Part shown: one piece after another, positions 1 to 64,000 of the stretch
Layout: the number at the start of each line of letters is the position of its first letter
Position numbering within the stretch: position 1 is the first letter of the stretch
DNA from: a virus
IMG/VR virus record: IMGVR_UViG_3300036760_000069
Coordinates: 23,118 to 87,117 of that record
Direction: 5' to 3' (one strand)
Length of the DNA stretch: 64,000 bases
Notes under the pieces: model-generated
Databases searched by the model: none
Told to the model about the DNA's origin: nothing
What the model saw: only the letters and a program-made list of their open reading frames with translations
Translations under genes and position numbers: made by a program

Positions 1-39
1 GATGGCCCCGGCGAGAAACTCCCCCTGTTCTGTATTCAT
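1..39 (-). CDS. N-terminal fragment of an unidentified gene, cut by the window edge
   Basis: An ATG at 39 opens a frame (MNTEQGEFLAGAI...) that runs off the left edge. It overlaps the stop of the preceding gene as TGATG, the same coupling seen across this operon, so a real start is likely. Thirteen codons are too few to identify the product. Confidence 0.5.
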   Translation of the reverse strand, partial: MNTEQGEFLAGAI

Positions 40-221
40 CACGATGTCCTCCCAAACGTCTCGTCGACCAGCACCTTGACCTTGATGCTCAGGTTCTTCC
101 CGCGATACCCGACCAGCAACTCGGCGACCTGCTTGCGGAACTCCTCGCTGACCTCGAACGTGACTTTGGTGCCGCCCTCCGTGTCCGTAATCCGATCCAG
201 GGCGGCGGTAAATTCCATCAT
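39..221 (-). CDS. Small hypothetical protein, 60 aa
   Basis: The start is the first of two consecutive ATGs. It overlaps the stop of the replication-protein gene by four bases (ATGA), so translational coupling is likely. The protein is acidic and mixed alpha/beta in pattern (MMEFTAALDRITDTEGG...). I see no membrane segment or metal site and cannot assign a family. Its position directly after a replication-initiator-like gene suggests an early or replication role, but that is inference from context. Confidence 0.6.
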   Translation of the reverse strand: MMEFTAALDRITDTEGGTKVTFEVSEEFRKQVAELLVGYRGKNLSIKVKVLVDETFGRTS

Positions 222-1264
222 ACGGGGGCCTCCGTGCAGGTGGCGTAGATGTCGGGGAACATTTTCAGAAACTGCCCGCGCTTCACATCGAGCGAGGTGG
301 TGGTGATGTCCCCGGCGAAAATGCCCCCGATCGCCCGAGCTGTCACCTGAATTGCGGGATGGGTGTAGGGCACCTTGCCCCCTTGCCGGTGCGCTTCGAC
401 CTCGGCCCACGCGACCGCGGCAGTCAACGTGCCGGATGTCGGAGTGGCGCGGTGCGGGGTCTCCGGGGTCAGCCAGTCCCTCCACGGCTCGTTGCCCTTA
501 CCATCCCGCAGGAATCGCTTCGGGTCTTTCGTGGCCAGGCCCTGTGTGACGAGGTCGCTGGCGGCGTAGTGTGTAGCGGCGGTACAGGCGGCAGCCCGAT
601 CCTCGGCGGTGAGCAAGAGGAATCGCCGGCGGGTCTCCGTCTTCTCCAGCTTCTTGCCGTTCCGTGCCGGATAGGCTTTCCAGAACTGCTCGAACAGGGT
701 GTCCCCCTCACCAGAGGGGTGAGAGTTCTTCTGAGAACTCGATAGAGTCTTCTTCTGTTTCTGACTCTGACTCTGACTCTGACTCTGACTCTGTATGCGT
801 TGGCTATGCGTTCGCATATTCGTTCGCACTGCATTCGTATTACCGACATGATGCGGACGCACTCCATTCGTATCAGCCCACCGCTTCTTTGCACTCTCTC
901 GATTTTGCTGACATTTTCGATCTTCTTCGCATTGGATACCGTGGAGTTTCATGTTCACCATGCGGTCAAGTAGGTCTGGATGGGGAACAAAACACTGGGC
1001 GACCACCCCTGCAAGGTCATCGGCATTGTACGGGCGGGCGGTCTTGGCATAGGTGTCGCTGTCGAAGGGCATGACGGACGCAATGCGTTCGCATTGCGTG
1101 GGGATGCTCCCCTCCAGCCACTGAAAACACAGGAGCTTGATATAGATGCCCACCTGGGCATTGCTCATCATTTGGACTTTCTCATCGAACAAGAAGTCAC
1201 GGGCGTAGAGCTTGAACCACGGAAGTTTCGAGACCTTGCCGGTGCCGTTGGTGTGCCCCATCAT
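218..1264 (-). CDS. Replication-initiator-like protein (DUF1376 / YdaU type)
   Basis: This 348-residue protein starts with a segment typical of DUF1376 phage replication proteins (LPWFKLYARDFLFDEKVQMM at about residues 14-33, then NAQVGIYIKLLCFQWLEGSIP), which form a winged-helix-like N-domain. The C-terminal half (FEQFWKAYPARNGKK, then a KDPKRFLRDGKGNEPWRDW stretch) resembles the C-domains of phage DnaT- or O-like proteins. A linker at about residues 157-168 is an almost pure Ser-Gln repeat encoded by a hexanucleotide repeat at about 761-793. Such proteins are thought to load replication machinery at the phage origin. It is preceded by a small KGG-motif gene (ATGA overlap). The family name is from memory of motif shape; a replication role is likely but not proven. 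Confidence 0.7.
   Translation of the reverse strand: MMGHTNGTGKVSKLPWFKLYARDFLFDEKVQMMSNAQVGIYIKLLCFQWLEGSIPTQCERIASVMPFDSDTYAKTARPYNADDLAGVVAQCFVPHPDLLDRMVNMKLHGIQCEEDRKCQQNRESAKKRWADTNGVRPHHVGNTNAVRTNMRTHSQRIQSQSQSQSQSQKQKKTLSSSQKNSHPSGEGDTLFEQFWKAYPARNGKKLEKTETRRRFLLLTAEDRAAACTAATHYAASDLVTQGLATKDPKRFLRDGKGNEPWRDWLTPETPHRATPTSGTLTAAVAWAEVEAHRQGGKVPYTHPAIQVTARAIGGIFAGDITTTSLDVKRGQFLKMFPDIYATCTEAPV
761..793. repeat. Hexanucleotide microrepeat coding for Ser-Gln
   Basis: About five tandem copies of the unit CTGACT lie within the replication-protein gene and encode a Gln-Ser string on the minus strand. The unit is a multiple of three, so gain or loss of copies changes linker length without shifting the frame. 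Confidence 0.85.
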
Positions 1265-1413
1265 CGACTCCGCTTCCGCCGCGTGCCCCAGCGCGCCGCC
1301 GCCCCGGCCTTGCCGATCTGTGAGAGTTTCTGCTTGGTGTGGTTCTTGGTCCGTTGGAGACCGCCTTTGCGGCCCAGCGCGACGGCATGGGGGTTCTTCT
1401 TTACGGGCGGCAT
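1261..1413 (-). CDS. Small basic protein with a KGG-like motif, 50 aa
   Basis: This short frame begins at an ATG with a good ribosome-binding site (AGAAGGA, five bases upstream) and ends in a TGA that overlaps the next start as ATGA. The product is very basic (MPPVKKNPHAVALGRKGG... ending GTRRKRSR). It carries GRKGG and IGKAGAAARW, the pattern of small KGG/AAARW proteins common in phages and plasmids, which are often predicted to bind nucleic acid. The function is unknown. Confidence 0.7.
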   Translation of the reverse strand: MPPVKKNPHAVALGRKGGLQRTKNHTKQKLSQIGKAGAAARWGTRRKRSR

Positions 1414-1456
1414 CCTGTCCTTCTATTCCTTTCGCTAGGTACTTGTCAAGCCCAAT

Positions 1457-1783
1457 TTATGCGGGCCACTTCTTGGACGCCGGATCCGCCTCCTGCCGGT
1501 CCTCGATCGCCTTGGCGATGCGGAGCGCGCCCTGCACCTTATGATCCGGCACGCCATGGATGGCGGCCTGGTTCGCCCAGCCCCGGATGATGCGCGGCGC
1601 GAGCGGGTCGGTGCCCCGCAGGACGAAGATGATCTCGTCGTCCTTGGCGCGCTTCAGCACCTGGCAGGTGGCCTTGGTCGGAAGATCACCCGTCGTTAGC
1701 AATCCCTCGTGAACCATTTTGGATACCGCCTCGCCGTAAGTACCAGCCTCACCTGCCACCGTCTTGTTTTCTTGTTCTGCCAT
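1457..1783 (-). CDS. Hypothetical protein, 108 aa
   Basis: I chose the ATG at 1783 (MAEQENKTVAG) because a strong AGGAGAGAGG sits just upstream; the frame is open further upstream but lacks such a site. The sequence is soluble and helical, with no recognised motif. It lies between RusA and the KGG protein in the early operon, so a DNA-metabolism role is possible but unsupported. Confidence 0.65.
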   Translation of the reverse strand: MAEQENKTVAGEAGTYGEAVSKMVHEGLLTTGDLPTKATCQVLKRAKDDEIIFVLRGTDPLAPRIIRGWANQAAIHGVPDHKVQGALRIAKAIEDRQEADPASKKWPA

Positions 1784-1806
1784 TGTCCTCTCTCCTTGTT
1801 GTGGGG

Positions 1807-1838
1807 GTGGGGCCGGCTCCAGCAAGACCCGGCCCCAC
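1807..1838 (-). other. Perfect 10-bp hairpin in the gap before gene 1457-1783
   Basis: In the 134-base gap between rusA and gene 1457-1783, GTGGGGCCGG (1807-1816) pairs perfectly with CCGGCCCCAC (1829-1838) across a 12-base loop. No T-run follows on either strand, so it is not a classical intrinsic terminator. It could stabilise an mRNA end or slow transcription. I see no gene in the gap. Confidence 0.55.
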
Positions 1839-1917
1839 CGATCCAACCAAATCCCCCCGAGAGCCATCCCCCCAGCGCCAGCCGGGTCGGCCTCATCGGA
1901 CGTCGGGGGCGCGCCCG

Positions 1918-2274
1918 TTAGAACGTCTCCAGCCTGATCGTGACCCCTGCTAGCGCCTTACACGGGGGCAGGTTGGTCTGCACCTCCCACTGGATGATTT
2001 GGCTATCGTCCTTCACCACGCCGGCGCGTTCCAGCACATGACAGAGGGCATCCAGCATCCCCGGCACATCGCGCCGGCGCCGATCCGCATGGGTGAACAC
2101 CACCGAAATTTTCAGCAGCTCGGTGAGGGGTGTCGTAGGCGGGTGAATCTGTGTGAGCATTGCGTCCCGCCACACCGCCCAGCGCGGCAACGGGTAATGC
2201 CGCCCGGTCCGCGTGATCTGCATGTGGTTTTTCCCCGACAGGCACTGGCCTTTCAGCACATAGGTCAGGAGCAT
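1918..2274 (-). CDS. rusA: RusA-like Holliday junction resolvase
   Basis: This 118-residue protein has the RusA signature: an acidic residue in RRRRDV (Asp69), a second Asp in GMLDAL (Asp75), and the terminal VVKDD (Asp89/Asp90). These match the metal-binding acidic residues of the RusA family, which resolve four-way junctions as dimers during recombination and replication. The length agrees with E. coli RusA (about 120 aa). The start ATG overlaps the preceding stop as TAATG; longer in-frame versions lack a site. Phages carry rusA in early operons, as here. Confidence 0.85.
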   Translation of the reverse strand: MLLTYVLKGQCLSGKNHMQITRTGRHYPLPRWAVWRDAMLTQIHPPTTPLTELLKISVVFTHADRRRRDVPGMLDALCHVLERAGVVKDDSQIIQWEVQTNLPPCKALAGVTIRLETF

Positions 2275-3005
2275 TAGGCGATCACCGGGAGGCCGTGAAC
2301 GCGCTCCTCCAAATACGCCTTGATTGCCAATACCGTCGTCATCTTCCAATGCCCCCCGTCAGCCTCGAACAGGGCGCAGACCGGGATCTGCCCCTCACCG
2401 GCAGGGCGCAGGCGGAAGACGAACTCTGAGGCGGGCTGGTCGATCTCCGGGAAGGTGCGATAAGGCGCCAGCGTCCACCGGGGACGCACCACCACCCCCT
2501 CCTTGAGCGTTACGCCCGTCTTCACAGCGGTCTTCTGGGAGATCCCATCGTCTTGGCTGGTCGTGATGGTCTCCCCGGTCAGGTTCGAGACCAGCTTGAG
2601 CAACTCTTGACACTCTGACGTCTGCACAAAGCAGGACTGCACCCAGATGATGAACGCTTCCTGTTCCAGAAACTTCGAGAACGGAAAGGGTTGCTCACCA
2701 AGACGGGCTTTGGCCTCGATATGCAGTTCCCGCTGGCCCCACTCATCGCAGAGCGTATTGCCGACGACGACATGCCCATAGCCGCGCACGACGACGATTT
2801 CGCTCCCGACTTCTTCGTGAATCCCGTTGAGGTGGTGTCCGATCAGATCACACAGGCCGGTCAACGTCTGCACGGTCACGGGTTCCGGCAACTGCATCTT
2901 GACCGGAAAGACGGGCTTCGTCGTGTACTTGTGCCCATCAATGTCCAGCTCATCCCCATGCCCGAGCTCGACAATCTTCTCAATCGCTTCCTTGGTTAGA
3001 TCCAT
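2274..3005 (-). CDS. Conserved phage protein, DUF2303/YfdQ-like
   Basis: The 243-residue soluble protein begins at an ATG with AAGGAGA upstream. A central stretch, RPRWTLAPYRTFPEIDQPAS followed by EFVFRLR, resembles the conserved core of the phage DUF2303 (YfdQ) family. Members occur in early or replication-linked operons of many phages, but I know no biochemical role. It sits directly before rusA (TAATG overlap). The family assignment is from remembered motif shape. Confidence 0.6.
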   Translation of the reverse strand: MDLTKEAIEKIVELGHGDELDIDGHKYTTKPVFPVKMQLPEPVTVQTLTGLCDLIGHHLNGIHEEVGSEIVVVRGYGHVVVGNTLCDEWGQRELHIEAKARLGEQPFPFSKFLEQEAFIIWVQSCFVQTSECQELLKLVSNLTGETITTSQDDGISQKTAVKTGVTLKEGVVVRPRWTLAPYRTFPEIDQPASEFVFRLRPAGEGQIPVCALFEADGGHWKMTTVLAIKAYLEERVHGLPVIA

Positions 3006-3034
3006 GTGCGGTCTCCTTTGTGTGGTGGGGTCGA

Positions 3035-3394
3035 TTACCCCCGGATCGGGTGAACTTTGCCCTCTTTGTCGATGGCCTTCTCCTTGAACAGCTTTTCCTG
3101 CCGCTGGTCGGACGGGTAGGCGGTCACATGGCCGCCCTTGTCTGAGATGAAGATACTGGCCTTGACCGCCGGCACGGAGACCAGTTTCGAGGTACAGACA
3201 AACGAGACCTCCGCTACGCTCCGATCATTCGAGGGCGTGATGTCGAAGGTCAGCGTCACCCGGCGGGACTTTTTGGGGTCGGTGTTCACATCGGCGACGT
3301 TTTCCAGCACTTCCTGCAACACCCGACCGAAGACCTCCTCGGCCGCGCCGCCACAGATATTGCCCAGATTGAGGGTCTTGCTCTCTGCTCCCAT
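3035..3394 (-). CDS. Hypothetical early protein, 119 aa
   Basis: I chose the ATG at 3394 (MGAESKTLNLG) over one six codons upstream because GAAAGGAG lies at ideal distance. The protein has a helical N-terminal half (AAEEVFGRVLQEVLENVADV) and a beta-rich middle. It precedes the DUF2303-like gene. No family was recognised with confidence. Confidence 0.65.
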   Translation of the reverse strand: MGAESKTLNLGNICGGAAEEVFGRVLQEVLENVADVNTDPKKSRRVTLTFDITPSNDRSVAEVSFVCTSKLVSVPAVKASIFISDKGGHVTAYPSDQRQEKLFKEKAIDKEGKVHPIRG

Positions 3395-3445
3395 CAGCGT
3401 TGCTCCTTTCATTCGTAATAGCCCTAGCCCGTGTGTGATGCAGCA

Positions 3446-3646
3446 TCATGCCACTGTCTTTCTCGCCCACTCCTTTGCGGCGATCCGCATCTGGCGCGCC
3501 AGCCATTTCAGTTCGTCGTACTCCGCCATGGCGGCCCGATCAGCAGGTGTTCGCAGCACCCACTTGTTACATACGACATGGCTGGCCTTCAGCTCTTTCG
3601 CAAAGCCGTCCAACACCGCCGCGGCCCGGAGGAGGTCCGTCTTCAT
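3446..3646 (-). CDS. Small hypothetical protein, 66 aa
   Basis: The ATG at 3646 (MKTDLLRAAAVLDGF) overlaps the stop of a tiny upstream frame as ATGA. A GTG at 3679 gives a longer version, but that region is better explained by the tiny frame. The product is helical and basic with two cysteines too few for a metal site. The function is unknown. Confidence 0.6.
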   Translation of the reverse strand: MKTDLLRAAAVLDGFAKELKASHVVCNKWVLRTPADRAAMAEYDELKWLARQMRIAAKEWARKTVA

Positions 3647-3702
3647 CGCGGCATCTCGTCCCACGTCGCGTCCGTCCACTCGATCTTGGTGTTCGTGCCC
3701 AT
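3643..3702 (-). pseudogene. 19-codon remnant resembling the start of Gp37/Gp68 (DUF5131) proteins
   Basis: An ATG at 3702 overlaps the ASCH gene stop as TAATG, and its TGA overlaps the next start as ATGA. The peptide begins MGTNTKIEWTDATWD, almost the signature N-terminus of the phage Gp37/Gp68 (DUF5131) radical-SAM-like family (typically SKIEWTDATWNPVTGC), then ends after EMPR. The rest of that family, including its cysteine cluster, is absent. I read it as the surviving 5' end of a deleted gene, perhaps kept as a coupling peptide. Confidence 0.5.
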
Positions 3703-4007
3703 TAGCTCACCTTCTTGAACTCGTGATACCAAATCGTTTGTTTGGGGTCATAGCCCTTGCGCGGATGGATTTTCTCCCAGATGGCGATGAAGGCCTCGGA
3801 AGTCTCGAACCCTTCCTGGCGGTATCGAGCCTGGGCGACAAAACCGAGAGAGTGCGGCCTGACCAGCGTGAACTCAAACTGCTGACCGAACACGTAAAAG
3901 ACATCGCCAGGCTTCCCCAACGGCTTCGTCCTGCTGGTAGCTGTCTTGCGTCCAGAGCACAGCCGCTCCTCGAACTCAGGCAGGAAGCGAATCACGCTCT
4001 GCTTCAT
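3702..4007 (-). CDS. ASCH-domain protein
   Basis: The 101-residue protein fits the small ASCH/PUA-like fold: an N-terminal beta-hairpin, then SGRKTATSRTKPLGKPGDVF (the G-K-T-x-T-R motif and GD turn), a middle strand, and a GFETSEAFIAIWEKIHPRKG helix region. ASCH domains bind RNA or modified nucleotides, and some are N4-acetylcytidine amidohydrolases. Coupling to two DNA methyltransferase genes (TGATG with the upstream one) makes a link to base modification attractive, but this is inference. Confidence 0.7.
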   Translation of the reverse strand: MKQSVIRFLPEFEERLCSGRKTATSRTKPLGKPGDVFYVFGQQFEFTLVRPHSLGFVAQARYRQEGFETSEAFIAIWEKIHPRKGYDPKQTIWYHEFKKVS

Positions 4008-5413
4008 CAGTTGCCTTTCCGCACGAACAACGGCGCAACGGCCGTGATGCGGGCGTCGGCCAGCGCGATGTAGTCTGGGTTCAGTTCGATGCCGACGAAC
4101 TCACGGCCGAGGCGGAGGGCGACCGCCCCAACAGTTCCACTGCCCGTAAAAGGATCGAAGACCACGCAGGGCACCGGCTCGCCCGCCTTCTTGCAGGCAC
4201 AGGTCGGGCGCCAGCCAGTCGTCATGGCCTGCGGGAACGCGTTATCGTGATCGTTGCCTCGCGCCCGCTTCTCTTGCCGTACCATCGCCAGCCTGTTCGC
4301 CGTCGAGCCCTTAGGGTAGGCCGTGCCGGTTGCGCCCTTGTGCGGGATGATCTCCTTCTCGACCACCCGCGCCCACGGCGCCATGCACTTACTACAGGCA
4401 CCGCGCTCGCTGGTGCCGGCGAGGATGCACGGCTCGACCAACTTCTCAGGGAAGGTGGCGAAGTGGGCCTCTTTGAACGGCATCGTGGGGATCGTCCAGA
4501 CGGTGCGCTTGTTGCGGGTCAGCGTTGGATAAGTGTCAGCTCGATCAGGTCGATGCGTACCGACGGTCTGCCCAGGATGCACTGCTGCTCGTTTTGAGTT
4601 TTCGCGTCGAAAGTTATCTCTCGCTGATGGCTTGCTGTACGTGGTGTCGGCATGGGTGCAGGGTTCAGCGATCGCCTCTGCATCGTAGTAGTACGTCTGG
4701 CTCTTGGTGAGCAGGAATAGGTACTCATGCGCCTTAGTTGGGCGGTCCGTCACCGACTCTGGCATGGGGTTGGGCTTGGCCCAGATAATGTCGCTCCGCA
4801 GCCACCAGCCGTCCGCTTGCAGCGCGAAGGCCACGCGCCAGGGGATGCCGACGAGGTCTTTGGACTTTAATTCCAAAAACTCTTTTTTCTCGCGGATGGA
4901 CGCCCCCGATTTTTTTGCAGCGTCGTTCTTCCCGCCCGATGAGCCGCCCCATTTACCAGTAGAAGCATACGTATCTCCGAGGTTCAGCCAGAGCGTGCCG
5001 TCGCTGCGGAGGACGCGGCGCACGTCGCGGAAGACTTCGACGACATGCTCGACGTAGAGGTCGACCGAGGATTCTAAGCCGAGCGAGCCCGCCCACGCCC
5101 CACAAGCTGAACAGACGGCTCCATGGCGAATCTCCTGCCGCTTCCAGCCGACCCGTTTCTCTGGTGCGACCTGCTCGTCCCGTCCGTTGCGCGTATGTTG
5201 CCACCGCCGCTTATCGGTGTAGTTCGTCTCCGAGGTAGCCACCACATCCCGCCAGTCGTGTTCGCAACTTTGTGCCCCCCCCCAGACCTGCGGCGGGATC
5301 TTGTAGTCGCGTAGACCCCAATACGGCGGGCTCGTACACACCATCTGCACCGACTCCGCCGGCATCGTCGCCAGCTCCGTCAGCACATGGCCCTGGTGGA
5401 GGGTGTAGTTCAC
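4007..5413 (-). CDS. Site-specific DNA methyltransferase, amino (N4/N6) type, beta-class order
   Basis: The 468-residue enzyme carries the catalytic motif SPPYW (about residues 28-32) near the N-terminus and the S-adenosylmethionine motif DPFTGSGTVGAVALRLG near the C-terminus, the order of beta-class enzymes. SPPY favours N4-cytosine specificity; N6-adenine is possible. The middle (RSDIIWAKPNPMPESV) is near-identical to the truncated gene at the window end, whereas the flanking target-recognition region differs. A run of nine G lies at 5275-5283 (codons 44-46). No restriction endonuclease lies next to it, so a protective orphan methylase is likely. Confidence 0.85.
   Translation of the reverse strand: MNYTLHQGHVLTELATMPAESVQMVCTSPPYWGLRDYKIPPQVWGGAQSCEHDWRDVVATSETNYTDKRRWQHTRNGRDEQVAPEKRVGWKRQEIRHGAVCSACGAWAGSLGLESSVDLYVEHVVEVFRDVRRVLRSDGTLWLNLGDTYASTGKWGGSSGGKNDAAKKSGASIREKKEFLELKSKDLVGIPWRVAFALQADGWWLRSDIIWAKPNPMPESVTDRPTKAHEYLFLLTKSQTYYYDAEAIAEPCTHADTTYSKPSARDNFRRENSKRAAVHPGQTVGTHRPDRADTYPTLTRNKRTVWTIPTMPFKEAHFATFPEKLVEPCILAGTSERGACSKCMAPWARVVEKEIIPHKGATGTAYPKGSTANRLAMVRQEKRARGNDHDNAFPQAMTTGWRPTCACKKAGEPVPCVVFDPFTGSGTVGAVALRLGREFVGIELNPDYIALADARITAVAPLFVRKGN
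4683..4854. repeat. 172-bp direct repeat, copy 1 (methyltransferase core)
   Basis: This segment matches 63829-64000 at every base except position 4727 (A here, G at 63873). It lies inside the beta-class methyltransferase gene. The second copy reaches the window end, so the repeat may be longer. Confidence 0.95.
5275..5283. repeat. Homopolymer of nine G (minus strand) inside a methyltransferase gene
   Basis: Nine consecutive C on the plus strand encode Trp44-Gly45-Gly46 of the beta-class methyltransferase. A slip of one base would truncate the protein before most of its catalytic domain. Confidence 0.9.
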
Positions 5414-6990
5414 GCGATCAGCTCACGACACAGCGCCATCGCCAGGTTCACGGGAACCGCGTTCCCGATCTGTTTGACGCGCTGCTCCCGCGTCCCAGAG
5501 AATAGGTAGTCGTCGTCAAACGACATGGCCCGGGCAAGCTCGTGCGGCTGGAGCATCCGAAAGCGAATGTCGAGCGTCACCTCGTTCCCGTCCACGGTCA
5601 CCAGGGCGAAGCGGTCCTTGGCCGTGATCGTGTCCAGCGGCTCACTCACTGGCTTGGCCTTCCCGGTCCCGTAGTATTTCGAGATGAACGGTTCGACGAG
5701 TCCGCCGGCGCCGTGTGATGTAACAGTCGGTAACGGGTCGTCAACCGAGTGAACGCGAGGTAACTGACCGTCGCGCTCGCCAAAGAACGGCACAAGGAAA
5801 GGTTCGACAAGGCCGAACTGCTTGGAGCCGGTCAGGGTCGGAATAGGCTTGTCGGTAGAATGGGATCGGCGTCTGTACTGCCCAGGTCCTTCGCGCTTAT
5901 CCGTACCGTGGTTGGCCGTAACGAGAAACGGCTCGACCAAGGCGTGATGCGCGCCCGTCGTCGAAAGTGTCGACAATGGCTGCTCAATCGACCGTACCTT
6001 GGATTGACCGCGCAGGATCGCTACGAACGGCTGCACCAGCGAGATCGCTCCAGCCGTGGCAATCGTCGGGAGTGGTTTATTCACCGAACGCGGAGCCGCA
6101 CAGCTCTGCTGCCCAATCACGAACGGCTCGCAGAGGCCCATGTGTTCGCCGCCGGCCGTGAGCGTAGGAAGCGGCTGATCGACCGAGCGCCCGTTGCCAT
6201 GACGGCGGAGGACCGCGATGAACGGCTCGGCATTGGCCCCCCCGAACTTCCGCAGGCCCGCCTCGATCCGGGCCAGGGTCGCCGGCGCGAGCGGGCGCTT
6301 GCGGGTGAAGATGCTCTGACTGACGAGCGACCAGTCGATGATCTCCCGCGCCGCCTTCCACTTTTCCAGCCCCATCGGCAGCCGACCGTCGGCGGCATGG
6401 GACGCATCCGGCCAGGTGATCGGCCGGCGCCCACGACGGGCGATGATGAACAACCGCTCCCGCGTCGTCGGGTCGCCGTAGTTGGCCGCGTTCAGAATCC
6501 GATCCTCGACGACGTAACCGAGTGACCGCAGGGAATTGAGAAAGGCCCGGTAGGTGTCGCCGCGCTTGGTTTTGAGCGGCCGTCCGTTCGTGCCGATCGG
6601 CCCCCAATCGCGGAACTCCCGCACGTTTTCAATCAGGATGCTGTCGATCCGGAGCGCCTCGGCCCAGCGAAGCACATGCCAGGCTGTGGACCGGGATTGA
6701 TCGGACACCGGCTTGCCGCCGCGGGCGATGGAGTGATGGGTACATTCCGGGGACGCGACCAGCAGATGCAAATGGCCGGAAGGGACAACCTTGCGCGGGT
6801 CTACGCTGTCGAGCGACGTACAAAGATGCTGCGCCGTGGGATGGTTCGCCGTGTGCGTCTTGATGGCGATGTCCCAATGGTTCACGGCAATCAGACTGAG
6901 CCCCATCCCAAGGCTTTCACAGGCCCGCGCCAGCCCGGTCGACGTGCCGCCGGCACCACAGAACAAATCAGCCGCGTGGATGACCTTCAC
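5410..6990 (-). CDS. C5-cytosine DNA methyltransferase with a six-repeat target-recognition region
   Basis: Counting from the GTG at 6990 (526 aa), motif I is DLFCGAGGTSTGL (8-20), the catalytic Cys is in SPECTHHS (Cys83; PEC replaces the usual PCQ, a variant seen in phage enzymes), motif VI is ENV (121-123), the QxRxR-like motif is TTRERL, and motif IX is IGNAVP. Between about residues 255 and 464 lie six degenerate repeats of the type EPF...(S)VxxPLPTxTxxGxxxLV. The start is uncertain: GTG 6990 follows a poly-G run, an ATG at 7101 is in frame but inside the previous gene, and the best ribosome-binding site precedes ATG 7042, which is one base out of register because of the G12 tract. It overlaps the next gene by ATGA. 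Confidence 0.85.
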   Translation of the reverse strand: MKVIHAADLFCGAGGTSTGLARACESLGMGLSLIAVNHWDIAIKTHTANHPTAQHLCTSLDSVDPRKVVPSGHLHLLVASPECTHHSIARGGKPVSDQSRSTAWHVLRWAEALRIDSILIENVREFRDWGPIGTNGRPLKTKRGDTYRAFLNSLRSLGYVVEDRILNAANYGDPTTRERLFIIARRGRRPITWPDASHAADGRLPMGLEKWKAAREIIDWSLVSQSIFTRKRPLAPATLARIEAGLRKFGGANAEPFIAVLRRHGNGRSVDQPLPTLTAGGEHMGLCEPFVIGQQSCAAPRSVNKPLPTIATAGAISLVQPFVAILRGQSKVRSIEQPLSTLSTTGAHHALVEPFLVTANHGTDKREGPGQYRRRSHSTDKPIPTLTGSKQFGLVEPFLVPFFGERDGQLPRVHSVDDPLPTVTSHGAGGLVEPFISKYYGTGKAKPVSEPLDTITAKDRFALVTVDGNEVTLDIRFRMLQPHELARAMSFDDDYLFSGTREQRVKQIGNAVPVNLAMALCRELIA

Positions 6991-6991
6991 C

Positions 6992-7042
6992 TCAGCCCCC
7001 CCCCCCCACCTTGATTTCCCGCCGCCTATTAAAACGATCCAT
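6992..7042 (-). CDS. 16-codon frame with a strong ribosome-binding site leading into the G12 tract
   Basis: The ATG at 7042 follows AGAAGGAGCGC. It encodes MDRFNRRREIKV plus four Gly, then TGA directly after the G12 tract. With 11 or 14 G this frame would join the methyltransferase frame just before its motif I. It is therefore more likely the true 5' end of the methyltransferase in an alternative phase than an independent gene. Confidence 0.4.
   Translation of the reverse strand: MDRFNRRREIKVGGGG
6996..7007. repeat. Homopolymer of twelve G (minus strand) at the 5' end of the C5 methyltransferase
   Basis: Twelve consecutive C on the plus strand (G on the coding strand) lie five bases upstream of the GTG at 6990, inside the open frame. 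Long G tracts like this slip during replication in many contingency loci. Confidence 0.9.
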
Positions 7043-7087
7043 GCGCTCCTTCTGGCATTGCCGACAGACACGACGTTGCGGCGCGGC

Positions 7088-7402
7088 TTAGTTTCCGACA
7101 TACGCGAACACCTTAATTTCACGATGATGGTTCGTGACGATCACGCTTGGCCGCCGGTCAATGACGCGCCAGTGCGGCCCACGCAACACACAGCCCCACG
7201 CATTAGGATGAGCCGGTTTAAGCCCCCACTTGTCTGCTAGGACACGGAGGTCGTCGCAACTGACGGACCCGTAGGCCAGCGCTAGCTTCACCGCAACCGT
7301 CCGCATAGTGGCAACGAAGGGCGCGTTGTGAATCTCTACCAGGTCCAGGCCAAACGCCTTCTCCTTCGCGGCGAGCTCATCGTCGAGGGTGAGTTGGCTC
7401 AT
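7088..7402 (-). CDS. Conserved hypothetical phage protein, 104 aa
   Basis: The start ATG overlaps the preceding stop (ATGA). The sequence has an acidic N-terminus, a helical middle and the stretch [18 protein letters not shown], then a basic strand ([13 protein letters not shown]). I recall similar small phage proteins with a P-x-H-P-N-A-W-G core, apparently wing-helix-like, but cannot name the family. It lies just upstream of the C5 methyltransferase. Confidence 0.6.
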
Positions 7403-7704
7403 TTGTTCCCCGTCGGCTTCACATGGAAATAGGTGTGATAACCGAGAATTGCAAACTCGTTGAGGTCGATCCCTAACGCTTCACTTTCGAGCAGGCCCGG
7501 CCACCAGCCCGTCCAGCGGGCAAAGAGCGGGTCATGCGCCTTCTCGTGGTGGTGGGGTGCCCCCCAGCACATCAGACCCTGCTTACCGCAGACGCTACAG
7601 CGTTCGACATCGCATCCGTTGTGGTGCGGCTGGCCCGGCTTCACGCCACAGTCCGGACAGGGCGTCGGGTCACGGTCAATCTTCGTATCAGTCATGGGAG
7701 CCAT
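7399..7704 (-). CDS. Zinc-ribbon-like protein, 101 aa
   Basis: I chose the ATG at 7704 (MAPMTDTK) because CAGGAGG lies six bases upstream. The protein has three Cys pairs or near pairs and several His: [25 protein letters not shown], then [14 protein letters not shown], typical of a structural zinc ribbon. The C-terminal part ([10 protein letters not shown]...LGIDLNEFA) is a conserved block I associate with small phage and actinobacterial hypothetical proteins. The function is unknown; nucleic acid binding is possible. Confidence 0.65.
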
Positions 7705-7724
7705 ACTCGACCTCCTGTTTATTG

Positions 7725-7802
7725 GGCGAGCCCCGGACACCAGCGGCCCCTGCGGGACACCCCCCGGCATTTCGCAGGGGTGAAGCTGGGCCGGGACTCG
7801 CC
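7725..7802 (-). other. Nested hairpins in the gap after the RDF/gp3-like gene
   Basis: In the 103-base gap 7705-7807, an outer stem pairs 7725-7736 (GGCGAGCCCCGG) with 7791-7802 (CCGGGACTCGCC), 11 of 12 bases. It encloses a perfect inner stem of CCCCTGCG (7747-7754) with CGCAGGGG (7773-7780). No T-run follows. It could be a transcript-end structure or an attenuator. No gene is apparent in the gap. Confidence 0.55.
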
Positions 7803-7807
7803 GCCTG

Positions 7808-9160
7808 TCATGCGCCGACCTTCACATGAAGACGGTCAGCGACCTCGCGCAACTCCTCCAGATAATTCTGGCGGGCTTCGTGTCCCTCTGGCAGTTGCTG
7901 GAGAGCGACATTGAAATTCCGGCGGACGCCCCAGAGGGCATCATTGCCATCGCGTGTCTCCACCAGCGCGGCGACCAGCTTGCGGATCTCCGCCTCCTGC
8001 ATCGCACCTGCGTCGATGGCCTTAGCCGTATTCTTTGCACCGTGGGATGGTTTAGCGTGACCTTGCGCGGACGCGGTTGTCGTTGCAGGGGGAACATTCA
8101 CCGCCGCCTCCCTTGTCATGCGTCCATTCCGGAGACCGATCTCGGCATCAAGATGCGAGAGCAGGAGCATGTTGGCATCCCGCGCCATCGCCTTGAGCGG
8201 GTCGTTCGCTTCGACCTCGATGCTCTTGAGGTACTTCACCAGATCGTCAAGCGGCACGGCAGGGTCGTCGAGATGCCGTTTCCCAAACGGCCCGTAGGCC
8301 GGGAGCTGCGGCCCCTTGAACTTGGCGGGGGCGGTCTTCTCCTTCCGGGGATCCGGTTGAATCAGCCTCGCTCCTTCGGGCATGGGTTCATCTTCCCCCT
8401 CGCCTTCGATCTGCACATCCGCAGGGTCGAGCTTCGGGTTCTCCTCGATCGGGGCCGGGAGTTGCGGCAGTTGCTGAACGTACCCCAGCCCCTGCTGGCG
8501 ATAGGACGCCACCGCCTCCTCTTTCCCGGCAAAGGCCAGCTTGAGGGTGTAGTGGGTCTGCTTCTTCTGGTCGTGGTGCGTCTCGCGCTTCTCGCGCCAG
8601 AGCGTCAGCGGCACCATGGCAAGGCGTCCGCCCAAGAGGAGCTTCGTGTACTCCATGCCGCTGTTCAGATCGACGACTGAATGGAAGGACTTCGTCGTGA
8701 GCTGGTAGAGGCCGCCCATGTTGACCTCTGGGAGCATGAACAGGAGCGTGGCCTGTTCCGTACACTCCCCTCGCGGGTTTTCCTCGCTCTTGAGTTGCTC
8801 GCAGGGACAGGCCATCTCGCCCCAGACACCATCTTGACCGAGCCGTTCTGCCACTTCCCCGTCGCCGCGGCATTTAAGGCCTTTGCTCGACCCATACCAG
8901 GCGTAGCTCTGCGGGAAGTCGATCTCAATGTCGTCCGACAGGAGCATGATCGGGAGCGAGACGGGCTTGTCGCCGTGAATCGCTTGTACTTCAGGAGGAC
9001 AGACGAAGTAGTCGGTCTCCGTCGGGTACTCCACGATGCTCTTGTCCGGGCGGGTCTTCTGGACCTTCAGGCCCAAGCGAATCTTGCCGAGGATCGGCAA
9101 GCGCCGGTGTTCACTGAACCGGCCTTTGATCTTGGTGAAGCGTCGTCGAAAGTTCTCCAT
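7808..9160 (-). CDS. Recombination directionality factor-like (gp3-like) protein
   Basis: This 450-residue protein starts at an ATG with AAGGAGG upstream. The first half matches what I recall of the gp3/Bxb1 gp47-like family: GKIRLGLK, a P-x-x-x-D-Y-F-V strand, [29 protein letters not shown], a Cys cluster (CPCEQL...GECTE) and [20 protein letters not shown]. The second half is low-complexity followed by a helical tail. Proteins of this family control serine-integrase direction in some phages but also occur in phages with no integrase, where they may serve replication. No integrase is visible here. It lies 16 bases after the PD-(D/E)XK nuclease. Confidence 0.65.
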
Positions 9161-9176
9161 CGGGGGCCTCCTTGGG

Positions 9177-9797
9177 TTAATAGCCGTGGTTCGCTCGCCA
9201 GTTCAGGACGGCCGCCATCGACAGGGCGGCGATCTCCGTGGCGGCGTCCGGGTACACGATCACTTCCTTGTAGTCGGTGGTGCGCCCGTCAATGTAGAGG
9301 ATCAGCAACTGGCGGGCCTTCTCGTAGCCCTCCAGAAAGCGGTACAGCATGACCTGCACCTTATGCTCCGGTTGCACCGTGCCGGTCTTGAGGTCGGGGA
9401 TCGTCAGGATCTGCTTCTTCCCGTACCAGCCATCACAATCCGGCGTGCCAGCGATGCCGTAGCGGTCGTTCTTTGAGGCCTGCTCGACCCAGCGCGGCTT
9501 GAAGCCGGTGTCGTTCACCCACTTGAGCATCGCGGCGTGAGCATAGTAGAGCCGCTCGTCTTCAAAGTTGACGGCGGGGGCATCACACAGCCCTTGCATC
9601 GAGGCTAAAAGCGTGGCGAATAATCTGTGCGCCTTGTTGCCAAACAGGATCGCGGCCTCCAGCGTGTCCTCATCCACAAAGGCGAACGGGTCGCGCCCTG
9701 TCAGCGCGTGCGTGATCGCCGACACCGGCCGGTAGATTTTTCCGGCCTCGTCTTGGTAGGCGCGGTTCTCGCGGTCTTCGTTAATTACTGTGAGCAT
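9177..9797 (-). CDS. PD-(D/E)XK nuclease, Cas4/RecB-exonuclease-like
   Basis: The 206-residue protein has the restriction-fold signature: GTPDCDGWY (metal-binding Asp), [11 protein letters not shown] (D-x-K), and [10 protein letters not shown] (Q-x-x-x-Y). This combination marks the Cas4/RecB-like branch, usually single-strand or end-directed exonucleases in recombination or replication. The ATG at 9797 lies 13 bases inside the upstream HNH gene, and its ribosome-binding site is weak, as expected if the HNH gene was inserted at its 5' end. The neighbouring RDF/gp3-like gene suggests a shared DNA-processing function. Confidence 0.75.
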
Positions 9798-10219
9798 CTA
9801 GCGTTCTTCATTCTTTGGTCGTAATCTCTGCATCGTTGCAACGTACAAGTTCTACAGTGGCGATTTCGCCTGCCCGTCTTGCTCCAATAGGTGTTCTTTT
9901 TGTCGTAGCGATGCCCCTTCGGACAGTACGTTTTAAGAATGTTCTTTGCTCCAACACCAACGCCGCGCATAATGTTAACTTTTCTAGTGACTGGTTCTAG
10001 ATGAGAGACATTAAGACAGGCTCTGTTGCGACAGAGATGGTCAAGCTCAAGTCCATCTGGAATTGGACCATGAGCCTGCTCGTAGGCGAAGCGATGAACC
10101 CGCACCATTTTCCCATTCAGTTTGAACCGCCCATATCCATTATCCAGTTTGCCTGTCCAGACGATGCACGCACCTTCGCAGCGCGTCTTCTCGTCGATTC
10201 GTTTAAGTCCGGTCAGCAT
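9785..10219 (-). CDS. HNH homing-type endonuclease
   Basis: The 144-residue protein has the HNH pattern of phage free-standing nucleases: [37 protein letters not shown], then CPKGHRYD and a distal CRTC zinc knuckle. It is AT-richer than its neighbours, overlaps the 5' end of the PD-(D/E)XK gene by 13 bases, and is clearly paralogous to the HNH gene at 27765-28190. These are typical marks of a mobile homing gene, and no host-beneficial function need be assumed. Confidence 0.85.
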
Positions 10220-10221
10220 CG

Positions 10222-10914
10222 CTATCCCTTGTTGGCGAGAGTCTTCACTTTACGAACCGTAATTCCTGAAATTGCACCGCCTTTGCCTGCCTTAACCAAT
10301 GTTCCGATCAGCGTGGTATCAAGCATCGGCTTGGTAAAGTAGTAATCGGTAATCTCTTTGAGATCAGTGTTCGCCCTGCTAAGATCAGCACCGGGCTGAA
10401 CTTTTCCAGCAATCACTACCGGCAAACAGTCCCATGTGGTCAGCTCCACGAAAGATACGCCAGCTTCTGACTTGGCGGGGGCCTGCACGATGGGCGGCGG
10501 TGCCACAGGGCGCACCGGCAGACCCTTCGCCTCGGCCTTTTTCTCCTCCTTCTCGATCTTCTTCTGGTACTCCGCATTGAGCCGATCCTGCTCCTTACGG
10601 GCCTCGGCGTCGGCGCGTTCTTGGTAAGCGATCAGCCCCGTCTTGAGCGTCGAGACGTTGTTCGCGCAGAGCGTCAACAGGACATTGGCCTTCTCCGTCT
10701 CGGTCTTGATGAAGGCCTTCGCGTCCTTGATGGTCTCGTCCAGATCCGCCTTGACCTTCTTGGCGTAGGCATCGCCCTGCTTCCAGAGTTCCTTGGCGAA
10801 GGTCGCCGTCTCCGGCGTGGTGATCGTCAGGGCCTTGACTTGGGCGTCAAGCTCTTGCAGGGCGGTGGGAATTGTAGACTTTGTCGCTGGGAGTGTAGTG
10901 GGGGGCGTCTCCAT
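10222..10914 (-). CDS. Coiled-coil early protein, 230 aa
   Basis: The ATG at 10914 ([10 protein letters not shown]) follows GGAGGATCG; the longer frame lacks a site. Residues about 15-140 are strongly helical with heptad character ([31 protein letters not shown]), then a Pro-rich hinge and a compact C-terminal domain ([16 protein letters not shown]). The layout resembles phage proteins near recombination genes (Gam or ssDNA-binding-associated), but I cannot assign one. The gene overlaps the start of a small membrane protein gene by 68 bases. Confidence 0.6.
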
Positions 10915-11080
10915 GGTCGTCGATCCTCCTGGGTTGATTGAACATGATGATGGCAAAGACAGACAGAATCACCATCGCCCATGCAAGGCCGTGTAGGAAC
11001 CAGAGCATCCGAAGGCGGCTCCGCTGGCGCGAGGCATAGTAGAGGGCGAGATCGTCCTGACTGAAGCGGTTGCTTTTCAT
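10847..11080 (-). CDS. Small single-pass membrane protein, 77 aa
   Basis: A basic N-terminus (MKSNRFSQDDLALYYASRQRSRLR) is followed by one hydrophobic segment (MLWFLHGLAWAMVILSVFAI, about residues 25-44) and a polar tail. The start overlaps the upstream stop (ATGA), and its 3' end overlaps the coiled-coil gene by 68 bases. The function is unknown; an inner-membrane early protein is a reasonable guess. Confidence 0.6.
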   Translation of the reverse strand: MKSNRFSQDDLALYYASRQRSRLRMLWFLHGLAWAMVILSVFAIIMFNQPRRIDDHGDAPHYTPSDKVYNSHRPARA

Positions 11081-11283
11081 TGGCGGCCCTCCTCCTGGTC
11101 ATTCTCCCACTTGGCAATATCCGCCTCGCCCTTCTCGATGGTGGCCTCTGAGCGATACGGGGCAAAGAACCGAGGACGAAGCCTCGGGCGTTCATGGGCG
11201 GCACAAATGTAGGTGGGGATGCCCGTGGGCCCGTCCACGCGGCATCCACAGACCATGATCCGCTGGCGATCCTGCGCGTTCAT
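11077..11283 (-). CDS. Small hypothetical protein with a Cys/His motif, 68 aa
   Basis: The ATG at 11283 (MNAQDRQRIMVCGC) overlaps the LuxR-type gene stop as ATGA; a GTG three codons upstream is less likely. The N-terminal half has CGCRVDGPTGIPTYICAAH, a possible small zinc knuckle; the rest is charged. No family is recognised. Confidence 0.6.
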   Translation of the reverse strand: MNAQDRQRIMVCGCRVDGPTGIPTYICAAHERPRLRPRFFAPYRSEATIEKGEADIAKWENDQEEGRQ

Positions 11284-11552
11284 CGCCGCCACCTGAACGG
11301 TCTCTCAGATGTTGCGAATCTCTCCTGCACTGAGATCAGGCGGTGATTCAGTGCATGGGCGAACAGCTCAGGGAGGCTGGCGGTGTGCGTCTTGCGATAG
11401 ATCGCCACGCGATGCACTTCCACCGTGCGGTTACTGATGCCGAGGTTCGTCCCGGCCTCCTTGCTCGTATAACCGAGCCAGACCTGTTGCAGAACGTCCC
11501 GTTCCCGCTTCGTCAGGGGCGGCATCGTGCCGGTCGTCCGTGCGGCGATCAT
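11280..11552 (-). CDS. LuxR/GerE-type helix-turn-helix protein, 90 aa
   Basis: Starting at the ATG at 11552 (overlapping the previous stop by ATGA), the protein is almost only a GerE-type DNA-binding domain: LTKRERDVLQQVWLGYTSKE, AGTNLGISNRTVEVHR, then the final helix. There is no receiver or autoinducer domain. Stand-alone domains like this act as transcription regulators, and here it probably regulates phage or host promoters. Regulation and targets cannot be read from the sequence. Confidence 0.75.
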   Translation of the reverse strand: MIAARTTGTMPPLTKRERDVLQQVWLGYTSKEAGTNLGISNRTVEVHRVAIYRKTHTASLPELFAHALNHRLISVQERFATSERPFRWRR

Positions 11553-11839
11553 CGCGTCGATCCCCCGTAGACAGAGTGAAAGCAATCGGGACAGAGGAGG
11601 GTGTAGTTGGGCTTGTCGCACCCTGGGTAGAGCGGCGTCCCGTTCTCGAAGTCGGGAAAGTCACGCTCAATTTTGTCGGTGCCGAGGGCGTAGAGTTCGC
11701 AGGCTTCTTCAGCGGCGAGCGCGATCAGATGCCCCTTCTCCGGCAGGAGTGATGTCCTCCCTTCGATGATGGCGTAGGCTTCCTTGAGGAAGTCGCGGGG
11801 CGGATCAGCTTGAACGTCTGTGGCGTGTGGTAGCGACAT
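11549..11839 (-). CDS. Hypothetical protein, 96 aa
   Basis: The ATG at 11839 has GGAGGAC upstream. The protein has a helical centre (EKGHLIALAAEEACELYALG) and a C-terminal Cys pair (LLCPDCFHSVYGG) suggesting a half zinc site. A GIY-YIG gene overlaps its 5' end by 35 bases, probably from insertion. The function is unknown. Confidence 0.6.
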   Translation of the reverse strand: MSLPHATDVQADPPRDFLKEAYAIIEGRTSLLPEKGHLIALAAEEACELYALGTDKIERDFPDFENGTPLYPGCDKPNYTLLCPDCFHSVYGGSTR

Positions 11840-12161
11840 GGGGGGCGTCCTCCGGTTTGAGTTTATTTTGCCTGCACCGATTTATACGGTTGTTGCGATG
11901 GATATTCAGCGATGGGTTGAGTCGTTCAATCCAGTATCCTTCTCTGAAATAACGATCACCAAATTCGACTCGTTCTTCAAGGATTTCAAAAACTGGTCGT
12001 AGCTTTGCTCGTTGAAGATCACGGCACCACTGATTTATTCGTTTGTTGGCTGTACGCTTTGGCCGACTCATCCACACGATTCTACGCATCATGGGGCGGA
12101 TTGTCCTACCGATGTATACAACCTTGCTGGTGCGCGGATCTCGAAGGGCGTAGATCATCAT
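11805..12161 (-). CDS. GIY-YIG endonuclease, homing type
   Basis: The N-terminus MMIYALRDPRTSKVVYIGRT matches the GIY-YIG core (here I-Y-A...Y-I-G), with a downstream Arg and a catalytic-type Glu in REGYWIERL. The length (118 aa) and the basic tail fit short phage GIY-YIG proteins. It lies between the RHH gene and gene 11549-11839, overlapping the latter, and is AT-richer than its surroundings. A selfish homing nuclease is most likely. Confidence 0.75.
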   Translation of the reverse strand: MMIYALRDPRTSKVVYIGRTIRPMMRRIVWMSRPKRTANKRINQWCRDLQRAKLRPVFEILEERVEFGDRYFREGYWIERLNPSLNIHRNNRINRCRQNKLKPEDAPHVATTRHRRSS

Positions 12162-12165
12162 GGCA

Positions 12166-12336
12166 TTACTTTCCGTCGGTCTGGTTGCGATACTTGTCGA
12201 GCAGAGTTTCGCGCACGATTGCGGATGCTGATGTCCCGCGCCTATCTGCTTCGTCGTGGAGCTTTTTTAGGAGCGGAGCTGGGAGCTTGAACGTGAACGA
12301 TGGATCGAACGGCCCATGCTTTTTTCTGTATGCCAT
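12166..12336 (-). CDS. Ribbon-helix-helix (CopG/Arc-like) repressor candidate, 56 aa
   Basis: This short frame starts at the ATG at 12336 and encodes MAYRKKHGPFDPSFTFKLPA, then PLLKKLHDEADRRG and TSASAIVRETLLDKY: one strand followed by two helices, the ribbon-helix-helix plan. It is the first gene after the giant polyvalent gene. A promoter and a 7-bp inverted repeat lie directly upstream, so it probably autoregulates and controls the early operon running from here to the left edge. Fold and position are seen; repression is inferred. Confidence 0.7.
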   Translation of the reverse strand: MAYRKKHGPFDPSFTFKLPAPLLKKLHDEADRRGTSASAIVRETLLDKYRNQTDGK

Positions 12337-12338
12337 GG

Positions 12339-12371
12339 TTTGAGCCTACCATTTGCTCAAAACCGTGTCAA
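12339..12371 (-). promoter_or_regulatory. Sigma70-type promoter with overlapping operator
   Basis: On the minus strand, TTGACA (12371-12366) and TAGGCT (12348-12343) are separated by 17 bases. An inverted repeat TTTGAGC-N9-GCTCAAA (12339-12345 and 12355-12361) covers the -10 box and ends three bases before the RHH start codon. This is the layout expected of an autoregulated early promoter. The -35 box is perfect and the -10 box is weak (3 of 6). Confidence 0.6.
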
Positions 12372-12429
12372 GTACAAAATAAGATTATTTTTTACTCTAT
12401 CCTTTTATGTACTGTTTCGCGTGGCACAA
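12372..12429. other. AT-rich gap between the polyvalent gene and the early promoter
   Basis: About 60 bases here are far richer in A and T than the rest of the window and include imperfect GTACA-type inverted ends. It may end transcription of the long late operon or hold a second promoter. No clear terminator stem or gene is visible. Confidence 0.35.
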
Positions 12430-15400
12430 TTATGGAAAGACGCCCTCGCCAGCGGGGACGAGATCCGCCAGCAAGGGTTTAGCCGGCGTCAGCCAGTGGT
12501 GGGCTTTGAGTTTGGCGATGAAGGCGCGGCGGTCGCCCTCTGGGAGGACTTGGAGCATGGTGGTCGCGTAGTAATTCTCGGCCCGTTGCAGGATGCGCCG
12601 CTCCGCCGGCTCCAGTTGCTTGACCACGGCGTCCCGGTCATTCTTGGTCAGCCCCCAGAGGGGAGTCTTATCCCGGAGCGACTGGTGCATGGTCTTTGAG
12701 GTGCCGCCCAGCTCCTTGTACTCGGCGCGGTATTTCGCCTCGGCGGCCGTGTCTCCGTACTTGATCGAGAGCGCGATGTTCTGCAAGGCCTCGCCCTTGG
12801 GGGTGCGCCAGTAGAGCCCGCCGTCGTCCTTCCCAAGGCGTTGCTTGTACTTGGCCTCGATGTCCTGCCAGCTCTGGTAGGCCGCCTGGTCGGGGTTGAT
12901 CTTTCGGATCCCGAGGAAGCCCGTCAGGTTGTCCGATCCGAGGTAGGGCTTGGTCGGCTTGCCGGCGAGGGCGCGTGCCTCCTGCCCAACGGTCGCCTGC
13001 TGGGCCAGATAGTCCCCACGGCTCTGCATCGGGCGCGGGTTAAAGACATCCGGGTAGGTGTTGATACGGCCCACCAGATCCACCGTGTCCTTGACCAGCG
13101 GGGTGATCCCCTGCCAGACCTTGTTGATCGGGGCGTGCCACGTCTTCTGCCAGATCTCGCCCAGCGTCAGGCGCCCATGCAGGTAGTCCCCGACCAGCCC
13201 GGGGGCCTGGTCGAGGCCGAACCACGACAGGGCATCCCCCAGCGCACCCAGGCCGGTGAAGACCGGGATGCTCCCGTCCTCCCGTTTGCCACCCAGAATG
13301 ACATGGATGCGGTTGGCGATCGTGGGGTCCGTGTCCTGCAATTCCCGCTCCTCGTCGTCGAAGACGAAGTTATTCCAGACCTGGAGCATCGTCCACAGGG
13401 CGGCGGCCCGGATCAGGAAGGCGGCGACCTTCTTACCAGCGACACCGGCCCCCCTCGCCCCTGCCCCGTAGTCGGCGTCCTCGAAGGCGTTCCGCAAGAG
13501 ATGGGCGTACCGGCCCATATTGACCTCCTGCCAGCTCCAGAAGGGGTACCAGAACCGCCGCAGGGTCTGACCCGCCACAGAAACCCGGTCGTAGGCGCCC
13601 AGCAGCTCGTTGGAGAGCTTAAACGCCCGATCCCGGATGTCTGGCAAGGCCATGACGGTCTCGCGCCTGGAGGCCCCCCAGTTCGCCGGGCGGCCCTCTG
13701 TGTTACCCTGCATCTGCTCCAGATAGTCGAGGTAGGCAGCGTACCGGAGCATGGCCTCGCGGTAGTCCGTCCCTAACCTCGCGGCTTTCCAGTATTTATT
13801 GAACGCTTCGACGGGCAGAGCCAGCGCGCCACCCTTGCCTTCGCGGTCGATCGTGGCCCGGAAAGCCTTGAGTTCGTTGAGATCGCCCATCTCCTGCACC
13901 TGGAGGGTGGACCCGTAGCCCCCACGCTCTGCCCATTCCTTTGCCTCGCCGGTCAGGGGTTCATCCTTGAACATGACGGGCCACATCTCTTTGATGGCCT
14001 GCTGGACCTTCTTGAAAGCCCCCGGGTTGCCGACGAACAGGGCATCCGAGTCGCCGGACAGGTTCCGCAGGTTGTACCCGATCACCCGCCGCGGGGCGAT
14101 CAGCATGACCTGCTTCCAGTGGGATAGGGCCGCCCGGTTGAGATCGACAAACCAGTTCGGTGCCGGCTGGGCCAGCTCGTCGAGCGTGACCGCCACCTCG
14201 TCCTTGACGACATACTGCTCGCGGGGCCCGCCCTGGGCCATCATCGTCCGGAGCATCTCCTTGGTCAGGCCCACCTCCTCCAGCGCGTGTTCGTGCAGGG
14301 CCTTGGCGAGCTGGGCGGGGATCGTGTCCGCCATGTAGAAGATGTTGCCCTCGCGGGGCTGCCAGAGCGTGTACCCGTCCGGGACGAGATCCTGCCAGGT
14401 CTTGTACGCCTTCCCCAGCACGCCCTTGATGAACGCTTTGCGCTCGCCGATCGCCTTGAAGATCCCCAGCGCGTGCATCTGGCCGGGGGATTCCGGGTCG
14501 TTGGCGATGGCCTGAATCTGCTCCATCGTCAGCTTGTCGGCCGGTTGCAGATCGAGCGCGTCCCGGAGGCGGTGCTGGTGCATCCCCAACCGCTGGCGGA
14601 AGTGCTTCATCTGGACGTCAATGAGGCTCACCCCGCCGGGGGCCGCCAGCTCGGCGTCGATCCGCTTTTGAAGGGTCTGCTGGTTGGCGGCCCGCGCCTC
14701 CCCCTTGAGCCGTTGCCGGATGTTATGGGCCTCGTCGACGCCCTTGATGACCTTGGCGAGCTGGGTGTCGTAGGCCATCTGGGCCATGACCTCGAACTCG
14801 GCCTGGATGTAGTTCGCGTTGATGTCGAAGGTGGACCCCTCACGCTTCTTGAGGAACCCCCGACCGGTCGGCGTCCGGAGCCGCTTGCCAGACCCAGCAA
14901 TCAACCGTTGCTCACGGGCATAGTCCAGTACCTGATGCCGGAAGTAGTCCTCCTTGGTCAGCTTCTTGCTCACATCGAACCCGATGGCGTCCATGGCCTT
15001 CTTGTAGTCGGTCGTCAGGCCCTTCCAGAGTTCCTTTCGAGCGGCCCAGGCGGCTCGAATAGCGGGATCCTTCTGGACGCGATCATCAATCCGTTCCAGA
15101 TCGTGCGTGACCGAGTCCGGCGTGTACTCGAACGGGAGTTTGTTCCCCTTCGCCGCTTCGTGCGAGAGGTCGGTCAGCAACGCCTTCCATTCGAGGTCGT
15201 CGTATTGCATTGGCGAGAGGGGCTTGACGATCCGCGCCAGTTCGCGCTCGATCCGGTCTGCCTGGATGCCCTTCTGCTTCGAGAGCTTGAGGAGGTCGTT
15301 GCGGAGCCGGCTGAACTCGGCGGTATCCGGCAGATGCTCGAACTCGCGGGAGGTCAGGCGCCAGACCTGCTTGAGATGCTCTTTGGCCCACTCCTTCCAA

Positions 15401-18400
15401 GAGATCGGTTGCAGACCCTTCTTGGCCTTGCGAACGCGAGCATCAATAGTCGGATTGGCCGATCTGAACCAGCCAGGCTTTGGCCCCTCGTTCACCTCCT
15501 TCCCGAGCGGCACGCCGCCACGCTCATTGAAGCGGCGCATCTTGGAGATACCCTCGTTCGGCACCCAGGCGAGGATGGCCTTGACGCCCTTGTTGATCGC
15601 AGCGTACTGCCGGCGGCGGCCGTCGAGAGCTTCGCCGCCTTCGCCGTCAATGATGATCGGGTACTTCCCGGTCGGCGTCTCGGTGGTCAGCTCGAGTGTC
15701 TTAGGGTTGACCGCCTTCAGCGTCCACTTGTCGCCGTACCCGCTGATGCCGTGGAGGTCGTTATAGTCGAGCTTGCCGAAGGAGTCCTTCAGGGGGAGGG
15801 TGTCGAGGTAGTCCTCGAACTCGGCGCGGGTGAGCGTGTCGCCTTGGACAGGCTGGCCTCTCTTGGCGCGACGATCAGGTAGTGCGGCGCGGGATGATAC
15901 CGCTTGGGCCGGACGCTGACGGCGGCCTGGTAGAGGGATTTGGGATTGTGCCCCGCCGCCTTCGCCTCCTTCAGGATGTGCCGCACCGAGTCCGCGTCCA
16001 CGAAATCGTTCATGGCCGGTGCTAATCTTCTCAAAAACGTCATGTGATTCTTCACCCTGAAAGGGTTTGAGTGTGTCGACGTCAGCGGCAATTTGTGCAA
16101 GGAGAGTTTTGGCACCATTGGGGCCTCCCATGTCGCCCAGCATCACCTCAAGGGCGGCGGCGCTTTCCTTGATCGTGCGGGCTTGATTGTAACTGTTGAT
16201 GGCGGCGAACGCTTCATTGTGCGGGCGCACGGACTGATGACTGATTTCATGCACCGCCGTCGAGATCACCATGGCGGCAAACTCTTTCGCCAGATTCTCC
16301 GGCGGAATCCGTCCGTTCAGCACATGCCCATTGACATCCTGGTAGATGTCGTAGGGGTTGATGAGAATGTAGTTGCTCTGGTCGCCCTTGAAGATCGAAC
16401 TCCCGCCGATGTTCACGCCGAGGTACTTGCCGATTCCGATCCCCTGGAAGACGACCGATCCGTACTGATCTCCGTAGGGGATCAGCGCCTTCTGGAGTGG
16501 CGCAAAGGCGCGGGCCATCATCAGCGCGAGTTGCTTGACATGCGGTTGGTCCGCCATCTCCTTCAGGATCTCCGGCGGCACGGTCTGCTCGGTGTCCATG
16601 AACTGGAAGTCCGTGCCGGGGACATCCGGGGCCTCCTCGAACGCCTTGCGGAACGTCTCCCGCTCCACATCCAGCGCGTCGGTGACGAGGTCTTGGATCA
16701 GGTACTTGCGGATGACGTCCTTTACATCGCCGCGCAACTTCTCCCGGTTCGTCGTGAAGGGGTAGCCCGTCTGCCCCGGCGTGCGGCGCGACCGGATGTT
16801 GGCGAGGATGGTATGCGGGAGCTTGAGCTTGTGCCCTTTGCCGAAGCTGACGTTGATCGTGAACTGGTAGAGGCCGTTGTTCAGGATCTGCACCTTGCCT
16901 GTCTCCATCTCGGCGGTGCCTTCCGCTGCGGAGAAGTCCACCTCGCCGCCCTGGAACTCCAGCGTGCGTGTCCGGGCCACGCCCATCGCCTTCCAGTTCT
17001 TCTCGGGGTTGATCTCCAAGCCCCCGATCGAGGCCGAGAGCTTGAGCGGCATCTGGTGAAAGGCCGTGACGTTCTCCAGCCACTTGCGAATCGCCGGCGT
17101 ATCGAACTCCATCTTGTCCGGGTACTTGAGCCGGACACGGGTGCCTGGGGTCGCGTCGGGATCGGCCGCCTTGATCGTGGCGGTCAGGCCCTTCTCCTGG
17201 TTCAGCCAGTCGGCCCCGGACCCGCTTAGATGCGTCTCAACCATGCCACGGGCCGGATCGTAGGCGACCGTCTTGATGTCGATGTTGTCGGCCCCGGCGA
17301 AGATGACCACCTTGGCGACCCCGAACATGCCGGCGGCGTCTTCAGTCTTCTTGCTCCCGCCAAAGTCCACCAGCTCCTTGAACGCCACATCAGGGAGCAT
17401 CCCGGTTCCCGTGTCGTCAATCGTGATCTTGTGATCGTCCGGGAAGACCTCGATCCGCACCATGGCCCCCGCTTTGTCGGTCAGCCCGCGGGTGCCGTCC
17501 GTGGCGTTCTGCACCAGCTCCTTGACGATGACCTTGGAGGGATGCTCGGAGTACAGGCCCTCGCCCATGGCCTTGATGCGGTTCGGGTCGATGCCGGCGG
17601 CGGCCCCGTGCCCACCCTCCTCTTTGACGACCTTGATATAGGAAACATCAGCACGCCCATATTGTGTATCTAACACGACCATCGCTGGGAACGACTTCGC
17701 CCCCAGTAACTTCAGCGCGTCGAAGCGGTGGCCGCCTTCCAACACATACGGGCCTGCCTTACTCCCATCCTCGACGACGATCAGCGGTTCGATTTCACCA
17801 GACTCCTTGATCGTGTTCGCAAGAGCTTCGACCTTGTGCTTCTCTGTCCGGGAATAGAATGAAGGCTTTCCATCGTCTTGAAATGCGGAGATCGGCACCT
17901 CGCGTACACCGTCAAGTATTTCGTACTTCGTCAGGCTGGCCTTAATGGAGGACTGGTTGGACGCCTCGCCCACCACCCGGCGCCCATCAACCACATTACC
18001 GGCCCGCTTGAACTTTGTCTTGAACGCCTTCATGTGGCTGGTGATCTCGCCCTGCCCCATCTCGGAATCCACGATCTCGGCGACGGGGTGGTTCGCCACG
18101 ATCTTTTCAAAGGCCGAGGCCCCCTTCTCGCCCGTCGGGATGAAGATGCGCGTCTTGAACTGGATGATCTCGCGGAACGCCCCGGCGGCCTCCAGCTCCT
18201 TCCACGCCCGCTCGACCCCGTTGCCCACGATCTCGATGCGCGTCTCGCCGGCGACGGTCTTGCGCTCGAACCGCCACCCGTTGACCAGCGCGATCTTGCT
18301 CCGCTTCTTGAGGATGGTGTCCATGGCCTGCGCGGGCGTCAGCGTCGGCAAGTCCACCGAGGCCCCCAGCCGGCGGAGAACAGCCGACACATCGCCCTCC

Positions 18401-21400
18401 CGGACCACCCGCCCCAGATACCGCTTGCCGGTGTCGTCCTGGACGCGCATGACTCGGACATGGTCCTGCGGGAGCCTGTCCCATATCGGGAGCAAGGTGC
18501 CGGAAATCAGATGCAGGGGTTCCTCGCGGTAGGGTGGATGCGTGTCAATCGTCTTCTTCCAGAGGGCTTTGCCGGCGTCTGGATTGATCGCCGCGTAGTG
18601 CTTGCTCAGGCCGTCCTCGTCCACATAGTAGTACGTCTCGGCGACGGGGCTGATGAGGCGGAAGTGTTTGTTGACGCCTCCCGTTTTCGGGTCCGTGCGC
18701 GTTCCGGTATAGACCGAGGCGAAGACCTTCTCGGTCTTGTTGCTCTGGACGTACCCCTGAAAGCCCTCCTTCTTCTCGACCTCCTTGGTCTGGACGAAGT
18801 TCACATCATGCTTGGTGTCCATCGAGACCATCGACGTTGTGGCGCCGCTGATCGGATCGCGGTAGACCTGTTGTTCCTTGATCGTCTTCACGCTGCGAGC
18901 CTTGTACGTTTCGAGACCCACATCGAGTTGTCCGAGCGAGGCCGCGTGGTCGATCGCCTGCTCCATGCGCTCGCTGAAAGCATCGAACACGGCGTTTTGA
19001 TCGTGGATCTCCAAGGCCAGAATCCGATTAAGAAACTGCGGGACTTTCGGGATCTTGTCCTCGTTGATGGACCCATCATCGGCGACAAGGCCCGTCAGCC
19101 CCATCTTGCCCTCGATCATCTCCTTGAAGTCCACGGTCGGGACTTCCCCGCGATGGGCGTCCAACACCAGTGCCCGCACCGCGCCTTGCGCGTATTTGTT
19201 TTCAAGGTTGTCTTTGGCGTTGATGAGGCCTGAGCTGCCCGTCTTGCGCTCGCCCTTGGTCATGGCCCCAAGCTGATCCAACCGGCGGCCGATGGTCGAG
19301 ATAAACCGCTTGTGCCCTTTCAGGTTCGTCATCACCAGCACATAATGCGGGGCATTGGCCTCGTTCGTGCGGTGTGAACGGCCCAGCCCTTGAATGAACT
19401 TTTCCGCCCGCCAGCCAGGTTGCACGCCATAGTGCCAGCGTTGCCGCTGGTTCTTGATACGCCGATCCGAATGGAAGCTGCGCCCAGTGCCGCCGGCGTC
19501 TGAAAAGACAAGGATCGACTTCTTATCAGCAAGGTATTCGTCTACCTCATGGGCGGCGAGCGAGGGTGAACGAGACTGGATCACCGTCTTCTCGCGCCCC
19601 AGATTGTCTTTGAGGCGCACCACGCGGCGGCTCCGACCCGTGACTTCCGCCACGGCGTCCGGCCCAAAAGTGTTGATGATGAACTCCAGCGGGCCTTCGG
19701 GTACCTTCAGCGACCCGACCGAGAGAAGCATGTCCTGCTTGAGCTGGATGGCGTCCTGGTTCTGCACGGGGTTGCCATCATGGTCCAGCACGGGGCGAGA
19801 CCGGATGTTCCCTTGCTCGTCCTGGTACTGCTCGTACTGTTGCGTCGGAAAGGACTTCTCCAGAAACTGCATCAGGGCATCGCGTGGCGTGAGATCGAGA
19901 TTTTCCAGATCGCCGTCTTCTTGCTCGGCGTTTTGGATCTGCCGCTCCATGCCCGCCTCGTTGGTGTTGACGAGTTGAGCGATAATGGCCTTGCCATCCT
20001 TGATCTTCGCTTCCATATCGGCGATGACGGTGGGCATCTGCATGGCCGTCAGCACCTGATTGAAGAACCGGAGTTCCGTGCCCCAGAAATTGGAGAGCAA
20101 GGTGGACTTGGCGCCCGCGTTCTTGGCCTTCCCGCCCTCGGTGACGCCCGTGAGTTCGAGGGCCTGATTGATGTTTGCCAATACCACCTGCCATGCCCGC
20201 GCCAGTCCGTTGTAGATGTCTTCTTGTTCTGGCGTCAACACATGCTCAAGAGTGCTATATGTGACCTCTGAGAAGTCGAGCGAGCGAGCGATATAGACGC
20301 CCATGGCCTTCATGTCACGGGCGACCACTTCCATCGCACCCAAACCGCCTTCCGTGATCTTCGCCGAGAAATCATTCTGGTCAGGGAAGGCCGTACCGGG
20401 CCCCCACAGACCGAGCCGTTCAGCATACCCCAGCGTGTCTACCGAGTTCGCGCCGGTCGCCGAGGCATACACAATGCGAGCCTTCGGCACCTGCTTGCGG
20501 AGGTCAAGGGCCGCAAGAGCCTGGATGGAGGCTTGCTGGTGGATGCCACGCGCCCCCATCGACTGCGTGGTCTTTTGCATGTTATGGGCTTCGTCGAACA
20601 CGATCACGCCATCGAAGTCTTTGCCGAGCCACGCTAGGATCTGATTGACCCGCGATTGTTTGGGCTGGTTCGTTTTCTTGTCTGTAATGGGAATGACCTT
20701 GCCGGTCTTATCCGTCATTAAGTTGGAGCGGATCGTGGCATAGGTGGTGAACATAATGCCCTTGGGTTGGTCGATCGGTTCGCCGAGTTTGGTCTTGCCG
20801 AGTTCAAAAACTTGGCCCTTGTCGCCGCCAATATCCACCCAGTCGCGCTTGGCGTCGGCTATGAGCCTAGAAGACTCCGAGACCCAGATGGCTTTCTCGC
20901 GCCCGTTGCGGAAGTTATCCAGAATGACGGCGGAGATCTGCCGGCCCTTCCCGACCCCCGTGCCATCGCCCAAGAAGAAGCCCTTGCGCGTCCCGTCTGA
21001 CAGAAATAACTCATGGGCCTGTCCTGCGTACACGGGCGTCTCGAGCTGGGCCAGCGAGAGGGCGCCGGAATCAATCAGATCCTGCGGCAGGTTGGGCGTG
21101 TAGGTCGGATCGGGCGGGAGCGTGTCCGCCATGGCCGCCGACTCTACCAGTTTGCCAGGGTGCGGTTTGGCACCAGGAATCCGCACCTTGGGTGGTTGGT
21201 ACTCGTCGTAGACGGCGTCGGTGAGTTCTTTGGTCGTGCTGGGGAACTTGGATTCAGGTTCGCTGGAAGCGACGACCGTTATCCCGGACTGAACGGGTAT
21301 ATGGGCGGGTACGTTCCCTTCATCCGCGGGTCGTCCCGCAGGCGCAGGTCGAGGGCCTCCAGTACCTTCACCGCCGCCCGCCTTGGGCTCATGGCCTTGG

Positions 21401-24400
21401 ATAGGTCGCTCTCCTCCAGCAACGGGGAGTCCGGGCTCTCTGGGCTGTTGAGGAACCACTCCAGCGCCCTCTTTCCGTCCGGGTACGCGAGGAGGCCGTC
21501 CAGTTTCTGTCGCAGGATGTCGCTGTCCCCCCCCGGCGGTGTGGTCAACCGGCCGTGGTCGAGTCCCCACATCGCCAGTTGGAACAGGTACGGCAGATCC
21601 GGGTCCGGTTTGGCCCCCGCCACCTTCAGCCACCGCTTGGCCTCCACGTTGAGCGGGTGGTCGTTGTTCGTCTGGTCGGGTCGCTTGTCCTTCAACGCTG
21701 GGGCGGTCATCGCGCACCTCCTTGAGGAGATTGAGGGCTTCATAGGGGTTCTCGGCCTTCCCTGTTACCACCTCTACTGAAGGAGAGGGGGCCACTTTAT
21801 CGAAAATCAAGATGCGGTTGTCAAAATCAGTGCCGTATTTCTTGTACCCCTTGCCGGACATGACCACGCTGGCACGAAGCTGGTACTTCTTGGCGAGGGC
21901 GTCGATGGCGCGGGAGACCCCCTCGGACTGCCCCATGAACCCCTCGCCGATCAGGGCGACGAGTCGCCCATTCGGGGCCAGGAGCTTCAGGGCCTGGTCG
22001 ATGTGTTTGCTGATGGCGTTGGTACTCTTGCGCTCGCCCGTGATCCGGCCGGCCGTCGAGGAAAACGGCGGGTTCATCACGATCACCGTGGGCGTGACTT
22101 TGAGGATGTTGGCAATCTGTTCGGCGTTCTCCGTCGTCACCTTGTTGAAGACGATGGTATTGAGGAGTCCGGCCCGCCGCGGCGAAAGTTCGTTGACATC
22201 CACATCGGCCCCGAAGTTCTTGGCGAAGATCGCCAGCCCACCCAAGCCGGCACTTGGCTCCAGCATGACATCCTTGGGGGTGATGTGCGCCGCCCAGTTC
22301 ATCACGAACGCCAGATCCGGGGGGGTCGAGAACTGTTGGAACTCGACCATCTCCGGCGTGCGTCTCGTCCCCTGCGACGGGATCTTGTCCATGATCTGCT
22401 CACGCAGGTAGTTGAGCATCTCCCGCGCTTTTATGAGGCTATAGGTGGTGGGTCTGTAGACGCCATCAGGGCCCAGCATCTCGCCGATGAAGCGGTTGAT
22501 CCCCAGCTCGAGGGCATCATTCAGATCCTTGACGGTGTAGGTGCCGTCCGCCTGTGTGCCCCCAAAGTCCTCATTGGCTCGCGTGACCAGTTGATCCATG
22601 CTGAACGACAGTACACCAGGCGCCGTGTCCTCTTTCAGGCGTTCCTCGACAAAGTAGGCGATGTTCATACTCGCGCCGACGATCTTCTGCTCCGTGGTCG
22701 CTGGAGCTTCAACCGCCGGGATCGTGGGCTCGTCGGGTAAGACCGCGCCGCGCCCGCCCTTGGTGAGCAGGTCCGCCTTCTCCTGATCGGTCATGGCGGG
22801 CTTCGGAGCGGGCAGGCTGGGGGTCGTCGGGCTGGGCGTCTTCGGTTCGCTGGCCTTGACCTGTGAATCGTAGAAGGCATCCAACGCAGACTTCTCGCTC
22901 CCGATCGGACGATCAGGCGTCCCCGGCATGAAGCCCCATTTTGAGCCATCTGGGCGGTAGATGTTCCATTCCTTGCCGGTGCGCCGTGCAGTCCACCCTG
23001 CGGCGAGAAATTCATCCTTGGTCATGTCGGCAGGGTTGGCCGTTGGGACGGTCTTTGTCTCTGGCACCAGCCCAGGCGTCTGAGCTTCGGCCTTCTGCGG
23101 ATACTCGTCAGGGTGGTGCGCGAGCTTGTACTTCGCGTCCTCGATCGCCCGCTCCCATCGTGCCCAGTCGTCCGGGTAGCCGTGCGTTTCAAAGTCGTCG
23201 AGGCCGGCTTGCGCGACTTCGATGATTCGGTATGGATCGCCAGCATTCTCGGCCTTTGTCAGGGCGCGCTTGTGCTTGCGGTAGAGATCCTGCCGGAAGT
23301 CGCCCGTGGGGGCCTTGTCCTCGTCCTTCCAGCCGCCGGGAGGGGGCTTGTCGGCGACGGTCGGACGCTCAGGAGAAGGCAGGCCAGGAGCGGCATGGTG
23401 TTCGGCCTTGGGTGCTTCCGGTTTTGGCTCCTCTGGTGTTTTCTTGGCGACAGGTCGATAGACTTGGATCCCCTCATCCCCTCGTTGAATAGCTTCGTAG
23501 AGACGGTTATTGCCATCAATCACCTCGCCCGCATGATCCAGCACAATCGGGCCATTCGTCATTGACCCTCGCGGAACAAACTCGGCGCCATCCCAGAGCA
23601 TCTCGTTACCTTTACGAAGTGATTCGATCGGCACTCTTGCCTGTTCCCACTGTGAATCGGTGAGATGGGCGTCCTCGTTCTTGTTTGTTTTACGTCCCAG
23701 CTCCGTGTACCCGATAGCGTTCTGAGCGGACTCTGGGAGTTCCTTAAAAGCCAGCGTCTTTATCGATTTGATTTCCTGTTTGGGGATTGGGAATCCTGGT
23801 GCGGCAGGGCGTTCGGCTTTGACTTCTGGTTTTGGCTCCTCTTTTGAGGGCGCAGAACCGGAACCTGCCGGCATCGTCAGCGCATCCTGCACCTGCTTCT
23901 TCTGCTCATCGCTCAGGCCGTTGTACGGGCGCCCGAACAAACCACGTGCTGCCTCGTTCGGCGTGGCATACTTCTTGGGCGAGAGGGCCTCATTCGCCGT
24001 CTGCCCCTTCCCGACCGTGAAGTTCGCCTCGGCGGCGGCGGCGGCCTCCTCCATCGACGGGTAGGTGCCAAGCGTGTCCTTACCGCGAATGTCCCACGCC
24101 TCAAACTGCCCGTCGTCGCGCTCAATGACCATGGCCTTCGGCTTCTCAGGATTGCCGCCGGCCCAGATGTAGGTCGATTCGCCAGGTACGGCCCCATGTT
24201 CCCACCCCGCCGGCAAGCCTGTCGTTGGTTCATTCGCCGGAGCCACACCTTGCTCAGTTTGGGGGGCTGGCAGGCCAGGAACAGGGGTAGGTTGAATGTC
24301 GGAGACCCTATCCGCACGCTTCTTCAGGAACGGTTCGCGTTGAACTGGAGCCAATTCTGGCGGAATGGCGGCTACTTCGGCCTTGGCCCGCGCATTGACC

Positions 24401-26277
24401 TGATCGCCCACCCTGGGTGGACGGGCTTCGGGGCCAGCGGCAGGGGGTGGGGCTTCGATGCCGGGGACGGTTCCCGTAATCTGCTTCACTGAACCAGAAT
24501 CTGTCTCAGCGCGCCGCCCACTTTCTGCGGGGTTAGGCGGTTCTTGTCCTTCAGGTTGTCCTGGCGGTTGGACCGTCCGCCCGCCCTTCTGGGCCGCTTT
24601 GAGGGCGGTATTGTACGCCTCGGTCAGGTCCATGAAGGCCTTTGTCTTGGCGGCCTGCGCCTTTGGGTCTGGGTCTACAAGGTCCGGGCGCATGGACTTA
24701 ACCGCGTTTCGGTACGCGGCCTTCACATCGGCATCCGTCGCCGTGTCAGGGTCCAGCCCAAAGAACTCGAACGCCTTGGCATTGTATTGCTTGGTGGGTT
24801 CGCCGGCCTGGCTCTCCCATCTGGCCCGCACCCCCTCCATGGCGGCCGTCGGGATGCCGAACATCGCCGCCATCGAGACCACATCCTTCCAGTCGTCCCC
24901 AAAGGCAGCTCCGTAGGCGGCCCCCGTGGCGGTCTGGGCGGCAACATGGACGGCCTTTCCGAGTGGGCGTGTGACTTGTCCCACTACGCCTGGTACCGTA
25001 AAGAGCGCGGCGGTTTTAGCCGCTTCGGCGGGAGACTCCTCGGCACCCTTGGTGAATCCCACGATCCCAGGAGCGACGGTTGCGGCGGTCTTTCCGACCA
25101 TCCCGAGAGCGGTCAGTCCTTTGGTGACGGCGGACAACGGGATGCCATATTCAGCCGCGAATCCAGCCAGACCCGAGGCAACCCGATCTGCAATGTCGAG
25201 AGCATCCTGTGTGCTGGTGGTGGCTCCACTCTGCCGATTCGTCTTAGCAGGCAGGTACTTTTCGAGACCATCGGCATAGGAGTTCAAAATCTGGCTGAAC
25301 TCCGGGATGCGCGGATCCTCTGCCATCCGCCGTCGAGTGGCTTCAGGAAGACGGGTCAGGATGTCAGGGAGTGGACCTTCACCGGCTTCCTGTCGGCTCA
25401 TGGTGATGGCGTCGAGTTGTGCGCTGAGTGACCGCAGGAGATTCGCCCCACCCGAATTAACGGCCTGGGCAACTGAGAATGTGAAATTCTCAAGGCTTTG
25501 TGGAGAGGCTGGCCCTTGGCGTTGCGGGGTTGGCAGTCCTGGTACTTGGACGGTCGGACGCAGAACCTCCGGTTGCTCAATCGCCTGTCCGGTAACACGG
25601 GTGGTCGGGATTGCGTTTTTGTCAATCGTGGGCGCGGGTTCTTCAACCGGGTTGCCGGTGATCGTGTCGATCATCTGCCCGCTCTGGGTGACAAAGCGGT
25701 TGGGATGCTCCGGGAGCTTGAACCGCGACGGCCAATGCCCGCTGGCGTCCGGGGTGGCGCCGGCGGTGTAGGCTCCACGGTAGTCGTAGAAGTGTTGCGG
25801 GTCGTCCGGGTTGGGGTTCAGGCCCTGCGTGGCGGCGTGCCCCCCGTACCACTCCTGGAAGGCGGGTTCGTTGAAGGCGGGCTTGGCGGCAACGGGCGCG
25901 GGCGTCGGAGCCGGGCGTGGCTGCGGCACCAGATCCCCGTAGAAGGAGCCGACCTCCTTGGCGGTCTCAATCGGCGAGGTGATGACGTCGACCGCACTCT
26001 TGCCGAGGCTGGCGGCGCCGGTCTTGATGTCCTGCCAGAACCCTTGCGGCTGGGGCGTGGTCTCCAGCCCCTGCACCTGTTGCAGCTCGGCACGCCGTTT
26101 CTGGATATAGGCGTCGAAATCTGGTTTGGGGGCGGTCTGGAGGTGCTTGAGCCACCGCTCATCGCCGGGCAGAGACCCGACCTTCAGCTCGGCGATCGCC
26201 GCCTCGCGGGTCGAGGTGGGGACGAAGTCCCGGAGCCAGGTCGCCGTCTCGTCGTCTTCGAGGAGCGGCCGGGCCAC
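12430..26277 (-). CDS. Giant polyvalent protein (4615 aa): J-like, ParB-like, methyltransferase, SNO-type helicase, GHKL ATPase, metalloprotease motif
   Basis: The start is a GTG three bases after the upstream stop. Approximate layout: Pro-rich N-terminus (1-330); hydrophobic helices (355-490); J-like domain (500-560, FEFFGLDPDTATDADVKAAY, with RPD replacing HPD); ParB-like segment (830-943, VIDGNNRLYEA); Rossmann methyltransferase (1305-1480, LEPSAGLGG and NPPF); Gly/Pro linker overlapped by a nested gene (1520-1666); SF2 helicase of strawberry-notch type (Walker A GDGTGVGKGR about 1770, DEAH about 1893, QGLGRSHRTNE about 2290); second ParB-like segment (2809-2870); GHKL ATPase (2895-3130, KELVQNATDG, DDTGTGM); HEISH motif about 3341; third ParB-like segment about 3549 (ALDGRRRQY); then a long helical C-terminal region (3600-4615) with hydrophobic helices near 4280. 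This is the organisation of phage large polyvalent (DarB-like) proteins, thought to be packaged and injected to counter host defence. The injection role is inferred. Confidence 0.85.
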   Translation of the reverse strand: MARPLLEDDETATWLRDFVPTSTREAAIAELKVGSLPGDERWLKHLQTAPKPDFDAYIQKRRAELQQVQGLETTPQPQGFWQDIKTGAASLGKSAVDVITSPIETAKEVGSFYGDLVPQPRPAPTPAPVAAKPAFNEPAFQEWYGGHAATQGLNPNPDDPQHFYDYRGAYTAGATPDASGHWPSRFKLPEHPNRFVTQSGQMIDTITGNPVEEPAPTIDKNAIPTTRVTGQAIEQPEVLRPTVQVPGLPTPQRQGPASPQSLENFTFSVAQAVNSGGANLLRSLSAQLDAITMSRQEAGEGPLPDILTRLPEATRRRMAEDPRIPEFSQILNSYADGLEKYLPAKTNRQSGATTSTQDALDIADRVASGLAGFAAEYGIPLSAVTKGLTALGMVGKTAATVAPGIVGFTKGAEESPAEAAKTAALFTVPGVVGQVTRPLGKAVHVAAQTATGAAYGAAFGDDWKDVVSMAAMFGIPTAAMEGVRARWESQAGEPTKQYNAKAFEFFGLDPDTATDADVKAAYRNAVKSMRPDLVDPDPKAQAAKTKAFMDLTEAYNTALKAAQKGGRTVQPPGQPEGQEPPNPAESGRRAETDSGSVKQITGTVPGIEAPPPAAGPEARPPRVGDQVNARAKAEVAAIPPELAPVQREPFLKKRADRVSDIQPTPVPGLPAPQTEQGVAPANEPTTGLPAGWEHGAVPGESTYIWAGGNPEKPKAMVIERDDGQFEAWDIRGKDTLGTYPSMEEAAAAAEANFTVGKGQTANEALSPKKYATPNEAARGLFGRPYNGLSDEQKKQVQDALTMPAGSGSAPSKEEPKPEVKAERPAAPGFPIPKQEIKSIKTLAFKELPESAQNAIGYTELGRKTNKNEDAHLTDSQWEQARVPIESLRKGNEMLWDGAEFVPRGSMTNGPIVLDHAGEVIDGNNRLYEAIQRGDEGIQVYRPVAKKTPEEPKPEAPKAEHHAAPGLPSPERPTVADKPPPGGWKDEDKAPTGDFRQDLYRKHKRALTKAENAGDPYRIIEVAQAGLDDFETHGYPDDWARWERAIEDAKYKLAHHPDEYPQKAEAQTPGLVPETKTVPTANPADMTKDEFLAAGWTARRTGKEWNIYRPDGSKWGFMPGTPDRPIGSEKSALDAFYDSQVKASEPKTPSPTTPSLPAPKPAMTDQEKADLLTKGGRGAVLPDEPTIPAVEAPATTEQKIVGASMNIAYFVEERLKEDTAPGVLSFSMDQLVTRANEDFGGTQADGTYTVKDLNDALELGINRFIGEMLGPDGVYRPTTYSLIKAREMLNYLREQIMDKIPSQGTRRTPEMVEFQQFSTPPDLAFVMNWAAHITPKDVMLEPSAGLGGLAIFAKNFGADVDVNELSPRRAGLLNTIVFNKVTTENAEQIANILKVTPTVIVMNPPFSSTAGRITGERKSTNAISKHIDQALKLLAPNGRLVALIGEGFMGQSEGVSRAIDALAKKYQLRASVVMSGKGYKKYGTDFDNRILIFDKVAPSPSVEVVTGKAENPYEALNLLKEVRDDRPSVEGQATRPDEQRPPAQRGGQAVAEGGGGQTGPGSAVPVPTGDVGTRPRPVDHTAGGGQRHPATETGRPPRVPGRKEGAGVVPQQPREPGLPVAGGERPIQGHEPKAGGGEGTGGPRPAPAGRPADEGNVPAHIPVQSGITVVASSEPESKFPSTTKELTDAVYDEYQPPKVRIPGAKPHPGKLVESAAMADTLPPDPTYTPNLPQDLIDSGALSLAQLETPVYAGQAHELFLSDGTRKGFFLGDGTGVGKGRQISAVILDNFRNGREKAIWVSESSRLIADAKRDWVDIGGDKGQVFELGKTKLGEPIDQPKGIMFTTYATIRSNLMTDKTGKVIPITDKKTNQPKQSRVNQILAWLGKDFDGVIVFDEAHNMQKTTQSMGARGIHQQASIQALAALDLRKQVPKARIVYASATGANSVDTLGYAERLGLWGPGTAFPDQNDFSAKITEGGLGAMEVVARDMKAMGVYIARSLDFSEVTYSTLEHVLTPEQEDIYNGLARAWQVVLANINQALELTGVTEGGKAKNAGAKSTLLSNFWGTELRFFNQVLTAMQMPTVIADMEAKIKDGKAIIAQLVNTNEAGMERQIQNAEQEDGDLENLDLTPRDALMQFLEKSFPTQQYEQYQDEQGNIRSRPVLDHDGNPVQNQDAIQLKQDMLLSVGSLKVPEGPLEFIINTFGPDAVAEVTGRSRRVVRLKDNLGREKTVIQSRSPSLAAHEVDEYLADKKSILVFSDAGGTGRSFHSDRRIKNQRQRWHYGVQPGWRAEKFIQGLGRSHRTNEANAPHYVLVMTNLKGHKRFISTIGRRLDQLGAMTKGERKTGSSGLINAKDNLENKYAQGAVRALVLDAHRGEVPTVDFKEMIEGKMGLTGLVADDGSINEDKIPKVPQFLNRILALEIHDQNAVFDAFSERMEQAIDHAASLGQLDVGLETYKARSVKTIKEQQVYRDPISGATTSMVSMDTKHDVNFVQTKEVEKKEGFQGYVQSNKTEKVFASVYTGTRTDPKTGGVNKHFRLISPVAETYYYVDEDGLSKHYAAINPDAGKALWKKTIDTHPPYREEPLHLISGTLLPIWDRLPQDHVRVMRVQDDTGKRYLGRVVREGDVSAVLRRLGASVDLPTLTPAQAMDTILKKRSKIALVNGWRFERKTVAGETRIEIVGNGVERAWKELEAAGAFREIIQFKTRIFIPTGEKGASAFEKIVANHPVAEIVDSEMGQGEITSHMKAFKTKFKRAGNVVDGRRVVGEASNQSSIKASLTKYEILDGVREVPISAFQDDGKPSFYSRTEKHKVEALANTIKESGEIEPLIVVEDGSKAGPYVLEGGHRFDALKLLGAKSFPAMVVLDTQYGRADVSYIKVVKEEGGHGAAAGIDPNRIKAMGEGLYSEHPSKVIVKELVQNATDGTRGLTDKAGAMVRIEVFPDDHKITIDDTGTGMLPDVAFKELVDFGGSKKTEDAAGMFGVAKVVIFAGADNIDIKTVAYDPARGMVETHLSGSGADWLNQEKGLTATIKAADPDATPGTRVRLKYPDKMEFDTPAIRKWLENVTAFHQMPLKLSASIGGLEINPEKNWKAMGVARTRTLEFQGGEVDFSAAEGTAEMETGKVQILNNGLYQFTINVSFGKGHKLKLPHTILANIRSRRTPGQTGYPFTTNREKLRGDVKDVIRKYLIQDLVTDALDVERETFRKAFEEAPDVPGTDFQFMDTEQTVPPEILKEMADQPHVKQLALMMARAFAPLQKALIPYGDQYGSVVFQGIGIGKYLGVNIGGSSIFKGDQSNYILINPYDIYQDVNGHVLNGRIPPENLAKEFAAMVISTAVHEISHQSVRPHNEAFAAINSYNQARTIKESAAALEVMLGDMGGPNGAKTLLAQIAADVDTLKPFQGEESHDVFEKISTGHERFRGRGLGAAHPEGGEGGGAQSQIPLPGRRQRPAQAVSSRAALPDRRAKRGQPVQGDTLTRAEFEDYLDTLPLKDSFGKLDYNDLHGISGYGDKWTLKAVNPKTLELTTETPTGKYPIIIDGEGGEALDGRRRQYAAINKGVKAILAWVPNEGISKMRRFNERGGVPLGKEVNEGPKPGWFRSANPTIDARVRKAKKGLQPISWKEWAKEHLKQVWRLTSREFEHLPDTAEFSRLRNDLLKLSKQKGIQADRIERELARIVKPLSPMQYDDLEWKALLTDLSHEAAKGNKLPFEYTPDSVTHDLERIDDRVQKDPAIRAAWAARKELWKGLTTDYKKAMDAIGFDVSKKLTKEDYFRHQVLDYAREQRLIAGSGKRLRTPTGRGFLKKREGSTFDINANYIQAEFEVMAQMAYDTQLAKVIKGVDEAHNIRQRLKGEARAANQQTLQKRIDAELAAPGGVSLIDVQMKHFRQRLGMHQHRLRDALDLQPADKLTMEQIQAIANDPESPGQMHALGIFKAIGERKAFIKGVLGKAYKTWQDLVPDGYTLWQPREGNIFYMADTIPAQLAKALHEHALEEVGLTKEMLRTMMAQGGPREQYVVKDEVAVTLDELAQPAPNWFVDLNRAALSHWKQVMLIAPRRVIGYNLRNLSGDSDALFVGNPGAFKKVQQAIKEMWPVMFKDEPLTGEAKEWAERGGYGSTLQVQEMGDLNELKAFRATIDREGKGGALALPVEAFNKYWKAARLGTDYREAMLRYAAYLDYLEQMQGNTEGRPANWGASRRETVMALPDIRDRAFKLSNELLGAYDRVSVAGQTLRRFWYPFWSWQEVNMGRYAHLLRNAFEDADYGAGARGAGVAGKKVAAFLIRAAALWTMLQVWNNFVFDDEERELQDTDPTIANRIHVILGGKREDGSIPVFTGLGALGDALSWFGLDQAPGLVGDYLHGRLTLGEIWQKTWHAPINKVWQGITPLVKDTVDLVGRINTYPDVFNPRPMQSRGDYLAQQATVGQEARALAGKPTKPYLGSDNLTGFLGIRKINPDQAAYQSWQDIEAKYKQRLGKDDGGLYWRTPKGEALQNIALSIKYGDTAAEAKYRAEYKELGGTSKTMHQSLRDKTPLWGLTKNDRDAVVKQLEPAERRILQRAENYYATTMLQVLPEGDRRAFIAKLKAHHWLTPAKPLLADLVPAGEGVFP
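15789..16043 (-). other. Out-of-frame protein-like segment inside the giant gene
   Basis: Between about 16020 and 15865 the giant reading frame becomes Arg/Gly-rich (residues about 3420-3470), while the alternative frame reads MNDFVDADSVRHILKEAKAA and then RPKRYHPAPHYLIV, which looks like real protein. The alternative frame can start at ATG 16043 or 16013 and stops at 15789, but neither start has a strong ribosome-binding site. It may be a second nested frame or two compensating indels. Confidence 0.4.
21279..21710 (-). CDS. Nested gene inside the giant gene, 143 aa, other frame
   Basis: An ATG at 21710 with a near-perfect AAGGAGG six bases upstream opens a 144-codon frame in a different reading frame from the polyvalent gene. 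Its product looks like a real soluble protein (NVEAKRWLKVAGAKPDPDLP, YLFQLAMWGLDHG, KRALEWFLNSPESPDSPLL), whereas the overlapping part of the giant protein is Gly/Pro/Arg-rich linker. I know no homologous family. It would be translated from inside the same mRNA. Confidence 0.65.
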   Translation of the reverse strand: MTAPALKDKRPDQTNNDHPLNVEAKRWLKVAGAKPDPDLPYLFQLAMWGLDHGRLTTPPGGDSDILRQKLDGLLAYPDGKRALEWFLNSPESPDSPLLEESDLSKAMSPRRAAVKVLEALDLRLRDDPRMKGTYPPIYPFSPG

Positions 26278-26280
26278 GGC

Positions 26281-27480
26281 CTACCCTTGACGGCTACCGA
26301 GAATCGCCGGACTCACCAAGTCGGACTGGCGGCGCGCACGGGGAATACCAGACCCCCCGCCAGGAGCCGCTCGGAATCCACGCGGCTTGTGCGTGAAGTT
26401 CTGCTCAAGGACAGCGCGTTCGCCGCGGGTCGTCCCCTTGTCCAGCCAATGCGTCAAGCCAGCATGCAGATCCTTGTCGGTGATCTGCCCGTTCTCGTCC
26501 ATGGCGAGCCCCAGCACGTTCTGGCGGAAGTCCGCCAGTTGCTTTTCGTAATACTGTTGCGTGCCCTGCATCTCCAAGAGCTTCGCCTCGATCCCTGGCA
26601 CCTTCTCTGGATCGGCGTTCTTGGCAATGTCGAGTTGCTGTTTGAGGTGCCGCGCCTGATAGACATGCTGGGCAAGGCTCGACTCCAACCCCTTATAGCC
26701 CGCCATCTCCTCCTTGAGCTGGAGCATGAAGTTGTCCCGCGCCTTGGCTTGCTGGCCCATCTGCCGGTACTTGCTGATCGTGGCAGGGTCAGCTTTGTCC
26801 GGGAACTCCTCGGCCTGTTGGAGCGGTCCACCGCCAGCCAGGGTGGCCTCGGCGCCGCCCGTCGGTCCCTGCATCGCCAGCGTCTGCGGTTTCGCCGCCA
26901 GCACATCCGCTCGCGGGGGCGGCTCCATCGCCTGCGCCGCCTCCACGCCAGGGTTGTTGGGGTTCTCGTCCGCCGGAATCACTTCCTCGCCTTGATGAAG
27001 CATGGCCGGGCCGGTGCGCGGCACCAACGGCGTGCCCTGCGCGTAGGCAGGCATGTTTGACATGCCACCCATTTGCTCCGACGCCGTATTGTCAGGAGTC
27101 AGAGGGGCACCATCTCGATTCAACGTAAACTGAAACGGATCTTGGGGGGGCAACTGTGCGGGGCCCTCATCAACCTTTTCTGTCACAGGAGCGTCCGGCA
27201 CGCCGCCCATGGACGTTGCATCCGGTGCGCTGGTCGCCGGTTTAGGTCGGTACGTCTTTGACGGAGCTTGCGGATCTCGTCCGCCCGCCTCGAAATCAAA
27301 CTTGTCGCGGGCCAGCTTGTCCGCACTTTCACCCCGCGCTTTCAAGTCGTCAATGTGTTTCTGGTAGGCCTGGTTCCGCTTGTGCGCGAGGTAGAACTGC
27401 ATGATCTGTGGAACGGCGTGCGCGATCCCGCCGGCGATGGCATCCGCACGCGGCGGCTTTTTAAGCTGATACGGGGGCAT
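26281..27480 (-). CDS. Putative internal/tape-measure-like virion protein, 399 aa
   Basis: It starts at an ATG with GAGGAGG upstream and ends three bases before the giant gene. The centre has GTPLVPRTGPAMLHQGEEVI followed by PADENP, a motif common at the C-termini of phage tape-measure proteins. The C-terminal half is a coiled coil (about residues 235-330, KARDNFMLQLKEEMAGYKG...). The N-terminus is basic and helical, followed by disordered Pro/Gly-rich sequence. It is probably a virion or ejection protein partnered with the polyvalent protein; the exact role is unknown. Confidence 0.6.
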   Translation of the reverse strand: MPPYQLKKPPRADAIAGGIAHAVPQIMQFYLAHKRNQAYQKHIDDLKARGESADKLARDKFDFEAGGRDPQAPSKTYRPKPATSAPDATSMGGVPDAPVTEKVDEGPAQLPPQDPFQFTLNRDGAPLTPDNTASEQMGGMSNMPAYAQGTPLVPRTGPAMLHQGEEVIPADENPNNPGVEAAQAMEPPPRADVLAAKPQTLAMQGPTGGAEATLAGGGPLQQAEEFPDKADPATISKYRQMGQQAKARDNFMLQLKEEMAGYKGLESSLAQHVYQARHLKQQLDIAKNADPEKVPGIEAKLLEMQGTQQYYEKQLADFRQNVLGLAMDENGQITDKDLHAGLTHWLDKGTTRGERAVLEQNFTHKPRGFRAAPGGGSGIPRARRQSDLVSPAILGSRQG

Positions 27481-27772
27481 GGCTCACCTCCTCACGTTGC
27501 TCGACCTGAATAAACCGATACCCACATTCCGGCACCGTCGCAATTCCCACCGGCACCTGTGGAAAGATCCGACAGAGATCCGGGCGCGTCTCGTAGATGC
27601 GGCACTTCGCCATCCCGTTCTCCCAGATCAGTTCCGAACACTCACCGCTCCCGTCCGCCTTGAGGGCGGGAAACACCACCGACACCTGCGGGTTGCCTTG
27701 AAAGGCCGCCAGACTGCAGCAGCGCCCGCAGAAGCGTGAGCATGATCCGGTGCGCGTGAGCGGTTCAGGCAT
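27461..27772 (-). CDS. YkgJ-family cysteine cluster protein, 103 aa
   Basis: The protein contains CSRFCGRCC, later GECSELIWENGMAKCRIYET, and RPDLCRIFP, the spaced cysteines of the YkgJ/zinc- or iron-chelating family. Such proteins carry an Fe-S or Zn site of unknown use; some assist protein modification. The gene overlaps the HNH stop by eight bases and the next gene by 20. Its closeness to a PAPS-reductase-like gene suggests a shared redox or sulphur role, without proof. Confidence 0.75.
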   Translation of the reverse strand: MPEPLTRTGSCSRFCGRCCSLAAFQGNPQVSVVFPALKADGSGECSELIWENGMAKCRIYETRPDLCRIFPQVPVGIATVPECGYRFIQVEQREEVSHAPVSA

Positions 27773-28190
27773 TGGCCGCCCTCGATATTTGATGTCTATT
27801 CCGGTCGCACATTCGACATCGACGCCTCACTCCTTGATGGATAGCCGTATTGGCTTTGTCGTAAACGTGACCTTTCGGACACGCTTTTTTCGCTGCATTC
27901 ATAGCCGCAATCGTATCGCCTCGGAGGACGTTTACTTTTCCTGTCACAACCTCTAGATGATCTGGATTGACACAGCGGATGTTCCGACATAGATGGTCGA
28001 TCTGTAGGCCGTCAGGTATCGGCCCGTGCGCCAGTTCGTAAGCGAAGCGATGCGCGTATACCTGTCGCGTGCCGTTCCAAAATACGCCGTACCGGTTGCC
28101 ATTGGCAGCGCCTGTCCAGACATCGCAGTCCCTGATACTTTGTACGAACAAGGCAAAACGCTCTGCTGCTGGTTTATGTGGTCTGCTCAC
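27765..28190 (-). CDS. HNH homing-type endonuclease, paralogue of 9785-10219
   Basis: The 141-residue protein shares [33 protein letters not shown] and CPKGHVYDKANT with the other HNH gene, with a distal CRMC knuckle. It is AT-richer than its neighbours and sits between the PAPS-reductase-like gene and the YkgJ-like gene, overlapping both ends slightly, as expected of an inserted homing gene. Confidence 0.85.
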   Translation of the reverse strand: MSRPHKPAAERFALFVQSIRDCDVWTGAANGNRYGVFWNGTRQVYAHRFAYELAHGPIPDGLQIDHLCRNIRCVNPDHLEVVTGKVNVLRGDTIAAMNAAKKACPKGHVYDKANTAIHQGVRRRCRMCDRNRHQISRAANA

Positions 28191-29019
28191 GCATTCCTTC
28201 TCCGACTGGGGTACAGTATTTCAGCGTCTTAAACAGAGCTGCACGGGTCGCTTCGTGCTCCTCAAAGGAGCGGGCAATGTTCGGAATCAGCGCCCCGTCG
28301 CGTTTGGGGCAGGATACTTGCTCACCACGATGGTTGGAATTTAAACAATTGTAGCATGTGACCATGCGATCAGGATTGACACTTTCGATATTATCTACAT
28401 ACCTGCGCCGATCGAATGGAAGATCGTAATGAGCGATATAGGCCCACACATCATCATCAGTCCAATCACTTAGCGGGAAGGCGACCATCGTGGTCGCGTA
28501 CTGCACGCAGGGCATCATCGGCCCCGACCGATCCGCCAAATGAAACGGGTCGCCTTCCTTCGATCCCATGATCGTCAAATCCCATGGGTAGTCGGTGGCG
28601 AGGGCCTTGGGGCGGAGCAGGAAATCGTCAATGGCGCAGAAGTACCGCTCGCCGTCCGACGGCTTGTACGCCCGGATGCCGTCCACCATGATGATGTTGT
28701 CGCTCAGGCCACACCGATAGAAGTCCAGAATCTCAAAGTAGTCCCCTTGCTGGTATTCGATGGTCGCCGACGGCATCAGGTCGAACACCTCCAGATCCCA
28801 CTCGCGGGCCACTTGGTAGGCATGTTCAAACTGCGCCTGAAACTTGGCGTGGCGAAAGAACAGCACCGGCACCTTCTTTTTGATCCGCAAGGCGAGATGC
28901 AGGGCGACAATGGAGTCCTTGCCGAAACTACAACAGACCACAGGCCGCGCCGACGTCGACAGATGGGCCGCCATCCGTGCGAGGGTCCGAGATTCCATCT
29001 CTTTCATCATCGTGTCCAT
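28174..29019 (-). CDS. PAPS reductase / ATP-PP-loop family protein
   Basis: The PP-loop SFGKDS (31-36) and the DDDVWAYIAHYDLPF helix region mark the phosphoadenosine phosphosulphate reductase family. Cysteines in VTCYNCLNSNHRGEQVSC near the C-terminus could hold an Fe-S cluster, as in phage DndC-like relatives. Phage versions have been linked to sulphur assimilation, tRNA thiolation or DNA phosphorothioation, but the substrate here is unknown. It lies within a virion-protein module, two bases after gene 29022-29909. Confidence 0.8.
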   Translation of the reverse strand: MDTMMKEMESRTLARMAAHLSTSARPVVCCSFGKDSIVALHLALRIKKKVPVLFFRHAKFQAQFEHAYQVAREWDLEVFDLMPSATIEYQQGDYFEILDFYRCGLSDNIIMVDGIRAYKPSDGERYFCAIDDFLLRPKALATDYPWDLTIMGSKEGDPFHLADRSGPMMPCVQYATTMVAFPLSDWTDDDVWAYIAHYDLPFDRRRYVDNIESVNPDRMVTCYNCLNSNHRGEQVSCPKRDGALIPNIARSFEEHEATRAALFKTLKYCTPVGEGMREQTT

Positions 29020-29021
29020 GG

Positions 29022-29909
29022 TTATATCGCAATAATGCCCGCGCCGATGATTGCCCCGCCCGCGCCGATCCCGGCCCCCATCAACCCACTACTCCGACCA
29101 GACGCGGCCGAACTCAGCCCCGCATTGGTGTTATACATACCCATATTGAATTGGTCCTGCTGCCAGCGATCCTGTTGCCGCTGTTGAATCGCATTGCCCG
29201 TGATGTTGGCCGCGTTGGCGGTCAAAGCCGCCCCGCCTGTGTACTGTGCCGAGGTCACATTCGCGTTCCGTGCCAGCCGGTTCGTGAGTTCCATCTGGCG
29301 GTTGTTGACAATCGCTTCGGCGCCGGTGATCCGGCCCTCTCGGACGGCGTCCTCGGTACTGGTACGGGCCCGCCTGAACTCCGCCATGGCCCGCGATCCA
29401 CCCGTCGAGTTCTCCCATCCTGGCCCGAACTGTTCGGTCAGCCGGCTGATGAGTTGCTGTTCGCCGCGATCCCAGTCATTCGTGACGGCATCACCCACCG
29501 GGAGTCGGCCTTCCAGCCCCGCGATGGAGCGCGCATTCGCCAGCCGCCCGACCTTGAGAGTGTCTTGCACATCCTGCGGGAGTTCGGCTTCAGGAATGTC
29601 CTCAAAGGTGATGGCGCCGGTTGTGGGGTCCACCACTTTACGAATCCCTTGGTTCGCATAGTAACGTCCAGCGAACGCTTCCTGTTCTTTGCCCTGCGTA
29701 GCGGCTAGCTCATTCGACCGGCGCGCCTCGATCAGTTGCTCATGCTGAAGATCCAGCTCGTCCTGCGTCTTGGGGGTTGGTTGCGGTGTCGGTGGCGGAT
29801 CATCCCCTCCCCCGGCGCCGCACAGGATCGGCCACCAGCGGCCCGTGGACACCTCGACAAACCCGTCCAATCCGCGCCGGGTGGTCTGAATGAACGTAAT
29901 GAGCGGCAT
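29022..29909 (-). CDS. Putative internal virion protein, 295 aa
   Basis: The first 50 residues include a Pro-rich linker. The middle is helical and Gln/Arg/Ala-rich (EFRRARTSTEDAVREGRITG), and the C-terminus ends in a Gly-rich hydrophobic segment (GLMGAGIGAGGAIIGAGIIA). This resembles podoviral core/ejection proteins of the gp7/gp14 type. The start overlaps the upstream stop (TGATG). Context, in a second adaptor/hub module ending in the polyvalent protein, supports a role in DNA ejection. Confidence 0.6.
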   Translation of the reverse strand: MPLITFIQTTRRGLDGFVEVSTGRWWPILCGAGGGDDPPPTPQPTPKTQDELDLQHEQLIEARRSNELAATQGKEQEAFAGRYYANQGIRKVVDPTTGAITFEDIPEAELPQDVQDTLKVGRLANARSIAGLEGRLPVGDAVTNDWDRGEQQLISRLTEQFGPGWENSTGGSRAMAEFRRARTSTEDAVREGRITGAEAIVNNRQMELTNRLARNANVTSAQYTGGAALTANAANITGNAIQQRQQDRWQQDQFNMGMYNTNAGLSSAASGRSSGLMGAGIGAGGAIIGAGIIAI

Positions 29910-30235
29910 CAGCGTCCCCCCCCACGAATCCGATCCACCATCTCCGCCAACGTCGGACAGACGGCCGGCGGGGCCTTGGTGATCGCCTTCATAAAAAACT
30001 GCTCCGTCTTGTTCTCACCGTACTGATGCGCTCCCAGTGCCGGATAGATGCGGAGCATCCGGTGGTTCGTCTTGTCGGTACTCGCCATCCAGCCGATCTT
30101 GCCTGACTTCCAGATTTCCCATTCCATCCTCCACCAGTCCTCGACCAGTGCCCGCATCTGGCTCATCCGGTTCCGGAGCGGCGGCATCTCCCGGATAACG
30201 TACCAACTCCGCAGGCCATCCAGCCGTTCATGCAC
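29909..30235 (-). CDS. Hypothetical protein, 108 aa
   Basis: I chose the GTG at 30235 (MHERLDGLRSWYVIRE) because GGAGGG lies eight bases upstream; longer in-frame starts run into the upstream gene. The protein is Trp- and Arg-rich (DWWRMEWEIWKSGKIGW) and probably soluble. Its place between internal-protein genes suggests a virion or assembly role. No family is recognised. Confidence 0.6.
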   Translation of the reverse strand: MHERLDGLRSWYVIREMPPLRNRMSQMRALVEDWWRMEWEIWKSGKIGWMASTDKTNHRMLRIYPALGAHQYGENKTEQFFMKAITKAPPAVCPTLAEMVDRIRGGGR

Positions 30236-30272
30236 CGAAAACACCCTCCGGCGGTCACGGTGGATGACGCTT

Positions 30273-31076
30273 TTAGAGCTTCTCGATAAAGCCGGTACGG
30301 GTAGCATGAGCGCGCCATCCCATCGGAACCGTCTCGCCGCCAAACTCCACGATGACCCCCTTGGGCATCAGGGCCCGACGGGCCGCATCCTGGTCGAGTA
30401 TATACCCGGCAGCCGTGATTAACTCACCAGCAGCGGGTATTTTCTGGTGTGCGTCCATGATGTCCTCCGGTCGCACCTTTCCCACCAGATCGACTTGGCT
30501 CCAGCGGTACAGGTAGGTCGCCCAGCGTGACGGATGAAGATGCTGGGCCATGTTGTTGTTCCAGGCCGTCTGCAAGATGCCATCCACGCCGGCCCACTGG
30601 CAGGCCAGCACATCCAGCGCATCCTCCGTACGGATCTCACAGTCCGCGCAGTGCAGGGCGTTCATCGCCACGGTCTGCTTGATGAGCGGCAAGCGGTACA
30701 GAAAGGGGGTCGTCCGTAGATGCGGGAGCGGCAGGAGCGTGAAGGCCGTCGCCTCACCGAGCCCATCCTTGGAGGGCAACGTCACCCGGTTCCCCTCACC
30801 ATCAAGCATCATGCGCCACGCCTTCAGTGGGCGGTTGCATTTCCAGCAACCAACATGGGCGAGGATATGCCCGTCGTAGCGGTGGTGATCGGCCGGATAC
30901 CAGGGCTTGCCGTCGGCATCATCCTGCGCCTGCGCCTGCTTCGAGATCGTCCGCGGCAGAGCGCGCCAGCGTTCCCGCTTGCGGGTTTCGGTGACCATCG
31001 GCAGACCCGTCAAAGAGTCCACCTCCGACCCGCTCAGGCCGCCGCCACTAGGCACCTTTCTCAACTCCTCGCTCAT
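30273..31076 (-). CDS. Hypothetical protein with zinc-knuckle cysteines, 267 aa
   Basis: The ATG at 31076 (MSEELRKVPSGGG) has GGGAG upstream. After a polar N-terminus come HVGCWKCNRPL and, about 80 residues later, HCADCEIR, which could form one structural metal site. The rest is mixed. It lies between the hub gene and internal-protein genes, with the inverted HNH gene just upstream, and is probably a virion component. Confidence 0.55.
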   Translation of the reverse strand: MSEELRKVPSGGGLSGSEVDSLTGLPMVTETRKRERWRALPRTISKQAQAQDDADGKPWYPADHHRYDGHILAHVGCWKCNRPLKAWRMMLDGEGNRVTLPSKDGLGEATAFTLLPLPHLRTTPFLYRLPLIKQTVAMNALHCADCEIRTEDALDVLACQWAGVDGILQTAWNNNMAQHLHPSRWATYLYRWSQVDLVGKVRPEDIMDAHQKIPAAGELITAAGYILDQDAARRALMPKGVIVEFGGETVPMGWRAHATRTGFIEKL

Positions 31077-31088
31077 GCCGCTCTCCCG

Positions 31089-31117
31089 TTGACGGTCAGA
31101 AATTTGCATAGTATAAT
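31089..31117 (+). promoter_or_regulatory. Near-consensus sigma70 promoter for the inverted HNH gene
   Basis: TTGACG (31089-31094), 17 bases, then TATAAT (31112-31117) lie on the plus strand. The HNH start codon is at 31124, seven bases after the -10 box, so the transcript would be leaderless or nearly so. It is the only convincing plus-strand promoter in the window. Confidence 0.75.
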
Positions 31118-31123
31118 AAAATT

Positions 31124-31660
31124 ATGGTAAAAATCTGTACAAAATGTAAACGAAAACTCACACTGAAGTCGTTTAATAAATCCTCCGGCAAACGCTTTGG
31201 CCGGCATAATCTTTGTAGAGTCTGTCATCGTATTGATTCTCAAAGGCGGTATATTCCACGCCCACGAATTAAGAAAACGCACTGCAAGCAGTGCGCTGTT
31301 CGCCTTACAAACGAGAACTGGGCTCCGTCTTGCAGGGATAGCCGTAGCTATTCGTGTAGAACGTGCCATAACGCGATGTGCAGGCAACGCAACCTTCGCA
31401 TGAGACTTGAGGTGTTGAGCGCTTACGGAGCTATATGCGTCTGTTGTGGAGAGACTCGGCAACAGTTCCTTGGGTTTGATCATATCAATGGGGGTGGTAC
31501 TCAGCACCGCAGAGAAGTTGGAGATGGCGACCAATTCTATAGGTGGTTGAGGCGTGAAGATTACCCTCTTGGCATTGTTCAGGTGATGTGCCACAACTGT
31601 AACATGGCAAAAGGCTTCTATGGCCAGTGCCCGCACGTTCTTGAACAGAAAACACATTAA
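31124..31660 (+). CDS. HNH endonuclease, inverted relative to all other genes
   Basis: This 178-residue, AT-rich gene is the only convincing plus-strand gene. It has N-terminal zinc pairs (CTKCKR, CRVCH, CKQC, CRTC) and a C-terminal HNH core (ICVCCGETRQQFLGFDHING, VMCHNCNMAKG). It ends convergently with the hub gene, sharing the TTAA at 31657-31660. Its own strong promoter and orientation mark it as a recently acquired, self-expressed homing-type nuclease. Confidence 0.85.
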   Translation: MVKICTKCKRKLTLKSFNKSSGKRFGRHNLCRVCHRIDSQRRYIPRPRIKKTHCKQCAVRLTNENWAPSCRDSRSYSCRTCHNAMCRQRNLRMRLEVLSAYGAICVCCGETRQQFLGFDHINGGGTQHRREVGDGDQFYRWLRREDYPLGIVQVMCHNCNMAKGFYGQCPHVLEQKTH

Positions 31661-33240
31661 GCAGCCCTTCCTGGAGTATATCGTATAGCCGTGTCCATCA
31701 CCGCGAAATTCTGCCCCGCTCCGCTGTTATACCCAATCAGTTTAGTGAAGATCGCCTCGCCAGTCAATTCATGTTTCACGGTCGAGACGGTCTTGCCGGC
31801 CATCACATCAGCGTCCAGCGACATCGACCCGACCGCCCCACCAGGGGTATTCATCGAATAGGCCAGCGTCTGACTCAGCACGCCATCCCGATGTACCTCC
31901 ATCGTCAGATCCCAATTCCCTTGCGGGTCCATGGTGAGCTGCAACTCATGCAGGTTCGAGAACTGCCCGACCCCACTGGGCGCGACCGGCGGACACTCGT
32001 ACTGTCCGTTGTACCCCGCCCCATTCTTGCTCCGTGTAGCCTGATCCATGTCGTAGAGATTCCCCGAGCTGTCGCCGAAGCAGGGTTTGAGGATCGCCGT
32101 GGTGGTCGCCCGACGCATCCCCAGCGCAGGGCAGGTGTCCCGGCTCGACCAGAAGAACTTCGGCGCGCCTGGCATGTGCAGGTCGAGGATGATCCGCGCA
32201 TCGCAGACGGTGCTGGTGCCGGACGGCACGGCGAAGTGCAATTGCCGTTTGGATCCATACCAGCGTCCACGGACAAGATCCAGCCGGCTCAGGTTCAGCT
32301 TTTCCTTGATGAACTGCGCGGTCTCCATCGGGAGGAAGGGTGGCACCGAGACCTGCCCCTGCGTCTGAATCTGCGAGAGCGAATAGAGAAAGCCGTCCGT
32401 GGCGAGCATGACAATATCGTCCTCGATCACCACCGCACTCTCGGGGCTGGCCACCCCGATGGCCTCGGTGATCTTCGGCACGCTCCAGTTGGCGATCGAG
32501 GGGTCCGTATCGTTCAGGACAAAAATGCCACGAGGGAACTTCCACAGGTAGAGGATTTCCCGCCAGGAGGCCCCGGCGACCAACCGTTCCCCTGAACCAG
32601 GATAGACGGGCTGGACAAACGATTCGCCTCCGTTATAATCGTTCTCGGAGCCGGGGACCGTGCCGTAGATGTTATGGGGAAAGTTGGCGTTGCCGAACCC
32701 GATCATGCGTGCCCGGTGTGAGACCGGCGTGGTCGGCCAGTTGGCTACCGTCCAGTCCAGCGGGAGTTGTCCGGGCCCGCCGCCACCCGTCAGTACCGTG
32801 GCCGTGGCCCCACCCGTGTACGACATAGGATTGTCGAGGTTGCTGAAAATGTAGAGCGTCTTAGTGGTGCCGTTCCATCCCTCGGAAAAGGTGATGTAGC
32901 TCCCCGTCGTCAAGCCGGAGATCAGCGTCTTCACAACCGCCCCCGATGCGGGCACGACCACGATGCTGACCGAGATGCCGTTGTCGATGGCGGTAATGTC
33001 CTCCTGCACACCTGCCCCAGAGATGAACTGCCAATGCGCCTTGACCGCCCAGGTGCCAGCCCCGCCCGAGAGAGGCGTGGTGTTGACCAACGCCGCACCG
33101 GGCTCCTTCTCGATGAGGTCACGCTCCACTGTCACAGTGTCGGCATAGGTCAGGTCGGAGGTTGGCATCCTGGTCAAGGCCTTGCTCCGATTGATCCCCC
33201 CGGCACCGCCAGGAATCGTGATGGTTTGCAGATCACGCAT
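31657..33240 (-). CDS. Tail hub/tail-stabilisation protein, P22 gp10-like
   Basis: The 527-residue, beta-rich protein opens with MRDLQTITIPGGAGGINRSK, and the pattern of repeated strands (GMRRATTTAILKPCFGDSSG, LYDMDQATRSKNG) recalls beta-propeller-like tail hub proteins of the P22 gp10 kind. The upstream partner is an adaptor-like protein, matching the gp4-gp10 order. It would close the portal exit in such tails. The window also has a T7-like tube B gene, which makes this a second set. Confidence 0.6.
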   Translation of the reverse strand: MRDLQTITIPGGAGGINRSKALTRMPTSDLTYADTVTVERDLIEKEPGAALVNTTPLSGGAGTWAVKAHWQFISGAGVQEDITAIDNGISVSIVVVPASGAVVKTLISGLTTGSYITFSEGWNGTTKTLYIFSNLDNPMSYTGGATATVLTGGGGPGQLPLDWTVANWPTTPVSHRARMIGFGNANFPHNIYGTVPGSENDYNGGESFVQPVYPGSGERLVAGASWREILYLWKFPRGIFVLNDTDPSIANWSVPKITEAIGVASPESAVVIEDDIVMLATDGFLYSLSQIQTQGQVSVPPFLPMETAQFIKEKLNLSRLDLVRGRWYGSKRQLHFAVPSGTSTVCDARIILDLHMPGAPKFFWSSRDTCPALGMRRATTTAILKPCFGDSSGNLYDMDQATRSKNGAGYNGQYECPPVAPSGVGQFSNLHELQLTMDPQGNWDLTMEVHRDGVLSQTLAYSMNTPGGAVGSMSLDADVMAGKTVSTVKHELTGEAIFTKLIGYNSGAGQNFAVMDTAIRYTPGRAA

Positions 33241-33243
33241 AAA

Positions 33244-34152
33244 TCAGACCCCCAACCCGAATCGCGGACGGAACCAGAGCCGTTGCTTCGAGGTCGGCTT
33301 GAGGTAGGTGTCGACCATCTGGGCAATCTTCTGGTCGGCGCGGATCCACGCCGAGTCCGCAAGGTTGTCGTTCTTCCCCCGCCAGAGATGCCACTTGGCC
33401 CGCTCGGCGATCACCCACCGATCTTGGAGCGGGAGGACCGGCGTATCCGTCCCTGCCACCCCGTCATAGGTCAACGTCTGGAACTTTGTAAACTCGTATT
33501 CCATATTGACCTGCAACTCCGTCCAGGGGGCAATCTGGATCTGGATAGACTTCGCCGCCCCGCCGCCTGGATCGTAGTCGCGGATGATCGTTGCCACTTC
33601 CGTCAGACCTACGGCCGCGACCCGTGCCCAACCGTACTTGGCCTTAAACTCGTTTTCGTTGATGAGCGCGACTTCCCCCTCATACTGCCCGCGCAGATAG
33701 AGCGGCCCCCAGACCTTCATGGCCGACGAGTCCAGCGCGTATTCGTCCTGATAGATGACCCCCGCCCCGGATGCCTGTGTCTCTACATAGGTCGCGTCCA
33801 GCGTCAGCACCGCCGTCCCCGCTGTGTGCGCGCTGATGCGGTACATGGCCTGGTTCGCCGTGACGTAGAACTTTCTCCCGGCCTGCGAGGTCGCAATCAC
33901 GGCCGACAGCGTGACCGTCGTTCCGACAATGCTGGAGACGGTGACATTCTGGCTGGCAACCGTCGTCACCACCTTGGGGGGGTGCCCCAGCGCGAACCGC
34001 CACTTGTTCAGGCACAGGATCTCCCAGTAGTTGAGATTGAGGGCCGCTTTGGCGCGGGTCGCATAATCGTCTGAGGTGGACGTACTCTGTCCCACATCCT
34101 TCATCAGGTACTGAAAGAGGTCAAGCCCGGTGGCGAGGTCGTCGAGGGCCAT
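33244..34152 (-). CDS. Adaptor / head-tail connector-like protein, second copy type
   Basis: The 302-residue protein starts with an adaptor-like helical domain (DDYATRAKAALNLNYWEILC, NKWRFAL), then an inserted beta domain (about residues 60-140) and a return to helices (RWVIAERAKWHLWRG). This resembles portal-binding adaptors such as P22 gp4 or T7 gp11. The start overlaps the previous stop (TGATG), and the hub protein follows after three bases. It differs from the shorter tube A protein at 46990-47598. Confidence 0.6.
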   Translation of the reverse strand: MALDDLATGLDLFQYLMKDVGQSTSTSDDYATRAKAALNLNYWEILCLNKWRFALGHPPKVVTTVASQNVTVSSIVGTTVTLSAVIATSQAGRKFYVTANQAMYRISAHTAGTAVLTLDATYVETQASGAGVIYQDEYALDSSAMKVWGPLYLRGQYEGEVALINENEFKAKYGWARVAAVGLTEVATIIRDYDPGGGAAKSIQIQIAPWTELQVNMEYEFTKFQTLTYDGVAGTDTPVLPLQDRWVIAERAKWHLWRGKNDNLADSAWIRADQKIAQMVDTYLKPTSKQRLWFRPRFGLGV

Positions 34153-34475
34153 CAGTCAAGCTGCAGCCCCTTCTCGGCCTTATCAGCCGTGCGGCTTTCC
34201 TTGGCCTCCTCCAGATCCCCCTCGATGCCGTGATCGCACTCGCAGGAGTTGACCTCCATGGAGATATTCGCCGGCCCGTACTGGTCGCTGGCGCGCACGC
34301 TCTTGATCCGCCCCGTCAGCGTCACCGTGACCTTCTTGCCGACGTGGATGGCGGGCAATGTCGTGCCGTCCGGGAAGTCAATGTTCGCGCTCGGTTTAGA
34401 CTTCATCGGCATCGAGGCCATCGCCCCGCCGCCGCTCCGATGCTCCACGATCACCCGACGAGTTTTTTCTGCCAT
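34152..34475 (-). CDS. Hypothetical structural protein, 107 aa
   Basis: The ATG at 34475 has AAGAGGAG upstream. The sequence has a basic start, a beta-rich centre (KKVTVTLTGRIKSVRASDQY) and MEVNSCECDHG near the C-terminus. It resembles small single-domain OB-like phage proteins next to adaptor genes, but I cannot assign it. Confidence 0.6.
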   Translation of the reverse strand: MAEKTRRVIVEHRSGGGAMASMPMKSKPSANIDFPDGTTLPAIHVGKKVTVTLTGRIKSVRASDQYGPANISMEVNSCECDHGIEGDLEEAKESRTADKAEKGLQLD

Positions 34476-34789
34476 GCTGGCGACTCCTCTTTATGAGACG
34501 GCTCCATGCCGCAGTAGACACGATCTCCCGTTAAGGTAAAACAAGCCGCCTTCATCCACTTGATGAGATAGAGCTGGTCGGCCTTCCGAATGACCAGGCA
34601 CCGCTCCGTGCCGCACGGAATCTCGATCGGGGCCATCTCGTACTCAGGGAACGCGGGGAGCAAGGCCGGGTCCAGCTTCGACACGGCGTTCTGGGGCGCG
34701 CACCCGCAGATCACCCCCAGCATCGCCGCTCTCAGCCATCCACTTGCCTGCCTCCGCCACCCGCCGGAGTCCTGCGTTTTCCAGTTCAC
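34451..34789 (-). CDS. Putative small lipoprotein, 112 aa
   Basis: From the GTG at 34789 the N-terminus has an Arg pair, a short hydrophobic stretch and a Cys in a lipobox-like context (WLRAAMLGVICGC). The rest is a periplasm-like domain with four further Cys. It overlaps gene 34644-34895 out of frame by about 146 bases, an arrangement like embedded spanins. The hydrophobic core is short, so lipid attachment is uncertain. Confidence 0.5.
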   Translation of the reverse strand: MNWKTQDSGGWRRQASGWLRAAMLGVICGCAPQNAVSKLDPALLPAFPEYEMAPIEIPCGTERCLVIRKADQLYLIKWMKAACFTLTGDRVYCGMEPSHKEESPAWQKKLVG

Positions 34790-34895
34790 GCTCGACCAGC
34801 TCCTTAAAGTCCGCCCGTCCCTGATAATACTGCACCGTGGCGACCGCCAGCCGGATCAGGAGGGCTTGTACGGCCGCCCACGCTGCCGCCCCCAC
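34644..34895 (-). CDS. Small protein with a hydrophobic N-terminus, 83 aa
   Basis: The GTG at 34895 follows the stop of the holin-like gene directly (TAAGTG). Residues 1-25 (GAAAWAAVQALLIRLAVATV) are hydrophobic, followed by a charged helix (KELVERELENAGLRRVAEAG). The last 30 residues are Arg/Gly-rich and overlap the lipoprotein frame. It could be an inner-membrane partner of that lipoprotein. Confidence 0.5.
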   Translation of the reverse strand: MGAAAWAAVQALLIRLAVATVQYYQGRADFKELVERELENAGLRRVAEAGKWMAESGDAGGDLRVRAPERRVEAGPGLAPRVP

Positions 34896-35108
34896 TTAGC
34901 CGACCTTGGTGGCCTCGCCCGGCTTCTGCGCGTTGCTCACGTTGCCGTCCTTGGCCGCGATCAGCCCAAAAGCAATGGCGAGAGCGCATAGCGAGTGGAG
35001 CAGAACATTGTACTTCTCCGGCAACACGCCCGAGAGTTCGGTGCCGGAACAGACCAGCACGACTACCCCGGCGAGGGTCGTCCAGATGTTGGTAAAGATC
35101 GTTTTCAT
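34896..35108 (-). CDS. Holin-like two-helix membrane protein, 70 aa
   Basis: AAGGAGA precedes the ATG. Two hydrophobic segments (IWTTLAGVVVLVCSG, about 8-22; LLHSLCALAIAFGLIA, about 36-51) end in a polar KDGNVSNAQKPGEATKVG tail. The size and topology fit small phage holins or antiholins. A LydA-like holin sits in the main lysis cassette, so this could be an accessory or regulatory one. Confidence 0.55.
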   Translation of the reverse strand: MKTIFTNIWTTLAGVVVLVCSGTELSGVLPEKYNVLLHSLCALAIAFGLIAAKDGNVSNAQKPGEATKVG

Positions 35109-35129
35109 AATGTTCTCCTTGGGTTATTT

Positions 35130-35151
35130 GGGAATTATCCCTTTAACTCCC
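35130..35151. repeat. Inverted repeat flanking gene 35152-35433, left copy
   Basis: This 22-base sequence matches the reverse complement of 35463-35484 at 19 positions, with partial similarity extending several bases outward. It begins immediately after the stop codon of the enclosed gene. Each copy is itself a weak palindrome (GGGA-TTA...TAA-TCCC). Confidence 0.7.
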
Positions 35152-35433
35152 TTACTCAAGAATTGCGCCAAGATTCTCGATCTTTAGGCTGTGCGTGCTG
35201 ATACGCAATGGATCGGGAACACCATTCGGCGCGTATTGGCTACCGGACGCCTCAACCCTCACGATTTGGTTGTCAGGATAGACAGCCAATGTCGCCGCGA
35301 TGGTCGCCGCAGCGTTGTTCTTGGCAAGTTGTTCAGGATTTTCCATGTTCATCCGATCAATATTCGCTAAATCAGCCGCCAGTTTCACCGCTACTGCCTT
35401 GGGCTTTCCTAATGCGCTTACACTCCAACTCAT
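35152..35433 (-). CDS. Small hypothetical protein between inverted repeats, 93 aa
   Basis: The ATG at 35433 has AGGAGG seven bases upstream. The sequence starts MSWSVSALGKPKAVAVKLAA and has a central helix and a beta tail. No family is recognised. It is bracketed by a near-matching inverted repeat, so the gene plus repeats may behave as a cassette. Confidence 0.65.
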   Translation of the reverse strand: MSWSVSALGKPKAVAVKLAADLANIDRMNMENPEQLAKNNAAATIAATLAVYPDNQIVRVEASGSQYAPNGVPDPLRISTHSLKIENLGAILE

Positions 35434-35462
35434 TTTGTACCTCCTGGTTGCCCCTCGCTTGA

Positions 35463-35484
35463 GGGAGTTAACGATATAATTCCC
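35463..35484. repeat. Inverted repeat flanking gene 35152-35433, right copy
   Basis: This is the partner of 35130-35151 in opposite orientation (19 of 22 positions match). It lies two bases below the stop of gene 35487-35756. A short CCCTC/GAGGG stem lies just beside it at about 35454-35467. Confidence 0.7.
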
Positions 35485-35486
35485 GG

Positions 35487-35756
35487 TTATTTCCGTTGCC
35501 GCAATTTCTCGATGCCCCGTGGCTCCTTTGTCCAGAGATCCTTCGCCTTCTCTGGGTTGGCATGAACGTAGGTGAGCGCGTCCATGCTGTCAATCATCTC
35601 CTCATGCTGAACATAGCTGAAATACGTCATCGCGGCCAACAAGAGCATGACCATCAGCATCATCATGCCGCGCATCCCGCGAGCTTCCATCTGGAGCTTA
35701 CCGAACTTGACCCCAAAACTCTGCCCGCCATGAATGTCGACCGTCTTCTCAGCCAA
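35487..35756 (-). CDS. Small single-pass membrane protein, 89 aa (TTG start)
   Basis: GGAGG followed by TTG eight bases later makes the TTG at 35756 the best start (MAEKTVDIHGGQSFGVKFGK). One strongly hydrophobic Met/Leu-rich segment (MMMLMVMLLLAAMTYFSYV, about residues 31-49) is followed by a polar, charged tail. Topology fits a pinholin-like or accessory membrane protein. The function is unknown. Confidence 0.6.
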   Translation of the reverse strand: MAEKTVDIHGGQSFGVKFGKLQMEARGMRGMMMLMVMLLLAAMTYFSYVQHEEMIDSMDALTYVHANPEKAKDLWTKEPRGIEKLRQRK

Positions 35757-35758
35757 AG

Positions 35759-36244
35759 TTAGACCTCCACGACCTTGATGTTGGACAATGTGGCGCATTC
35801 CAAATGGCACTTGGGGAGACCGCCCTCCTCCCACAGCACCACGACGATCACCCCTTCACGTTGATAACTCTCGATCGCCTCTCGCACCTGCGCGTTGACG
35901 GATGATGGTTGGAGATCCACGCAGGGGCACGGCAGTAAAAGATGGTGCGAAATAGCCCTCGCCAACTCAGGGTTCAGCGTCATCGCCTGAAACAACTCCT
36001 CGCCGATCCGCTCCACCGTCACCCATTCCGGGTGGGCGTCAACCAGCGCCTGCAACGCCTGTCCATGCCGGTAGGTCTTGCCGATAAAGTTGCGCCGTTG
36101 CACCACATTGACCGCCATGGCTCGCGCCTGCCCCGCCACGCTCCGGTGCCCACTGGTCGGCACCGCTCCCAGGCGTACCAAGTCGGCACAAACCGATTCG
36201 GCGTCGGTGGTAAGACTCATTTCGTCGCCGTCTTGCGTGAGCAT
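35759..36244 (-). CDS. Hypothetical protein, 161 aa
   Basis: The ATG at 36244 (MLTQDGDEMSLTTD) has AGGGTGA upstream. The protein is soluble and helical, with RRNFIGKTYRHGQALQALVD and a C-terminal beta portion rich in Cys (CPCVDLQ, KCHLEC). It directly follows the fibre gene, where chaperone or virion accessory genes often lie. I cannot assign it. Confidence 0.55.
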   Translation of the reverse strand: MLTQDGDEMSLTTDAESVCADLVRLGAVPTSGHRSVAGQARAMAVNVVQRRNFIGKTYRHGQALQALVDAHPEWVTVERIGEELFQAMTLNPELARAISHHLLLPCPCVDLQPSSVNAQVREAIESYQREGVIVVVLWEEGGLPKCHLECATLSNIKVVEV

Positions 36245-36266
36245 GGGGTCACCCTGCCAACAGCAT

Positions 36267-37781
36267 TTAGTCGTCCCTCCCGCGCCGATCAATCCAGCCG
36301 GTTGTAGCAATCACCAAGGCATCGGAGCCTGCACTCGCACTAAATCGAGACCGAATAGACGCACTGGTGTCTGTCCATATCCCCAGTTGTGCGAACGGGC
36401 CTCCCGTGAGATTCCCCCCGTATCCCATATTCCCTAATGGAGCCACCGTGAGACTGGCGGCGGCATCCGTAATAGCCAAATCCGACAAGAGGCAGTTAAG
36501 TCCTGCCGTCGTGACACTTTTGGCTTGGGCATTCATCACGGCCTTGACGCGCACACCTGTGGGCACCGTCAAGACTCGCGTGACCGCCGCCGTCCCTGGG
36601 TTCGTCACATTCACGTCAAGGATGGCTACGTCCCAGGTAAAGTCGTCGCTCACCTGCGAGAACTTCACCCACTGGGCCGAGCCGTTGGTCAGCCCCGAGC
36701 CGATCCGACGCTTGTAATCGTAGTTGGCGGGCATCGTCGGCGCGGTCGCACTCAACGAGATCAGCACGTCAGTCACGCCTGTATTGCTGCGCAGAATGGC
36801 CCAGAAGTGATACCAGGTCGAGTTCGCAATCGCGCCGGTGTCGAGGCCCCCCGCTGCCGTGCCGACAGACCACGCCGAGGTCGTTTTCGCAATCGCGGCG
36901 ACCGTGATATTCTTGGCGTTCGTGCTGTCCAGACAGGTTCCAGCGGCAATGGACATGGTGGCAGAACTGCCCGCCGTCGACATGCCCAACCCGGCGAGAT
37001 AGGAGCGCGGCAGCGACACAATGTCCGACACCAGCGTCTTCTTCTTTTTGTTTGAGTCTGAGACATCGGCGATGGCGACATAATCACCTGATGCCGCTAT
37101 TACCGTCGTCAGATCGTTGACCACCGAATCATTCAGCATCGCGCCGGTAATGGCCCCCGCCACGACGCCCACCGCGTTCTCGCTCGTCCCCAATGCCCCC
37201 AACGTCGCCCGCGCCGCCGCCGCCGTGGTGTCGTCCAGCACCGTCGTCATAAACGCCGTCACGGGCGGGCTGGTCAGGCCCCCGCTACTGGCAATCGGAT
37301 TGCCGGAGGCGTCGAACGCCAGGAACTTGCTCGCCCGATCCGTCGCCGACGGCAGGGTCGTCTTCGCCGCTGTCCCCACCTCCGTCTCCGGCAGATGCAA
37401 CGAGCGGTTCACCATATCCTCGATCTGCTGGACCATCCGCACGCTCTGATCGAACGTGTCCTCGATCGTCTCCAGGTTGAACGCGCCCTGGTTGCGAAGG
37501 TCCGCGCTCTGCTGCGTGGTGCGCTTGAAGCGCAGCGTCAACAGGTAGTTCAACGTGAGATTGCCCGCGACCAGGGTAATGGTCCCGCCGTTCGGGTTGT
37601 TGATGTCCGCCGCCGGGATTGTAAAGTCCGTGGTGTAGACGAGCGTCGTCTCCACGCCAGCCGTATCGGCCTTCGTGACCAGCAGGTCCGTTGCGGCAAA
37701 GATTTTAAAGCCAAAGGCATAGGCCGCCAGGGCGCCCGTGCCGATGTAGTCGTTGCGGGGAGGGGTCGTGGAGAAGGACAT
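36267..37781 (-). CDS. Tail fibre protein with T7 gp17-like N-terminus
   Basis: The first 150 residues match the podoviral fibre base: YIGTGALAAYAFGFKIFAAT, a D-x-N-x-x-x-G-x-I-T segment (NNPNGGTITLVAG), LRFKRTTQQSADLRNQGAFN, and a helical stalk (LETIEDTFDQSVRMVQQIED). The remainder is a Ser/Thr/Ala-rich beta shaft with a compact end (about 330-504) that probably binds the host. No Ig domain or chaperone peptide is evident. The ATG at 37781 has GAGAGG upstream. Confidence 0.85.
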   Translation of the reverse strand: MSFSTTPPRNDYIGTGALAAYAFGFKIFAATDLLVTKADTAGVETTLVYTTDFTIPAADINNPNGGTITLVAGNLTLNYLLTLRFKRTTQQSADLRNQGAFNLETIEDTFDQSVRMVQQIEDMVNRSLHLPETEVGTAAKTTLPSATDRASKFLAFDASGNPIASSGGLTSPPVTAFMTTVLDDTTAAAARATLGALGTSENAVGVVAGAITGAMLNDSVVNDLTTVIAASGDYVAIADVSDSNKKKKTLVSDIVSLPRSYLAGLGMSTAGSSATMSIAAGTCLDSTNAKNITVAAIAKTTSAWSVGTAAGGLDTGAIANSTWYHFWAILRSNTGVTDVLISLSATAPTMPANYDYKRRIGSGLTNGSAQWVKFSQVSDDFTWDVAILDVNVTNPGTAAVTRVLTVPTGVRVKAVMNAQAKSVTTAGLNCLLSDLAITDAAASLTVAPLGNMGYGGNLTGGPFAQLGIWTDTSASIRSRFSASAGSDALVIATTGWIDRRGRDD

Positions 37782-37822
37782 GGGTTACCTCTCGTCTTTC
37801 GGTCGTTTGTAGAGCATTTCTT

Positions 37823-40800
37823 TCACGGGTGCGGCATCCCTCGCTTGGGGACTGGCCCCAGCCGACTAGAGGAGGGCCGCTCCCCTGTCAGATTTTCGCG
37901 GGTCGTTCCCAGCTTCTCTAAATATCGCTTGGTAAAGTCTTGATGTGAGTCCATGAACAACTTAAAAGCTTGCTGGCGATAGAGCGTGGACAGATCCTCG
38001 ATCAGTGTCTTTTTTCCGGTTCCGCCCGTGGCGCTATCCGTGCGGGCTGTATAGGTCGGCCCCATCTGATCGTCGAATAAGGCCTTCATGCCGTCATGGA
38101 GCGTCAGGCCCTTGATGGTTGCTTCCTTCCCGAAGATATGCACGAGATCGTGATACTCGTCCGAGGTCAACCGAATGCCATCAATCACGTGCGGCGGCAT
38201 CGACGGCGAGGCTTTCTGTTTCACCATTTCCTCGGCCACTGGATCAGTCTTGGCACGCTTGAGAAAGACCGGCGAGACGAGATCAACGGGCCAGCCTTCC
38301 GTCAGAATCGGGTCGCCGAAGAAGTCCAGTTTTGGCTTGAGGGTGGCGCTGACGCTGGGAATGCGCGACTCGACACTCTCCAGAGCCGTGTTGACTTCTC
38401 GCTGCTGCGTTTCAAAGAAGGCCTTATTGATACCTGAGACGATACCGGGAATCAGCACCGACGCATGTTCCTTCTCGCGCTTGGCGATGATCTGGCCGGT
38501 CTGATCCGGATTACGGGCCGCTTCCTCGATGGCGTCAATGTACTTCGCAATGCCCTGCACGTAGGTTTTGGATGTGATGATCCGCGCATTCGCCACGATC
38601 AGGACCGACGGGACGGACTCCCATGCAGATTGATCCGTCGCCTCTTGCATCAACATCACCGCGTCGGCCGCTTCGCCCAAACTCATGGCAATCGGATCGA
38701 GGCGGTTATAGCCCACCCACTGATCCCCGATCTTGACGGCATAGGGCTGGTGGGTCTGCAACCAGAGCTTGCGCGTGTCGGGATCGCTCGGCCCTTTGCC
38801 GGTGATATAACCTCCGGATGCCAATGTGGCGCCGATGCCGGCCAGCCCAGCCCCCATGACGATCTTAGCTTGGGCGAGTTGAGCGCGTGTCCCGCCAGCG
38901 GTCAGATCATCCCGGAGGCTTTTTGCGGCTAGGTTGAGAATGGGCGTCCGTTCCCAGTAGTAATGGGCGATGTTGACCGGCGTTTTCACGAACGGGGCCA
39001 CGCTGATTTTCAGCAGCGGATGCTCTTGCAGAAACGACTGAAGGCCCTGCCCGCCCCGGCTGAGTTCATCGGTAAACGTCTGCACGGCACCAAACTGCTG
39101 CGCGGAGAGCTGAGCCTTGACTGACGGGCGCATAGTGAGATCAGCAATAGAGGAATTGATGGTGGCGGCATCGGTCAAGCTTTTTGCCGCCGTTTCCCGC
39201 ACGGCCTGCGCCGCTATTTCCATGTTGTAGTTGATGCCGCGCATGAGGGCATCTTCGGTCTGGAGGGCCTTCGTCGGCACACGCAGCAGCATGCCAACAC
39301 CTTGGGCGACACTGCCCAACCATCCAGCCCGGAGCGATTCAGGCACGTTCTGTCTGGCAAAGGCCGGCATGATGCCGCGATCGAGCTTGCTCTGCTGCCC
39401 TTGGGTCACACGATCCAGTAACTCCATGACGCCTGCTTTACCGTCCGTGCGGTAGGAATCGGCCACGGCCCGCCAGGCATTCTGCATGGTGCTGACCCAG
39501 GCCCGCCCCATCGCCAGCGCCTCCGTGGCCCGCACGCCTTCTCCGGGCAGCAAGCCAGCGATCTGGCGTTCCATGATGGCCTGCAACGGCGTCAGAAAGA
39601 CCGAGCCGGTCAGGTTGACCGCATGGGTCGCCGGGTTCGAGAGATAGGAGAAATACACATACTCCTGCAGGAAGTCCGTCCAGTGCGGTTTGCTCAGGAC
39701 TTCCGCGACGACGTTCTTGTCCACGTTCAGCATGATGTCGGCCAAGGCTTCCATTTCGCCGTCTTTGCCGACCGCTACGCCCGCTTTCTCCAGATCCCGC
39801 ATCGCGGCGCGGTAGCGTTTCAACGGGTGCTGAATGGCGTCCTCGCGCATGATCCGAAGGGTTTGAGCCGCGTCCGTGCCCTTGCCGGCCGTGGCCTTGC
39901 CGATGGCCTGGTAGCGCGTCACGGCATCCAGGAATCCATCCTGCGACAACGTGCCCGCCTTGAACGCTGCGGCGGCCGTCTCGGCCTCCCGTTCTGACGC
40001 CTCTAGGAACAGCGCGTTCTTGTAGATTTCCTCCATCTTGACCTGCTGGCCGCGTAGCTCGGCGAGTAGATCGTCCGGCGTGGTCCGGCTCCAGGCGGCC
40101 ATGAGCTTGGCGTCCTCAATCGGAATCGGCTTGGTGCCGCGTTCGAGTTCTCCCATCGTTTTCGTGCCGAATTGGGCCTTTTTCGTCTCCCACAGTGTTT
40201 GCTTGGCCTGCTCGATGGCCTCCGGCGTGGTGAGCGCATTGAAATCGATCTTCACCTGCTTGGTGCCCATCGGCACGGCTTGCGGATCGGCGGGAGACTT
40301 AGCCGAGATCGGCGTGACGGTGACGGCTGGATAGCGTTTCTCAATGTCGGCGAGTTGCGCCTGAAGTGCAGATTTCTGTGCAGGATCATTCGTCGCCTCA
40401 AGTTGCTGCTGGAGCGTGGCCCGCTGTTCGTTGGCACCTTGGCGTTCCAGTTTACTGATTTCGCTTTGCAACACAGTCTTGGCTGCATCATCCGGCGCGG
40501 CGGCCATCTGCTCGCGTAGGCTCTTGAGTTCAAGGTCACGGCCTTGCGTGATAATGTCCTGAGAGACAGACCCTTCTCCGGTGATCCCTTTGGTGAAGGC
40601 AGAAGAAAACTGCTCGTTCAACGGACCCATATCTTTCTGCACGCTGGAGGTATAGGGTCGGGTCAGTGTTTCCGGTTGAACGTCACCGGAAATCCGATCC
40701 CACACCAGTTGCTCCTTGGGCGTAGATGGTGCTGTCCCTTCGGCAAACTTGTTTAAGGCGGCATCCACATCCTTGCGCGTCAATCGAATGGCTTCCGCAC

Positions 40801-41695
40801 CTTTCGGCAGTGGTCCCGTGAGGTCCTTATACCACTCCGGAGCTGTAGACTTGAATCCGGTCACATCGGGCGCTCCACCTTTGTCTGCTTCTGTAAAGAC
40901 TCGATAGCCGCCTCGCTCGGAATCATAGGTCTGAAGCTCAAACTTGGCCTGCTGTGCGGCAGTCTGATATTCGTTCAACTCAACAGTTTCAGTCTTGGTG
41001 GTTCGCTCTACATCTGTCGCGGGAGCCGTCTGCCGAGCAAGTGCATCGGCCTTCTGGCTTGTAAGTTGATCTGCTGTGTATACGGGCTTAATAGGTTCAG
41101 TAGACACGCCAGTTTCAGCCGGTTTCGCTGCGGCTTTTCCACCCTTCGCCCCTGCCAGCGCACGCGGCAACCCGCCAAGCAGTACATTGATCGGCGTGAC
41201 AAACTCAGCGGCGGTATGCGCCGCGGCGGCCCACGCCTGGCCGCCCGGCTGTTGCAACACCATATCGAGCGCGGTCAGGCCGTCGTGGATCTTCCCCTTC
41301 ACTCGATCCGCCGCCATCTTCTCGACCATCTGCTCGGCGGTCATCGGCTCGGTCGTGCCCGCCATCAGCCCTTTCATATAGGTCCCAATCGTGGCATCAG
41401 CCTCAAAGACCGGACGGGCGCCAGGGACCTTATCAATGGCCGCTGAGATTTTGCCCTGAATGCCGCGCACTGTGTCCGCGATTTTCTCCAGCATCGTAGG
41501 GGCCGGCGGCTGTGCGGCAGCAGCTTCCGCCGCGACCTTTTCAGGCGTCAACGCCTCAGTTGGAGCTGGCGCATTGGAGGAGGTGGCAGCCGGAGGCCCC
41601 GCCATCGAATTGAGCCGCCGCGCCATCGCGTCCTGATCCCGCGCATCGGCCACAACCAAGAATTGTGATTCGGCGTTATCGTGCGGGTCCAGCAT
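37823..41695 (-). CDS. Large internal virion / ejection protein, 1290 aa
   Basis: The sequence is an Ala/Pro-rich N-terminus, long helical regions, and a C-terminal half rich in amphipathic helices with the segment KISVAPFVKTPVNIAHYYWE (about residues 900-920) and a Gly/Ala membrane-like stretch (IVMGAGLAGIGATLASGGYI). This resembles the conserved C-terminal block of podoviral internal proteins (T7 gp16 position), also seen in polyvalent proteins. It overlaps the previous core gene by 20 bases with CAGGAG inside it. No transglycosylase motif was found. Confidence 0.7.
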   Translation of the reverse strand: MLDPHDNAESQFLVVADARDQDAMARRLNSMAGPPAATSSNAPAPTEALTPEKVAAEAAAAQPPAPTMLEKIADTVRGIQGKISAAIDKVPGARPVFEADATIGTYMKGLMAGTTEPMTAEQMVEKMAADRVKGKIHDGLTALDMVLQQPGGQAWAAAAHTAAEFVTPINVLLGGLPRALAGAKGGKAAAKPAETGVSTEPIKPVYTADQLTSQKADALARQTAPATDVERTTKTETVELNEYQTAAQQAKFELQTYDSERGGYRVFTEADKGGAPDVTGFKSTAPEWYKDLTGPLPKGAEAIRLTRKDVDAALNKFAEGTAPSTPKEQLVWDRISGDVQPETLTRPYTSSVQKDMGPLNEQFSSAFTKGITGEGSVSQDIITQGRDLELKSLREQMAAAPDDAAKTVLQSEISKLERQGANEQRATLQQQLEATNDPAQKSALQAQLADIEKRYPAVTVTPISAKSPADPQAVPMGTKQVKIDFNALTTPEAIEQAKQTLWETKKAQFGTKTMGELERGTKPIPIEDAKLMAAWSRTTPDDLLAELRGQQVKMEEIYKNALFLEASEREAETAAAAFKAGTLSQDGFLDAVTRYQAIGKATAGKGTDAAQTLRIMREDAIQHPLKRYRAAMRDLEKAGVAVGKDGEMEALADIMLNVDKNVVAEVLSKPHWTDFLQEYVYFSYLSNPATHAVNLTGSVFLTPLQAIMERQIAGLLPGEGVRATEALAMGRAWVSTMQNAWRAVADSYRTDGKAGVMELLDRVTQGQQSKLDRGIMPAFARQNVPESLRAGWLGSVAQGVGMLLRVPTKALQTEDALMRGINYNMEIAAQAVRETAAKSLTDAATINSSIADLTMRPSVKAQLSAQQFGAVQTFTDELSRGGQGLQSFLQEHPLLKISVAPFVKTPVNIAHYYWERTPILNLAAKSLRDDLTAGGTRAQLAQAKIVMGAGLAGIGATLASGGYITGKGPSDPDTRKLWLQTHQPYAVKIGDQWVGYNRLDPIAMSLGEAADAVMLMQEATDQSAWESVPSVLIVANARIITSKTYVQGIAKYIDAIEEAARNPDQTGQIIAKREKEHASVLIPGIVSGINKAFFETQQREVNTALESVESRIPSVSATLKPKLDFFGDPILTEGWPVDLVSPVFLKRAKTDPVAEEMVKQKASPSMPPHVIDGIRLTSDEYHDLVHIFGKEATIKGLTLHDGMKALFDDQMGPTYTARTDSATGGTGKKTLIEDLSTLYRQQAFKLFMDSHQDFTKRYLEKLGTTRENLTGERPSSSRLGPVPKRGMPHP

Positions 41696-43547
41696 TCACG
41701 GGCTCCTGTGTTTGGGGCATGACATCGAGAATATCCAAGAAGCGTCCAACTTGTTCCCGCGTGGTCGGGTCTGACAAGTTTAACTGCCCGCTCTGCACCA
41801 TGCGCTGCACAGACTGGGCGGCCTGTTTCGGCGAGAGCTTGGTTTTCGCGTTCGGATTCGTCACCGACTCCAGCCACGGCTTGAGCGCGGATGAGGTCGG
41901 CTGCGGAAGGTCCTTCCAGCCATGTTGCTCGGGGAAGGCGGCATCGATCATCTTCACCGCCTTTTCAGCCGCAGGCCCTAGCGGCTCTTTGCGTGCCGCC
42001 GCCGCGTCCATGAGGTCCGTCCACATCTTTTGCACGTTGCCTACGCGAGGCGGGGGATTGTCCAAGAACAGGGAGTTCGAGATTTTGTGCTTGCGGTCGA
42101 TGATCTTGTACTGCGCTTCGACTTCCGGCTGGCGGGACCAGTGATCGGCCCGAGCCTTGCCCAACAGCTTCTCGTTGAGGTCAAGGTTCGCTTGCTGCTG
42201 ATCCCAATTCAGGCGCGGATCGGTAAGTTGGGTCGGCTTGTAGGGCACGCCCATATACAGCCCGCGCTGGATGCGGTTGAACACATCCACATCACCGACG
42301 CCGCCAGCCTTCTTTTGCGCCTCCAATCCGTTTAGGAGTGCCCGGTACTCGTCCCGATGCTCGGTAAAGGTGCCCTGACGGACTAACCCCTCCAAGGTTT
42401 CCGTGTTGAGTTCACCATTTTTCAAGGCGGTGTAGGCGTCGTTGATCTGTTCACCTTCGCGCTGCATGACCGCCTTCTCCTGTTCCTTGTCCTTCCGTTC
42501 ATGGTCGAGCCTGATGCGGTCCTGTGTCGAGTGAATCGTCCCCAGTACCTTGCCGTAGGCTTCCGGCGAGAGGTCCTGGTTCGCCAAATCATCCTCAGAG
42601 AGCCGATTCGCCACAGCCAGCTTCATTAGACTGACTTCCTTCTGCTTCCCGCGCTGCTCTTGGAGCTTCAAATATCCGCCAGAACTGATCCGCCCGGTCG
42701 CCATCGCCACATCGAGATCAGCATCGATCACATCTCTTTTCATCGCAATACGTGCAGTCAGTCCTTGTTCGTTCGCTTTCTGATGTTCCTCGATTGCGGT
42801 CTGGCGTTCCGTCAAGGTCAGTCCGGCCAGTTCTGGACTGTCCACGGTGAGGCCGGACAGCCGTGCGAGCACGCCCGTGGGATTACGCTGGACCTCTTTG
42901 TCGCCCAAGCCCTGCACCATGTGGACCGTGGATTCCGCCATCCCATCATGCACCGCCTGATCGCTCATGGCGTTTCCGCGCAGGCCCGTATAGGCACTGT
43001 TCATACGTTCAATGCCAGCTGCTTGCACGTTCGGATTGTCCGCATTCACGATGTCCTGGACCGCTTGGTCTGCTGACATCTTGGCGGTCGCCCTTGCGTT
43101 CTCGCTGATGGCCTTGGTCGCCCGCAGTTCCAGATGGGGCGTGCGGACGGCATCATGTTGAGCGAGCGACGCAGCGATATTAGCCCCCAGAAGTTCATCG
43201 TCGCCGCCGTATTGACTGATGACCCTCTGCCGTTCCTTTGCCCATCCAGCGTAGGTGTCTTTTTTGGCGAGATCAGGCCGAAGCTGATTGCCATGAAATA
43301 TCTGCTCAGTCATCTCACTCGTGGACTGGATATAATCAGCCGTTGCTTGAGCCGTGACGGTATGGGCAAGGGCTTGTTGGGTCAAATAGTCGCGGTGCGC
43401 CTGAATCTTGACGACATCCACTCCGACCCGTGATGCCGTCTCCCCGATCTGTGATCCGAACGCCTCCGCCGTGGGCGCCGCCGTCAGCCGCGCACTCGGA
43501 ATCGGCCTGAGCTCTTCCCGTGCTTGTTCTGCTGGAACTCTTGGCAC
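41676..43547 (-). CDS. Internal core protein, T7 gp15-like position, 623 aa
   Basis: The almost wholly helical, Gln/Ala/Lys-rich protein starts MPRVPAEQAREELRPIPSAR and lacks membrane segments. Size, composition and order (between gp14-like and gp16-like genes) fit the middle core protein that forms the ejection conduit. The assignment is by order and fold type, not by a diagnostic motif. Confidence 0.65.
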   Translation of the reverse strand: MPRVPAEQAREELRPIPSARLTAAPTAEAFGSQIGETASRVGVDVVKIQAHRDYLTQQALAHTVTAQATADYIQSTSEMTEQIFHGNQLRPDLAKKDTYAGWAKERQRVISQYGGDDELLGANIAASLAQHDAVRTPHLELRATKAISENARATAKMSADQAVQDIVNADNPNVQAAGIERMNSAYTGLRGNAMSDQAVHDGMAESTVHMVQGLGDKEVQRNPTGVLARLSGLTVDSPELAGLTLTERQTAIEEHQKANEQGLTARIAMKRDVIDADLDVAMATGRISSGGYLKLQEQRGKQKEVSLMKLAVANRLSEDDLANQDLSPEAYGKVLGTIHSTQDRIRLDHERKDKEQEKAVMQREGEQINDAYTALKNGELNTETLEGLVRQGTFTEHRDEYRALLNGLEAQKKAGGVGDVDVFNRIQRGLYMGVPYKPTQLTDPRLNWDQQQANLDLNEKLLGKARADHWSRQPEVEAQYKIIDRKHKISNSLFLDNPPPRVGNVQKMWTDLMDAAAARKEPLGPAAEKAVKMIDAAFPEQHGWKDLPQPTSSALKPWLESVTNPNAKTKLSPKQAAQSVQRMVQSGQLNLSDPTTREQVGRFLDILDVMPQTQEPVNAGPAR

Positions 43548-43551
43548 CGGC

Positions 43552-44082
43552 TTATCCCTTCATCCCGTACTTCGCCAGCAGCAGCGACGAGCCCGCCGTC
43601 AGGAGCGTGTTGGACGCTTGGTTGGTCCCCGTCATTTCCGCGTAGCGCCCACGGTTCCGATAGTCCTGCGCCTGCACCTTGAACCCCCACGCCTCCCGCG
43701 CCGCGTTGTTTTTGATCGTCATGGCGTCCAGTTCGCCGAGATAGGCCGCGTCCGCCTGCACGTCCACGGCCGAGCTGCCGGGGTCGTTGATGTCCACGTT
43801 CTGTGCGGCGAGTCCCGCCCGCTGGGATCCGATGACTTGCTTCGTGATCCGCCCACGTCGCTTCGCCGCGACCACCCCGCGCTCGATCGCGTCCGTCGCC
43901 TGGTACTCCGCCGCCTGCGCGTTGTAGTCGTACATCTCGCGCTGGGCCCCGCCAGCCTTCGACTGTGCAAAGGCGCTGCTCCCCGCGCCCAGCAGCGTGG
44001 CGAACGGCCCCAGCCAGGACAAGTCGAACCCGCCACCAGCCGCCGCTGATCCACCCTGTGTATCCGGCCAGTTTGCGGCCAT
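43552..44082 (-). CDS. Internal core protein, T7 gp14-like, 176 aa
   Basis: A hydrophobic start (FDLSWLGPFATLLGAGSSAF) is followed by Ala/Gln-rich helices (YDYNAQAAEYQATDAIERG, KRRGRITKQVIGSQRAGLAA, GSSAVDVQADAAYLGELDA), the composition of podoviral gp14 proteins that cross the outer membrane after ejection. It lies directly after the tube B gene, as in T7-like phages. Confidence 0.7.
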   Translation of the reverse strand: MAANWPDTQGGSAAAGGGFDLSWLGPFATLLGAGSSAFAQSKAGGAQREMYDYNAQAAEYQATDAIERGVVAAKRRGRITKQVIGSQRAGLAAQNVDINDPGSSAVDVQADAAYLGELDAMTIKNNAAREAWGFKVQAQDYRNRGRYAEMTGTNQASNTLLTAGSSLLLAKYGMKG

Positions 44083-44085
44083 GCG

Positions 44086-46983
44086 TTACCCTCCTGCCAC
44101 GAGATGCGGCACAATACTGAGGATCGTGATGGGTAAAGGATTGGTCTGCCGCACGAACACCCGCCCCCCCGTATTCCATGCGGCCTTCGTGATGATCTCC
44201 GGCTTGCCGGTGAGCAGCAGCATGAGCGGATTGAACACGCTCGTCGTGCGCTGCTTGTACTCCGTCAGATGATCCACTTCCTGCCCAGCCCAGATGCCCC
44301 GCGAGGCCTCCACATTGAGTGTCACCGACGTAATCAGCTTCTTCTTGTCGAGCAGCGTTTCCGTGCCGATGAGTTCCATGTCCAGCGTTTCAAAATCCGC
44401 CGTGATCGGGAGCCCCGCATGCACCACCACCGCCGGGCTGCTGATCGAAAACGCGCCCGCCGTTACCGTGGTCAACGGCGCATCCACCCCGTTCGTGACC
44501 ACCCCCCCGTCCGCCAGAATCCCAATGGACTTCGCTTCCAGGTGGTCGACCCCCGAAAATTCGTCCACCGCCTTCCCCCACGTCGTTTTCGCGACCGCCC
44601 GCAGGCCCGCCGGCACCGTCTTATCCGAGCGCCCTGTCACGACCGTTACGGACGAATAGGCGGTAATCGTCAAGCGGATTGAGTCTGTCACTTCCCCATA
44701 CGTCTCGCTGTCCACGTCCGCATCTACGATGTCCAGCACAATCACGTTGTCCACGTCGCCCGCCACGAAGTAGCCCACGCTCGCCGTCAGGGTCAGCGTT
44801 TCGTCATACGTCCAGTTCGTCCCGCCCGAGAGCATCATCGTGGTCGCGCCGGTGTTCCGACCGTCGTAGGTGAGGAACGAGTCCAGGAACAGCGCGTCCG
44901 TCACGACATTGGTGATGGCGCGGCTCGCCGACCGCTCCAGGGATCGCCTGACCACCCCGTTGATGGTGCGGTTGACCAACCAGTAGAGCGCATCCTCTCC
45001 GCCCTCCGGCACAACGCAGATATCCTCGTAGTCCCCGTCCGTGTCGTGGCGATGCCAGCCCCAGACATCGTGATCGGGCAGGTAGGTGAGCCCGATCACG
45101 CCCCCGTCGGCCCGTGTCACCCAGACGATGGAGTTGGGAATCTGGGCGTAGTCCATGTGCTCAATCGTGAGCCCGTCGAACAGGTGCGGCGCAAAGATGC
45201 TCAGTTCCTTGCTCTTGGTGCCTTCCACCAAGTCCTTGCGGAAGTCGCGGATGATCGAGCCGCGGGCCTGCACATAGAGCAGGGAGCTGCCAATAATGAC
45301 GGGGGCCACTTCGGCTGACCCGTAGTACGTCTTTTGCTTGGGGTTCGGCGATTGCGGCACCAGGACCCCGTTCGCGTCCCCCTGCACGATCCACTCCCCC
45401 CCGGAGGTCAGCAGCACGAAGTCATCCACCTCCACCATGTGGCGCACTTCATTGACCTTGCGCCCCACCGCCGAGAACGTCACTGCGTCGTCGTCCTGGA
45501 GTGGCGAGCGAATGGTAAAGTTCTTGAACGCCCCCGAGCGCGAGCCCCACACCTTTTCCGGCTCGTTCAACGTGCTGGCATACAGCTTGCGCTGCTGGAA
45601 ATAGCCTGAGGTGGCCGGATACGCCCCGCTGATGCTCAGGCGCCCCTGCACGGCCTGTGTGGGGGCCGTCGTGGCCCGCAGGCGCACGTTGTAGGCGGTG
45701 GCCGGCACGTTCGTCCCCGACCCGGCAATCGCCCAGGCCCCCGCCGGTCGGTACTTGCCGATGGTGTTCCCCGTTGCCAGAAAGGACGGGGCGGTGGAGA
45801 TGGTCCCCGCCGTCCACGCCGCGCCGTCCCAGAATTCCACCACATAGACCGGCGAACCCGTCTGAATCTGGGACACGGCAAAGTTGATCGGCACCGGCAA
45901 GGTCGGCTTGACCGTGAAGCTGGCAATGCAGCCGTCGTTGGCCGTGGTCGAGAACAGCGTGAAGTTGTCGCTGGCCGAGAGGGTTTCCGTCGTCGTCCCG
46001 TTGTTCCACGACCCCTGGCTGATCAGATCCCCGAACGGCGCCCGTGGAATGGGCGGCGTGTTGAGAAAGTCCGGCTGGACGGCGTTGTTGTCGTTGAAGG
46101 TGGTCTCACTGGCCGTGCCGACGTACCCATAGATGCCGTCTCCTGCCGTCGTCGTCGGGATGGCCTTCTGCCGGTAGACGTTGTATTCCTGGGCCCCCGG
46201 CACCGCCGTCCACGTCACCACGTTGGGCGCGGCGGATGTCGGATCGGCCTTGTCCGTGATCGTCGCCGCCGCCGAGGGCTCGCTCTCCTCGAACGTTTCC
46301 TCTTTGATCGCCGTCACCTTGTAGAGAAAGTCCTTACCGACCCCGGTGCCGCCAGCGACGGACGGGCTGGCCGGCGCCGCCATGCTCGGGGCCGTCGTCA
46401 CGACCGTCAACGTCCAGGCCGTGTGCCCGGTCCGCGCCAGATCACGCGGGGCATAGTTGCGATGCGTGATCGTCACAATGTCGCCAGACTGCGAGATTTG
46501 CAGCGTCTGGAGATCGGCCTCGACGTAGGGTGTGGGGATTTCGTAGATCGAGCCGGTGAGCGGATACCAGTAGGTCGTGTTCGGCGGCGCGTTGCCCGTT
46601 GTCGCCGCCACGCAGTAGTAGTTCACGCCGCCCGACGAGGCCAGGTCGCCGATCACGTAGGCCGTACCCGCGCCGTAGGCCGCGATGCCGGACACCAGCA
46701 CCAGCGCCCCGTCCCGCACGACCCGCATGGACAGGTCCTCAAACCACAGCACGTAGGTCTGCTCGTCGTTAAAGACAAACTTCAGCAGGCGGCCCCGCTT
46801 CGAGGAGTCCTTTTGCACGTCGATGTACTTGGTGCCGGGACGGTTCGACACGCCGCCATGCCGGCGCACAATGAAGTTCCGGCAGGTCCGCAGCCCAGTC
46901 TGGTACTTGACGAGATCAGCCCGTCCAAATAATGCGGGGGCGACTTCCCCGCCGGCAAAACTTCGCTGGATTAAACTGGGCAC
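44086..46983 (-). CDS. Tail tubular protein B (nozzle), 965 aa
   Basis: The N-terminus MPSLIQRSFAGGEVAPALFG, then RTCRNFIVRRHGGVSNRPGT, is diagnostic for tail tube B proteins. A fibronectin-type insert is visible at about residues 205-300 (VTAIKEETFEESEPSAAATI, NVYRQK). The remainder is beta-rich. The start is a GTG at 46983. It forms the nozzle below the adaptor ring. A separate P22-like hub gene occurs at 31657-33240. Confidence 0.85.
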   Translation of the reverse strand: MPSLIQRSFAGGEVAPALFGRADLVKYQTGLRTCRNFIVRRHGGVSNRPGTKYIDVQKDSSKRGRLLKFVFNDEQTYVLWFEDLSMRVVRDGALVLVSGIAAYGAGTAYVIGDLASSGGVNYYCVAATTGNAPPNTTYWYPLTGSIYEIPTPYVEADLQTLQISQSGDIVTITHRNYAPRDLARTGHTAWTLTVVTTAPSMAAPASPSVAGGTGVGKDFLYKVTAIKEETFEESEPSAAATITDKADPTSAAPNVVTWTAVPGAQEYNVYRQKAIPTTTAGDGIYGYVGTASETTFNDNNAVQPDFLNTPPIPRAPFGDLISQGSWNNGTTTETLSASDNFTLFSTTANDGCIASFTVKPTLPVPINFAVSQIQTGSPVYVVEFWDGAAWTAGTISTAPSFLATGNTIGKYRPAGAWAIAGSGTNVPATAYNVRLRATTAPTQAVQGRLSISGAYPATSGYFQQRKLYASTLNEPEKVWGSRSGAFKNFTIRSPLQDDDAVTFSAVGRKVNEVRHMVEVDDFVLLTSGGEWIVQGDANGVLVPQSPNPKQKTYYGSAEVAPVIIGSSLLYVQARGSIIRDFRKDLVEGTKSKELSIFAPHLFDGLTIEHMDYAQIPNSIVWVTRADGGVIGLTYLPDHDVWGWHRHDTDGDYEDICVVPEGGEDALYWLVNRTINGVVRRSLERSASRAITNVVTDALFLDSFLTYDGRNTGATTMMLSGGTNWTYDETLTLTASVGYFVAGDVDNVIVLDIVDADVDSETYGEVTDSIRLTITAYSSVTVVTGRSDKTVPAGLRAVAKTTWGKAVDEFSGVDHLEAKSIGILADGGVVTNGVDAPLTTVTAGAFSISSPAVVVHAGLPITADFETLDMELIGTETLLDKKKLITSVTLNVEASRGIWAGQEVDHLTEYKQRTTSVFNPLMLLLTGKPEIITKAAWNTGGRVFVRQTNPLPITILSIVPHLVAGG

Positions 46984-46989
46984 GGGCGG

Positions 46990-47598
46990 TTATTCTCTCG
47001 CCCTGATGAAAGCACTTTCCGGCTCCTCCGACTGTTGCTGTTCGTTCCCGGCCTGCACCTTCGCCTTGCCGAGTATCGCCACGTAAATCCCCATGGCCGT
47101 CTGATCCATCTTGGGGATGCGTGAGAGCGACGGCGCAATGTACGCCGCCAGCCGCCACGACACGGCATCCACGAACAAGGGCGAGAACAGGTTGACATCC
47201 GTGACGCGCTGCGTGTACTCGATGATCGTGTCCTGCACGTCCGTCCAAATCAGCCGGCCCTGATCGTCCAGCCCGGGCCGCCACGGCGGCGGGTTCGGGT
47301 CGTTCCGCCCCAGCACCGTCACAATGCGGCGCACATGAATGCAGTCCGTCGGGTAGCGATACCCGTAGAGCCAGTCGTAGGGCGTTGTCACGTCGGAGTT
47401 GTCCGTCACCAGCGCGAGCGTGCCGTACTTCGTCGCCAGCGGCCACGGGAAGTCCTCCAGCGTCGTTTCCACCGCCTGATCGAAGTACAGGTTGCACTGC
47501 TGCGCCTCGGTCGAGAGTTCGGTGAGCAGGCTGATGAGCTGCGAGCTGCCGGTATGCCCGATCGCCATGTTGGCGATTTGGACCTTTGTTATCGCCAT
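46990..47598 (-). CDS. Tail tubular protein A (adaptor), 202 aa
   Basis: The N-terminal helices (QIANMAIGHTGSSQLISL, ELSTEAQQCNLYFDQAVETT, LEDFPWPLATKYGTLALV) and later DGLHS-like loop region (GYRYPTDCIHVRRIV) are typical of podoviral tube A/gp11 adaptors. GGAGGTAACCC precedes the ATG. It joins the portal to tube B, whose gene follows seven bases later. Confidence 0.8.
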   Translation of the reverse strand: MAITKVQIANMAIGHTGSSQLISLLTELSTEAQQCNLYFDQAVETTLEDFPWPLATKYGTLALVTDNSDVTTPYDWLYGYRYPTDCIHVRRIVTVLGRNDPNPPPWRPGLDDQGRLIWTDVQDTIIEYTQRVTDVNLFSPLFVDAVSWRLAAYIAPSLSRIPKMDQTAMGIYVAILGKAKVQAGNEQQQSEEPESAFIRARE

Positions 47599-47601
47599 GG
47601 G

Positions 47602-47928
47602 TTACCTCCGTCCGCGCCGCCGATGGCGCGTCAACCAGTCGCTGATGCCGCCGACACTCGCCGGCTTCCCCGCAAAGCTGCCGTACCGCCTGCCCGTCGC
47701 CATCTGCGGATGGAGTTGGGTGAGCAGCCCAACCGGATGAATCCCTCCTCCGCCGCCTGCTGCAGGCTTGCCTGCAAACGACCCGTACCGACCGCCCGTT
47801 GCGTGCTGCGGATGGAGTTGGGTGAGTCTTCCGACAGGATGCGTCCCACCAGATGATGCAGGCTTGCCCGCAAAGCTGCCGTACCGCCTGCCCGTCGCGG
47901 TCTGCGGATGTAGTTGGGTGGTTGCCAT
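47602..47928 (-). CDS. Three-repeat small virion protein, 108 aa
   Basis: The protein is three tandem units of about 33 residues, each TQLHPQxATGxRYGSFAGKP followed by a Gly-rich spacer and HPVG. The R-Y-G-S-F-A-G-K core occurs singly in small phage structural proteins. It ends in a basic tail (LTRHRRRGRR). It sits between the neck protein and tube A genes, so a virion surface or neck role is likely. The repeats are near-identical at DNA level. Confidence 0.7.
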   Translation of the reverse strand: MATTQLHPQTATGRRYGSFAGKPASSGGTHPVGRLTQLHPQHATGGRYGSFAGKPAAGGGGGIHPVGLLTQLHPQMATGRRYGSFAGKPASVGGISDWLTRHRRRGRR

Positions 47929-47934
47929 GGCAGC

Positions 47935-48843
47935 CTAGATAATGACATAGGTCGCACCCGTGGGAGCCTGCGTCGTCGCCGTAAAGGTCAACTTATCAGT
48001 CGCCGGGTCGAACCCCGTGATTTCGGTTGCTTGCAACGTAATGACGGACGTGAAGAGGATGATCCGCCCCTTCCACCAGTCCGTGTCCGCCTGTGTCAGG
48101 CCGGAGTCGATCAGTGTGGTGGTGGTCGCCGCGCCCGTCACCGCGCCGGAGTAGACCACCGCCGCTCCGTTCAGAATCGCCAGCGTCGCCGCCGCCGCCG
48201 CAACGCCATTAATACGAAGCACATTGCTGTCCAGCACGTTCGCCACCGTGAACGTCAGCTTGTCCGTCTGCGTCTTAATCGCCGACACCTCGGTATCGAC
48301 AAAATCATCGACCGCCGTAATCATGGCCGGGACATCGCCCGGCGTTTGGAGTGTTCCGCCCACGTGCAGGGTATCCGCCTTGATGTTGCCGTCGGCGGTC
48401 AGCGCGGCCGGGAGGCGTGCCTGAATATCCGCAATTTCGGTGTCCACAAAATTATCCACGGCATCGATCAGCGTCTTGAGCGCCCCAAGCCCGTCGGTTG
48501 CGTTCGCCAAGTCCACCGCCGCGGCCGAGGTTTGAATCGTGAACTGCCCCACGACTTCCCCGACAACCGATACCCCACCAACTGTCCCGGTAGAAATATA
48601 GAGGCTGTAGCTTTTCCCAACCTCGTAGCCGTTCGCAGCGGTGGCGACAACCGTAGCTTGATTGAGTCCCGTGACCGAGGCGCGGTCCACGCTGACGCTC
48701 ACACCAGCCGTAATCGGCGTGGCGTTATTCGACTCCAACACAGACAGCACCGGCGTCCCCGCGAGCGTTGTTGGGACTCCGGTCGAGAATGCCCGCGTGG
48801 TAAAGTTGAGATAGATCGTATCCTCAAGCGTGATATCTCTCAT
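47935..48843 (-). CDS. Putative neck or head-appendage structural protein, 302 aa
   Basis: A beta-rich N-domain (about 1-110) is followed by helices carrying two copies of a short unit (IDAVDNFVDTEIADIQARLP and ITAVDDFVDTEVSAIKTQTD, about residues 125-200) and a C-terminal beta domain. These repeated D-x-F-V-D-T-E units are common in phage virion proteins and could be trimer coiled coils. The exact position in the virion is unknown. Confidence 0.65.
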   Translation of the reverse strand: MRDITLEDTIYLNFTTRAFSTGVPTTLAGTPVLSVLESNNATPITAGVSVSVDRASVTGLNQATVVATAANGYEVGKSYSLYISTGTVGGVSVVGEVVGQFTIQTSAAAVDLANATDGLGALKTLIDAVDNFVDTEIADIQARLPAALTADGNIKADTLHVGGTLQTPGDVPAMITAVDDFVDTEVSAIKTQTDKLTFTVANVLDSNVLRINGVAAAAATLAILNGAAVVYSGAVTGAATTTTLIDSGLTQADTDWWKGRIILFTSVITLQATEITGFDPATDKLTFTATTQAPTGATYVII

Positions 48844-49898
48844 GCCGCCAACCCTCCATGCCCGGCCAGGCGCAGGCCCCCGCCCCCGCCCGTCTCAACC
48901 CCATCGAAGATCGGCCAAATGTCCATGACCCGAGTCGTCGTGTCGGCCCAGGCCCCCGCGCCCGTCTTCGTCGTCATGTAGTACTCGATCCCTCCATCCA
49001 CAAAGGCGAGGTCGGCGTTGGCCTGCACCTCACGGTACGCCATCTGCACATTCGATGCTTCCGTGGCCTCGGCCACCACGCGATAGAGCGTACCGGCCGC
49101 CAGCGTGACGCCAGGAGGAAACGTGTGACGAAAAGGAGCTGCCCCCGCACCGGATTTCATATCCTTATCGAACGTCGGCGACGTAATGAGGTCCGTGTCG
49201 CTCCCGTCGTACAGATGGAATTTCCAGTTCCCCGCATACGTGGTAAAGTGCCGGAACCCGATCCCGATGCACCGCTTCTGGATCGCCAGCTTGAACCGAT
49301 TGCCCATCTGGTTCAGCCCGCTGCTGATCGCGTTTTGCGTCGCGGTATCGACAAACGGGAAGCCCGGATTGACCGGATAGGTCACCCCATCGATCACGAC
49401 GGCGAACGACGCATGACGGGTGGAGACCGCCCTCGTTGGGACCTCCAGAATCGAATACGGATGCCCTACCACGATCATCGTGTTGGGGCTGTAGAGCGTC
49501 ATGTTCCCGAAACTGGTCGCCGGATTGACGACCCTGATGCCGAGATTATCTCCCGCCGTCACCGCAGCCGCCGCCGTCAGCGTGGCGGTGATGATCACCT
49601 TATCGTTCGCGGTATTTTGCGTGTGCGCGGCATTCGTATTGGCGGCGACGAGCGTGCCGTCAGGCAGGCCGTCCGTCACTCCCACATTTTCCAACCGCAC
49701 GTCCACCGGGTTCGCCCCCGCCGTCACCGTCGCCTGCACCCCAAACTTGATCGCCGTGAGCGAGCCTGTGACCGGCGCTTTGAACACGCACCCGGCGGCT
49801 TCGCTCGCGCCATCCAAGACCGCGCCCATGCCGGTCCCGCTATGGATAGACTCCTGGTTCAGGTAATCAATCTGTGCGCCTAAAGCGACAATGCTCAT
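48840..49898 (-). CDS. Putative virion surface/appendage protein, 352 aa
   Basis: The protein is beta-rich, with an N-terminal domain (GCVFKAPVTGSLTAIKFGVQ) that looks like a jelly-roll and ends in GGGGGLRLAGHGGLAA, a Gly-rich tail seen on several phage surface proteins. The start overlaps with the next gene by ATGA. An appendage or decoration role is inferred from composition and position. Confidence 0.6.
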   Translation of the reverse strand: MSIVALGAQIDYLNQESIHSGTGMGAVLDGASEAAGCVFKAPVTGSLTAIKFGVQATVTAGANPVDVRLENVGVTDGLPDGTLVAANTNAAHTQNTANDKVIITATLTAAAAVTAGDNLGIRVVNPATSFGNMTLYSPNTMIVVGHPYSILEVPTRAVSTRHASFAVVIDGVTYPVNPGFPFVDTATQNAISSGLNQMGNRFKLAIQKRCIGIGFRHFTTYAGNWKFHLYDGSDTDLITSPTFDKDMKSGAGAAPFRHTFPPGVTLAAGTLYRVVAEATEASNVQMAYREVQANADLAFVDGGIEYYMTTKTGAGAWADTTTRVMDIWPIFDGVETGGGGGLRLAGHGGLAA

Positions 49899-49902
49899 GC
49901 CT

Positions 49903-50142
49903 CTACTCCGTGTACGTCCGGCTCTCGATGGCCGTCTTCATCGCCGCAAAGGTTTTCGCGCCGTCTGTTTTTGCCGCGAGCCGCATCGTGATTTTCAGCC
50001 ACGATTGAATGTCGTCATCGGTAATCGGCTCGCGGAGCTCGCTCCACGCCACGTCCTCGCGGCGCACTCCCGCGAGGGCCGACCACTCAACCGTGAGGTG
50101 CTCGCCCCCCGCGCACCGGCTCAGAATGCGGATCGTCGCCAT
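49903..50142 (-). CDS. Hypothetical protein, 79 aa
   Basis: The small soluble protein (MATIRILSRCAGGEHLTVEW) has a helical C-terminus. It lies in the run of small structural genes between the capsid and tail modules. No motif is recognised. Confidence 0.6.
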   Translation of the reverse strand: MATIRILSRCAGGEHLTVEWSALAGVRREDVAWSELREPITDDDIQSWLKITMRLAAKTDGAKTFAAMKTAIESRTYTE

Positions 50143-50146
50143 CAGC

Positions 50147-50524
50147 TCACCGTATCTGCGAAAACGTCCGCCGCATGAGCAGCTTGCCCGTCATGGAGGT
50201 CGTCCCATCCCCCGCGCTCACCCGCGGGCGGATTTTATAGACCAGCTCCGTCACCGTTTCACATTTCCCAGCGGTCGTAAGCGACAGCGCATTGCCCTGC
50301 GGGTCCGTCAGCGTCCCCCAGGTCGTCTCCGTGGTCTCCAGCGTACCCTCAAACACCATCGCCCCCGGACCGGGTGTGCCGATCATCTGCACGGTCCGGT
50401 CGGCCATGTGCGCGTGAATCACCGGCTGCCCGTCGTCGCCGGCCTGCATGTTCGGCCAGGTAAAGATGATCAGCTCGCCCTGAATCCGGCCGACCCGCTG
50501 CTCGGCGTAGGCAATCGTCGCCAT
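50147..50524 (-). CDS. Putative small structural protein, 125 aa
   Basis: The product is almost all beta in pattern (RIQGELIIFTWPNMQAGDDG, MVFEGTLETTETTWG) and starts MATIAYAEQRVG. It overlaps the next gene by TGATG. It is probably a head or neck component; no family is certain. Confidence 0.6.
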   Translation of the reverse strand: MATIAYAEQRVGRIQGELIIFTWPNMQAGDDGQPVIHAHMADRTVQMIGTPGPGAMVFEGTLETTETTWGTLTDPQGNALSLTTAGKCETVTELVYKIRPRVSAGDGTTSMTGKLLMRRTFSQIR

Positions 50525-50895
50525 CAGCCTTCAAGCACGATCTGATCGCTGCTGCCGTGGTGCTGGTCGCCGCCGTAGAGTACCTCCGCCGTGTCCTGCT
50601 TCTTCGCGGCTGCGGACGGCTCCAGCGCCATGTCCGTAATCTGCAACTCCAGCGAGCGATACAACTCGTCCCCGCGCTGCGAGGCCGAGACGGATTTGAC
50701 TTCCACGCTGGCCATGAGCATCATCGTCTGCCCCACGGTCGGCAGCGCCGGCAGGCCCAACTTCTCCAGCGCGTCGTCGTCCACGGTCAGGCACAGGCCC
50801 CACGGATAGCTCGGCGCGTCCGGCCCCGTCACCAAGGACGGCTGCGCGTACTCCTTCTGCTCCGCCGGCGACATCTTCATGCTCTTGAGTTCCAT
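50524..50895 (-). CDS. Conserved capsid-associated protein, 'capsid staple'-like, 123 aa
   Basis: The ATG at 50895 (MELKSMKMSPAEQKEYAQPS) has GGAGGGAG upstream; the longer frame is unlikely. The N-terminal S-P-A-E-Q-K-E and PWGLCLTVDDDALEKLGLPA, then a VKSVSASQRG strand and LQITDMALEP, are a pattern I recall from small conserved phage head proteins sometimes called capsid staples. The name is tentative. Confidence 0.6.
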   Translation of the reverse strand: MELKSMKMSPAEQKEYAQPSLVTGPDAPSYPWGLCLTVDDDALEKLGLPALPTVGQTMMLMASVEVKSVSASQRGDELYRSLELQITDMALEPSAAAKKQDTAEVLYGGDQHHGSSDQIVLEG

Positions 50896-50914
50896 TAGGT
50901 CTCCCTCCGGTGTG

Positions 50915-51235
50915 TTATCCGTGCTCGATCGGGCCGTACTCGACCGCGATGCTCTGCGTGCCGAGGTAGGCCACGCCGTAGCCCCAGAGGTAGTAGAAGC
51001 GCGTCCATCCGCGTAGGGTGGGCGGGATGTCCAGTTCGACACGCCAGGCCCCGGAGAGAATGGTGATATGCCGTTCGAAGCGGAGAATCCGCAGGTTGCA
51101 GAAGTCCGGCGCCGTCACGATGAGCTCGACTTCCGCCGCTTCGTCCGTGCCATAGACCATCCCCCGCACGACACAATCCGTCGCCGATATGGGCATCGCG
51201 CCAGCCAGCCAGAGCGTGAGGAGCAGGCCGATCAC
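50915..51235 (-). CDS. Exported hypothetical protein, 106 aa
   Basis: The GTG at 51235 overlaps the i-spanin stop (GTGA). It gives a clean signal-peptide-like start (MIGLLLTLWLAGAMPISATD), followed by a small Cys-containing beta domain. It may act in the periplasm during lysis or exclusion. No family is recognised. Confidence 0.6.
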   Translation of the reverse strand: MIGLLLTLWLAGAMPISATDCVVRGMVYGTDEAAEVELIVTAPDFCNLRILRFERHITILSGAWRVELDIPPTLRGWTRFYYLWGYGVAYLGTQSIAVEYGPIEHG

Positions 51236-51741
51236 CGCCCCGCGCCTTCCTTCTGGATCGCATAGGTCGTCTTGACCCATTCGACTAACGCGGCGTAGCG
51301 GTCCCGGAGGTCGGCGAAGGCGCGGGCGTCCCCGGCATGGGCGCGTAGGACCGTAGCGGCTTCAAGGTCGGCGGCTCCTGCAGCAGTTCCGCCGGCGGGA
51401 CCGGCGGCGGCGGACAGACGGTTCGCGTCGTCCCACACGCGCTCAAACTCACGATCAAGCAGACAGGCAGGATGAGGCGAATCCACATATTTGACGACCT
51501 CCTTTTCGACCGTCTCGGTGATCACTTGCGTCTCGCCCTTCACTCGGATGTACCGCGTCACGACGGATGCCGTGTTCTCTTCCGCCTTGATGACGTTCTC
51601 CGCCGCCTGCACGGCCTGGACGGCAATCGCCGCGTCCCACTCGATCTGCTTCCGATGCTCGCCATAGGCGATCAAGCCCAAACAGAACGCCGCGAACGCC
51701 AGTACGATCAGGCCATACTTGATCAGCGGTCCGTAGCCCAT
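51232..51741 (-). CDS. i-spanin (Rz-like)
   Basis: One N-terminal membrane helix (LIKYGLIVLAFAAFCLGLIA, about residues 6-25) precedes a long charged helical region (HRKQIEWDAAIAVQAVQAAE...), the plan of inner-membrane spanins. The out-of-frame gene 51285-51488 inside it encodes a Pro-rich lipoprotein, the classical embedded Rz1. Together they would fuse inner and outer membranes at lysis, which implies a Gram-negative-type host. Confidence 0.8.
   Translation of the reverse strand: MGYGPLIKYGLIVLAFAAFCLGLIAYGEHRKQIEWDAAIAVQAVQAAENVIKAEENTASVVTRYIRVKGETQVITETVEKEVVKYVDSPHPACLLDREFERVWDDANRLSAAAGPAGGTAAGAADLEAATVLRAHAGDARAFADLRDRYAALVEWVKTTYAIQKEGAGR
51285..51488 (-). CDS. o-spanin (Rz1-like lipoprotein), embedded
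   Basis: The 67-residue product has a signal peptide with lipobox (LPVCLIVSLSAC, Cys at 18), then a Pro-rich chain (CPPPPVPPAELLQEPP). It lies wholly within the i-spanin gene in another frame, as in lambda Rz/Rz1. It is predicted to sit in the outer membrane and bind the i-spanin tail. Confidence 0.8.
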   Translation of the reverse strand: MWIRLILPVCLIVSLSACGTTRTVCPPPPVPPAELLQEPPTLKPLRSYAPMPGTPAPSPTSGTATPR

Positions 51742-51744
51742 GGC

Positions 51745-51894
51745 CTAGAACAGCTTGCCGACCGCGAACCCCACTACGACGCCCGCGAGGCCCCAGACCA
51801 GCGACCCGCCGTGCGCGGCCATCCAGCCGTTCGCCTCCACCCACTTCTCCCGCGCCTTGTGGTAGTCCGCTTCGATCTTCTCCATGGCCGTCAT
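51745..51894 (-). CDS. Small membrane protein of the lysis cassette, 49 aa
   Basis: The ATG at 51894 has AAAGGAG upstream. A charged helix (MTAMEKIEADYHKAREKWVE) is followed by a hydrophobic segment (LVWGLAGVVVGFAVGKLF) at the C-terminus. It ends three bases before the i-spanin start. It is an antiholin or holin accessory candidate. Confidence 0.6.
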   Translation of the reverse strand: MTAMEKIEADYHKAREKWVEANGWMAAHGGSLVWGLAGVVVGFAVGKLF

Positions 51895-51907
51895 GCGTCG
51901 TCTCCTT

Positions 51908-52018
51908 TCATCGGTGCAGCACCAACAGCACCAGCCCCACGATCACACTCAGCAGACCCGCCGCCAGGCTCACTGCCGCTACCTTGCCGTCCGTCGTCAG
52001 CTCGCGCCAGCGCGTCAT
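51908..52018 (-). CDS. Very small membrane protein of the lysis cassette, 36 aa
   Basis: The ATG at 52018 overlaps the endopeptidase stop (TAATG) with GGGAGG upstream. A short polar start (MTRWRELTTDGKVA) leads into one hydrophobic helix (LLSVIVGLVLLVLH). Pinholin-like or antiholin function is possible. Confidence 0.6.
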   Translation of the reverse strand: MTRWRELTTDGKVAAVSLAAGLLSVIVGLVLLVLHR

Positions 52019-52536
52019 TACGCCTCCCTCGTGATCGGCGGCAGCAGCGTTCTGTAATTCAGCGCTTGGAAGTGGCACGGATCGAAGCTCGCGTACTCGT
52101 CCCCGGGCCGGTCCGGGCGGGGATGCCCCAGCGCGTCGATCCCGCACATCTCTGCAATTCCCCACATCGTCGTGATCGTCCCGGTCCAGTTAGGGTGATC
52201 CTGGGACATCAGCGCATGCCCGTTCAGCGGGTACACGTCCCCCGCCAGACCGAACGGATGCGGCCCCTTGCCGGAGCCGGGAGGCACCTGCGTGACCACC
52301 AGCTTGGGCGCGTACACCGTCCACGCATGCGGATCTGACGAATCCTCCCCGACCGGACAGTGCCGCCCGATCTTCCAGACCTCCCACTCCCGATCGCGGT
52401 CCCGGACCGTGTCGCCCAGCGCGAACGGGATGCCCGCCAGGTCCAGGTTGTCGAGGAACATCTCGAACGGAACGCGAAAGCCTTGGGCGAGCCGCGCCGT
52501 TTTCTCGGCATACCCTGGCTGGGCTCGCCAGTTCAC
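52018..52536 (-). CDS. M15-family peptidase, probable endolysin
   Basis: The 172-residue protein has the M15 (D-Ala-D-Ala carboxypeptidase / L-Ala-D-Glu endopeptidase) zinc signature: HPFGLAGD (His93, Asp100) and FDPCHFQ (His155), with TMWGIAEMCGIDALG helix between. It would cut the peptide bridges of peptidoglycan. It overlaps the holin gene by ATGA and is followed by spanins. No signal peptide is visible, so it depends on the holin. Confidence 0.8.
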   Translation of the reverse strand: MNWRAQPGYAEKTARLAQGFRVPFEMFLDNLDLAGIPFALGDTVRDRDREWEVWKIGRHCPVGEDSSDPHAWTVYAPKLVVTQVPPGSGKGPHPFGLAGDVYPLNGHALMSQDHPNWTGTITTMWGIAEMCGIDALGHPRPDRPGDEYASFDPCHFQALNYRTLLPPITREA

Positions 52537-52925
52537 GGCTTGACCTCCGGCACCGACACCGGATCAGCCGGCGCATCGATGCCGAGCAGCTTACACACCC
52601 ACCGCGTGATGATCTTGGAGCCCAGCTCCTCGATCTGAAAGATCAGCCGCCCGCCCATGTGTCCGGCCACGGCCACCAAGGCCGACGTGAGCGCCGGCTT
52701 CATCCCGGCGGCGTCGCACAGAAAGAACGTGACCATGCCCGCAAAGATCGCAATCGCGCACTCCGCCGTGAACTCGATCAGCGACACCCGATCAATGATG
52801 CCGCGCTTCAGCTTCTGGATGTAGGACACCACGTTCCCGAGCACGCTCAGGAAGATCACCCACAGCCACGCCGCAATGCCGTAGCCGGTCGTCGTTTTGA
52901 TGCTGTCGAATACCTGTAGGTCCAT
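52533..52925 (-). CDS. Holin, LydA-like
   Basis: The ATG at 52925 has AAGGAGACG upstream. Three hydrophobic segments (AAWLWVIFLSVLGNVVSYI; CAIAIFAGMVTFFLCDAAGM; LTSALVAVAGHMGGRLIF) and the A-G-H-M-G-x-R motif match the LydA/phage_holin_3 family. It would open the inner membrane for the adjacent M15 endolysin. Confidence 0.75.
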   Translation of the reverse strand: MDLQVFDSIKTTTGYGIAAWLWVIFLSVLGNVVSYIQKLKRGIIDRVSLIEFTAECAIAIFAGMVTFFLCDAAGMKPALTSALVAVAGHMGGRLIFQIEELGSKIITRWVCKLLGIDAPADPVSVPEVKP

Positions 52926-52996
52926 CACGTCTCCTTGTCCAACCGAGGAGGGGACGCGGCCTGATTGCCGCGCCCCCGAGCGCATCCGCTCGCCGC

Positions 52997-53932
52997 TTAG
53001 GTAATGACCGTGACGAGCGTCGAGCCCGTCCCACCCCCGATGGTCGCCGTGTAGTTGTTCACGATCTCCGCATGTGAGGTCGTGGCAAAGCCATCGACGA
53101 GCAGCGTGACCAGCACGCCCTTGTGGCAGTTCCTGAACACCACCCCCGCAATGACCGTCGTGCCGGACCCGGTGAAGCAGGCCGTCATGGCCGTGCCGCC
53201 GCACGTCGCCAGGTCGCCGTCCACCACCAGCTCGTCGATCGCGGCCAGATTGACCGCCGACGCCCAGGTGCCCGCATTCACATGGTAGTGGTTGTTCTTG
53301 AGCTTGCCGTTCAGCATGACGCCCGCGATGTCCAGCGCCGCGCCCTGCGCCCCGTCAGACAGGGCGTAGTTACACTCGAACAGCAGGTTGTCGATGGCCG
53401 CCCCCGACAACGTCACGAACCCCGCCGTGGCGATGTTCACGACCGGCGTGGCGAGATCGATATGACAGCCCTTGACCGTGAGCCCGTCCGCCGTGGCCGT
53501 GAAGTCTGCAAACGACTTCGCCGTAATCGGCACACAGGTCAGCCCGTAGAAATTCATGTCCGCGCCGGTGATGTTGAACGCCTCGTCCGCCGCCGGTCCG
53601 ACGATGATGCTGGTGGGCTTGCGCACCCACTCGCCCATCCAGGCCTCCGAGCCCCAGATCGTGATCCGGTCCTTGCTCGCCGCGATCGAGGCCGTGGGCG
53701 TGTGCGTCCCCGGCCAGATCACCATGTGATCCCCGCGCCCGCTCACCATGTCCGCATACGCCAGGTCGATCGTCGCGTAGGCGTTCCGGTGCAGGGTCCG
53801 GATGAACGTGATGTGCGTGGCCGACGCGCCCGGGTAGACGTGGAACACTTCCCCCATGACATTATGGGAGCGCCCCGCCAGCTTCTCCCGCTTCATCTGT
53901 TCCCGAATGTACCGCTCTCGAATGGAAGCCAT
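52997..53932 (-). CDS. Right-handed beta-helix virion protein, 311 aa
   Basis: After a basic N-terminal segment (MASIRERYIREQMKREKLAG) the protein has repeated short strands (GFVTLSGAAIDNLLFECNYA, AALDIAGVMLNGKLKNNHYH, TVIAGVVFRNCHKGVLVTLL) typical of pectate-lyase-like beta-helices. The position next to the capsid genes suggests a head fibre or decoration protein; an enzymatic depolymerase is possible but no active site is evident. AAAGGAG precedes the ATG. Confidence 0.65.
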   Translation of the reverse strand: MASIRERYIREQMKREKLAGRSHNVMGEVFHVYPGASATHITFIRTLHRNAYATIDLAYADMVSGRGDHMVIWPGTHTPTASIAASKDRITIWGSEAWMGEWVRKPTSIIVGPAADEAFNITGADMNFYGLTCVPITAKSFADFTATADGLTVKGCHIDLATPVVNIATAGFVTLSGAAIDNLLFECNYALSDGAQGAALDIAGVMLNGKLKNNHYHVNAGTWASAVNLAAIDELVVDGDLATCGGTAMTACFTGSGTTVIAGVVFRNCHKGVLVTLLVDGFATTSHAEIVNNYTATIGGGTGSTLVTVIT

Positions 53933-54002
53933 GGATGGCTCCTTTCTCTAGGGCTGGCGTGAACGAAAGCCCACGCCTTACCGCGCCTAGACGTTGCGCC
54001 CG

Positions 54003-54215
54003 TTAGATGACACTGCGGCCGGCGGTCTTGCCGGCCTTCTTCTTCTCCTGCCCATCCTCGTCGTGTGCGGCACTCGCCTTCTTGGTGGGTGCCTTGCCAT
54101 CAACCCGCTGCATCCACTTCGCACTGAAGTCCTTGTCGGACGCGATCTCGAACACCTCGCCCACCCGCCGCCGCAGCAGCCCGTAGTACCCCAGCTGTAT
54201 CGCTTCGACCTTCAT
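54003..54215 (-). CDS. Small conserved head-module protein, 70 aa
   Basis: The ATG at 54215 (MKVEAIQLGYYGLLRRRVGE) has CGGAGGG upstream. It has a small beta barrel-like core and a Lys/Ala-rich tail (KKASAAHDEDGQEKKKAGK). Similar small proteins follow capsid genes in many phages. The function is unknown. Confidence 0.6.
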   Translation of the reverse strand: MKVEAIQLGYYGLLRRRVGEVFEIASDKDFSAKWMQRVDGKAPTKKASAAHDEDGQEKKKAGKTAGRSVI

Positions 54216-54289
54216 ACCGCCCTCCGTGATGAGGGGCGGCGCCACGTCGTTACCTGAGCGGCGCCGCCCCGTCTGGTTGTCCACTCAGG

Positions 54290-54766
54290 CTATCCCGTGA
54301 TGGTGTAGCCCTTGGCATAGGTCGCCGACTTCTGCGCCATCGACAGCGGAATCAGCGCCGCCGTCACCGTGATGGTCGGCGTCGTCCCGGTCGTGTCGTA
54401 CCGAATCCCCAGGTACCGCTCGTCCTCGGAGCGGTCGGTCGGAGGAATCGGAATGTAGAACTGGTAGCCCGCCACCAGCAGATCCGCGTCCTGCGCGGGC
54501 GCGTCCGGCGTCCCCGACTCAAACGTCCGGCGCCCAATGCGTTGCCGCCCCGTCGTCTGCGCGGCGTCCGTGGCGAACTCCACGTCGAACGAATAGTCCT
54601 CGTCGCCGGTCGTCTGATCCGCCGCCACATCGACCGAAAACAGCACCGCCATCGGTTCGCCGGTTCCAATGCAGCGGGCGATTGACAGGTCAATCACGTT
54701 GGTCCCGACGGCATCGGTCGTGACCGCCTGTGCGTCCGAAAACAGTAATTGTGCATCCAAAATCAT
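54290..54766 (-). CDS. Bbp16-like capsid cement protein, 158 aa
   Basis: The ATG at 54766 (MILDAQLLFSDAQAVTTDAV) follows AAAGGATC. The N-terminus and the two-strand core (SFDVEFATDA; QFYIPIPPTDRSEDERYLGI) match the Bbp16 cement/decoration family of BPP-1-like phages, which clamp capsomers together. It lies directly after the major capsid gene, as expected. Confidence 0.75.
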   Translation of the reverse strand: MILDAQLLFSDAQAVTTDAVGTNVIDLSIARCIGTGEPMAVLFSVDVAADQTTGDEDYSFDVEFATDAAQTTGRQRIGRRTFESGTPDAPAQDADLLVAGYQFYIPIPPTDRSEDERYLGIRYDTTGTTPTITVTAALIPLSMAQKSATYAKGYTITG

Positions 54767-54813
54767 GGTCGTGATCCTTTCGTTCGTTCGGTTAAGTCCA
54801 TGGGCCAGCCGCC

Positions 54814-55806
54814 TTAGGTGATGGTTGCTTCCGTCTCCAGAAGCTGATCCACTTTGCGGATCGGAATGCTCCGGAAGGTCGGCGTCATGATCCCGTCCAC
54901 CTGCTCGTAGCGCAGCCCGCCGCCGGCGATCACATCGTCCCGGCGCTGAATGTCCAACATCTGAAAGCACGTCCGATTCATGTAGAACACGGGCATGCCC
55001 AGCTTCATCGTCGGAATGCGATGAATGGCCTTGATCATCAACTCGATCAGGTCCGCCGCCGACACGTCCGCCACGAGGTCGGACACATCGATGTTGGCGA
55101 TCCGCACCACGTACCGCCAGTCGCGGAGCGCGATGCCGCACTTCCACTGCCAGTGGTCCATGTACGCCCGGTAGCGGTTGTTGCTGCCGTCGAACGCGTC
55201 CCCCAGGCCCAGGTCCTCATGCGTGAGGCCCGCCTTGCTCGCCTTCGGATAGATGCCGTGAACGGTGTTCGGTCCCCAGCACGTCAGCCAGATCGAGGAA
55301 TTGTCCGACCCGGACCCGCCACCGCTCAACACATGCGAGCCGTTGGTCGCGCCCGAAATCGCCGAGTACCGGGCCGCCAACCCGACAAACTCCTCCGGTG
55401 CCGCCGCCGCGCCGTAAAACAGCGTCTGTGCCATCTCCTGGTTCATGGCCTCAATGAAGGCCTGCCCCTCCAGCAGCCGGTAGGCCGCCGTGTTGCCGTT
55501 CAGCTCCGCCAGGTCCTTGTCCACCTGGCTCCGGGCCTCCAGCATCCCGCACTGCTCATCGATCTGCGCCGTCGTGGACTTGCTCGACGCCACACCTTGA
55601 TTCAGCAGGCGCCAGGTGGCCGACGGCAGGCCCGTCCGCACGGTCGTCCGGTGGCCGGTCGGCAGATTGCCCTCCAGCCAGCGCATGTCCGTCAGGACCT
55701 CGTTGGTCTGTGAGAGCAGTTCTGCCACGCGGGCGGGCCTGCCATCCGGGTCCCAGGTTTTGGCGATGTCCGCCAGGGTGGGTAAAGAACTTCCAATCGT
55801 CGCCAT
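54814..55806 (-). CDS. Major capsid protein, Bbp17-like
   Basis: The ATG at 55806 (MATIGSSLPTLADIAKTWDP) has GAAGGAG upstream. The 330 residues have an N-arm, a long helix region (SKSTTAQIDEQCGMLEARSQ) and a C-terminal strand/helix pattern (LGMPVFYMNRTCFQMLDIQR, a common P-V-x-x-x-N-R motif) of HK97-fold capsids in the BPP-1 group. It is flanked by scaffold and cement genes. Confidence 0.85.
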   Translation of the reverse strand: MATIGSSLPTLADIAKTWDPDGRPARVAELLSQTNEVLTDMRWLEGNLPTGHRTTVRTGLPSATWRLLNQGVASSKSTTAQIDEQCGMLEARSQVDKDLAELNGNTAAYRLLEGQAFIEAMNQEMAQTLFYGAAAAPEEFVGLAARYSAISGATNGSHVLSGGGSGSDNSSIWLTCWGPNTVHGIYPKASKAGLTHEDLGLGDAFDGSNNRYRAYMDHWQWKCGIALRDWRYVVRIANIDVSDLVADVSAADLIELMIKAIHRIPTMKLGMPVFYMNRTCFQMLDIQRRDDVIAGGGLRYEQVDGIMTPTFRSIPIRKVDQLLETEATIT

Positions 55807-55898
55807 GTCGTGTCTCCTTCGTTGGAATCCCAAGGAGGCATGGAGGCGACGAGGCGTGAAGCGAGGTCGTCTGCGAGCTTAGGGTGTGAGTGAACTGT

Positions 55899-56012
55899 TT
55901 AGTCGGTCGTCTTCAGTCTCCGTTGGTCGTCCAGCCACTCTTCCCATGCCGAGAGCATGCCCTTCAGCAGGCGGATCAGCTTCTCGTGCAGGGTGATGGT
56001 GGCTGGGGTCAT
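55899..56012 (-). CDS. Tiny protein between scaffold and capsid genes, 37 aa
   Basis: The ATG overlaps the scaffold stop as ATGA. The peptide is charged and helical (LHEKLIRLLKGMLSAWEEWL). It may be an assembly factor or just a coupling frame. No family is known. Confidence 0.55.
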   Translation of the reverse strand: MTPATITLHEKLIRLLKGMLSAWEEWLDDQRRLKTTD

Positions 56013-56689
56013 TCTGCTTTCTTCTCGTGCTCGCCGTACAGCACATCGGCGGTCGATTTCCTGGCCGGCCCGCCCCCGTCCGCGCCCGGCCGGACCATCG
56101 TGTCGTCGCCCATGGCTCGCCCGATGCGGGCAAACCCCCGCACCAGCTCGGGATGATTCCCGAACCCGGTGTCACTCAGCGCCTTCTTGAACGCCGGTGT
56201 GAAGAACCTATCGATGGGCTTCGCGGCGTCCTTGATCGTGGCGGCGAACTTGTCGCCGCCCATCTCGGGATCAGCCTTCACCACCTCGACCCAGCCCTTC
56301 GTCGTGGCCGCAAACGCCACCTGTTGCTCCTGCACAAACGTCTGCACTTCGGCGCTCACCTGCTCGACCGCCTTCTGCGCGTGCTCTTGCGACAGGCCGC
56401 TGGCCGTGGCCGCGTCCGTCATCCGCTTGAGTGCGTCAGGCGAGAGCTGAGAGCCCTCCGGAAGCGTCAAGGTCAAGGGCACCGGAGCCGCAGCCGGAGC
56501 CGCGGGCGGGGCCTCACCTGACGCCGGAGGGGCCGATGCCGCCGGAGCGGGCGGCGAAGTCACTGCCGGAACGACTACCGGAGCGGCGGCAGCCGGAGGA
56601 GCCGGAACTGCGCCTGGAACCGGAGCCGGTGGGACAGGCGCGGCTGCGGGTACGGGTGGTGCCGCAGGCGCCGTGGGTGTCTCAGTCAT
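56009..56689 (-). CDS. Head scaffold protein, 226 aa
   Basis: The first 75 residues are almost entirely Pro/Ala/Val. Then comes a helical scaffold core (LPEGSQLSPDALKRMTDAAT; EVVKADPEMGGDKFAATIKD; FFTPAFKKALSDTGFGNHPE) and a basic C-terminus. This is the usual layout of scaffolds immediately before the capsid gene. The Pro/Ala region is unusually long. Confidence 0.8.
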   Translation of the reverse strand: MTETPTAPAAPPVPAAAPVPPAPVPGAVPAPPAAAAPVVVPAVTSPPAPAASAPPASGEAPPAAPAAAPVPLTLTLPEGSQLSPDALKRMTDAATASGLSQEHAQKAVEQVSAEVQTFVQEQQVAFAATTKGWVEVVKADPEMGGDKFAATIKDAAKPIDRFFTPAFKKALSDTGFGNHPELVRGFARIGRAMGDDTMVRPGADGGGPARKSTADVLYGEHEKKAE

Positions 56690-56707
56690 CGCGTCATCCT
56701 TTCGTGA

Positions 56708-57037
56708 TTACGACGAGGGCTGCTTGGCCTCGTCCTGTTGTGCTTCCGTGGCCATCGTCATGTACGCCGACGGGTCCGCCTCCATCACGTCCGCCAGCAG
56801 CGTGAGGCCCATCTGCCGCTTGCCCTCATTCCAAAAGACCACGGACCCACTCTGATGAAACGAGGACCGGAACACGCCCGCCTCCGAGAGATACCGCCAC
56901 ACGAACCGGCGCCCCTCCCGATCCGTGAGGACGTGGAGGAGGTCGCGCAGTTCCGTTTGTCGCGTGAGCTTGGCCCGCTCGCCTGCCTTCTTGACCTGCC
57001 CTGGGTCTGCGGTCTTGCCAACGTGATCCTCCGCCAT
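56708..57037 (-). CDS. Bbp19-like phage protein, 109 aa
   Basis: The core EGRRFVWRYLSEAGVFRSSF, then FWNEGKRQMGLTLLADVMEA and a Y-M-x-M-x-x-E end, match the small Bbp19 family found between portal and scaffold genes. Its role in head assembly is unknown. Confidence 0.75.
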   Translation of the reverse strand: MAEDHVGKTADPGQVKKAGERAKLTRQTELRDLLHVLTDREGRRFVWRYLSEAGVFRSSFHQSGSVVFWNEGKRQMGLTLLADVMEADPSAYMTMATEAQQDEAKQPSS

Positions 57038-57039
57038 CC

Positions 57040-57216
57040 CTACCTCTTTTTCTTGGGATACTTCGTCATCGTGCGTTCCAGATTGATAACGCGCTTGAAG
57101 ATCACATCTACCCGCTGTTCAATCTTTTCGACCGCTCGCACCACAACTAAGTCGATACAGTCATCGTTCTCATTTTTTCTCGACCCGCATTCTTTGCAAA
57201 ACGTATAGTTACTCAC
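57040..57216 (-). CDS. Small protein with a Cys pair, 58 aa (GTG start)
   Basis: The GTG at 57216 follows an excellent AAGGAGG. The peptide starts MSNYTFCKECGSRKNENDDC and is charged and helical after that. It ends two bases before the Bbp19-like gene. The function is unknown. Confidence 0.65.
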   Translation of the reverse strand: MSNYTFCKECGSRKNENDDCIDLVVVRAVEKIEQRVDVIFKRVINLERTMTKYPKKKR

Positions 57217-57283
57217 TAGAACCTCCTTCGCTGCTAGATTGGTGTCGTCGCAGCCAGTTGAAGTGTGTGATTGCTCCTGCCAT
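57209..57283 (-). CDS. 24-codon frame coupled to the portal stop
   Basis: The ATG overlaps the portal stop (TAATG), with CAGGGGGC upstream. The product is MAGAITHFNWLRRHQSSSEG plus four residues, and it ends just inside the next gene. It could be a coupling peptide rather than a functional protein. Confidence 0.35.
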   Translation of the reverse strand: MAGAITHFNWLRRHQSSSEGGSSE

Positions 57284-59034
57284 TACGCCCCCTGGAGCAC
57301 GCGGTTGAGGGCGCTATCGTCCGTCATCTTCGTTTCGCTCAGGACCTTCGCCCCTTGCGCGGCCTGCAACGCCATCTGGTCAGAGGCCATCTGCGCCTGC
57401 TGCTTCGCTCGCTGGAGCCGGATGGCTTGGACCCGATCGTCCGATACGATGGTCTTGGACGACACCCCCATCCGGTCGCCGTAATCGTCCACGATGTGAT
57501 CCGCATCGAGCTTGTCCAGCACCTGCGGGACGGCCCCCGCCATGTTGCCCACAAAGGCCACGAACCGCTCCAAGCCGGACACGCCCACCAGCTTCTGCGC
57601 CTGCGCCATGATCGAGATGTACTCAACTCGCAGATCCATCCCGGCAATCTCCTCCGGCGCGGGCGGAATCAGCCCCGCCTCCAGCATCTTGCTGAATAAC
57701 AGATCGGTGTGCGGGTCGAGAAACTCGTCGTTTAACCCTTCCATCACCGGCCCCAGCGCCAACAGCTTCTCCTCATGCCGCTCGGCAATCTCGGCCACGT
57801 TGCGCGGCTGAATGCCCTCCATGCGGTCCAGCATCAGGAACAGGTCCTCGTAGAACACCCGTGAAATACGCTGCTCCTTGCGTTCGATGTCGGCGCTCAC
57901 GTCGGCAATGGACAGGTTCGTTTCGTGGATCGGCTTGAGCCCACCACGGCCCTCCCGCTCATCAACGTAGGTGATGTCGCCAGCCAGTAGGGACGCCTTC
58001 TGGTTCCTGAGCGCCGTCGGCCCCTGGAGCGGGGGATTCAGTTGCTTCTCCAGCGCCCGCGACTTCTTTTTTTCCTGCGCCTGTGTCTCCTTCACGCACG
58101 GCAGCCCCTGCATGCCGGGGCAGTTTGTGCCGTAGATGTCCTCGCCCGTGACCTCCCAGCGTGGCGCCAGCACAGGAAAGCGGTCGTAGCCGGATTCGCG
58201 CAGGAACCGATTGTCGCTCATTGAGGCCAGGTCCGTGAGCGCCCCCGCGCCCGTCATGCCGGTTGCGCCTTGCTCGAAATAGCAGGAGAGAAACCGCTTG
58301 TACTTCGCGTCCAACATGGTCGGATCGTAGTCGGGATTTGGCACGATGAAGTTCAGGACCGCCATGGCCTGCTCGTAGTTGCCGTTGTCCCAGGCCGTCC
58401 GCACCGGCCAACTAAACTTCTCCCACCGCTGGGACGGCCCCGCCTCCGGGTCGCCGAACCTCGTCACGAGCTGCCGCACCGTCATCGTGAATTCCCGCAT
58501 GAACGTATCGACCACGCCGCGCTGATTGCAGGCCAGCCAGTACGACCCAATCGGATGTGTGTAGTAGCGCACCAGGTCCTCGTCGTCCTCGACCATCTGC
58601 ATCGCCGCCGTGCCGAACACCCCGTCATCGCCGTACAAGGTCGGCACCGCCCCGTAGAAGTTCGAGCGCAGGTCAATCGTCGTCATGCGCTTGTTCACCA
58701 CGTCCAGCCAGGCCTTCACGCGGCCAAAGTCAGCCAGGTCCGGGTCGGGGGTCGTGAGCCGACGCCAGGGCCGCGCCGGGGAGGTAATGCCCGCCGTCAT
58801 GCCCGCCCGGAGCGTCCGCGCCGCCAGCATGCCCGCCTCGTTGATGATCTTCTGGTTGCGCTTGTCGCCCCGGTTGCGGTCCTGATCGAAGAACCGCGTC
58901 CTCCGGGGCGCATAGTGTTCTCCGAGCTCCCGATAGTGGGCGTCGAACGAGTCGCGCTCCTGCTTCATCTGCGCCCCCAGCCGGTACAGGCGCTGCTTCT
59001 TCGATTCGTAGGTGGTTTGGGGATACGCCATCAT
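57283..59034 (-). CDS. Portal protein, T7-like (head-tail connector), 583 aa
   Basis: The start is one of two adjacent ATGs (59034 or 59031) overlapping the previous stop. The sequence has the podoviral portal features: YRELGEHYAPRRTRFFD near the N-terminus, RTLRAGMTAGITSPARPWRR, an internal HPIGSYWLACNQRGVVDTFM block, and a C-terminal helical barrel (LQRAKQQAQMASDQMALQAA). It forms the dodecameric DNA gate for the terminase encoded just upstream. Confidence 0.85.
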   Translation of the reverse strand: MMAYPQTTYESKKQRLYRLGAQMKQERDSFDAHYRELGEHYAPRRTRFFDQDRNRGDKRNQKIINEAGMLAARTLRAGMTAGITSPARPWRRLTTPDPDLADFGRVKAWLDVVNKRMTTIDLRSNFYGAVPTLYGDDGVFGTAAMQMVEDDEDLVRYYTHPIGSYWLACNQRGVVDTFMREFTMTVRQLVTRFGDPEAGPSQRWEKFSWPVRTAWDNGNYEQAMAVLNFIVPNPDYDPTMLDAKYKRFLSCYFEQGATGMTGAGALTDLASMSDNRFLRESGYDRFPVLAPRWEVTGEDIYGTNCPGMQGLPCVKETQAQEKKKSRALEKQLNPPLQGPTALRNQKASLLAGDITYVDEREGRGGLKPIHETNLSIADVSADIERKEQRISRVFYEDLFLMLDRMEGIQPRNVAEIAERHEEKLLALGPVMEGLNDEFLDPHTDLLFSKMLEAGLIPPAPEEIAGMDLRVEYISIMAQAQKLVGVSGLERFVAFVGNMAGAVPQVLDKLDADHIVDDYGDRMGVSSKTIVSDDRVQAIRLQRAKQQAQMASDQMALQAAQGAKVLSETKMTDDSALNRVLQGA

Positions 59035-59339
59035 TCTCCCAACAGTGTGCGCGGCTGCGTGTTCACGGCGCCGACATTGCCGAGCCCGCCCGTCAGGATC
59101 GTGTCGCTGCGCCCGCCCGCTGCCGCCGCGATCTGCCGCTGCTCCTGCTGCTTCTTGCGAGCCGCCACCTCCGCCGCTTGATCGGCCGCCGCCGCGCCAG
59201 GGGGCGTCGTCGGCATCCCGCCTGTACCGCCCCCACCGCCACCCGGATTGTCCGTCATCGACTTGATCGTCGTGGCAATCGTCCCCGCCGCCGCAATCGC
59301 CGCCGATACCGCCAGAATCGTGGCCGTCGCAAACGCCAT
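59031..59339 (-). CDS. Small virion-associated protein, 102 aa
   Basis: An Ala-rich hydrophobic N-terminus (ATATILAVSAAIAAAGTIAT) is followed by a Gly/Pro linker, a charged helix (AAEVAARKKQQEQRQIAAAA) and the end GGRSDTILTGGLG...RTLLGE. The SDTILTGxxG motif recurs in small podoviral proteins near portals. The function is unknown. Confidence 0.6.
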   Translation of the reverse strand: MAFATATILAVSAAIAAAGTIATTIKSMTDNPGGGGGGTGGMPTTPPGAAAADQAAEVAARKKQQEQRQIAAAAGGRSDTILTGGLGNVGAVNTQPRTLLGE

Positions 59340-59341
59340 GG

Positions 59342-59914
59342 TCAGCTCTCCTTTGTCCAGGTCGTTTCAAGCCGCCGGTACCCGAGCTTGTCGTACAGTC
59401 GGCCGACCGCCTCATCGTTCATGCTCGCTAACGCCGCCATCCGAACATCCGCAGAGGCCACCCCTTGGCTTACCGCCCACGCCTCATACGCCCGGATCAA
59501 CCGTACCGGCACCGTGCCACGCCGGTACTCCGGGCGCACATACCAAAAGAACTCACTCGCAATCGGCCGCCCGTCGTAGATATCCGGCGCCACCATCGCG
59601 GCCAGTGCTCCCACGCACTCCGCGCCTTCGTACACGCCCAGAATGACCCCTTGCCCGCTCGTGATCAGCGTCGTCCACAAGGACACGAAGAACGCCGGCA
59701 GAAAGCGCCCTGGAGCCTTCGCCTCCGCGTAGAAATCCTGCCCATACGGCGCGATCCCTGGCAGTTCCTCCACCGTGAGCGCCCGGATGGTCGAGGGTGT
59801 CGTCAGTCGCGGGGTAGGACACGCGGCCGCAGGCACGGCAGGGGTCGCCTTCACGCCGGCCGGCTCATCCACATCCAGCTCGCCCAAGTCGTCCACGGCC
59901 ACGACCTCGCTCAT
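59342..59914 (-). CDS. GNAT-family N-acetyltransferase
   Basis: Residues about 43-190 have the GNAT plan: ILGVYEGAECVGALAAMVAP, then SEFFWYVRPEYRRGTVPVRL (the R-x-x-G-x-x-x-x-L CoA-binding loop in degenerate form, RRGTVPVRL), and MNDEAVGRLYDKLGYRR. A Pro/Ala-rich N-terminus precedes it. Phage GNATs next to the terminase are common; the substrate is unknown. It overlaps the terminase gene by ATGA. Confidence 0.75.
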   Translation of the reverse strand: MSEVVAVDDLGELDVDEPAGVKATPAVPAAACPTPRLTTPSTIRALTVEELPGIAPYGQDFYAEAKAPGRFLPAFFVSLWTTLITSGQGVILGVYEGAECVGALAAMVAPDIYDGRPIASEFFWYVRPEYRRGTVPVRLIRAYEAWAVSQGVASADVRMAALASMNDEAVGRLYDKLGYRRLETTWTKES

Positions 59915-61392
59915 ACCCGCGCCATCCTCTCCTCGTAGTCCCGCTCATCATCCGGCTCCGTTTTTGCGTGCGCCCGCCGCTCGTCTAACCACGGGATGCC
60001 AGTACGAGGCGCCACGGGTTGCGCAAAGGTCAGCACAAAGGCATCGTAGAGGTCCGGGCTTTCCCCGTTCAACTTCGTCATGACCTGGTCCTTCTCTTCC
60101 ACCTGAAAGACGCCCTTGCGGAACCAGTAGTTGGAGGCCGTCGCCTCACGCTGGAGCTCCGGCAGGTACGGCAGGCCCCCCCCGGCCTTGATATGCTCCG
60201 CCGCTTTGAAATACATCTCCGCCCGTCGGTTCAGGTAGCGCGGGTCCAGCGCCTTGCCGCTGAAGTTGACGGGAATGAGCGTGTAGCCCGTGTTGTTCAG
60301 CTCGTCGATCACGCCGCCCGCCCAGCCGCCCGTGTCGTCGATGAACGCGGCGTCCGGGTGCCAGCGATCAATCGCCTGCGCAATGCGGGAGGCAAACTTG
60401 CCCGTCCAGTCCCGCTCGGACCGATCTGGGCGCATCACCACCGGCTCAAACGCCATCAGCCCTTGACGTGGGAAGATCACCGACCGCGCTCCGCCCATGC
60501 GGCCACAGTCGATGCCGAGGATCTTGGCCGACCGGATGTACTGCGACTCTGTGATCGCCAGGTGCATCGCGGCCGAGACCTGATCCGGTCCCAGGAGTCC
60601 TTGCAGACTGGACGGCGGGAACTTCCCGAACACGTTGACCAGCACCCAGGGATTGTCGGCGCCGTATGTCGTGATCTGTTCGCGTGCCCATTGGACGGAT
60701 ACTCGACTGGAACGCTTCGGATCGTCAGGGTCGCCCGTGATCTCAATCAGGTGCCAGCGATCACGCTCAGACGTACAGGCGCGATAGAGCGGGCCTGCCA
60801 CATCGGTCGGATTGCCCGCCATGACAATCTTGTGCTCGCCGCCGGTTGTGGCGAGTGTGGCTTCAGCGGTCGCCAGTACACCGTCAGGGATGCCCCCTAC
60901 CTCGTCGAATTCCGCGAGCGTGAACGCAGAATGCAGCCCGGCCATCGTATTCGCCTGCTGTTGCGCGTCCGCTGACCGAGGCCATTGCCGCGCCGACATC
61001 CACCATGTCTCCGGGTGGTCCTTGGCGAAGATGCGCGTTTTCGTCCAGACAAAGGCGGCTGAGAGAAAGGGAGACTTCGCCAGCCACTTTGCCATTTCAG
61101 GCCAGAGATTGTCCGCGAGGTTGTCACCGCTGATGGACGTGGCCACCACTTTCGGATGTGGTCGGGTCGCCAGAAAGTTCCACGCACACCAAGCGAGAGT
61201 CGTGGTTTTTCCTGGACCCTTTCCGCTTTTCATGGCAATACGCTGTATCTCTGGATCAGCGAAGGCTCGGAGCGCGTCAACCTGAAACGGATCTGGCTCA
61301 GCGTGAAACTGTGACTGCACGAACCGCACGGGATCGCGCCGCCACGCTTGGATGTTGGAATGAGCTTGGCGGGCGGTGTTACTCTGTGGCAT
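59911..61392 (-). CDS. terL: Terminase large subunit
   Basis: The 493-residue protein carries Walker A (KSGKGPGKTTT, about residues 55-65), Walker B with catalytic Glu (TLAEFDEVGG), and RNase-H-like nuclease acidic residues in ILGIDCGRMGG, AAFIDDTGGWAGG and SPDLYDAF. It cuts and pumps DNA through the portal. The ATG overlaps the small-subunit gene by 14 bases with GGAGAGGGG inside it. Confidence 0.9.
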   Translation of the reverse strand: MPQSNTARQAHSNIQAWRRDPVRFVQSQFHAEPDPFQVDALRAFADPEIQRIAMKSGKGPGKTTTLAWCAWNFLATRPHPKVVATSISGDNLADNLWPEMAKWLAKSPFLSAAFVWTKTRIFAKDHPETWWMSARQWPRSADAQQQANTMAGLHSAFTLAEFDEVGGIPDGVLATAEATLATTGGEHKIVMAGNPTDVAGPLYRACTSERDRWHLIEITGDPDDPKRSSRVSVQWAREQITTYGADNPWVLVNVFGKFPPSSLQGLLGPDQVSAAMHLAITESQYIRSAKILGIDCGRMGGARSVIFPRQGLMAFEPVVMRPDRSERDWTGKFASRIAQAIDRWHPDAAFIDDTGGWAGGVIDELNNTGYTLIPVNFSGKALDPRYLNRRAEMYFKAAEHIKAGGGLPYLPELQREATASNYWFRKGVFQVEEKDQVMTKLNGESPDLYDAFVLTFAQPVAPRTGIPWLDERRAHAKTEPDDERDYEERMARV

Positions 61393-61930
61393 TCGATAAC
61401 CCCTCTCCCGTGACTAACTTCTCCAGCGTCATGGTCCCGGACAGCTCCCGCTTCTCGACGTAGTACCCGACGACCTTCATAAACAGCTCAACGGCCTTGT
61501 GCTTGTCGGCCAGCTTGAACTTCTTCGTGTAGCCGCAGGCCACGCGCTTCGTGTCACCAGCCGGGTCCTTGGCGTTGAGAAAGTCCTCGGTGAACTCAAA
61601 GCCCACGACCGCCCGCCGGCTGTCCTCGTCCAGCAGGGGAATCTCAATCGGGTTGCCGTGGGCGTCGTAGAACTTGCCGGGATCGTAGAAGGCGAGGCGC
61701 TTGAGCTCAAGCAGGCAGCGTTCTCGCGTGACGCCACAGGTTTCGGCGAGCTTGTTCTGTTCGGCCTTGATGGCAGCTTGGATGTTAGGCTTTGTTAGGA
61801 GTTTGGAAGCGGTGATCCGCGCTGATCCTTTGGCGTAGCCCGCACGAATCGCGGCCTGCGCGCCGTTCAGATCAATGCTGTATTCGGCGATGAACCGTTG
61901 TTCTTTCAGCGCCGACGCACGTGCAGCCAT
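61379..61930 (-). CDS. terS: Terminase small subunit
   Basis: The N-terminal helix-turn-helix (ALKEQRFIAEYSIDLNGAQA, AIRAGYAKGSARITASKLLT) matches the Terminase_2 family that recognises the packaging site. I chose the ATG at 61930; a TTG at 61945 is also in frame and neither has a strong ribosome-binding site. The C-terminal half (VGYYVEKRELSGTMTLEKL) is a typical coiled end. Confidence 0.85.
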   Translation of the reverse strand: MAARASALKEQRFIAEYSIDLNGAQAAIRAGYAKGSARITASKLLTKPNIQAAIKAEQNKLAETCGVTRERCLLELKRLAFYDPGKFYDAHGNPIEIPLLDEDSRRAVVGFEFTEDFLNAKDPAGDTKRVACGYTKKFKLADKHKAVELFMKVVGYYVEKRELSGTMTLEKLVTGEGLSNATE

Positions 61931-61961
61931 GTCCAAGGAGTACAAGACCGCAGGCAGGAAA

Positions 61962-61990
61962 GCAAAAAGTAGACTTAGCGTTTGCTAAGT
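61962..61990 (-). terminator. Small hairpin with T-run before the terminase operon
   Basis: On the minus strand ACTTAGC-AAAC-GCTAAGT (61990-61973) forms a 7-bp stem with a 4-base loop, followed after four bases by five T. It could weakly end transcription from the 62-64 kb genes before terS. It is AT-rich, so its strength is doubtful. Confidence 0.4.
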
Positions 61991-62000
61991 GAGAAAGAAG

Positions 62001-62093
62001 TTAGTGACGACGGGAAGGCAACACGACGGTCAAAACAAAAACACAACCTGCGACAACCAACGCCAGAATAGAAAAGGCCAACGAAAAACTCAT
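62001..62093 (-). CDS. Tiny membrane peptide, 30 aa
   Basis: The ATG at 62093 overlaps the upstream stop (ATGA). The peptide is nearly all one hydrophobic helix (FSLAFSILALVVAGCVFVLT) with a basic end (SRRH). The VAGC could be a lipobox by chance. Its function is unknown. Confidence 0.5.
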   Translation of the reverse strand: MSFSLAFSILALVVAGCVFVLTVVLPSRRH

Positions 62094-62530
62094 ACCGGCC
62101 ACGCACCTTGCGCAATCATTTGGGCGCGTCGCTCGTTGACAATCTTCACCGCGTGCTGTTGATCGGTGGCCCACACACAAGCCGTTAAACAATCCGGTAC
62201 ACCCGTGCCAGCATAGATCAGCACTCGTGTACGCTGCCAGATGGCAACCGTTGTATTTTCGCACTTTAAAAATTCTCGTGGGGTCACATCTTCGACTGTC
62301 CCATCACGCTGCATTCTGACATTAAATTGGACACGTCCTGCATTGAGGTCTTCAATACACGGATTAAGCGGCCACTCCGCCACTGTCGCCTCATCGGCAC
62401 CTATTTTATTTACCTGATCCGCAATCACCTGCGCGTATCGTTTTTCCGTGAACACACCAACCACGCGGTAGTCAGAATACGACCCCTGCTCCACAACCCA
62501 TACAGTGTCGATCTGATCCATGATGATCAT
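62090..62530 (-). CDS. Hypothetical protein, 146 aa
   Basis: The ATG at 62530 (MIIMDQIDTVWVVEQ) overlaps the upstream stop (ATGA), which favours it over nearby alternatives. It starts with a small alpha/beta unit (YRVVGVFTEKRYAQVIADQV), a common plan in phage hypothetical proteins, and ends in NERRAQMIAQGAWPV. No family is recognised. It is AT-richer than the operon average. Confidence 0.6.
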   Translation of the reverse strand: MIIMDQIDTVWVVEQGSYSDYRVVGVFTEKRYAQVIADQVNKIGADEATVAEWPLNPCIEDLNAGRVQFNVRMQRDGTVEDVTPREFLKCENTTVAIWQRTRVLIYAGTGVPDCLTACVWATDQQHAVKIVNERRAQMIAQGAWPV

Positions 62531-62673
62531 CGCCAAACCCACCCGGTCACCACTGAGGCAACCAACAAATGGAAGGACAAGATGACTCCGATCGGGCCTT
62601 CAGTTCGTCTGACCAGGAACGGCCACATAAAGAAACTGCTCCAGACCGCCACCGTTGCTATCCCTTGATTCAT
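62527..62673 (-). CDS. Small two-helix membrane protein, 48 aa
   Basis: The ATG at 62673 (MNQGIATVAVWSSFFMWPFL) has GAAAGG eight bases upstream. A second hydrophobic segment (GVILSFHLLVASVVTGWVW) follows a short charged loop. The function is unknown; an early membrane protein is possible. Confidence 0.6.
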   Translation of the reverse strand: MNQGIATVAVWSSFFMWPFLVRRTEGPIGVILSFHLLVASVVTGWVWR

Positions 62674-62686
62674 CGCGTTCATCCTT

Positions 62687-62914
62687 TCACAAGTCAATAC
62701 GGCAGTGCAAGTACTCGCGGCAGAACCGGACCAGTTCGTCCCGATCAATGCGAGGGTTGCCGCGAAAATTCTCCCGCTTGTGCAGCTTGCCGGACTTCAT
62801 CCAGTAGTCCACGTTGGCCGTGTCCACACTCAGCAGCGCGGCCACATCCGCCGGCGAGAAGTCCGGCTCATCCGGAATGTGGGTCGGACAGCGCGGGTCG
62901 GCGTTCACGCTCAC
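62687..62914 (-). CDS. Excisionase/MerR-like helix-turn-helix protein, 75 aa
   Basis: The GTG at 62914 overlaps the previous stop (GTGA) with GAAGGA upstream. After a short start the protein is one winged-helix-like domain (FSPADVAALLSVDTANVDYW; GKLHKRENFRGNPRIDRDEL) in the style of MerR/excisionase HTH. It probably binds DNA as a regulator. Confidence 0.7.
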   Translation of the reverse strand: MSVNADPRCPTHIPDEPDFSPADVAALLSVDTANVDYWMKSGKLHKRENFRGNPRIDRDELVRFCREYLHCRIDL

Positions 62915-63303
62915 AGTTCCTTCATCGCCAGCTTCTCCGCCACCTGTGCGGCCATCGTGGACGGTGAGCGTGGCCGTTCCGACGGTTCCGCTGGCACCGA
63001 ACATCTCACGCCTCGATGCACCCGAACCCCTGCATCCTTGGCTGCGGACTCCAGCAGGATCGGCGCGGCCTGATACCGGGGCTTCACGCCGGACAGCCAG
63101 CTTGCCGGATCGCCGTGGACACGGCACACGAACCTGATCCCCTCCCCCTCGAAGTCCACCCACTGCGTCACCCAAGGCGCCGGGCAGAAGTCGCAGGGGG
63201 CACGAGAGTAAGATCGCTCGCGGGCAGCCTTGACGGCCGTGTAGCCACACGCACAGCGCGAGCCGGAGAAGATGCGGTCACAGATCGGACAGGTCGTGTT
63301 CAC
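62911..63303 (-). CDS. Zinc-ribbon hypothetical protein, 130 aa (GTG start)
   Basis: The GTG overlaps the methyltransferase stop (GTGA). Cys pairs CPICDRIFSGSRCACG and CDFCPAPW with VCRVHGDP suggest one or two small zinc sites in the N-terminal two-thirds; the C-terminus is basic and disordered. The function is unknown. Confidence 0.6.
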   Translation of the reverse strand: MNTTCPICDRIFSGSRCACGYTAVKAARERSYSRAPCDFCPAPWVTQWVDFEGEGIRFVCRVHGDPASWLSGVKPRYQAAPILLESAAKDAGVRVHRGVRCSVPAEPSERPRSPSTMAAQVAEKLAMKEL

Positions 63304-64000
63304 AACGCCAACACCTCCTGCGTGAGCCGCTTCAGGCTCAGGTCGATATAATCCTTATTCAGTTCAATGCCGAGGCAGTGGCGGTTGTATTGCTTGGCGA
63401 CGAGCGCCGTTGTCCCTGCGCCGTAAAAACAATCCATCACAAGGTCGCCTGCCTTACTACCAGCCAGCACGCACGGCTCAATTAACTTCGGCGGGAACGT
63501 GGCGAAGTGGGCCTCCTTGAACGGCATCGTGGGGATCGTCCAGACGCTTTTTTTATTCGCCATGACTCCGCAAAGCGGCTTTCCGTCCTTATCGAAATAT
63601 CCACTATGGCCATTTTTATAAGACGTACCCCCCCCCGCCATTGAAGGATTCCATTCCTTGCCTGATTGAAGGCGTGTATCCGGGCATGGGTTGTTACCAC
63701 CAAACTTGACGGCTTTCATTTTGCCATTTGTTTTTCCTGGCACGCGTTCGCTGCCTTCTTGATTTTCAACATCCTGAATCAGCCGCGCAATACTGGCTTC
63801 CTTGATCGGTTCTTTGATGGCCTCGGCGTCGTAGTAGTACGTCTGGCTCTTGGTGAGCAGGAATAGGTACTCGTGCGCCTTAGTTGGGCGGTCCGTCACC
63901 GACTCTGGCATGGGGTTGGGCTTGGCCCAGATAATGTCGCTCCGCAGCCACCAGCCGTCCGCTTGCAGCGCGAAGGCCACGCGCCAGGGGATGCCGACGA
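63300..64000 (-). CDS. Site-specific DNA methyltransferase, truncated by the window edge
   Basis: The gene continues past position 64000. The frame reads VGIPWRVAFALQADGWWLRS from the edge, so the apparent internal GTG at 63980 is not its start. It shares RSDIIWAKPNPMPESVTDRP and the following helix with the gene at 4007-5413, then diverges in the target-recognition part, and re-joins at MPFKEAHFATFP. The C-terminus has MDCFYGAGTTALVAKQY (SAM motif) and an L-G-I-E-L-N strand. The missing N-terminus should hold the SPPY motif. A G9 tract lies at 63628-63636. Confidence 0.8.
   Translation of the reverse strand, partial: VGIPWRVAFALQADGWWLRSDIIWAKPNPMPESVTDRPTKAHEYLFLLTKSQTYYYDAEAIKEPIKEASIARLIQDVENQEGSERVPGKTNGKMKAVKFGGNNPCPDTRLQSGKEWNPSMAGGGTSYKNGHSGYFDKDGKPLCGVMANKKSVWTIPTMPFKEAHFATFPPKLIEPCVLAGSKAGDLVMDCFYGAGTTALVAKQYNRHCLGIELNKDYIDLSLKRLTQEVLAL
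63628..63636. repeat. Homopolymer of nine G (minus strand) inside the second beta-class methyltransferase
   Basis: Nine C on the plus strand encode Ala-Gly-Gly-Gly in the divergent recognition part of the gene. Slippage would shift the frame before the SAM-binding motif. Confidence 0.9.
63829..64000. repeat. 172-bp direct repeat, copy 2
   Basis: This is the partner of 4683-4854, with one mismatch in 172 bases. It runs to the window end, so the true length is unknown. Confidence 0.95.

Follow-up and report, generated by a model that had tools for sequence, protein, structure and literature searches.

A 4615-residue polyvalent phage protein with a Strawberry-notch methyltransferase-helicase core, a GHKL ATPase and seemingly exchangeable cargo

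The window considered here, a stretch of 64,000 nucleotides corresponding to positions 23118-87117 of a virus record of 87,117 bp, contains on its minus strand one uninterrupted frame of 4615 codons (12430-26277, 13.8 kb) with a GTG start at 26277, residue i of its product being at window position 26277-3(i-1). Comparison of this product with its viral relatives shows a fixed methyltransferase-helicase core, a C-terminal module of about 1000 aa in some members, and two variable slots for seemingly exchangeable cargo. In the window protein the second of these slots holds a block, absent from the nearest relative, with a ParB domain, a GHKL ATPase and a zincin motif. A preliminary description of the same DNA had the extent of the single frame exactly right, leaving the strand unstated, and missed what is the main regularity, namely the constancy of the core as cargo is swapped and the presence of the C-terminal module in part of the family.

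The giant gene and its setting

Genes for virion components precede the giant gene on the same strand. They encode the large terminase (59911-61392; phrog_2, 2.8e-26), the portal or head-tail connector (57283-59415; phrog_332, 4.9e-156), the major head protein (54814-55833; phrog_212, 9.4e-86), a relative of T7-like tail tubular protein B (44086-46983; phrog_376, 2.3e-193), an internal virion protein of 1290 aa (37823-41695; phrog_6651, 3.6e-32) and the tail fibre (36267-37781; phrog_1640, 1.3e-23), and these matches bear out the earlier placing of the giant gene last in a virion-protein module. Closer to it on the minus strand are a PAPS-reductase-like gene (28174-29019; phrog_424, 2.6e-14), which has a counterpart close to the giant gene in phage JC1 (PMC9144972), and, immediately upstream, a gene for a protein of 399 aa that matches no family (26281-27480), 3 nt past the end of which lies the giant gene's start.

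The open reading frames of 60 complete, deduplicated viral relatives that bear the core are also unbroken, so that a frame interrupted in related phages, an outcome that the preliminary description had envisaged as counting against it, is not what is seen. In a composition scan, GC3 dips at residues 1501-1690 and 3401-3500, with a relative for comparison only at the first dip. A frameshift at residues 1501-1690, suspected from the dip, was rejected since a linker is also present at the same place in relatives.

Some features of the surrounding DNA merit separate mention. The contig has two different head modules (each with portal, head protein and terminase), one to the left of the window (L002:10187-19846) and one at 54814-61392, and L002:2-622 is 72% identical to the tail fibre gene. 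Tandem phages or a chimeric assembly may account for a contig with two head modules, and the giant frame is unaffected by either. Direct repeats occur 59 kb apart (4662-4854 and 63808-64000, 96%; 4416-4502 and 63460-63546, 86%), with the first copy of each pair inside a DNA methyltransferase gene; two such genes, one of N6/N4 type and one of C5 type, adjoin at 4007-7122. The gene at 7808-9160 matches a Gp3-like, recombination directionality factor-like family (4.4e-43), and an imperfect repeat of about 100 nt occurs three times in tandem at 47648-47946, in and around an ORF of 108 aa.

The methyltransferase-helicase core

The DNA adenine methyltransferase, residues 1291-1505 (21763-22407), has the motifs FSTPP, EPSAGLGG and NPPF, the last being that on which the preliminary description had relied, and is matched over residues 1289-1498 by phrog_9133 (2.6e-18) and phrog_6263 (1.9e-10). 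The conserved region ahead of it, residues 1180-1290 (22408-22740; 94 matches among the fetched ORFs, duplicates included), occupies the position of LPD36 in DarB-like proteins, with the GXGU motif of LPD36 not clearly visible there. A low-complexity Gly/Pro/Arg linker (residues 1506-1699; 21181-21762), recognized by composition and poorly conserved in relatives, separates the methyltransferase from a helicase whose N-half (20209-21165; GDGTGVGKG, DEAH) matches Pfam AAA_34 at 1e-111 and whose C-half (18907-19689; QGLGRSHR) matches Helicase_C_4 at 9.3e-81. The helicase earlier discerned from GTGVGKGR, DEAH and QxxGRSHR is thereby confirmed and, judged by its profile matches, is of the Strawberry-notch SF2 family, a point that had been missed, and not of the SNF2 type of DarB. 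The fusion of an adenine methyltransferase having NPP(F/Y) and a TP motif to an SF2 helicase is that of polyvalent proteins. It is followed by a further conserved region (residues 2460-2740; 18058-18900), which 14 of the 16 loci from the first round contain and before which the remaining two are cut off. Methyltransferase, helicase and post-helicase region are common to every first-round relative of sufficient length. The catalytic motifs are invariant in an alignment of 14 relatives, and among the 60 complete viral relatives NPP[FYWH] is universal (60/60) and a Walker A pattern is present in 52.

Domain searches, which the preliminary description had itself proposed as a check, give profile support for the methyltransferase, helicase and GHKL families. 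With these profiles in one chain, and several biochemically unlike domains joined as is characteristic of polyvalent proteins, its assignment to the DarB-like polyvalent proteins of phages stands.

Relatives and modular anatomy

Sixteen core-bearing viral loci, with identities of 43-56%, came from the first scan, and a profile scan added more. The 60 complete deduplicated viral relatives range from 2335 to 6032 aa, which makes the size of the window protein ordinary, and they carry other sets of modules, so that the earlier view of it as unusually complete does not hold. This set, which leaves out ten re-fetched loci and L009 and in which two near-copy pairs of identical length remain (L108/L134 and L132/L133), was drawn by similarity to the present core, and proportions describe that sample only; several counts of relatives are to be read as 'at least', and contigs may be fragments. 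In the 60, from 428 to 3124 aa precede the methyltransferase and from 3 to 2383 aa follow the core. Cargo among relatives includes InPase, LPD3, ART-PolyVal, PBECR3, MutS_I, MuF_C, DarA_C and LPD38 from the published polyvalent set, and also a Zeta-toxin domain.

The most instructive comparison is with L004, the sister of the window protein in a quick tree (SH-aLRT 99). In L004 about 40 aa separate the end of the core match (residue 2792) from the start of the C-terminal match (2833), whereas in the window protein the corresponding positions are 2736 and 3604 (868 aa apart), and the ParB domain, the GHKL ATPase and the zincin stretch are all within that interval. The two proteins are a clean sister pair whose difference is one block of about 860 aa, either gained in the window protein or lost in L004.

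The N-terminal slot differs as well. That of L004 has an InPase domain; in the window protein, the variable region of residues 1-490 (24808-26277) is similar to L021 at residues 136-217 (1e-15), with no relative found for the remainder in a search of viral_contigs and the fetched ORFs. It is followed by a J-like stretch, residues 503-557 (24607-24771; PF00226, E 6e-4), in which RPD at 530 stands where DnaJ co-chaperones have HPD. The RPD had been reported before and is indeed there; the domain itself is borderline, at 20.3 bits in a whole-protein scan and 28.6 bits in a genome scan with a cut-off of 27.8. A J-domain ORF in the contig of L004, the nearest relative, encodes a separate protein of 217 aa with HPD intact (L186:8958-9611, record G001).

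The block between core and C-terminal module

Of the three ParB-like segments originally proposed, one is sound. This ParB/Srx domain, residues 2784-2880 (17638-17928; ParB_N 5.9e-5, TIGR00180 3.9e-6), is recovered by Pfam, NCBIfam and PDB sequence searches, and L147 has a ParB domain at the same place (1.5e-22). The other two, at residues ~881-945 (23443-23637; a DGNNR motif only) and 3480-3575 (15553-15840; a weak match to residues 909-942 only), have no match to ParB_N or ddrB-ParB and only a DGxxR motif in common.

The GHKL ATPase, residues 2898-3190 (16708-17586), was rightly recognized in the preliminary description. It has KELVQNATD, DDTGTGM, GGSKK..GMFGV and, at 3176, TNREKL; HATPase families match it (HATPase_c_3 below its cut-off), and its N-box plus G1 pattern occurs in 0.05% of shuffles of this protein. 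The best named profile is NF010683, an Hsp90-family model (5.5e-8), and there is a further match to an ATP-binding domain of sacsin type (4e-4). With local profiles from eight phage rIIA proteins (640-887 aa) and from cellular HtpG, HMMER scores are 22.2 bits for rIIA and 8.1 bits, over the N domain only, for HtpG, without the N, middle and C-terminal domain set of the latter; by hhalign the two are about equal, both at ~95%. The distance from N-box to RE, taken from those rIIA and HtpG proteins in which both motifs matched, is 258 here, 219-245 in three rIIA proteins and 295-312 in HtpG proteins, and tblastn at a loose limit also reached rIIA (E 0.07-0.2). The sequence comparisons, then, lean towards rIIA over HtpG by HMMER, yet not firmly. 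In addition, rIIA is a free-standing gene, and the GHKL domain here is inside a giant and is the sole HATPase_c_3 match in the contig.

Neither a motif search through every fetched ORF of at least 500 aa nor a Pfam scan of the records of 49 relatives brought up another giant with GHKL, and the GHKL-zincin block had no close relatives in viral_contigs, genome_contigs or 399 genomes of one phylum (these last searched without a positive control); as the search patterns derive from one sequence, only close relatives were within reach. The absence of block relatives is also why its fold could not be modelled: AF2 of residues 2758-3590 without an alignment gave a pLDDT of 34. A GHKL match in record G042 does not represent another virion giant: it is a defence protein of TmtA type whose gene has DrmD-like and type IIG genes as neighbours. 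The locus (L185:3-12780, on a contig classed as viral) has, adjacent to one another, genes for a DrmD/BrxH-like helicase, a type IIG restriction-methylase and this TmtA-like GHKL protein.

Further along the block, a zincin-like stretch (16048-16560) is recognized by motif only, HEISHQSVRPHNEAF at residue 3343. The HEISH of the preliminary description is present, and Pfam MPTase-PolyVal (PF18818), which might have lent support at the level of a domain, does not match. HExxH alone is found in 9% of shuffles and the extended HEISHQSVRPHNEAF in 0 of 2000, the pattern for the latter having been written after seeing the sequence.

The C-terminal helical module

Residues 3604-4615 (12433-15468) are shared with a subset of phage giants that have different cargo. 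The module is in 22 listed ORFs, or 19 without re-fetched loci, four of these being without the core, and among the 60 complete viral relatives 12 (about a fifth) match it; others end in LPD38 (12 of 50 records) or in unassigned C-termini. An AF2 model from 20 sequences is all helical (pLDDT 74, pTM 0.70). Fold search of BFVD with it gave 53 matches at E<=1e-3 (TM-scores ~0.2-0.5), many of them named large polyvalent protein-associated domain proteins, and the predicted resemblance to LPD38-named proteins is at the fold level only: there is no Pfam LPD38 match, and a comparison at profile level with five C-termini of LPD38 type gave a negative result. In the PDB there was no fold match for the C-terminus and no sequence match for the core or C-terminal alignments. 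In L021 this C-terminus is joined to another methyltransferase-helicase dyad, and relatives of the window genes at 33244-34152, 31657-33240 and 29022-29909 occur in the L021 contig as well as in that of L004. That L021 shares C-terminus and upstream-gene relatives despite its different dyad suggests exchange of cargo above a retained C-terminus.

Possible function

Giants of this known kind are probably injected to protect viral DNA. For the window protein the favored explanation, somewhat likelier to be right than wrong, is that it is packaged in the virion and, as a DarB-like protein with an rIIA-like accessory, protects the DNA on entry, its delivery and activity being inferred. Its packaging is suggested by analogy, since the analogues JC1 gp69 and P1 DarB are in virions and the context is one of late virion genes. 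The chain would be built into the virion via its C-terminal module, or by a signal at the N-terminus like that of P1 DarB, and would enter the cell together with the DNA. The translocase could then carry the methyltransferase along the incoming genome, giving protection in cis from type I-like restriction, with the GHKL block as an rIIA-like ATPase that would counter some additional exclusion or defence response of the host. Individual modules may be released through cleavage of the chain by the zincin motif.

The last step shades into another explanation, compatible with the favored one and possible if doubtful, in which the product is a polyprotein that the zincin-like stretch cuts so that modules act separately. 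HExxH is about tenfold enriched in the viral giants (37 occurrences in the same 60 ORFs, compared with 3.5 in shuffles), processing of P1 DdrB takes place ahead of its packaging, and polyvalent proteins often contain MPTase domains; however, only a motif is seen here, MPTase-PolyVal being without a match, and the N4 virion polymerase is packaged without being cut even though it contains a domain of this kind (PMC5512222). The position of the gene after those for the internal virion protein and tail, together with the occurrence of the all-helical C-terminal module without this core in L021-L024, would suit a protein that is mainly an internal virion or DNA-ejection component, its C-terminal module a conduit or membrane anchor, its helicase pulling DNA in and methylation secondary. 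That is unlikely given that the most conserved part is the methyltransferase-helicase core with its motifs intact and that the C-terminal module is in only a fifth of relatives.

Less likely again is that the GHKL and J-like domains are a chaperone-like unit which, by analogy with Hsp90 and sacsin, folds or unfolds the giant during packaging or after delivery and has no anti-defence role. Their presence in one chain and the Hsp90-family and sacsin-type matches described above are what would be expected of such a unit, but the replacement of HPD by RPD in a J domain makes stimulation of Hsp70 unlikely, the HtpG profile is well short of that for rIIA, and similar-sized relatives do without both GHKL and J-like domains.

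A further reading, which can be offered only tentatively, is that the virion delivers an rIIA-like GHKL ATPase joined to a Strawberry-notch methyltransferase-helicase, in which case rIIA-type counter-defence would arrive with the DNA instead of being made after entry. Were the block both delivered and rIIA-like in action, the long-unclear function of rIIA would become testable from the virion side. More generally, the picture of these phage giants is one of a constant core to which interchangeable cargo is attached.

Comparison with known systems

Iyer et al. 2017 (PMC5512222) described phage polyvalent proteins with a methylase-helicase dyad, a few having Strawberry-notch helicases. The window protein is like these in its order of adenine methyltransferase (NPPF and an upstream TP motif) and then SF2 helicase, in being a giant chain and in its place among late genes, and is unlike them in having no Pfam match to their MPTase, ddrB-ParB and LPD38 models. 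GHKL and DnaJ are absent from the main text of that survey, which points to the GHKL ATPase as a cargo type missing from that account.

JC1 gp69, a DarB-like protein of 4515 aa from a Bcep22-like phage, is encoded last in its virion module and is represented by 51 unique peptides in purified virions (PMC9144972). It and Bcep22 gp75 resemble the window protein in length (~4500 aa), in position at the end of the virion module and in having a PAPS reductase gene a few genes upstream; in contrast, their helicase is annotated as of HepA (SNF2) type, and no extended sequence match to JC1/Bcep22-type phages was found in the phage collection. P1 DarB, whose first 30 residues direct it to the head (PMC9024508), is likewise a methyltransferase-helicase antirestriction protein carried in the head, but is of 250 kDa with an SNF2-type helicase and other modules.

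Phage rIIA is a GHKL ATPase whose GGSxK, FG and xRExL motifs are spaced much as they are here; it is a separate protein, usually encoded beside rIIB, whereas the GHKL domain here is within a virion-module giant. At the other extreme of size are stand-alone Strawberry-notch methyltransferase-helicases, mostly of Alphaproteobacteria, which make up most of the relatives from the genome collection, 69 of them forming one clade in a quick tree (support 100). These have the same core, at ~36-46% identity, in proteins of 1415-1556 aa without the extra modules.

Follow-up and report, generated by a model that had tools for sequence, protein, structure and literature searches.

The giant polyvalent gene of the virus studied here is best explained, with high overall confidence, as carrying a conserved, independently started out-of-frame gene in the linker between its DNA methyltransferase (MTase) and helicase domains. 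That the conserved nested gene is real is close to certain from the comparison of homologous sequences, and its translation from its own start is highly likely. That its product assists the MTase-helicase as an accessory subunit or partner is a plausible but tentative proposal. The features of the window (the whole 64,000-nucleotide stretch of viral DNA that was analysed) are collected in Table 1.

Table 1. Coordinates of the nested gene, its start signal and the surrounding domains in the window
Feature	Coordinates	Strand	Basis
Giant polyvalent gene, 4,615 aa, holding the nested gene	12430..26277	(-)	Pfam/PHROG domains
DNA methyltransferase domain, upstream neighbour of the nested gene	21784..22392	(-)	phrog_9133, residues 1296-1498, E 2.6e-18
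Shine-Dalgarno AAGGAGG	21717..21723	(-)	6 nt 5' of ATG at 21710; read in sequence
Nested gene (protein P0001)	21279..21710	(-)	143 aa + stop (144 codons), +1 frame vs giant gene; translation
Interdomain linker of the giant protein (giant frame)	21229..21710	(-)	Gly/Arg/Pro-rich
Strawberry-notch-type SF2 helicase (AAA_34 + Helicase_C_4), downstream neighbour	18907..21165	(-)	PF13872 E 1e-111, PF13871 E 9.3e-81

Pfam and PHROG matches identify the giant gene as a Sno-type polyvalent protein in which a DNA MTase is fused to a Strawberry-notch-type helicase, and the MTase domain additionally matches phrog_6263 'DNA methyltransferase' (E 1.9e-10). The nested open reading frame (ORF) lies between these two domains, fully inside the giant ORF and on the same strand. 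The minus strand at its start reads CTCAAGGAGGTGCGCGATGACC, so that the preliminary description of a gene in a different frame, preceded by AAGGAGG six bases before its ATG, is borne out. The same description had called the overlapped part of the giant protein a Gly/Pro/Arg linker, and residues ~1523-1666 are indeed rich in these amino acids and nearly devoid of hydrophobic ones. It had also taken the nested product for a folded protein, which agrees with an AlphaFold2 model that is predicted with confidence to be helical (mean pLDDT 84.2, pTM 0.78).

P0001 matched 0 families in Pfam, NCBIfam and PHROGs, and when 82 members were compared with the same libraries only weak single-member matches were obtained in each, none of them shared by members. 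A resemblance to GatB/YqeY was dropped, being weak and confined to one of the 82 members (E 0.0024). The best Foldseek matches had an E of 0.7 in the PDB (for the first, 16-sequence model) and 1.7 in BFVD, and an absent match of this kind does not prove a new fold; the single VIA-align row (9jfl_A, Z 2.2) was not used.

An open frame in one genome is weak evidence for a gene, since the nested frame of the window stays open in 14% of synonymous-codon reshuffles of the giant frame and further +1 and +2 ORFs of 70-278 codons are present in the same giant gene. Of the +1/+2 ORFs in that gene, 16 reach 70 codons or more and were taken as candidates, and the nested ORF alone has numerous relatives (26 loci at E<=1e-4). 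A 71-codon +1 ORF within the conserved helicase has 5, which are probably a mere trace of the conserved giant frame.

Relatives were reached only by way of the helicase and the MTase, and each was then examined for the nested frame; the nested protein alone gave no useful matches as a query, and the nested-family profile is conserved too poorly for a scan of the collection. At 123 loci a start codon opened an ORF of 50 codons or more close to the end of the MTase, and these formed the starting point. Five of these (L025, L048, L050, L058 and L068), all members of the sister clade, were set aside as chance occurrences: four run 142-214 nt into the helicase, three have TTG starts and one has only 69 codons. 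Collapsing the remaining 118 at 95% DNA identity left 95 distinct relatives, the window included, in phages, plasmids and bacterial genomes, and the hosts of the nested-gene copies are Proteobacteria, delta-type bacteria and Firmicutes. One relative is found on plasmid MEALZ_p of Methylotuvimicrobium alcaliphilum 20Z. L031, whose nested gene is interrupted by a run of N, was used in the tree only. A 115-codon +1 linker ORF of Bacteroides phage BS-TP4 (L028), which has no Shine-Dalgarno (SD) motif and an E of 0.033 to the family, was not counted.

A +1 ORF of 87-155 codons is found at the equivalent place in 95/95 relatives, starting with ATG in 92 and GTG in 3. The start stands at the same offset in 91 of the 95; for the 20 loci on which the MTase profile was trained, this position ('-8') follows in part from the method itself, which is not so for the others. 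An SD-like motif lies 5-16 nt 5' of the start in 92 relatives and is absent in L032, L038 and L122, and the codons that form it are biased beyond usage (GAG in 49/59 with 27.6 expected; GGG/GGA in 40/58 with 21.2 expected). The nested frame is open in all 95 relatives, where synonymous reshuffling predicts 26.4, and none of them has the other alternative frame open; the nested frame is open even where the third frame is full of stops (L004 and L011, for example). The family profile recruits 87 of the 95 nested proteins, leaving eight unrecruited, and 1/95 reversed sequences passed the same threshold. The protein diverges much faster than the helicase, with a mean column identity of 18% (A3) as compared to 59% (A2).

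Codon positions indicate which of the two frames is under selection. Over 18 ungapped pairs, 15 of which come from six related methanotroph-type elements and are therefore not independent (the other three do not contradict them), the identities at giant-frame positions 1/2/3 of the linker are 0.59/0.76/0.85, with position 1 the most variable and position 3 the least, while the flanking controls give 0.86/0.91/0.52 (MTase) and 0.85/0.93/0.51 (helicase). The ungapped pairs had numbered 20, and two were left out because their flanks could not be aligned without gaps. Counted in the nested frame, the linker values become 0.76/0.85/0.59. Selection thus switches frame inside the linker, from which it follows that the constraint lies on the nested frame and that the Gly/Arg linker is its shadow; such reversed conservation between normally behaving flanks is the pattern of purifying selection on the nested frame. 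In every divergence band the nested protein is also more identical than the linker (0.70 versus 0.48, for example), and its codon usage score is typical (-0.11) whereas that of the linker is atypical (-0.415).

These results uphold the earlier proposal that the linker is shaped by the nested gene, for which a comparison of homologous loci for conservation of the nested frame and constraint at silent sites had been suggested as a check. The case named as contrary, a long linker kept with the nested frame lost or filled with stops, was not seen in the nested clade: the two members that lost the gene, L024 and L173, have linkers of 33 nt and 159 nt. Two details call for correction. The gene is not a rarity but nearly universal within the nested clade, and de novo overprinting of the nested gene on a linker is not demonstrated: codon usage and codon-position rates suggest that it was the linker frame through which translation had to pass.

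The nested gene is absent from the 61 relatives of the sister clade, which makes the same fused MTase-helicase domains, and its presence and absence on the helicase tree require 4 changes compared to 50.2 when shuffled. In L024 and L173 the MTase-helicase persists after loss of the gene and linker. Profile searches of whole genomes were made in sets of 201, 200, 196, 391 and 369 genomes, partly the same ones. The first three sets gave 18 genome loci, of which 17 sit between an MTase and a helicase; the last two gave some of these again, and both of their new strong in-family matches (L216 and L219) sit there as well. A remnant, L194, is the one stand-alone homologue in the genomes searched. 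L217, L218 and L220 were dropped, their translations reading as a Crp-like regulator, a portal-like protein and a YqeY-like protein.

A second nested gene lies before the helicase in DarB-like giant genes of eight further elements (the phages Parlo, ZX1, Skulduggery, 45A6, Vibrio D274 and 1.232.O, and the IMG/VR elements L222 and L223). Four other giant genes of phages were also searched for ORFs in their alternative frames, and Pseudomonas phage Epa33 (L209) has none resembling this second family. Like the first, the second gene is in the +1 frame, starts with ATG, occupies a low-complexity linker directly before an SF2 helicase and is conserved more than that linker in the informative pairs. 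It differs in that sequence homology to the first is undetectable (hhalign probability 0.4%) and in that the MTase follows the helicase instead of preceding it, the opposite domain order of the dyad. The two families are apparently unrelated, as judged by sequence. The second occurs in isolated phages such as Skulduggery of Pseudomonas fluorescens SBW25, making bench work feasible.

In the proposed mechanism, ribosomes on the giant mRNA would initiate again at the internal SD and ATG and produce a small all-helical protein of ~90-155 residues. Selection would act to keep the nested frame, the giant protein would need merely a stop-free linker at this place, and the linker residues would be nested codons read one base out of phase. 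Enzyme and partner, coming from one message, would always be co-inherited and co-produced. More speculatively still, the MTase-helicase dyads of phages and plasmids might be two-protein machines whose small partner lies concealed in another frame of the linker that precedes the helicase; on this view the arrangement would have arisen two or more times, with partners unrelated to each other (Sno-type and DarB-like).

The strongest rival, unlikely but deserving consideration, is that the nested protein is directed at the host in anti-defence or takeover and rides in the giant gene for space or protection from loss. Its fast divergence would suit a host-facing protein, and polyvalent proteins are proposed as actors in phage-host conflict in the excerpted text of PMC5512222. 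However, strong matches are bound to the MTase-helicase context in the genomes searched, with the one remnant excepted; the enzyme outlives the gene and linker in the two losers; and an unrelated nested gene in the same place before another helicase points to the helicase.

It is rather improbable that the second frame mainly serves production of the giant protein, its product or the initiating ribosomes folding, pacing or regulating translation across the MTase-helicase boundary. The location exactly at that boundary and the strict co-inheritance fit this proposal, but pacing alone would not preserve a ~120-residue amino-acid sequence with a helical fold, and the sister clade manages the same fusion without the gene.

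Programmed +1 frameshifting, which would yield an MTase-nested fusion and no separate protein, has a very low probability. In its favour, the nested frame is +1 and such shifts can be stimulated by an SD-like sequence within a gene, as in prfB. Against this, every relative has a start codon at the beginning of the frame, with GTG replacing ATG in three, and no conserved slippery heptamer was seen in the aligned columns around the start. Moreover, a +1-frame stop lies at most 12 codons upstream in 63/95 relatives, and two codons upstream in 21 of those, which leaves almost no room for slippage.

A chance open frame, in which a GC-rich low-complexity linker leaves +1 open and an SD-like string precedes an ATG by accident, would fit the reshuffling result and the other long ORFs of the window and is excluded by the comparative data, including the reversed codon-position rates and the frames that stay open beside stop-filled ones. 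A conserved RNA structure is of equally negligible probability: it could account for conservation at silent giant-frame sites but not for variation with a coding-frame period, or for the start, stop and homologous proteins.

The case for an independently started nested gene draws its strength from 95 distinct copies, selection that is cleanly reversed relative to the flanking controls, and losses that take the linker along. Long same-strand overlapping genes are routinely omitted by annotation, and to our knowledge few old overlapping genes of this sort are well supported. The 'disordered linkers' of giant mobile-element proteins need re-reading, and the nested protein may be the component that is missing from the DarB/Sno anti-restriction machinery, a possibility open to testing. 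If two-protein machines of two origins did arise, writing a partner gene into a linker would be a recurring means of tying two proteins to a single transferable locus.

The giant gene resembles the Sno-type proteins of Iyer et al. 2017 (PMC5512222) in having an MTase fused to a Sno-like SF2 helicase; the excerpted text of that paper describes Strawberry-notch-type MTase-helicase polyvalent proteins, with a Methylomonas SnoC-wHTH example, and contains no mention of a linker gene ('overlapping' has 0 occurrences and 'nested' refers to hairpins). Should the nested product indeed be a subunit, the gene would work like Cas11, a second protein being made from within the gene of a large subunit. In that system, small subunits of large effector genes are made from in-frame internal starts in cas8 or cas10d. 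Cas11 is an in-frame part of the large protein, whereas the gene described here is in another frame and its sequence is unrelated to the host protein. The out-of-frame nested phage genes E in D of phiX174 and Rz1 in Rz of lambda likewise lie on the same strand within another gene, in another frame and with their own start. The present gene differs from these in that its host frame is a low-complexity linker between enzyme domains, and the less constrained of the two frames, and in its distribution across phages, plasmids and the genomes of several bacterial groups.

The 87 kb virus record that is the source of the window carries structural genes resembling those of podoviruses (tail protein, internal virion protein, head-tail adaptor and terminase), and its polyvalent giant gene joins a DNA methyltransferase (MTase) to a Strawberry-notch-type helicase, with further matches to ParB-like and, weakly, HATPase-like proteins. 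The preliminary description reported that AAGGAGG, six bases before an ATG, opens an ORF in a different frame where the giant protein is a Gly/Pro/Arg linker, and all of these details are correct. The +1 frame also resembles a short protein segment where the giant protein has a further Gly/Arg-rich stretch; relatives of this segment were sought and none was found. A phosphoadenosine phosphosulfate reductase-like gene lies near the giant gene.

Features of the window and of related loci (nucleotide positions unless residues are stated)
Feature	Location	Strand	Remarks
Giant ORF	12430-26277	-	4,615 aa
DNA MTase domain	giant residues about 1296-1498
Strawberry-notch-type helicase	giant residues 1705-2457
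Gly/Pro/Arg-rich linker, MTase to helicase	giant residues about 1523-1666
Nested ORF	21710-21279	-	+1 frame, 143 aa, AAGGAGG-N6-ATG
Gly/Arg-rich stretch with +1 segment	15789-16118	-	internal ATG at 16013
Phosphoadenosine phosphosulfate reductase-like gene	28177-29019	-
Nested ORF in remnant	L194:1489-1833	-
+1 ORF, Bacteroides phage BS-TP4	L028:3207-3554		115 codons
Second-family ORF, Serratia phage Parlo	L208:1686-2072
Second-family ORF	L207:1650-2036
Second-family ORF	L213:3001-3387
Second-family ORF	L210:1701-2060
Second-family ORFs	L214, L215, L222, L223

Searches with the nested protein itself, against viral contigs and phage records, retrieved nothing closely related, and Pfam and PHROG had no match to it, so relatives were gathered via the helicase and the MTase (16 and 3 viral loci, plus plasmid and phage records), along with loci in which the helicase aligned, at least 80 from genomes and at least 80 viral. 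The helicase is present in all 188 collected loci and the MTase lies in the same frame in 182. In 123 loci an ORF of 50 codons or more begins at a start codon close to the end of the MTase; five of these, from a sister clade in the helicase tree, were discounted as chance, and the others were merged at 95% identity into 95 distinct nested ORFs, window included. These are 87-155 codons long (median 123) and begin with ATG (92) or GTG (3), at the identical position in 91, and 92 have a Shine-Dalgarno (SD)-like motif. The nested frame is open in 95/95 compared to 26.4 expected when the giant-frame synonymous codons are redrawn, and the third frame is open across the nested span in 0/95. The window alone is unconvincing, as its nested ORF stays open by chance in 14% of redraws.

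In 18 ungapped pairs, 15 of which were drawn from six related elements (L021, L022, L023, L033, L034 and L035), identities at giant-frame codon positions 1, 2 and 3 are 0.858, 0.914 and 0.520 for the MTase and 0.850, 0.928 and 0.507 for the helicase, as for any gene. The linker values are 0.591, 0.755 and 0.852, and reread in the nested frame (0.755, 0.852, 0.591) they show the profile usual for a protein-coding gene, which bears out the earlier proposal that the linker is shaped by the nested gene. The L036-L039 and L131-L167 pairs agree with the reversed linker pattern, and the L157-L162 pair, whose members are too similar to be very informative, does not contradict it. Among all 4,183 pairs with 80 or more aligned codons, nested identity exceeds linker identity in each band for those above 20% nested identity, in an alignment that was built on nested proteins and leans to the nested frame. 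By synonymous codon usage, the nested frame comes close to the giant gene itself (-0.113) and the linker is atypical (-0.415), with the nested frame scoring better in 70 of the 95. Amino-acid composition points the same way (Leu 15.6% vs 2.4% and Gly 3.4% vs 19.6%, nested vs linker). Codon usage and rates suggest that the giant frame came to be read through a pre-existing small gene, and our guess is that this perhaps dates from the fusion of separate MTase and helicase genes.

The MTase ends in a conserved motif, most commonly L-E-G-[V/I]-R-[N/D]-[D/E]-R, whose DNA is also the SD and ATG of the nested gene. At the SD, Glu is encoded by GAG in 49/59 (27.6 expected) and Gly by GGG or GGA in 40/58 (21.2 expected); the Asn/Asp codon ends in AT in 88/88 compared to 36.4 expected, a count that is partly circular as a start codon there was a selection criterion. 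A nested-frame stop lies at most 12 codons upstream of the start in 63/95 (two codons upstream in 21), which makes entry by independent initiation much likelier than by frameshifting.

In a fast helicase tree of 160 rows with several long branches, presence of the nested gene takes 4 changes compared to 50.2 when shuffled, and a clade of 61 rows without it comprises mostly alphaproteobacterial and Nostoc elements. The median linker is 228 nt in the 63 gene-less loci whose MTase and helicase share a frame (L028 excluded) vs 393 nt with the gene. Three rows of the nested clade lack it, all on long branches; the linker is 33 nt in L024 and 159 nt in L173, and in L099 the MTase and helicase are separate genes. 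Carriers by record title, among the matches listed, include Methylobacter, Nitrosomonas, Halochromatium, Desulfovibrionaceae, Lachnospiraceae and Defluviitaleaceae, and 17 of 18 profile-found genome loci lie between MTase and helicase. The annotations of NC_016108 and NZ_CP064652 have only the giant gene at the nested locus, the plasmid gene tables being incomplete. Eight loci (L021, L123, L156, L164, L165, L175, L182 and L185) have an extra 290-1286 nt after the nested stop codon, ahead of the helicase start. The one profile-found genome locus outside that arrangement, L194, keeps an intact, open nested ORF in what is left of a giant gene whose MTase core and helicase are gone. Phage BS-TP4, a distant relative, has a +1 ORF without an SD in the equivalent linker, matching the first family only at E 0.033; Bacteroidota seldom use an SD.

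A profile seeded with eight sequences recruits 87/95 nested proteins at E<1e-3, a slightly loose threshold as 1/95 reversed sequences also passes. The AlphaFold2 model from 82 of the 95 sequences (three loci from plasmid records, eight that the profile did not recruit and two near-copies were left out) has six helices, mean pLDDT 84.2 and pTM 0.78; an earlier model with 16 sequences gave 80.8 and 0.74. PDB fold comparison gave no match for either the 16-sequence or the 82-sequence model, nor did PDB sequence comparison or a BFVD search with the model, and no Pfam, NCBIfam or PHROGs match is common to family members.

When four further phage giant genes were read in their alternative frames, a second family of +1 ORFs (about 129 codons, product mostly beginning M[YFH]Q.P) came to light. 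It lies in DarB-like giant genes of eight distinct elements: Parlo, ZX1, Skulduggery, 45A6, Vibrio D274, Vibrio 1.232.O and IMG/VR L222 and L223. The eight phage records with this helicase are exactly the eight with the ORF, which sits in a low-complexity linker directly before the SF2 helicase, the MTase coming after; it is absent from the linker-less helicases L224 and L225. Parlo-ZX1 codon-position identities are 0.57/0.76/0.78 in the linker vs 0.73/0.76/0.49 downstream, and the L214-L215 pair is too close for protein identity to separate the frames. Annotated records have only the giant gene here, and no homology to the first family was detected in the comparison.

Comparison of these sequences demonstrates that a conserved coding frame, equipped with a start of its own, lies within another gene and is bound to one place. 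Ribosomes would initiate internally at the nested start to produce a small helical protein, which would act with the adjacent MTase-helicase. We tentatively favor an accessory subunit of the MTase-helicase, since the nested gene was not found elsewhere in the genomes searched, is lost together with the linker, and has a counterpart ahead of a different helicase. A host-directed protein is less likely on the same three observations. Searches of the open-access PMC literature, as far as it was accessible, turned up no description of a nested gene within MTase-helicase polyvalent genes; in the accessible text of Iyer et al. 2017 (PMC5512222) "overlapping" does not occur and "nested" refers to hairpins. 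The host architecture itself is known, as that paper describes MTase-helicase polyvalent proteins, including a Methylomonas example with the Strawberry-notch-type helicase.
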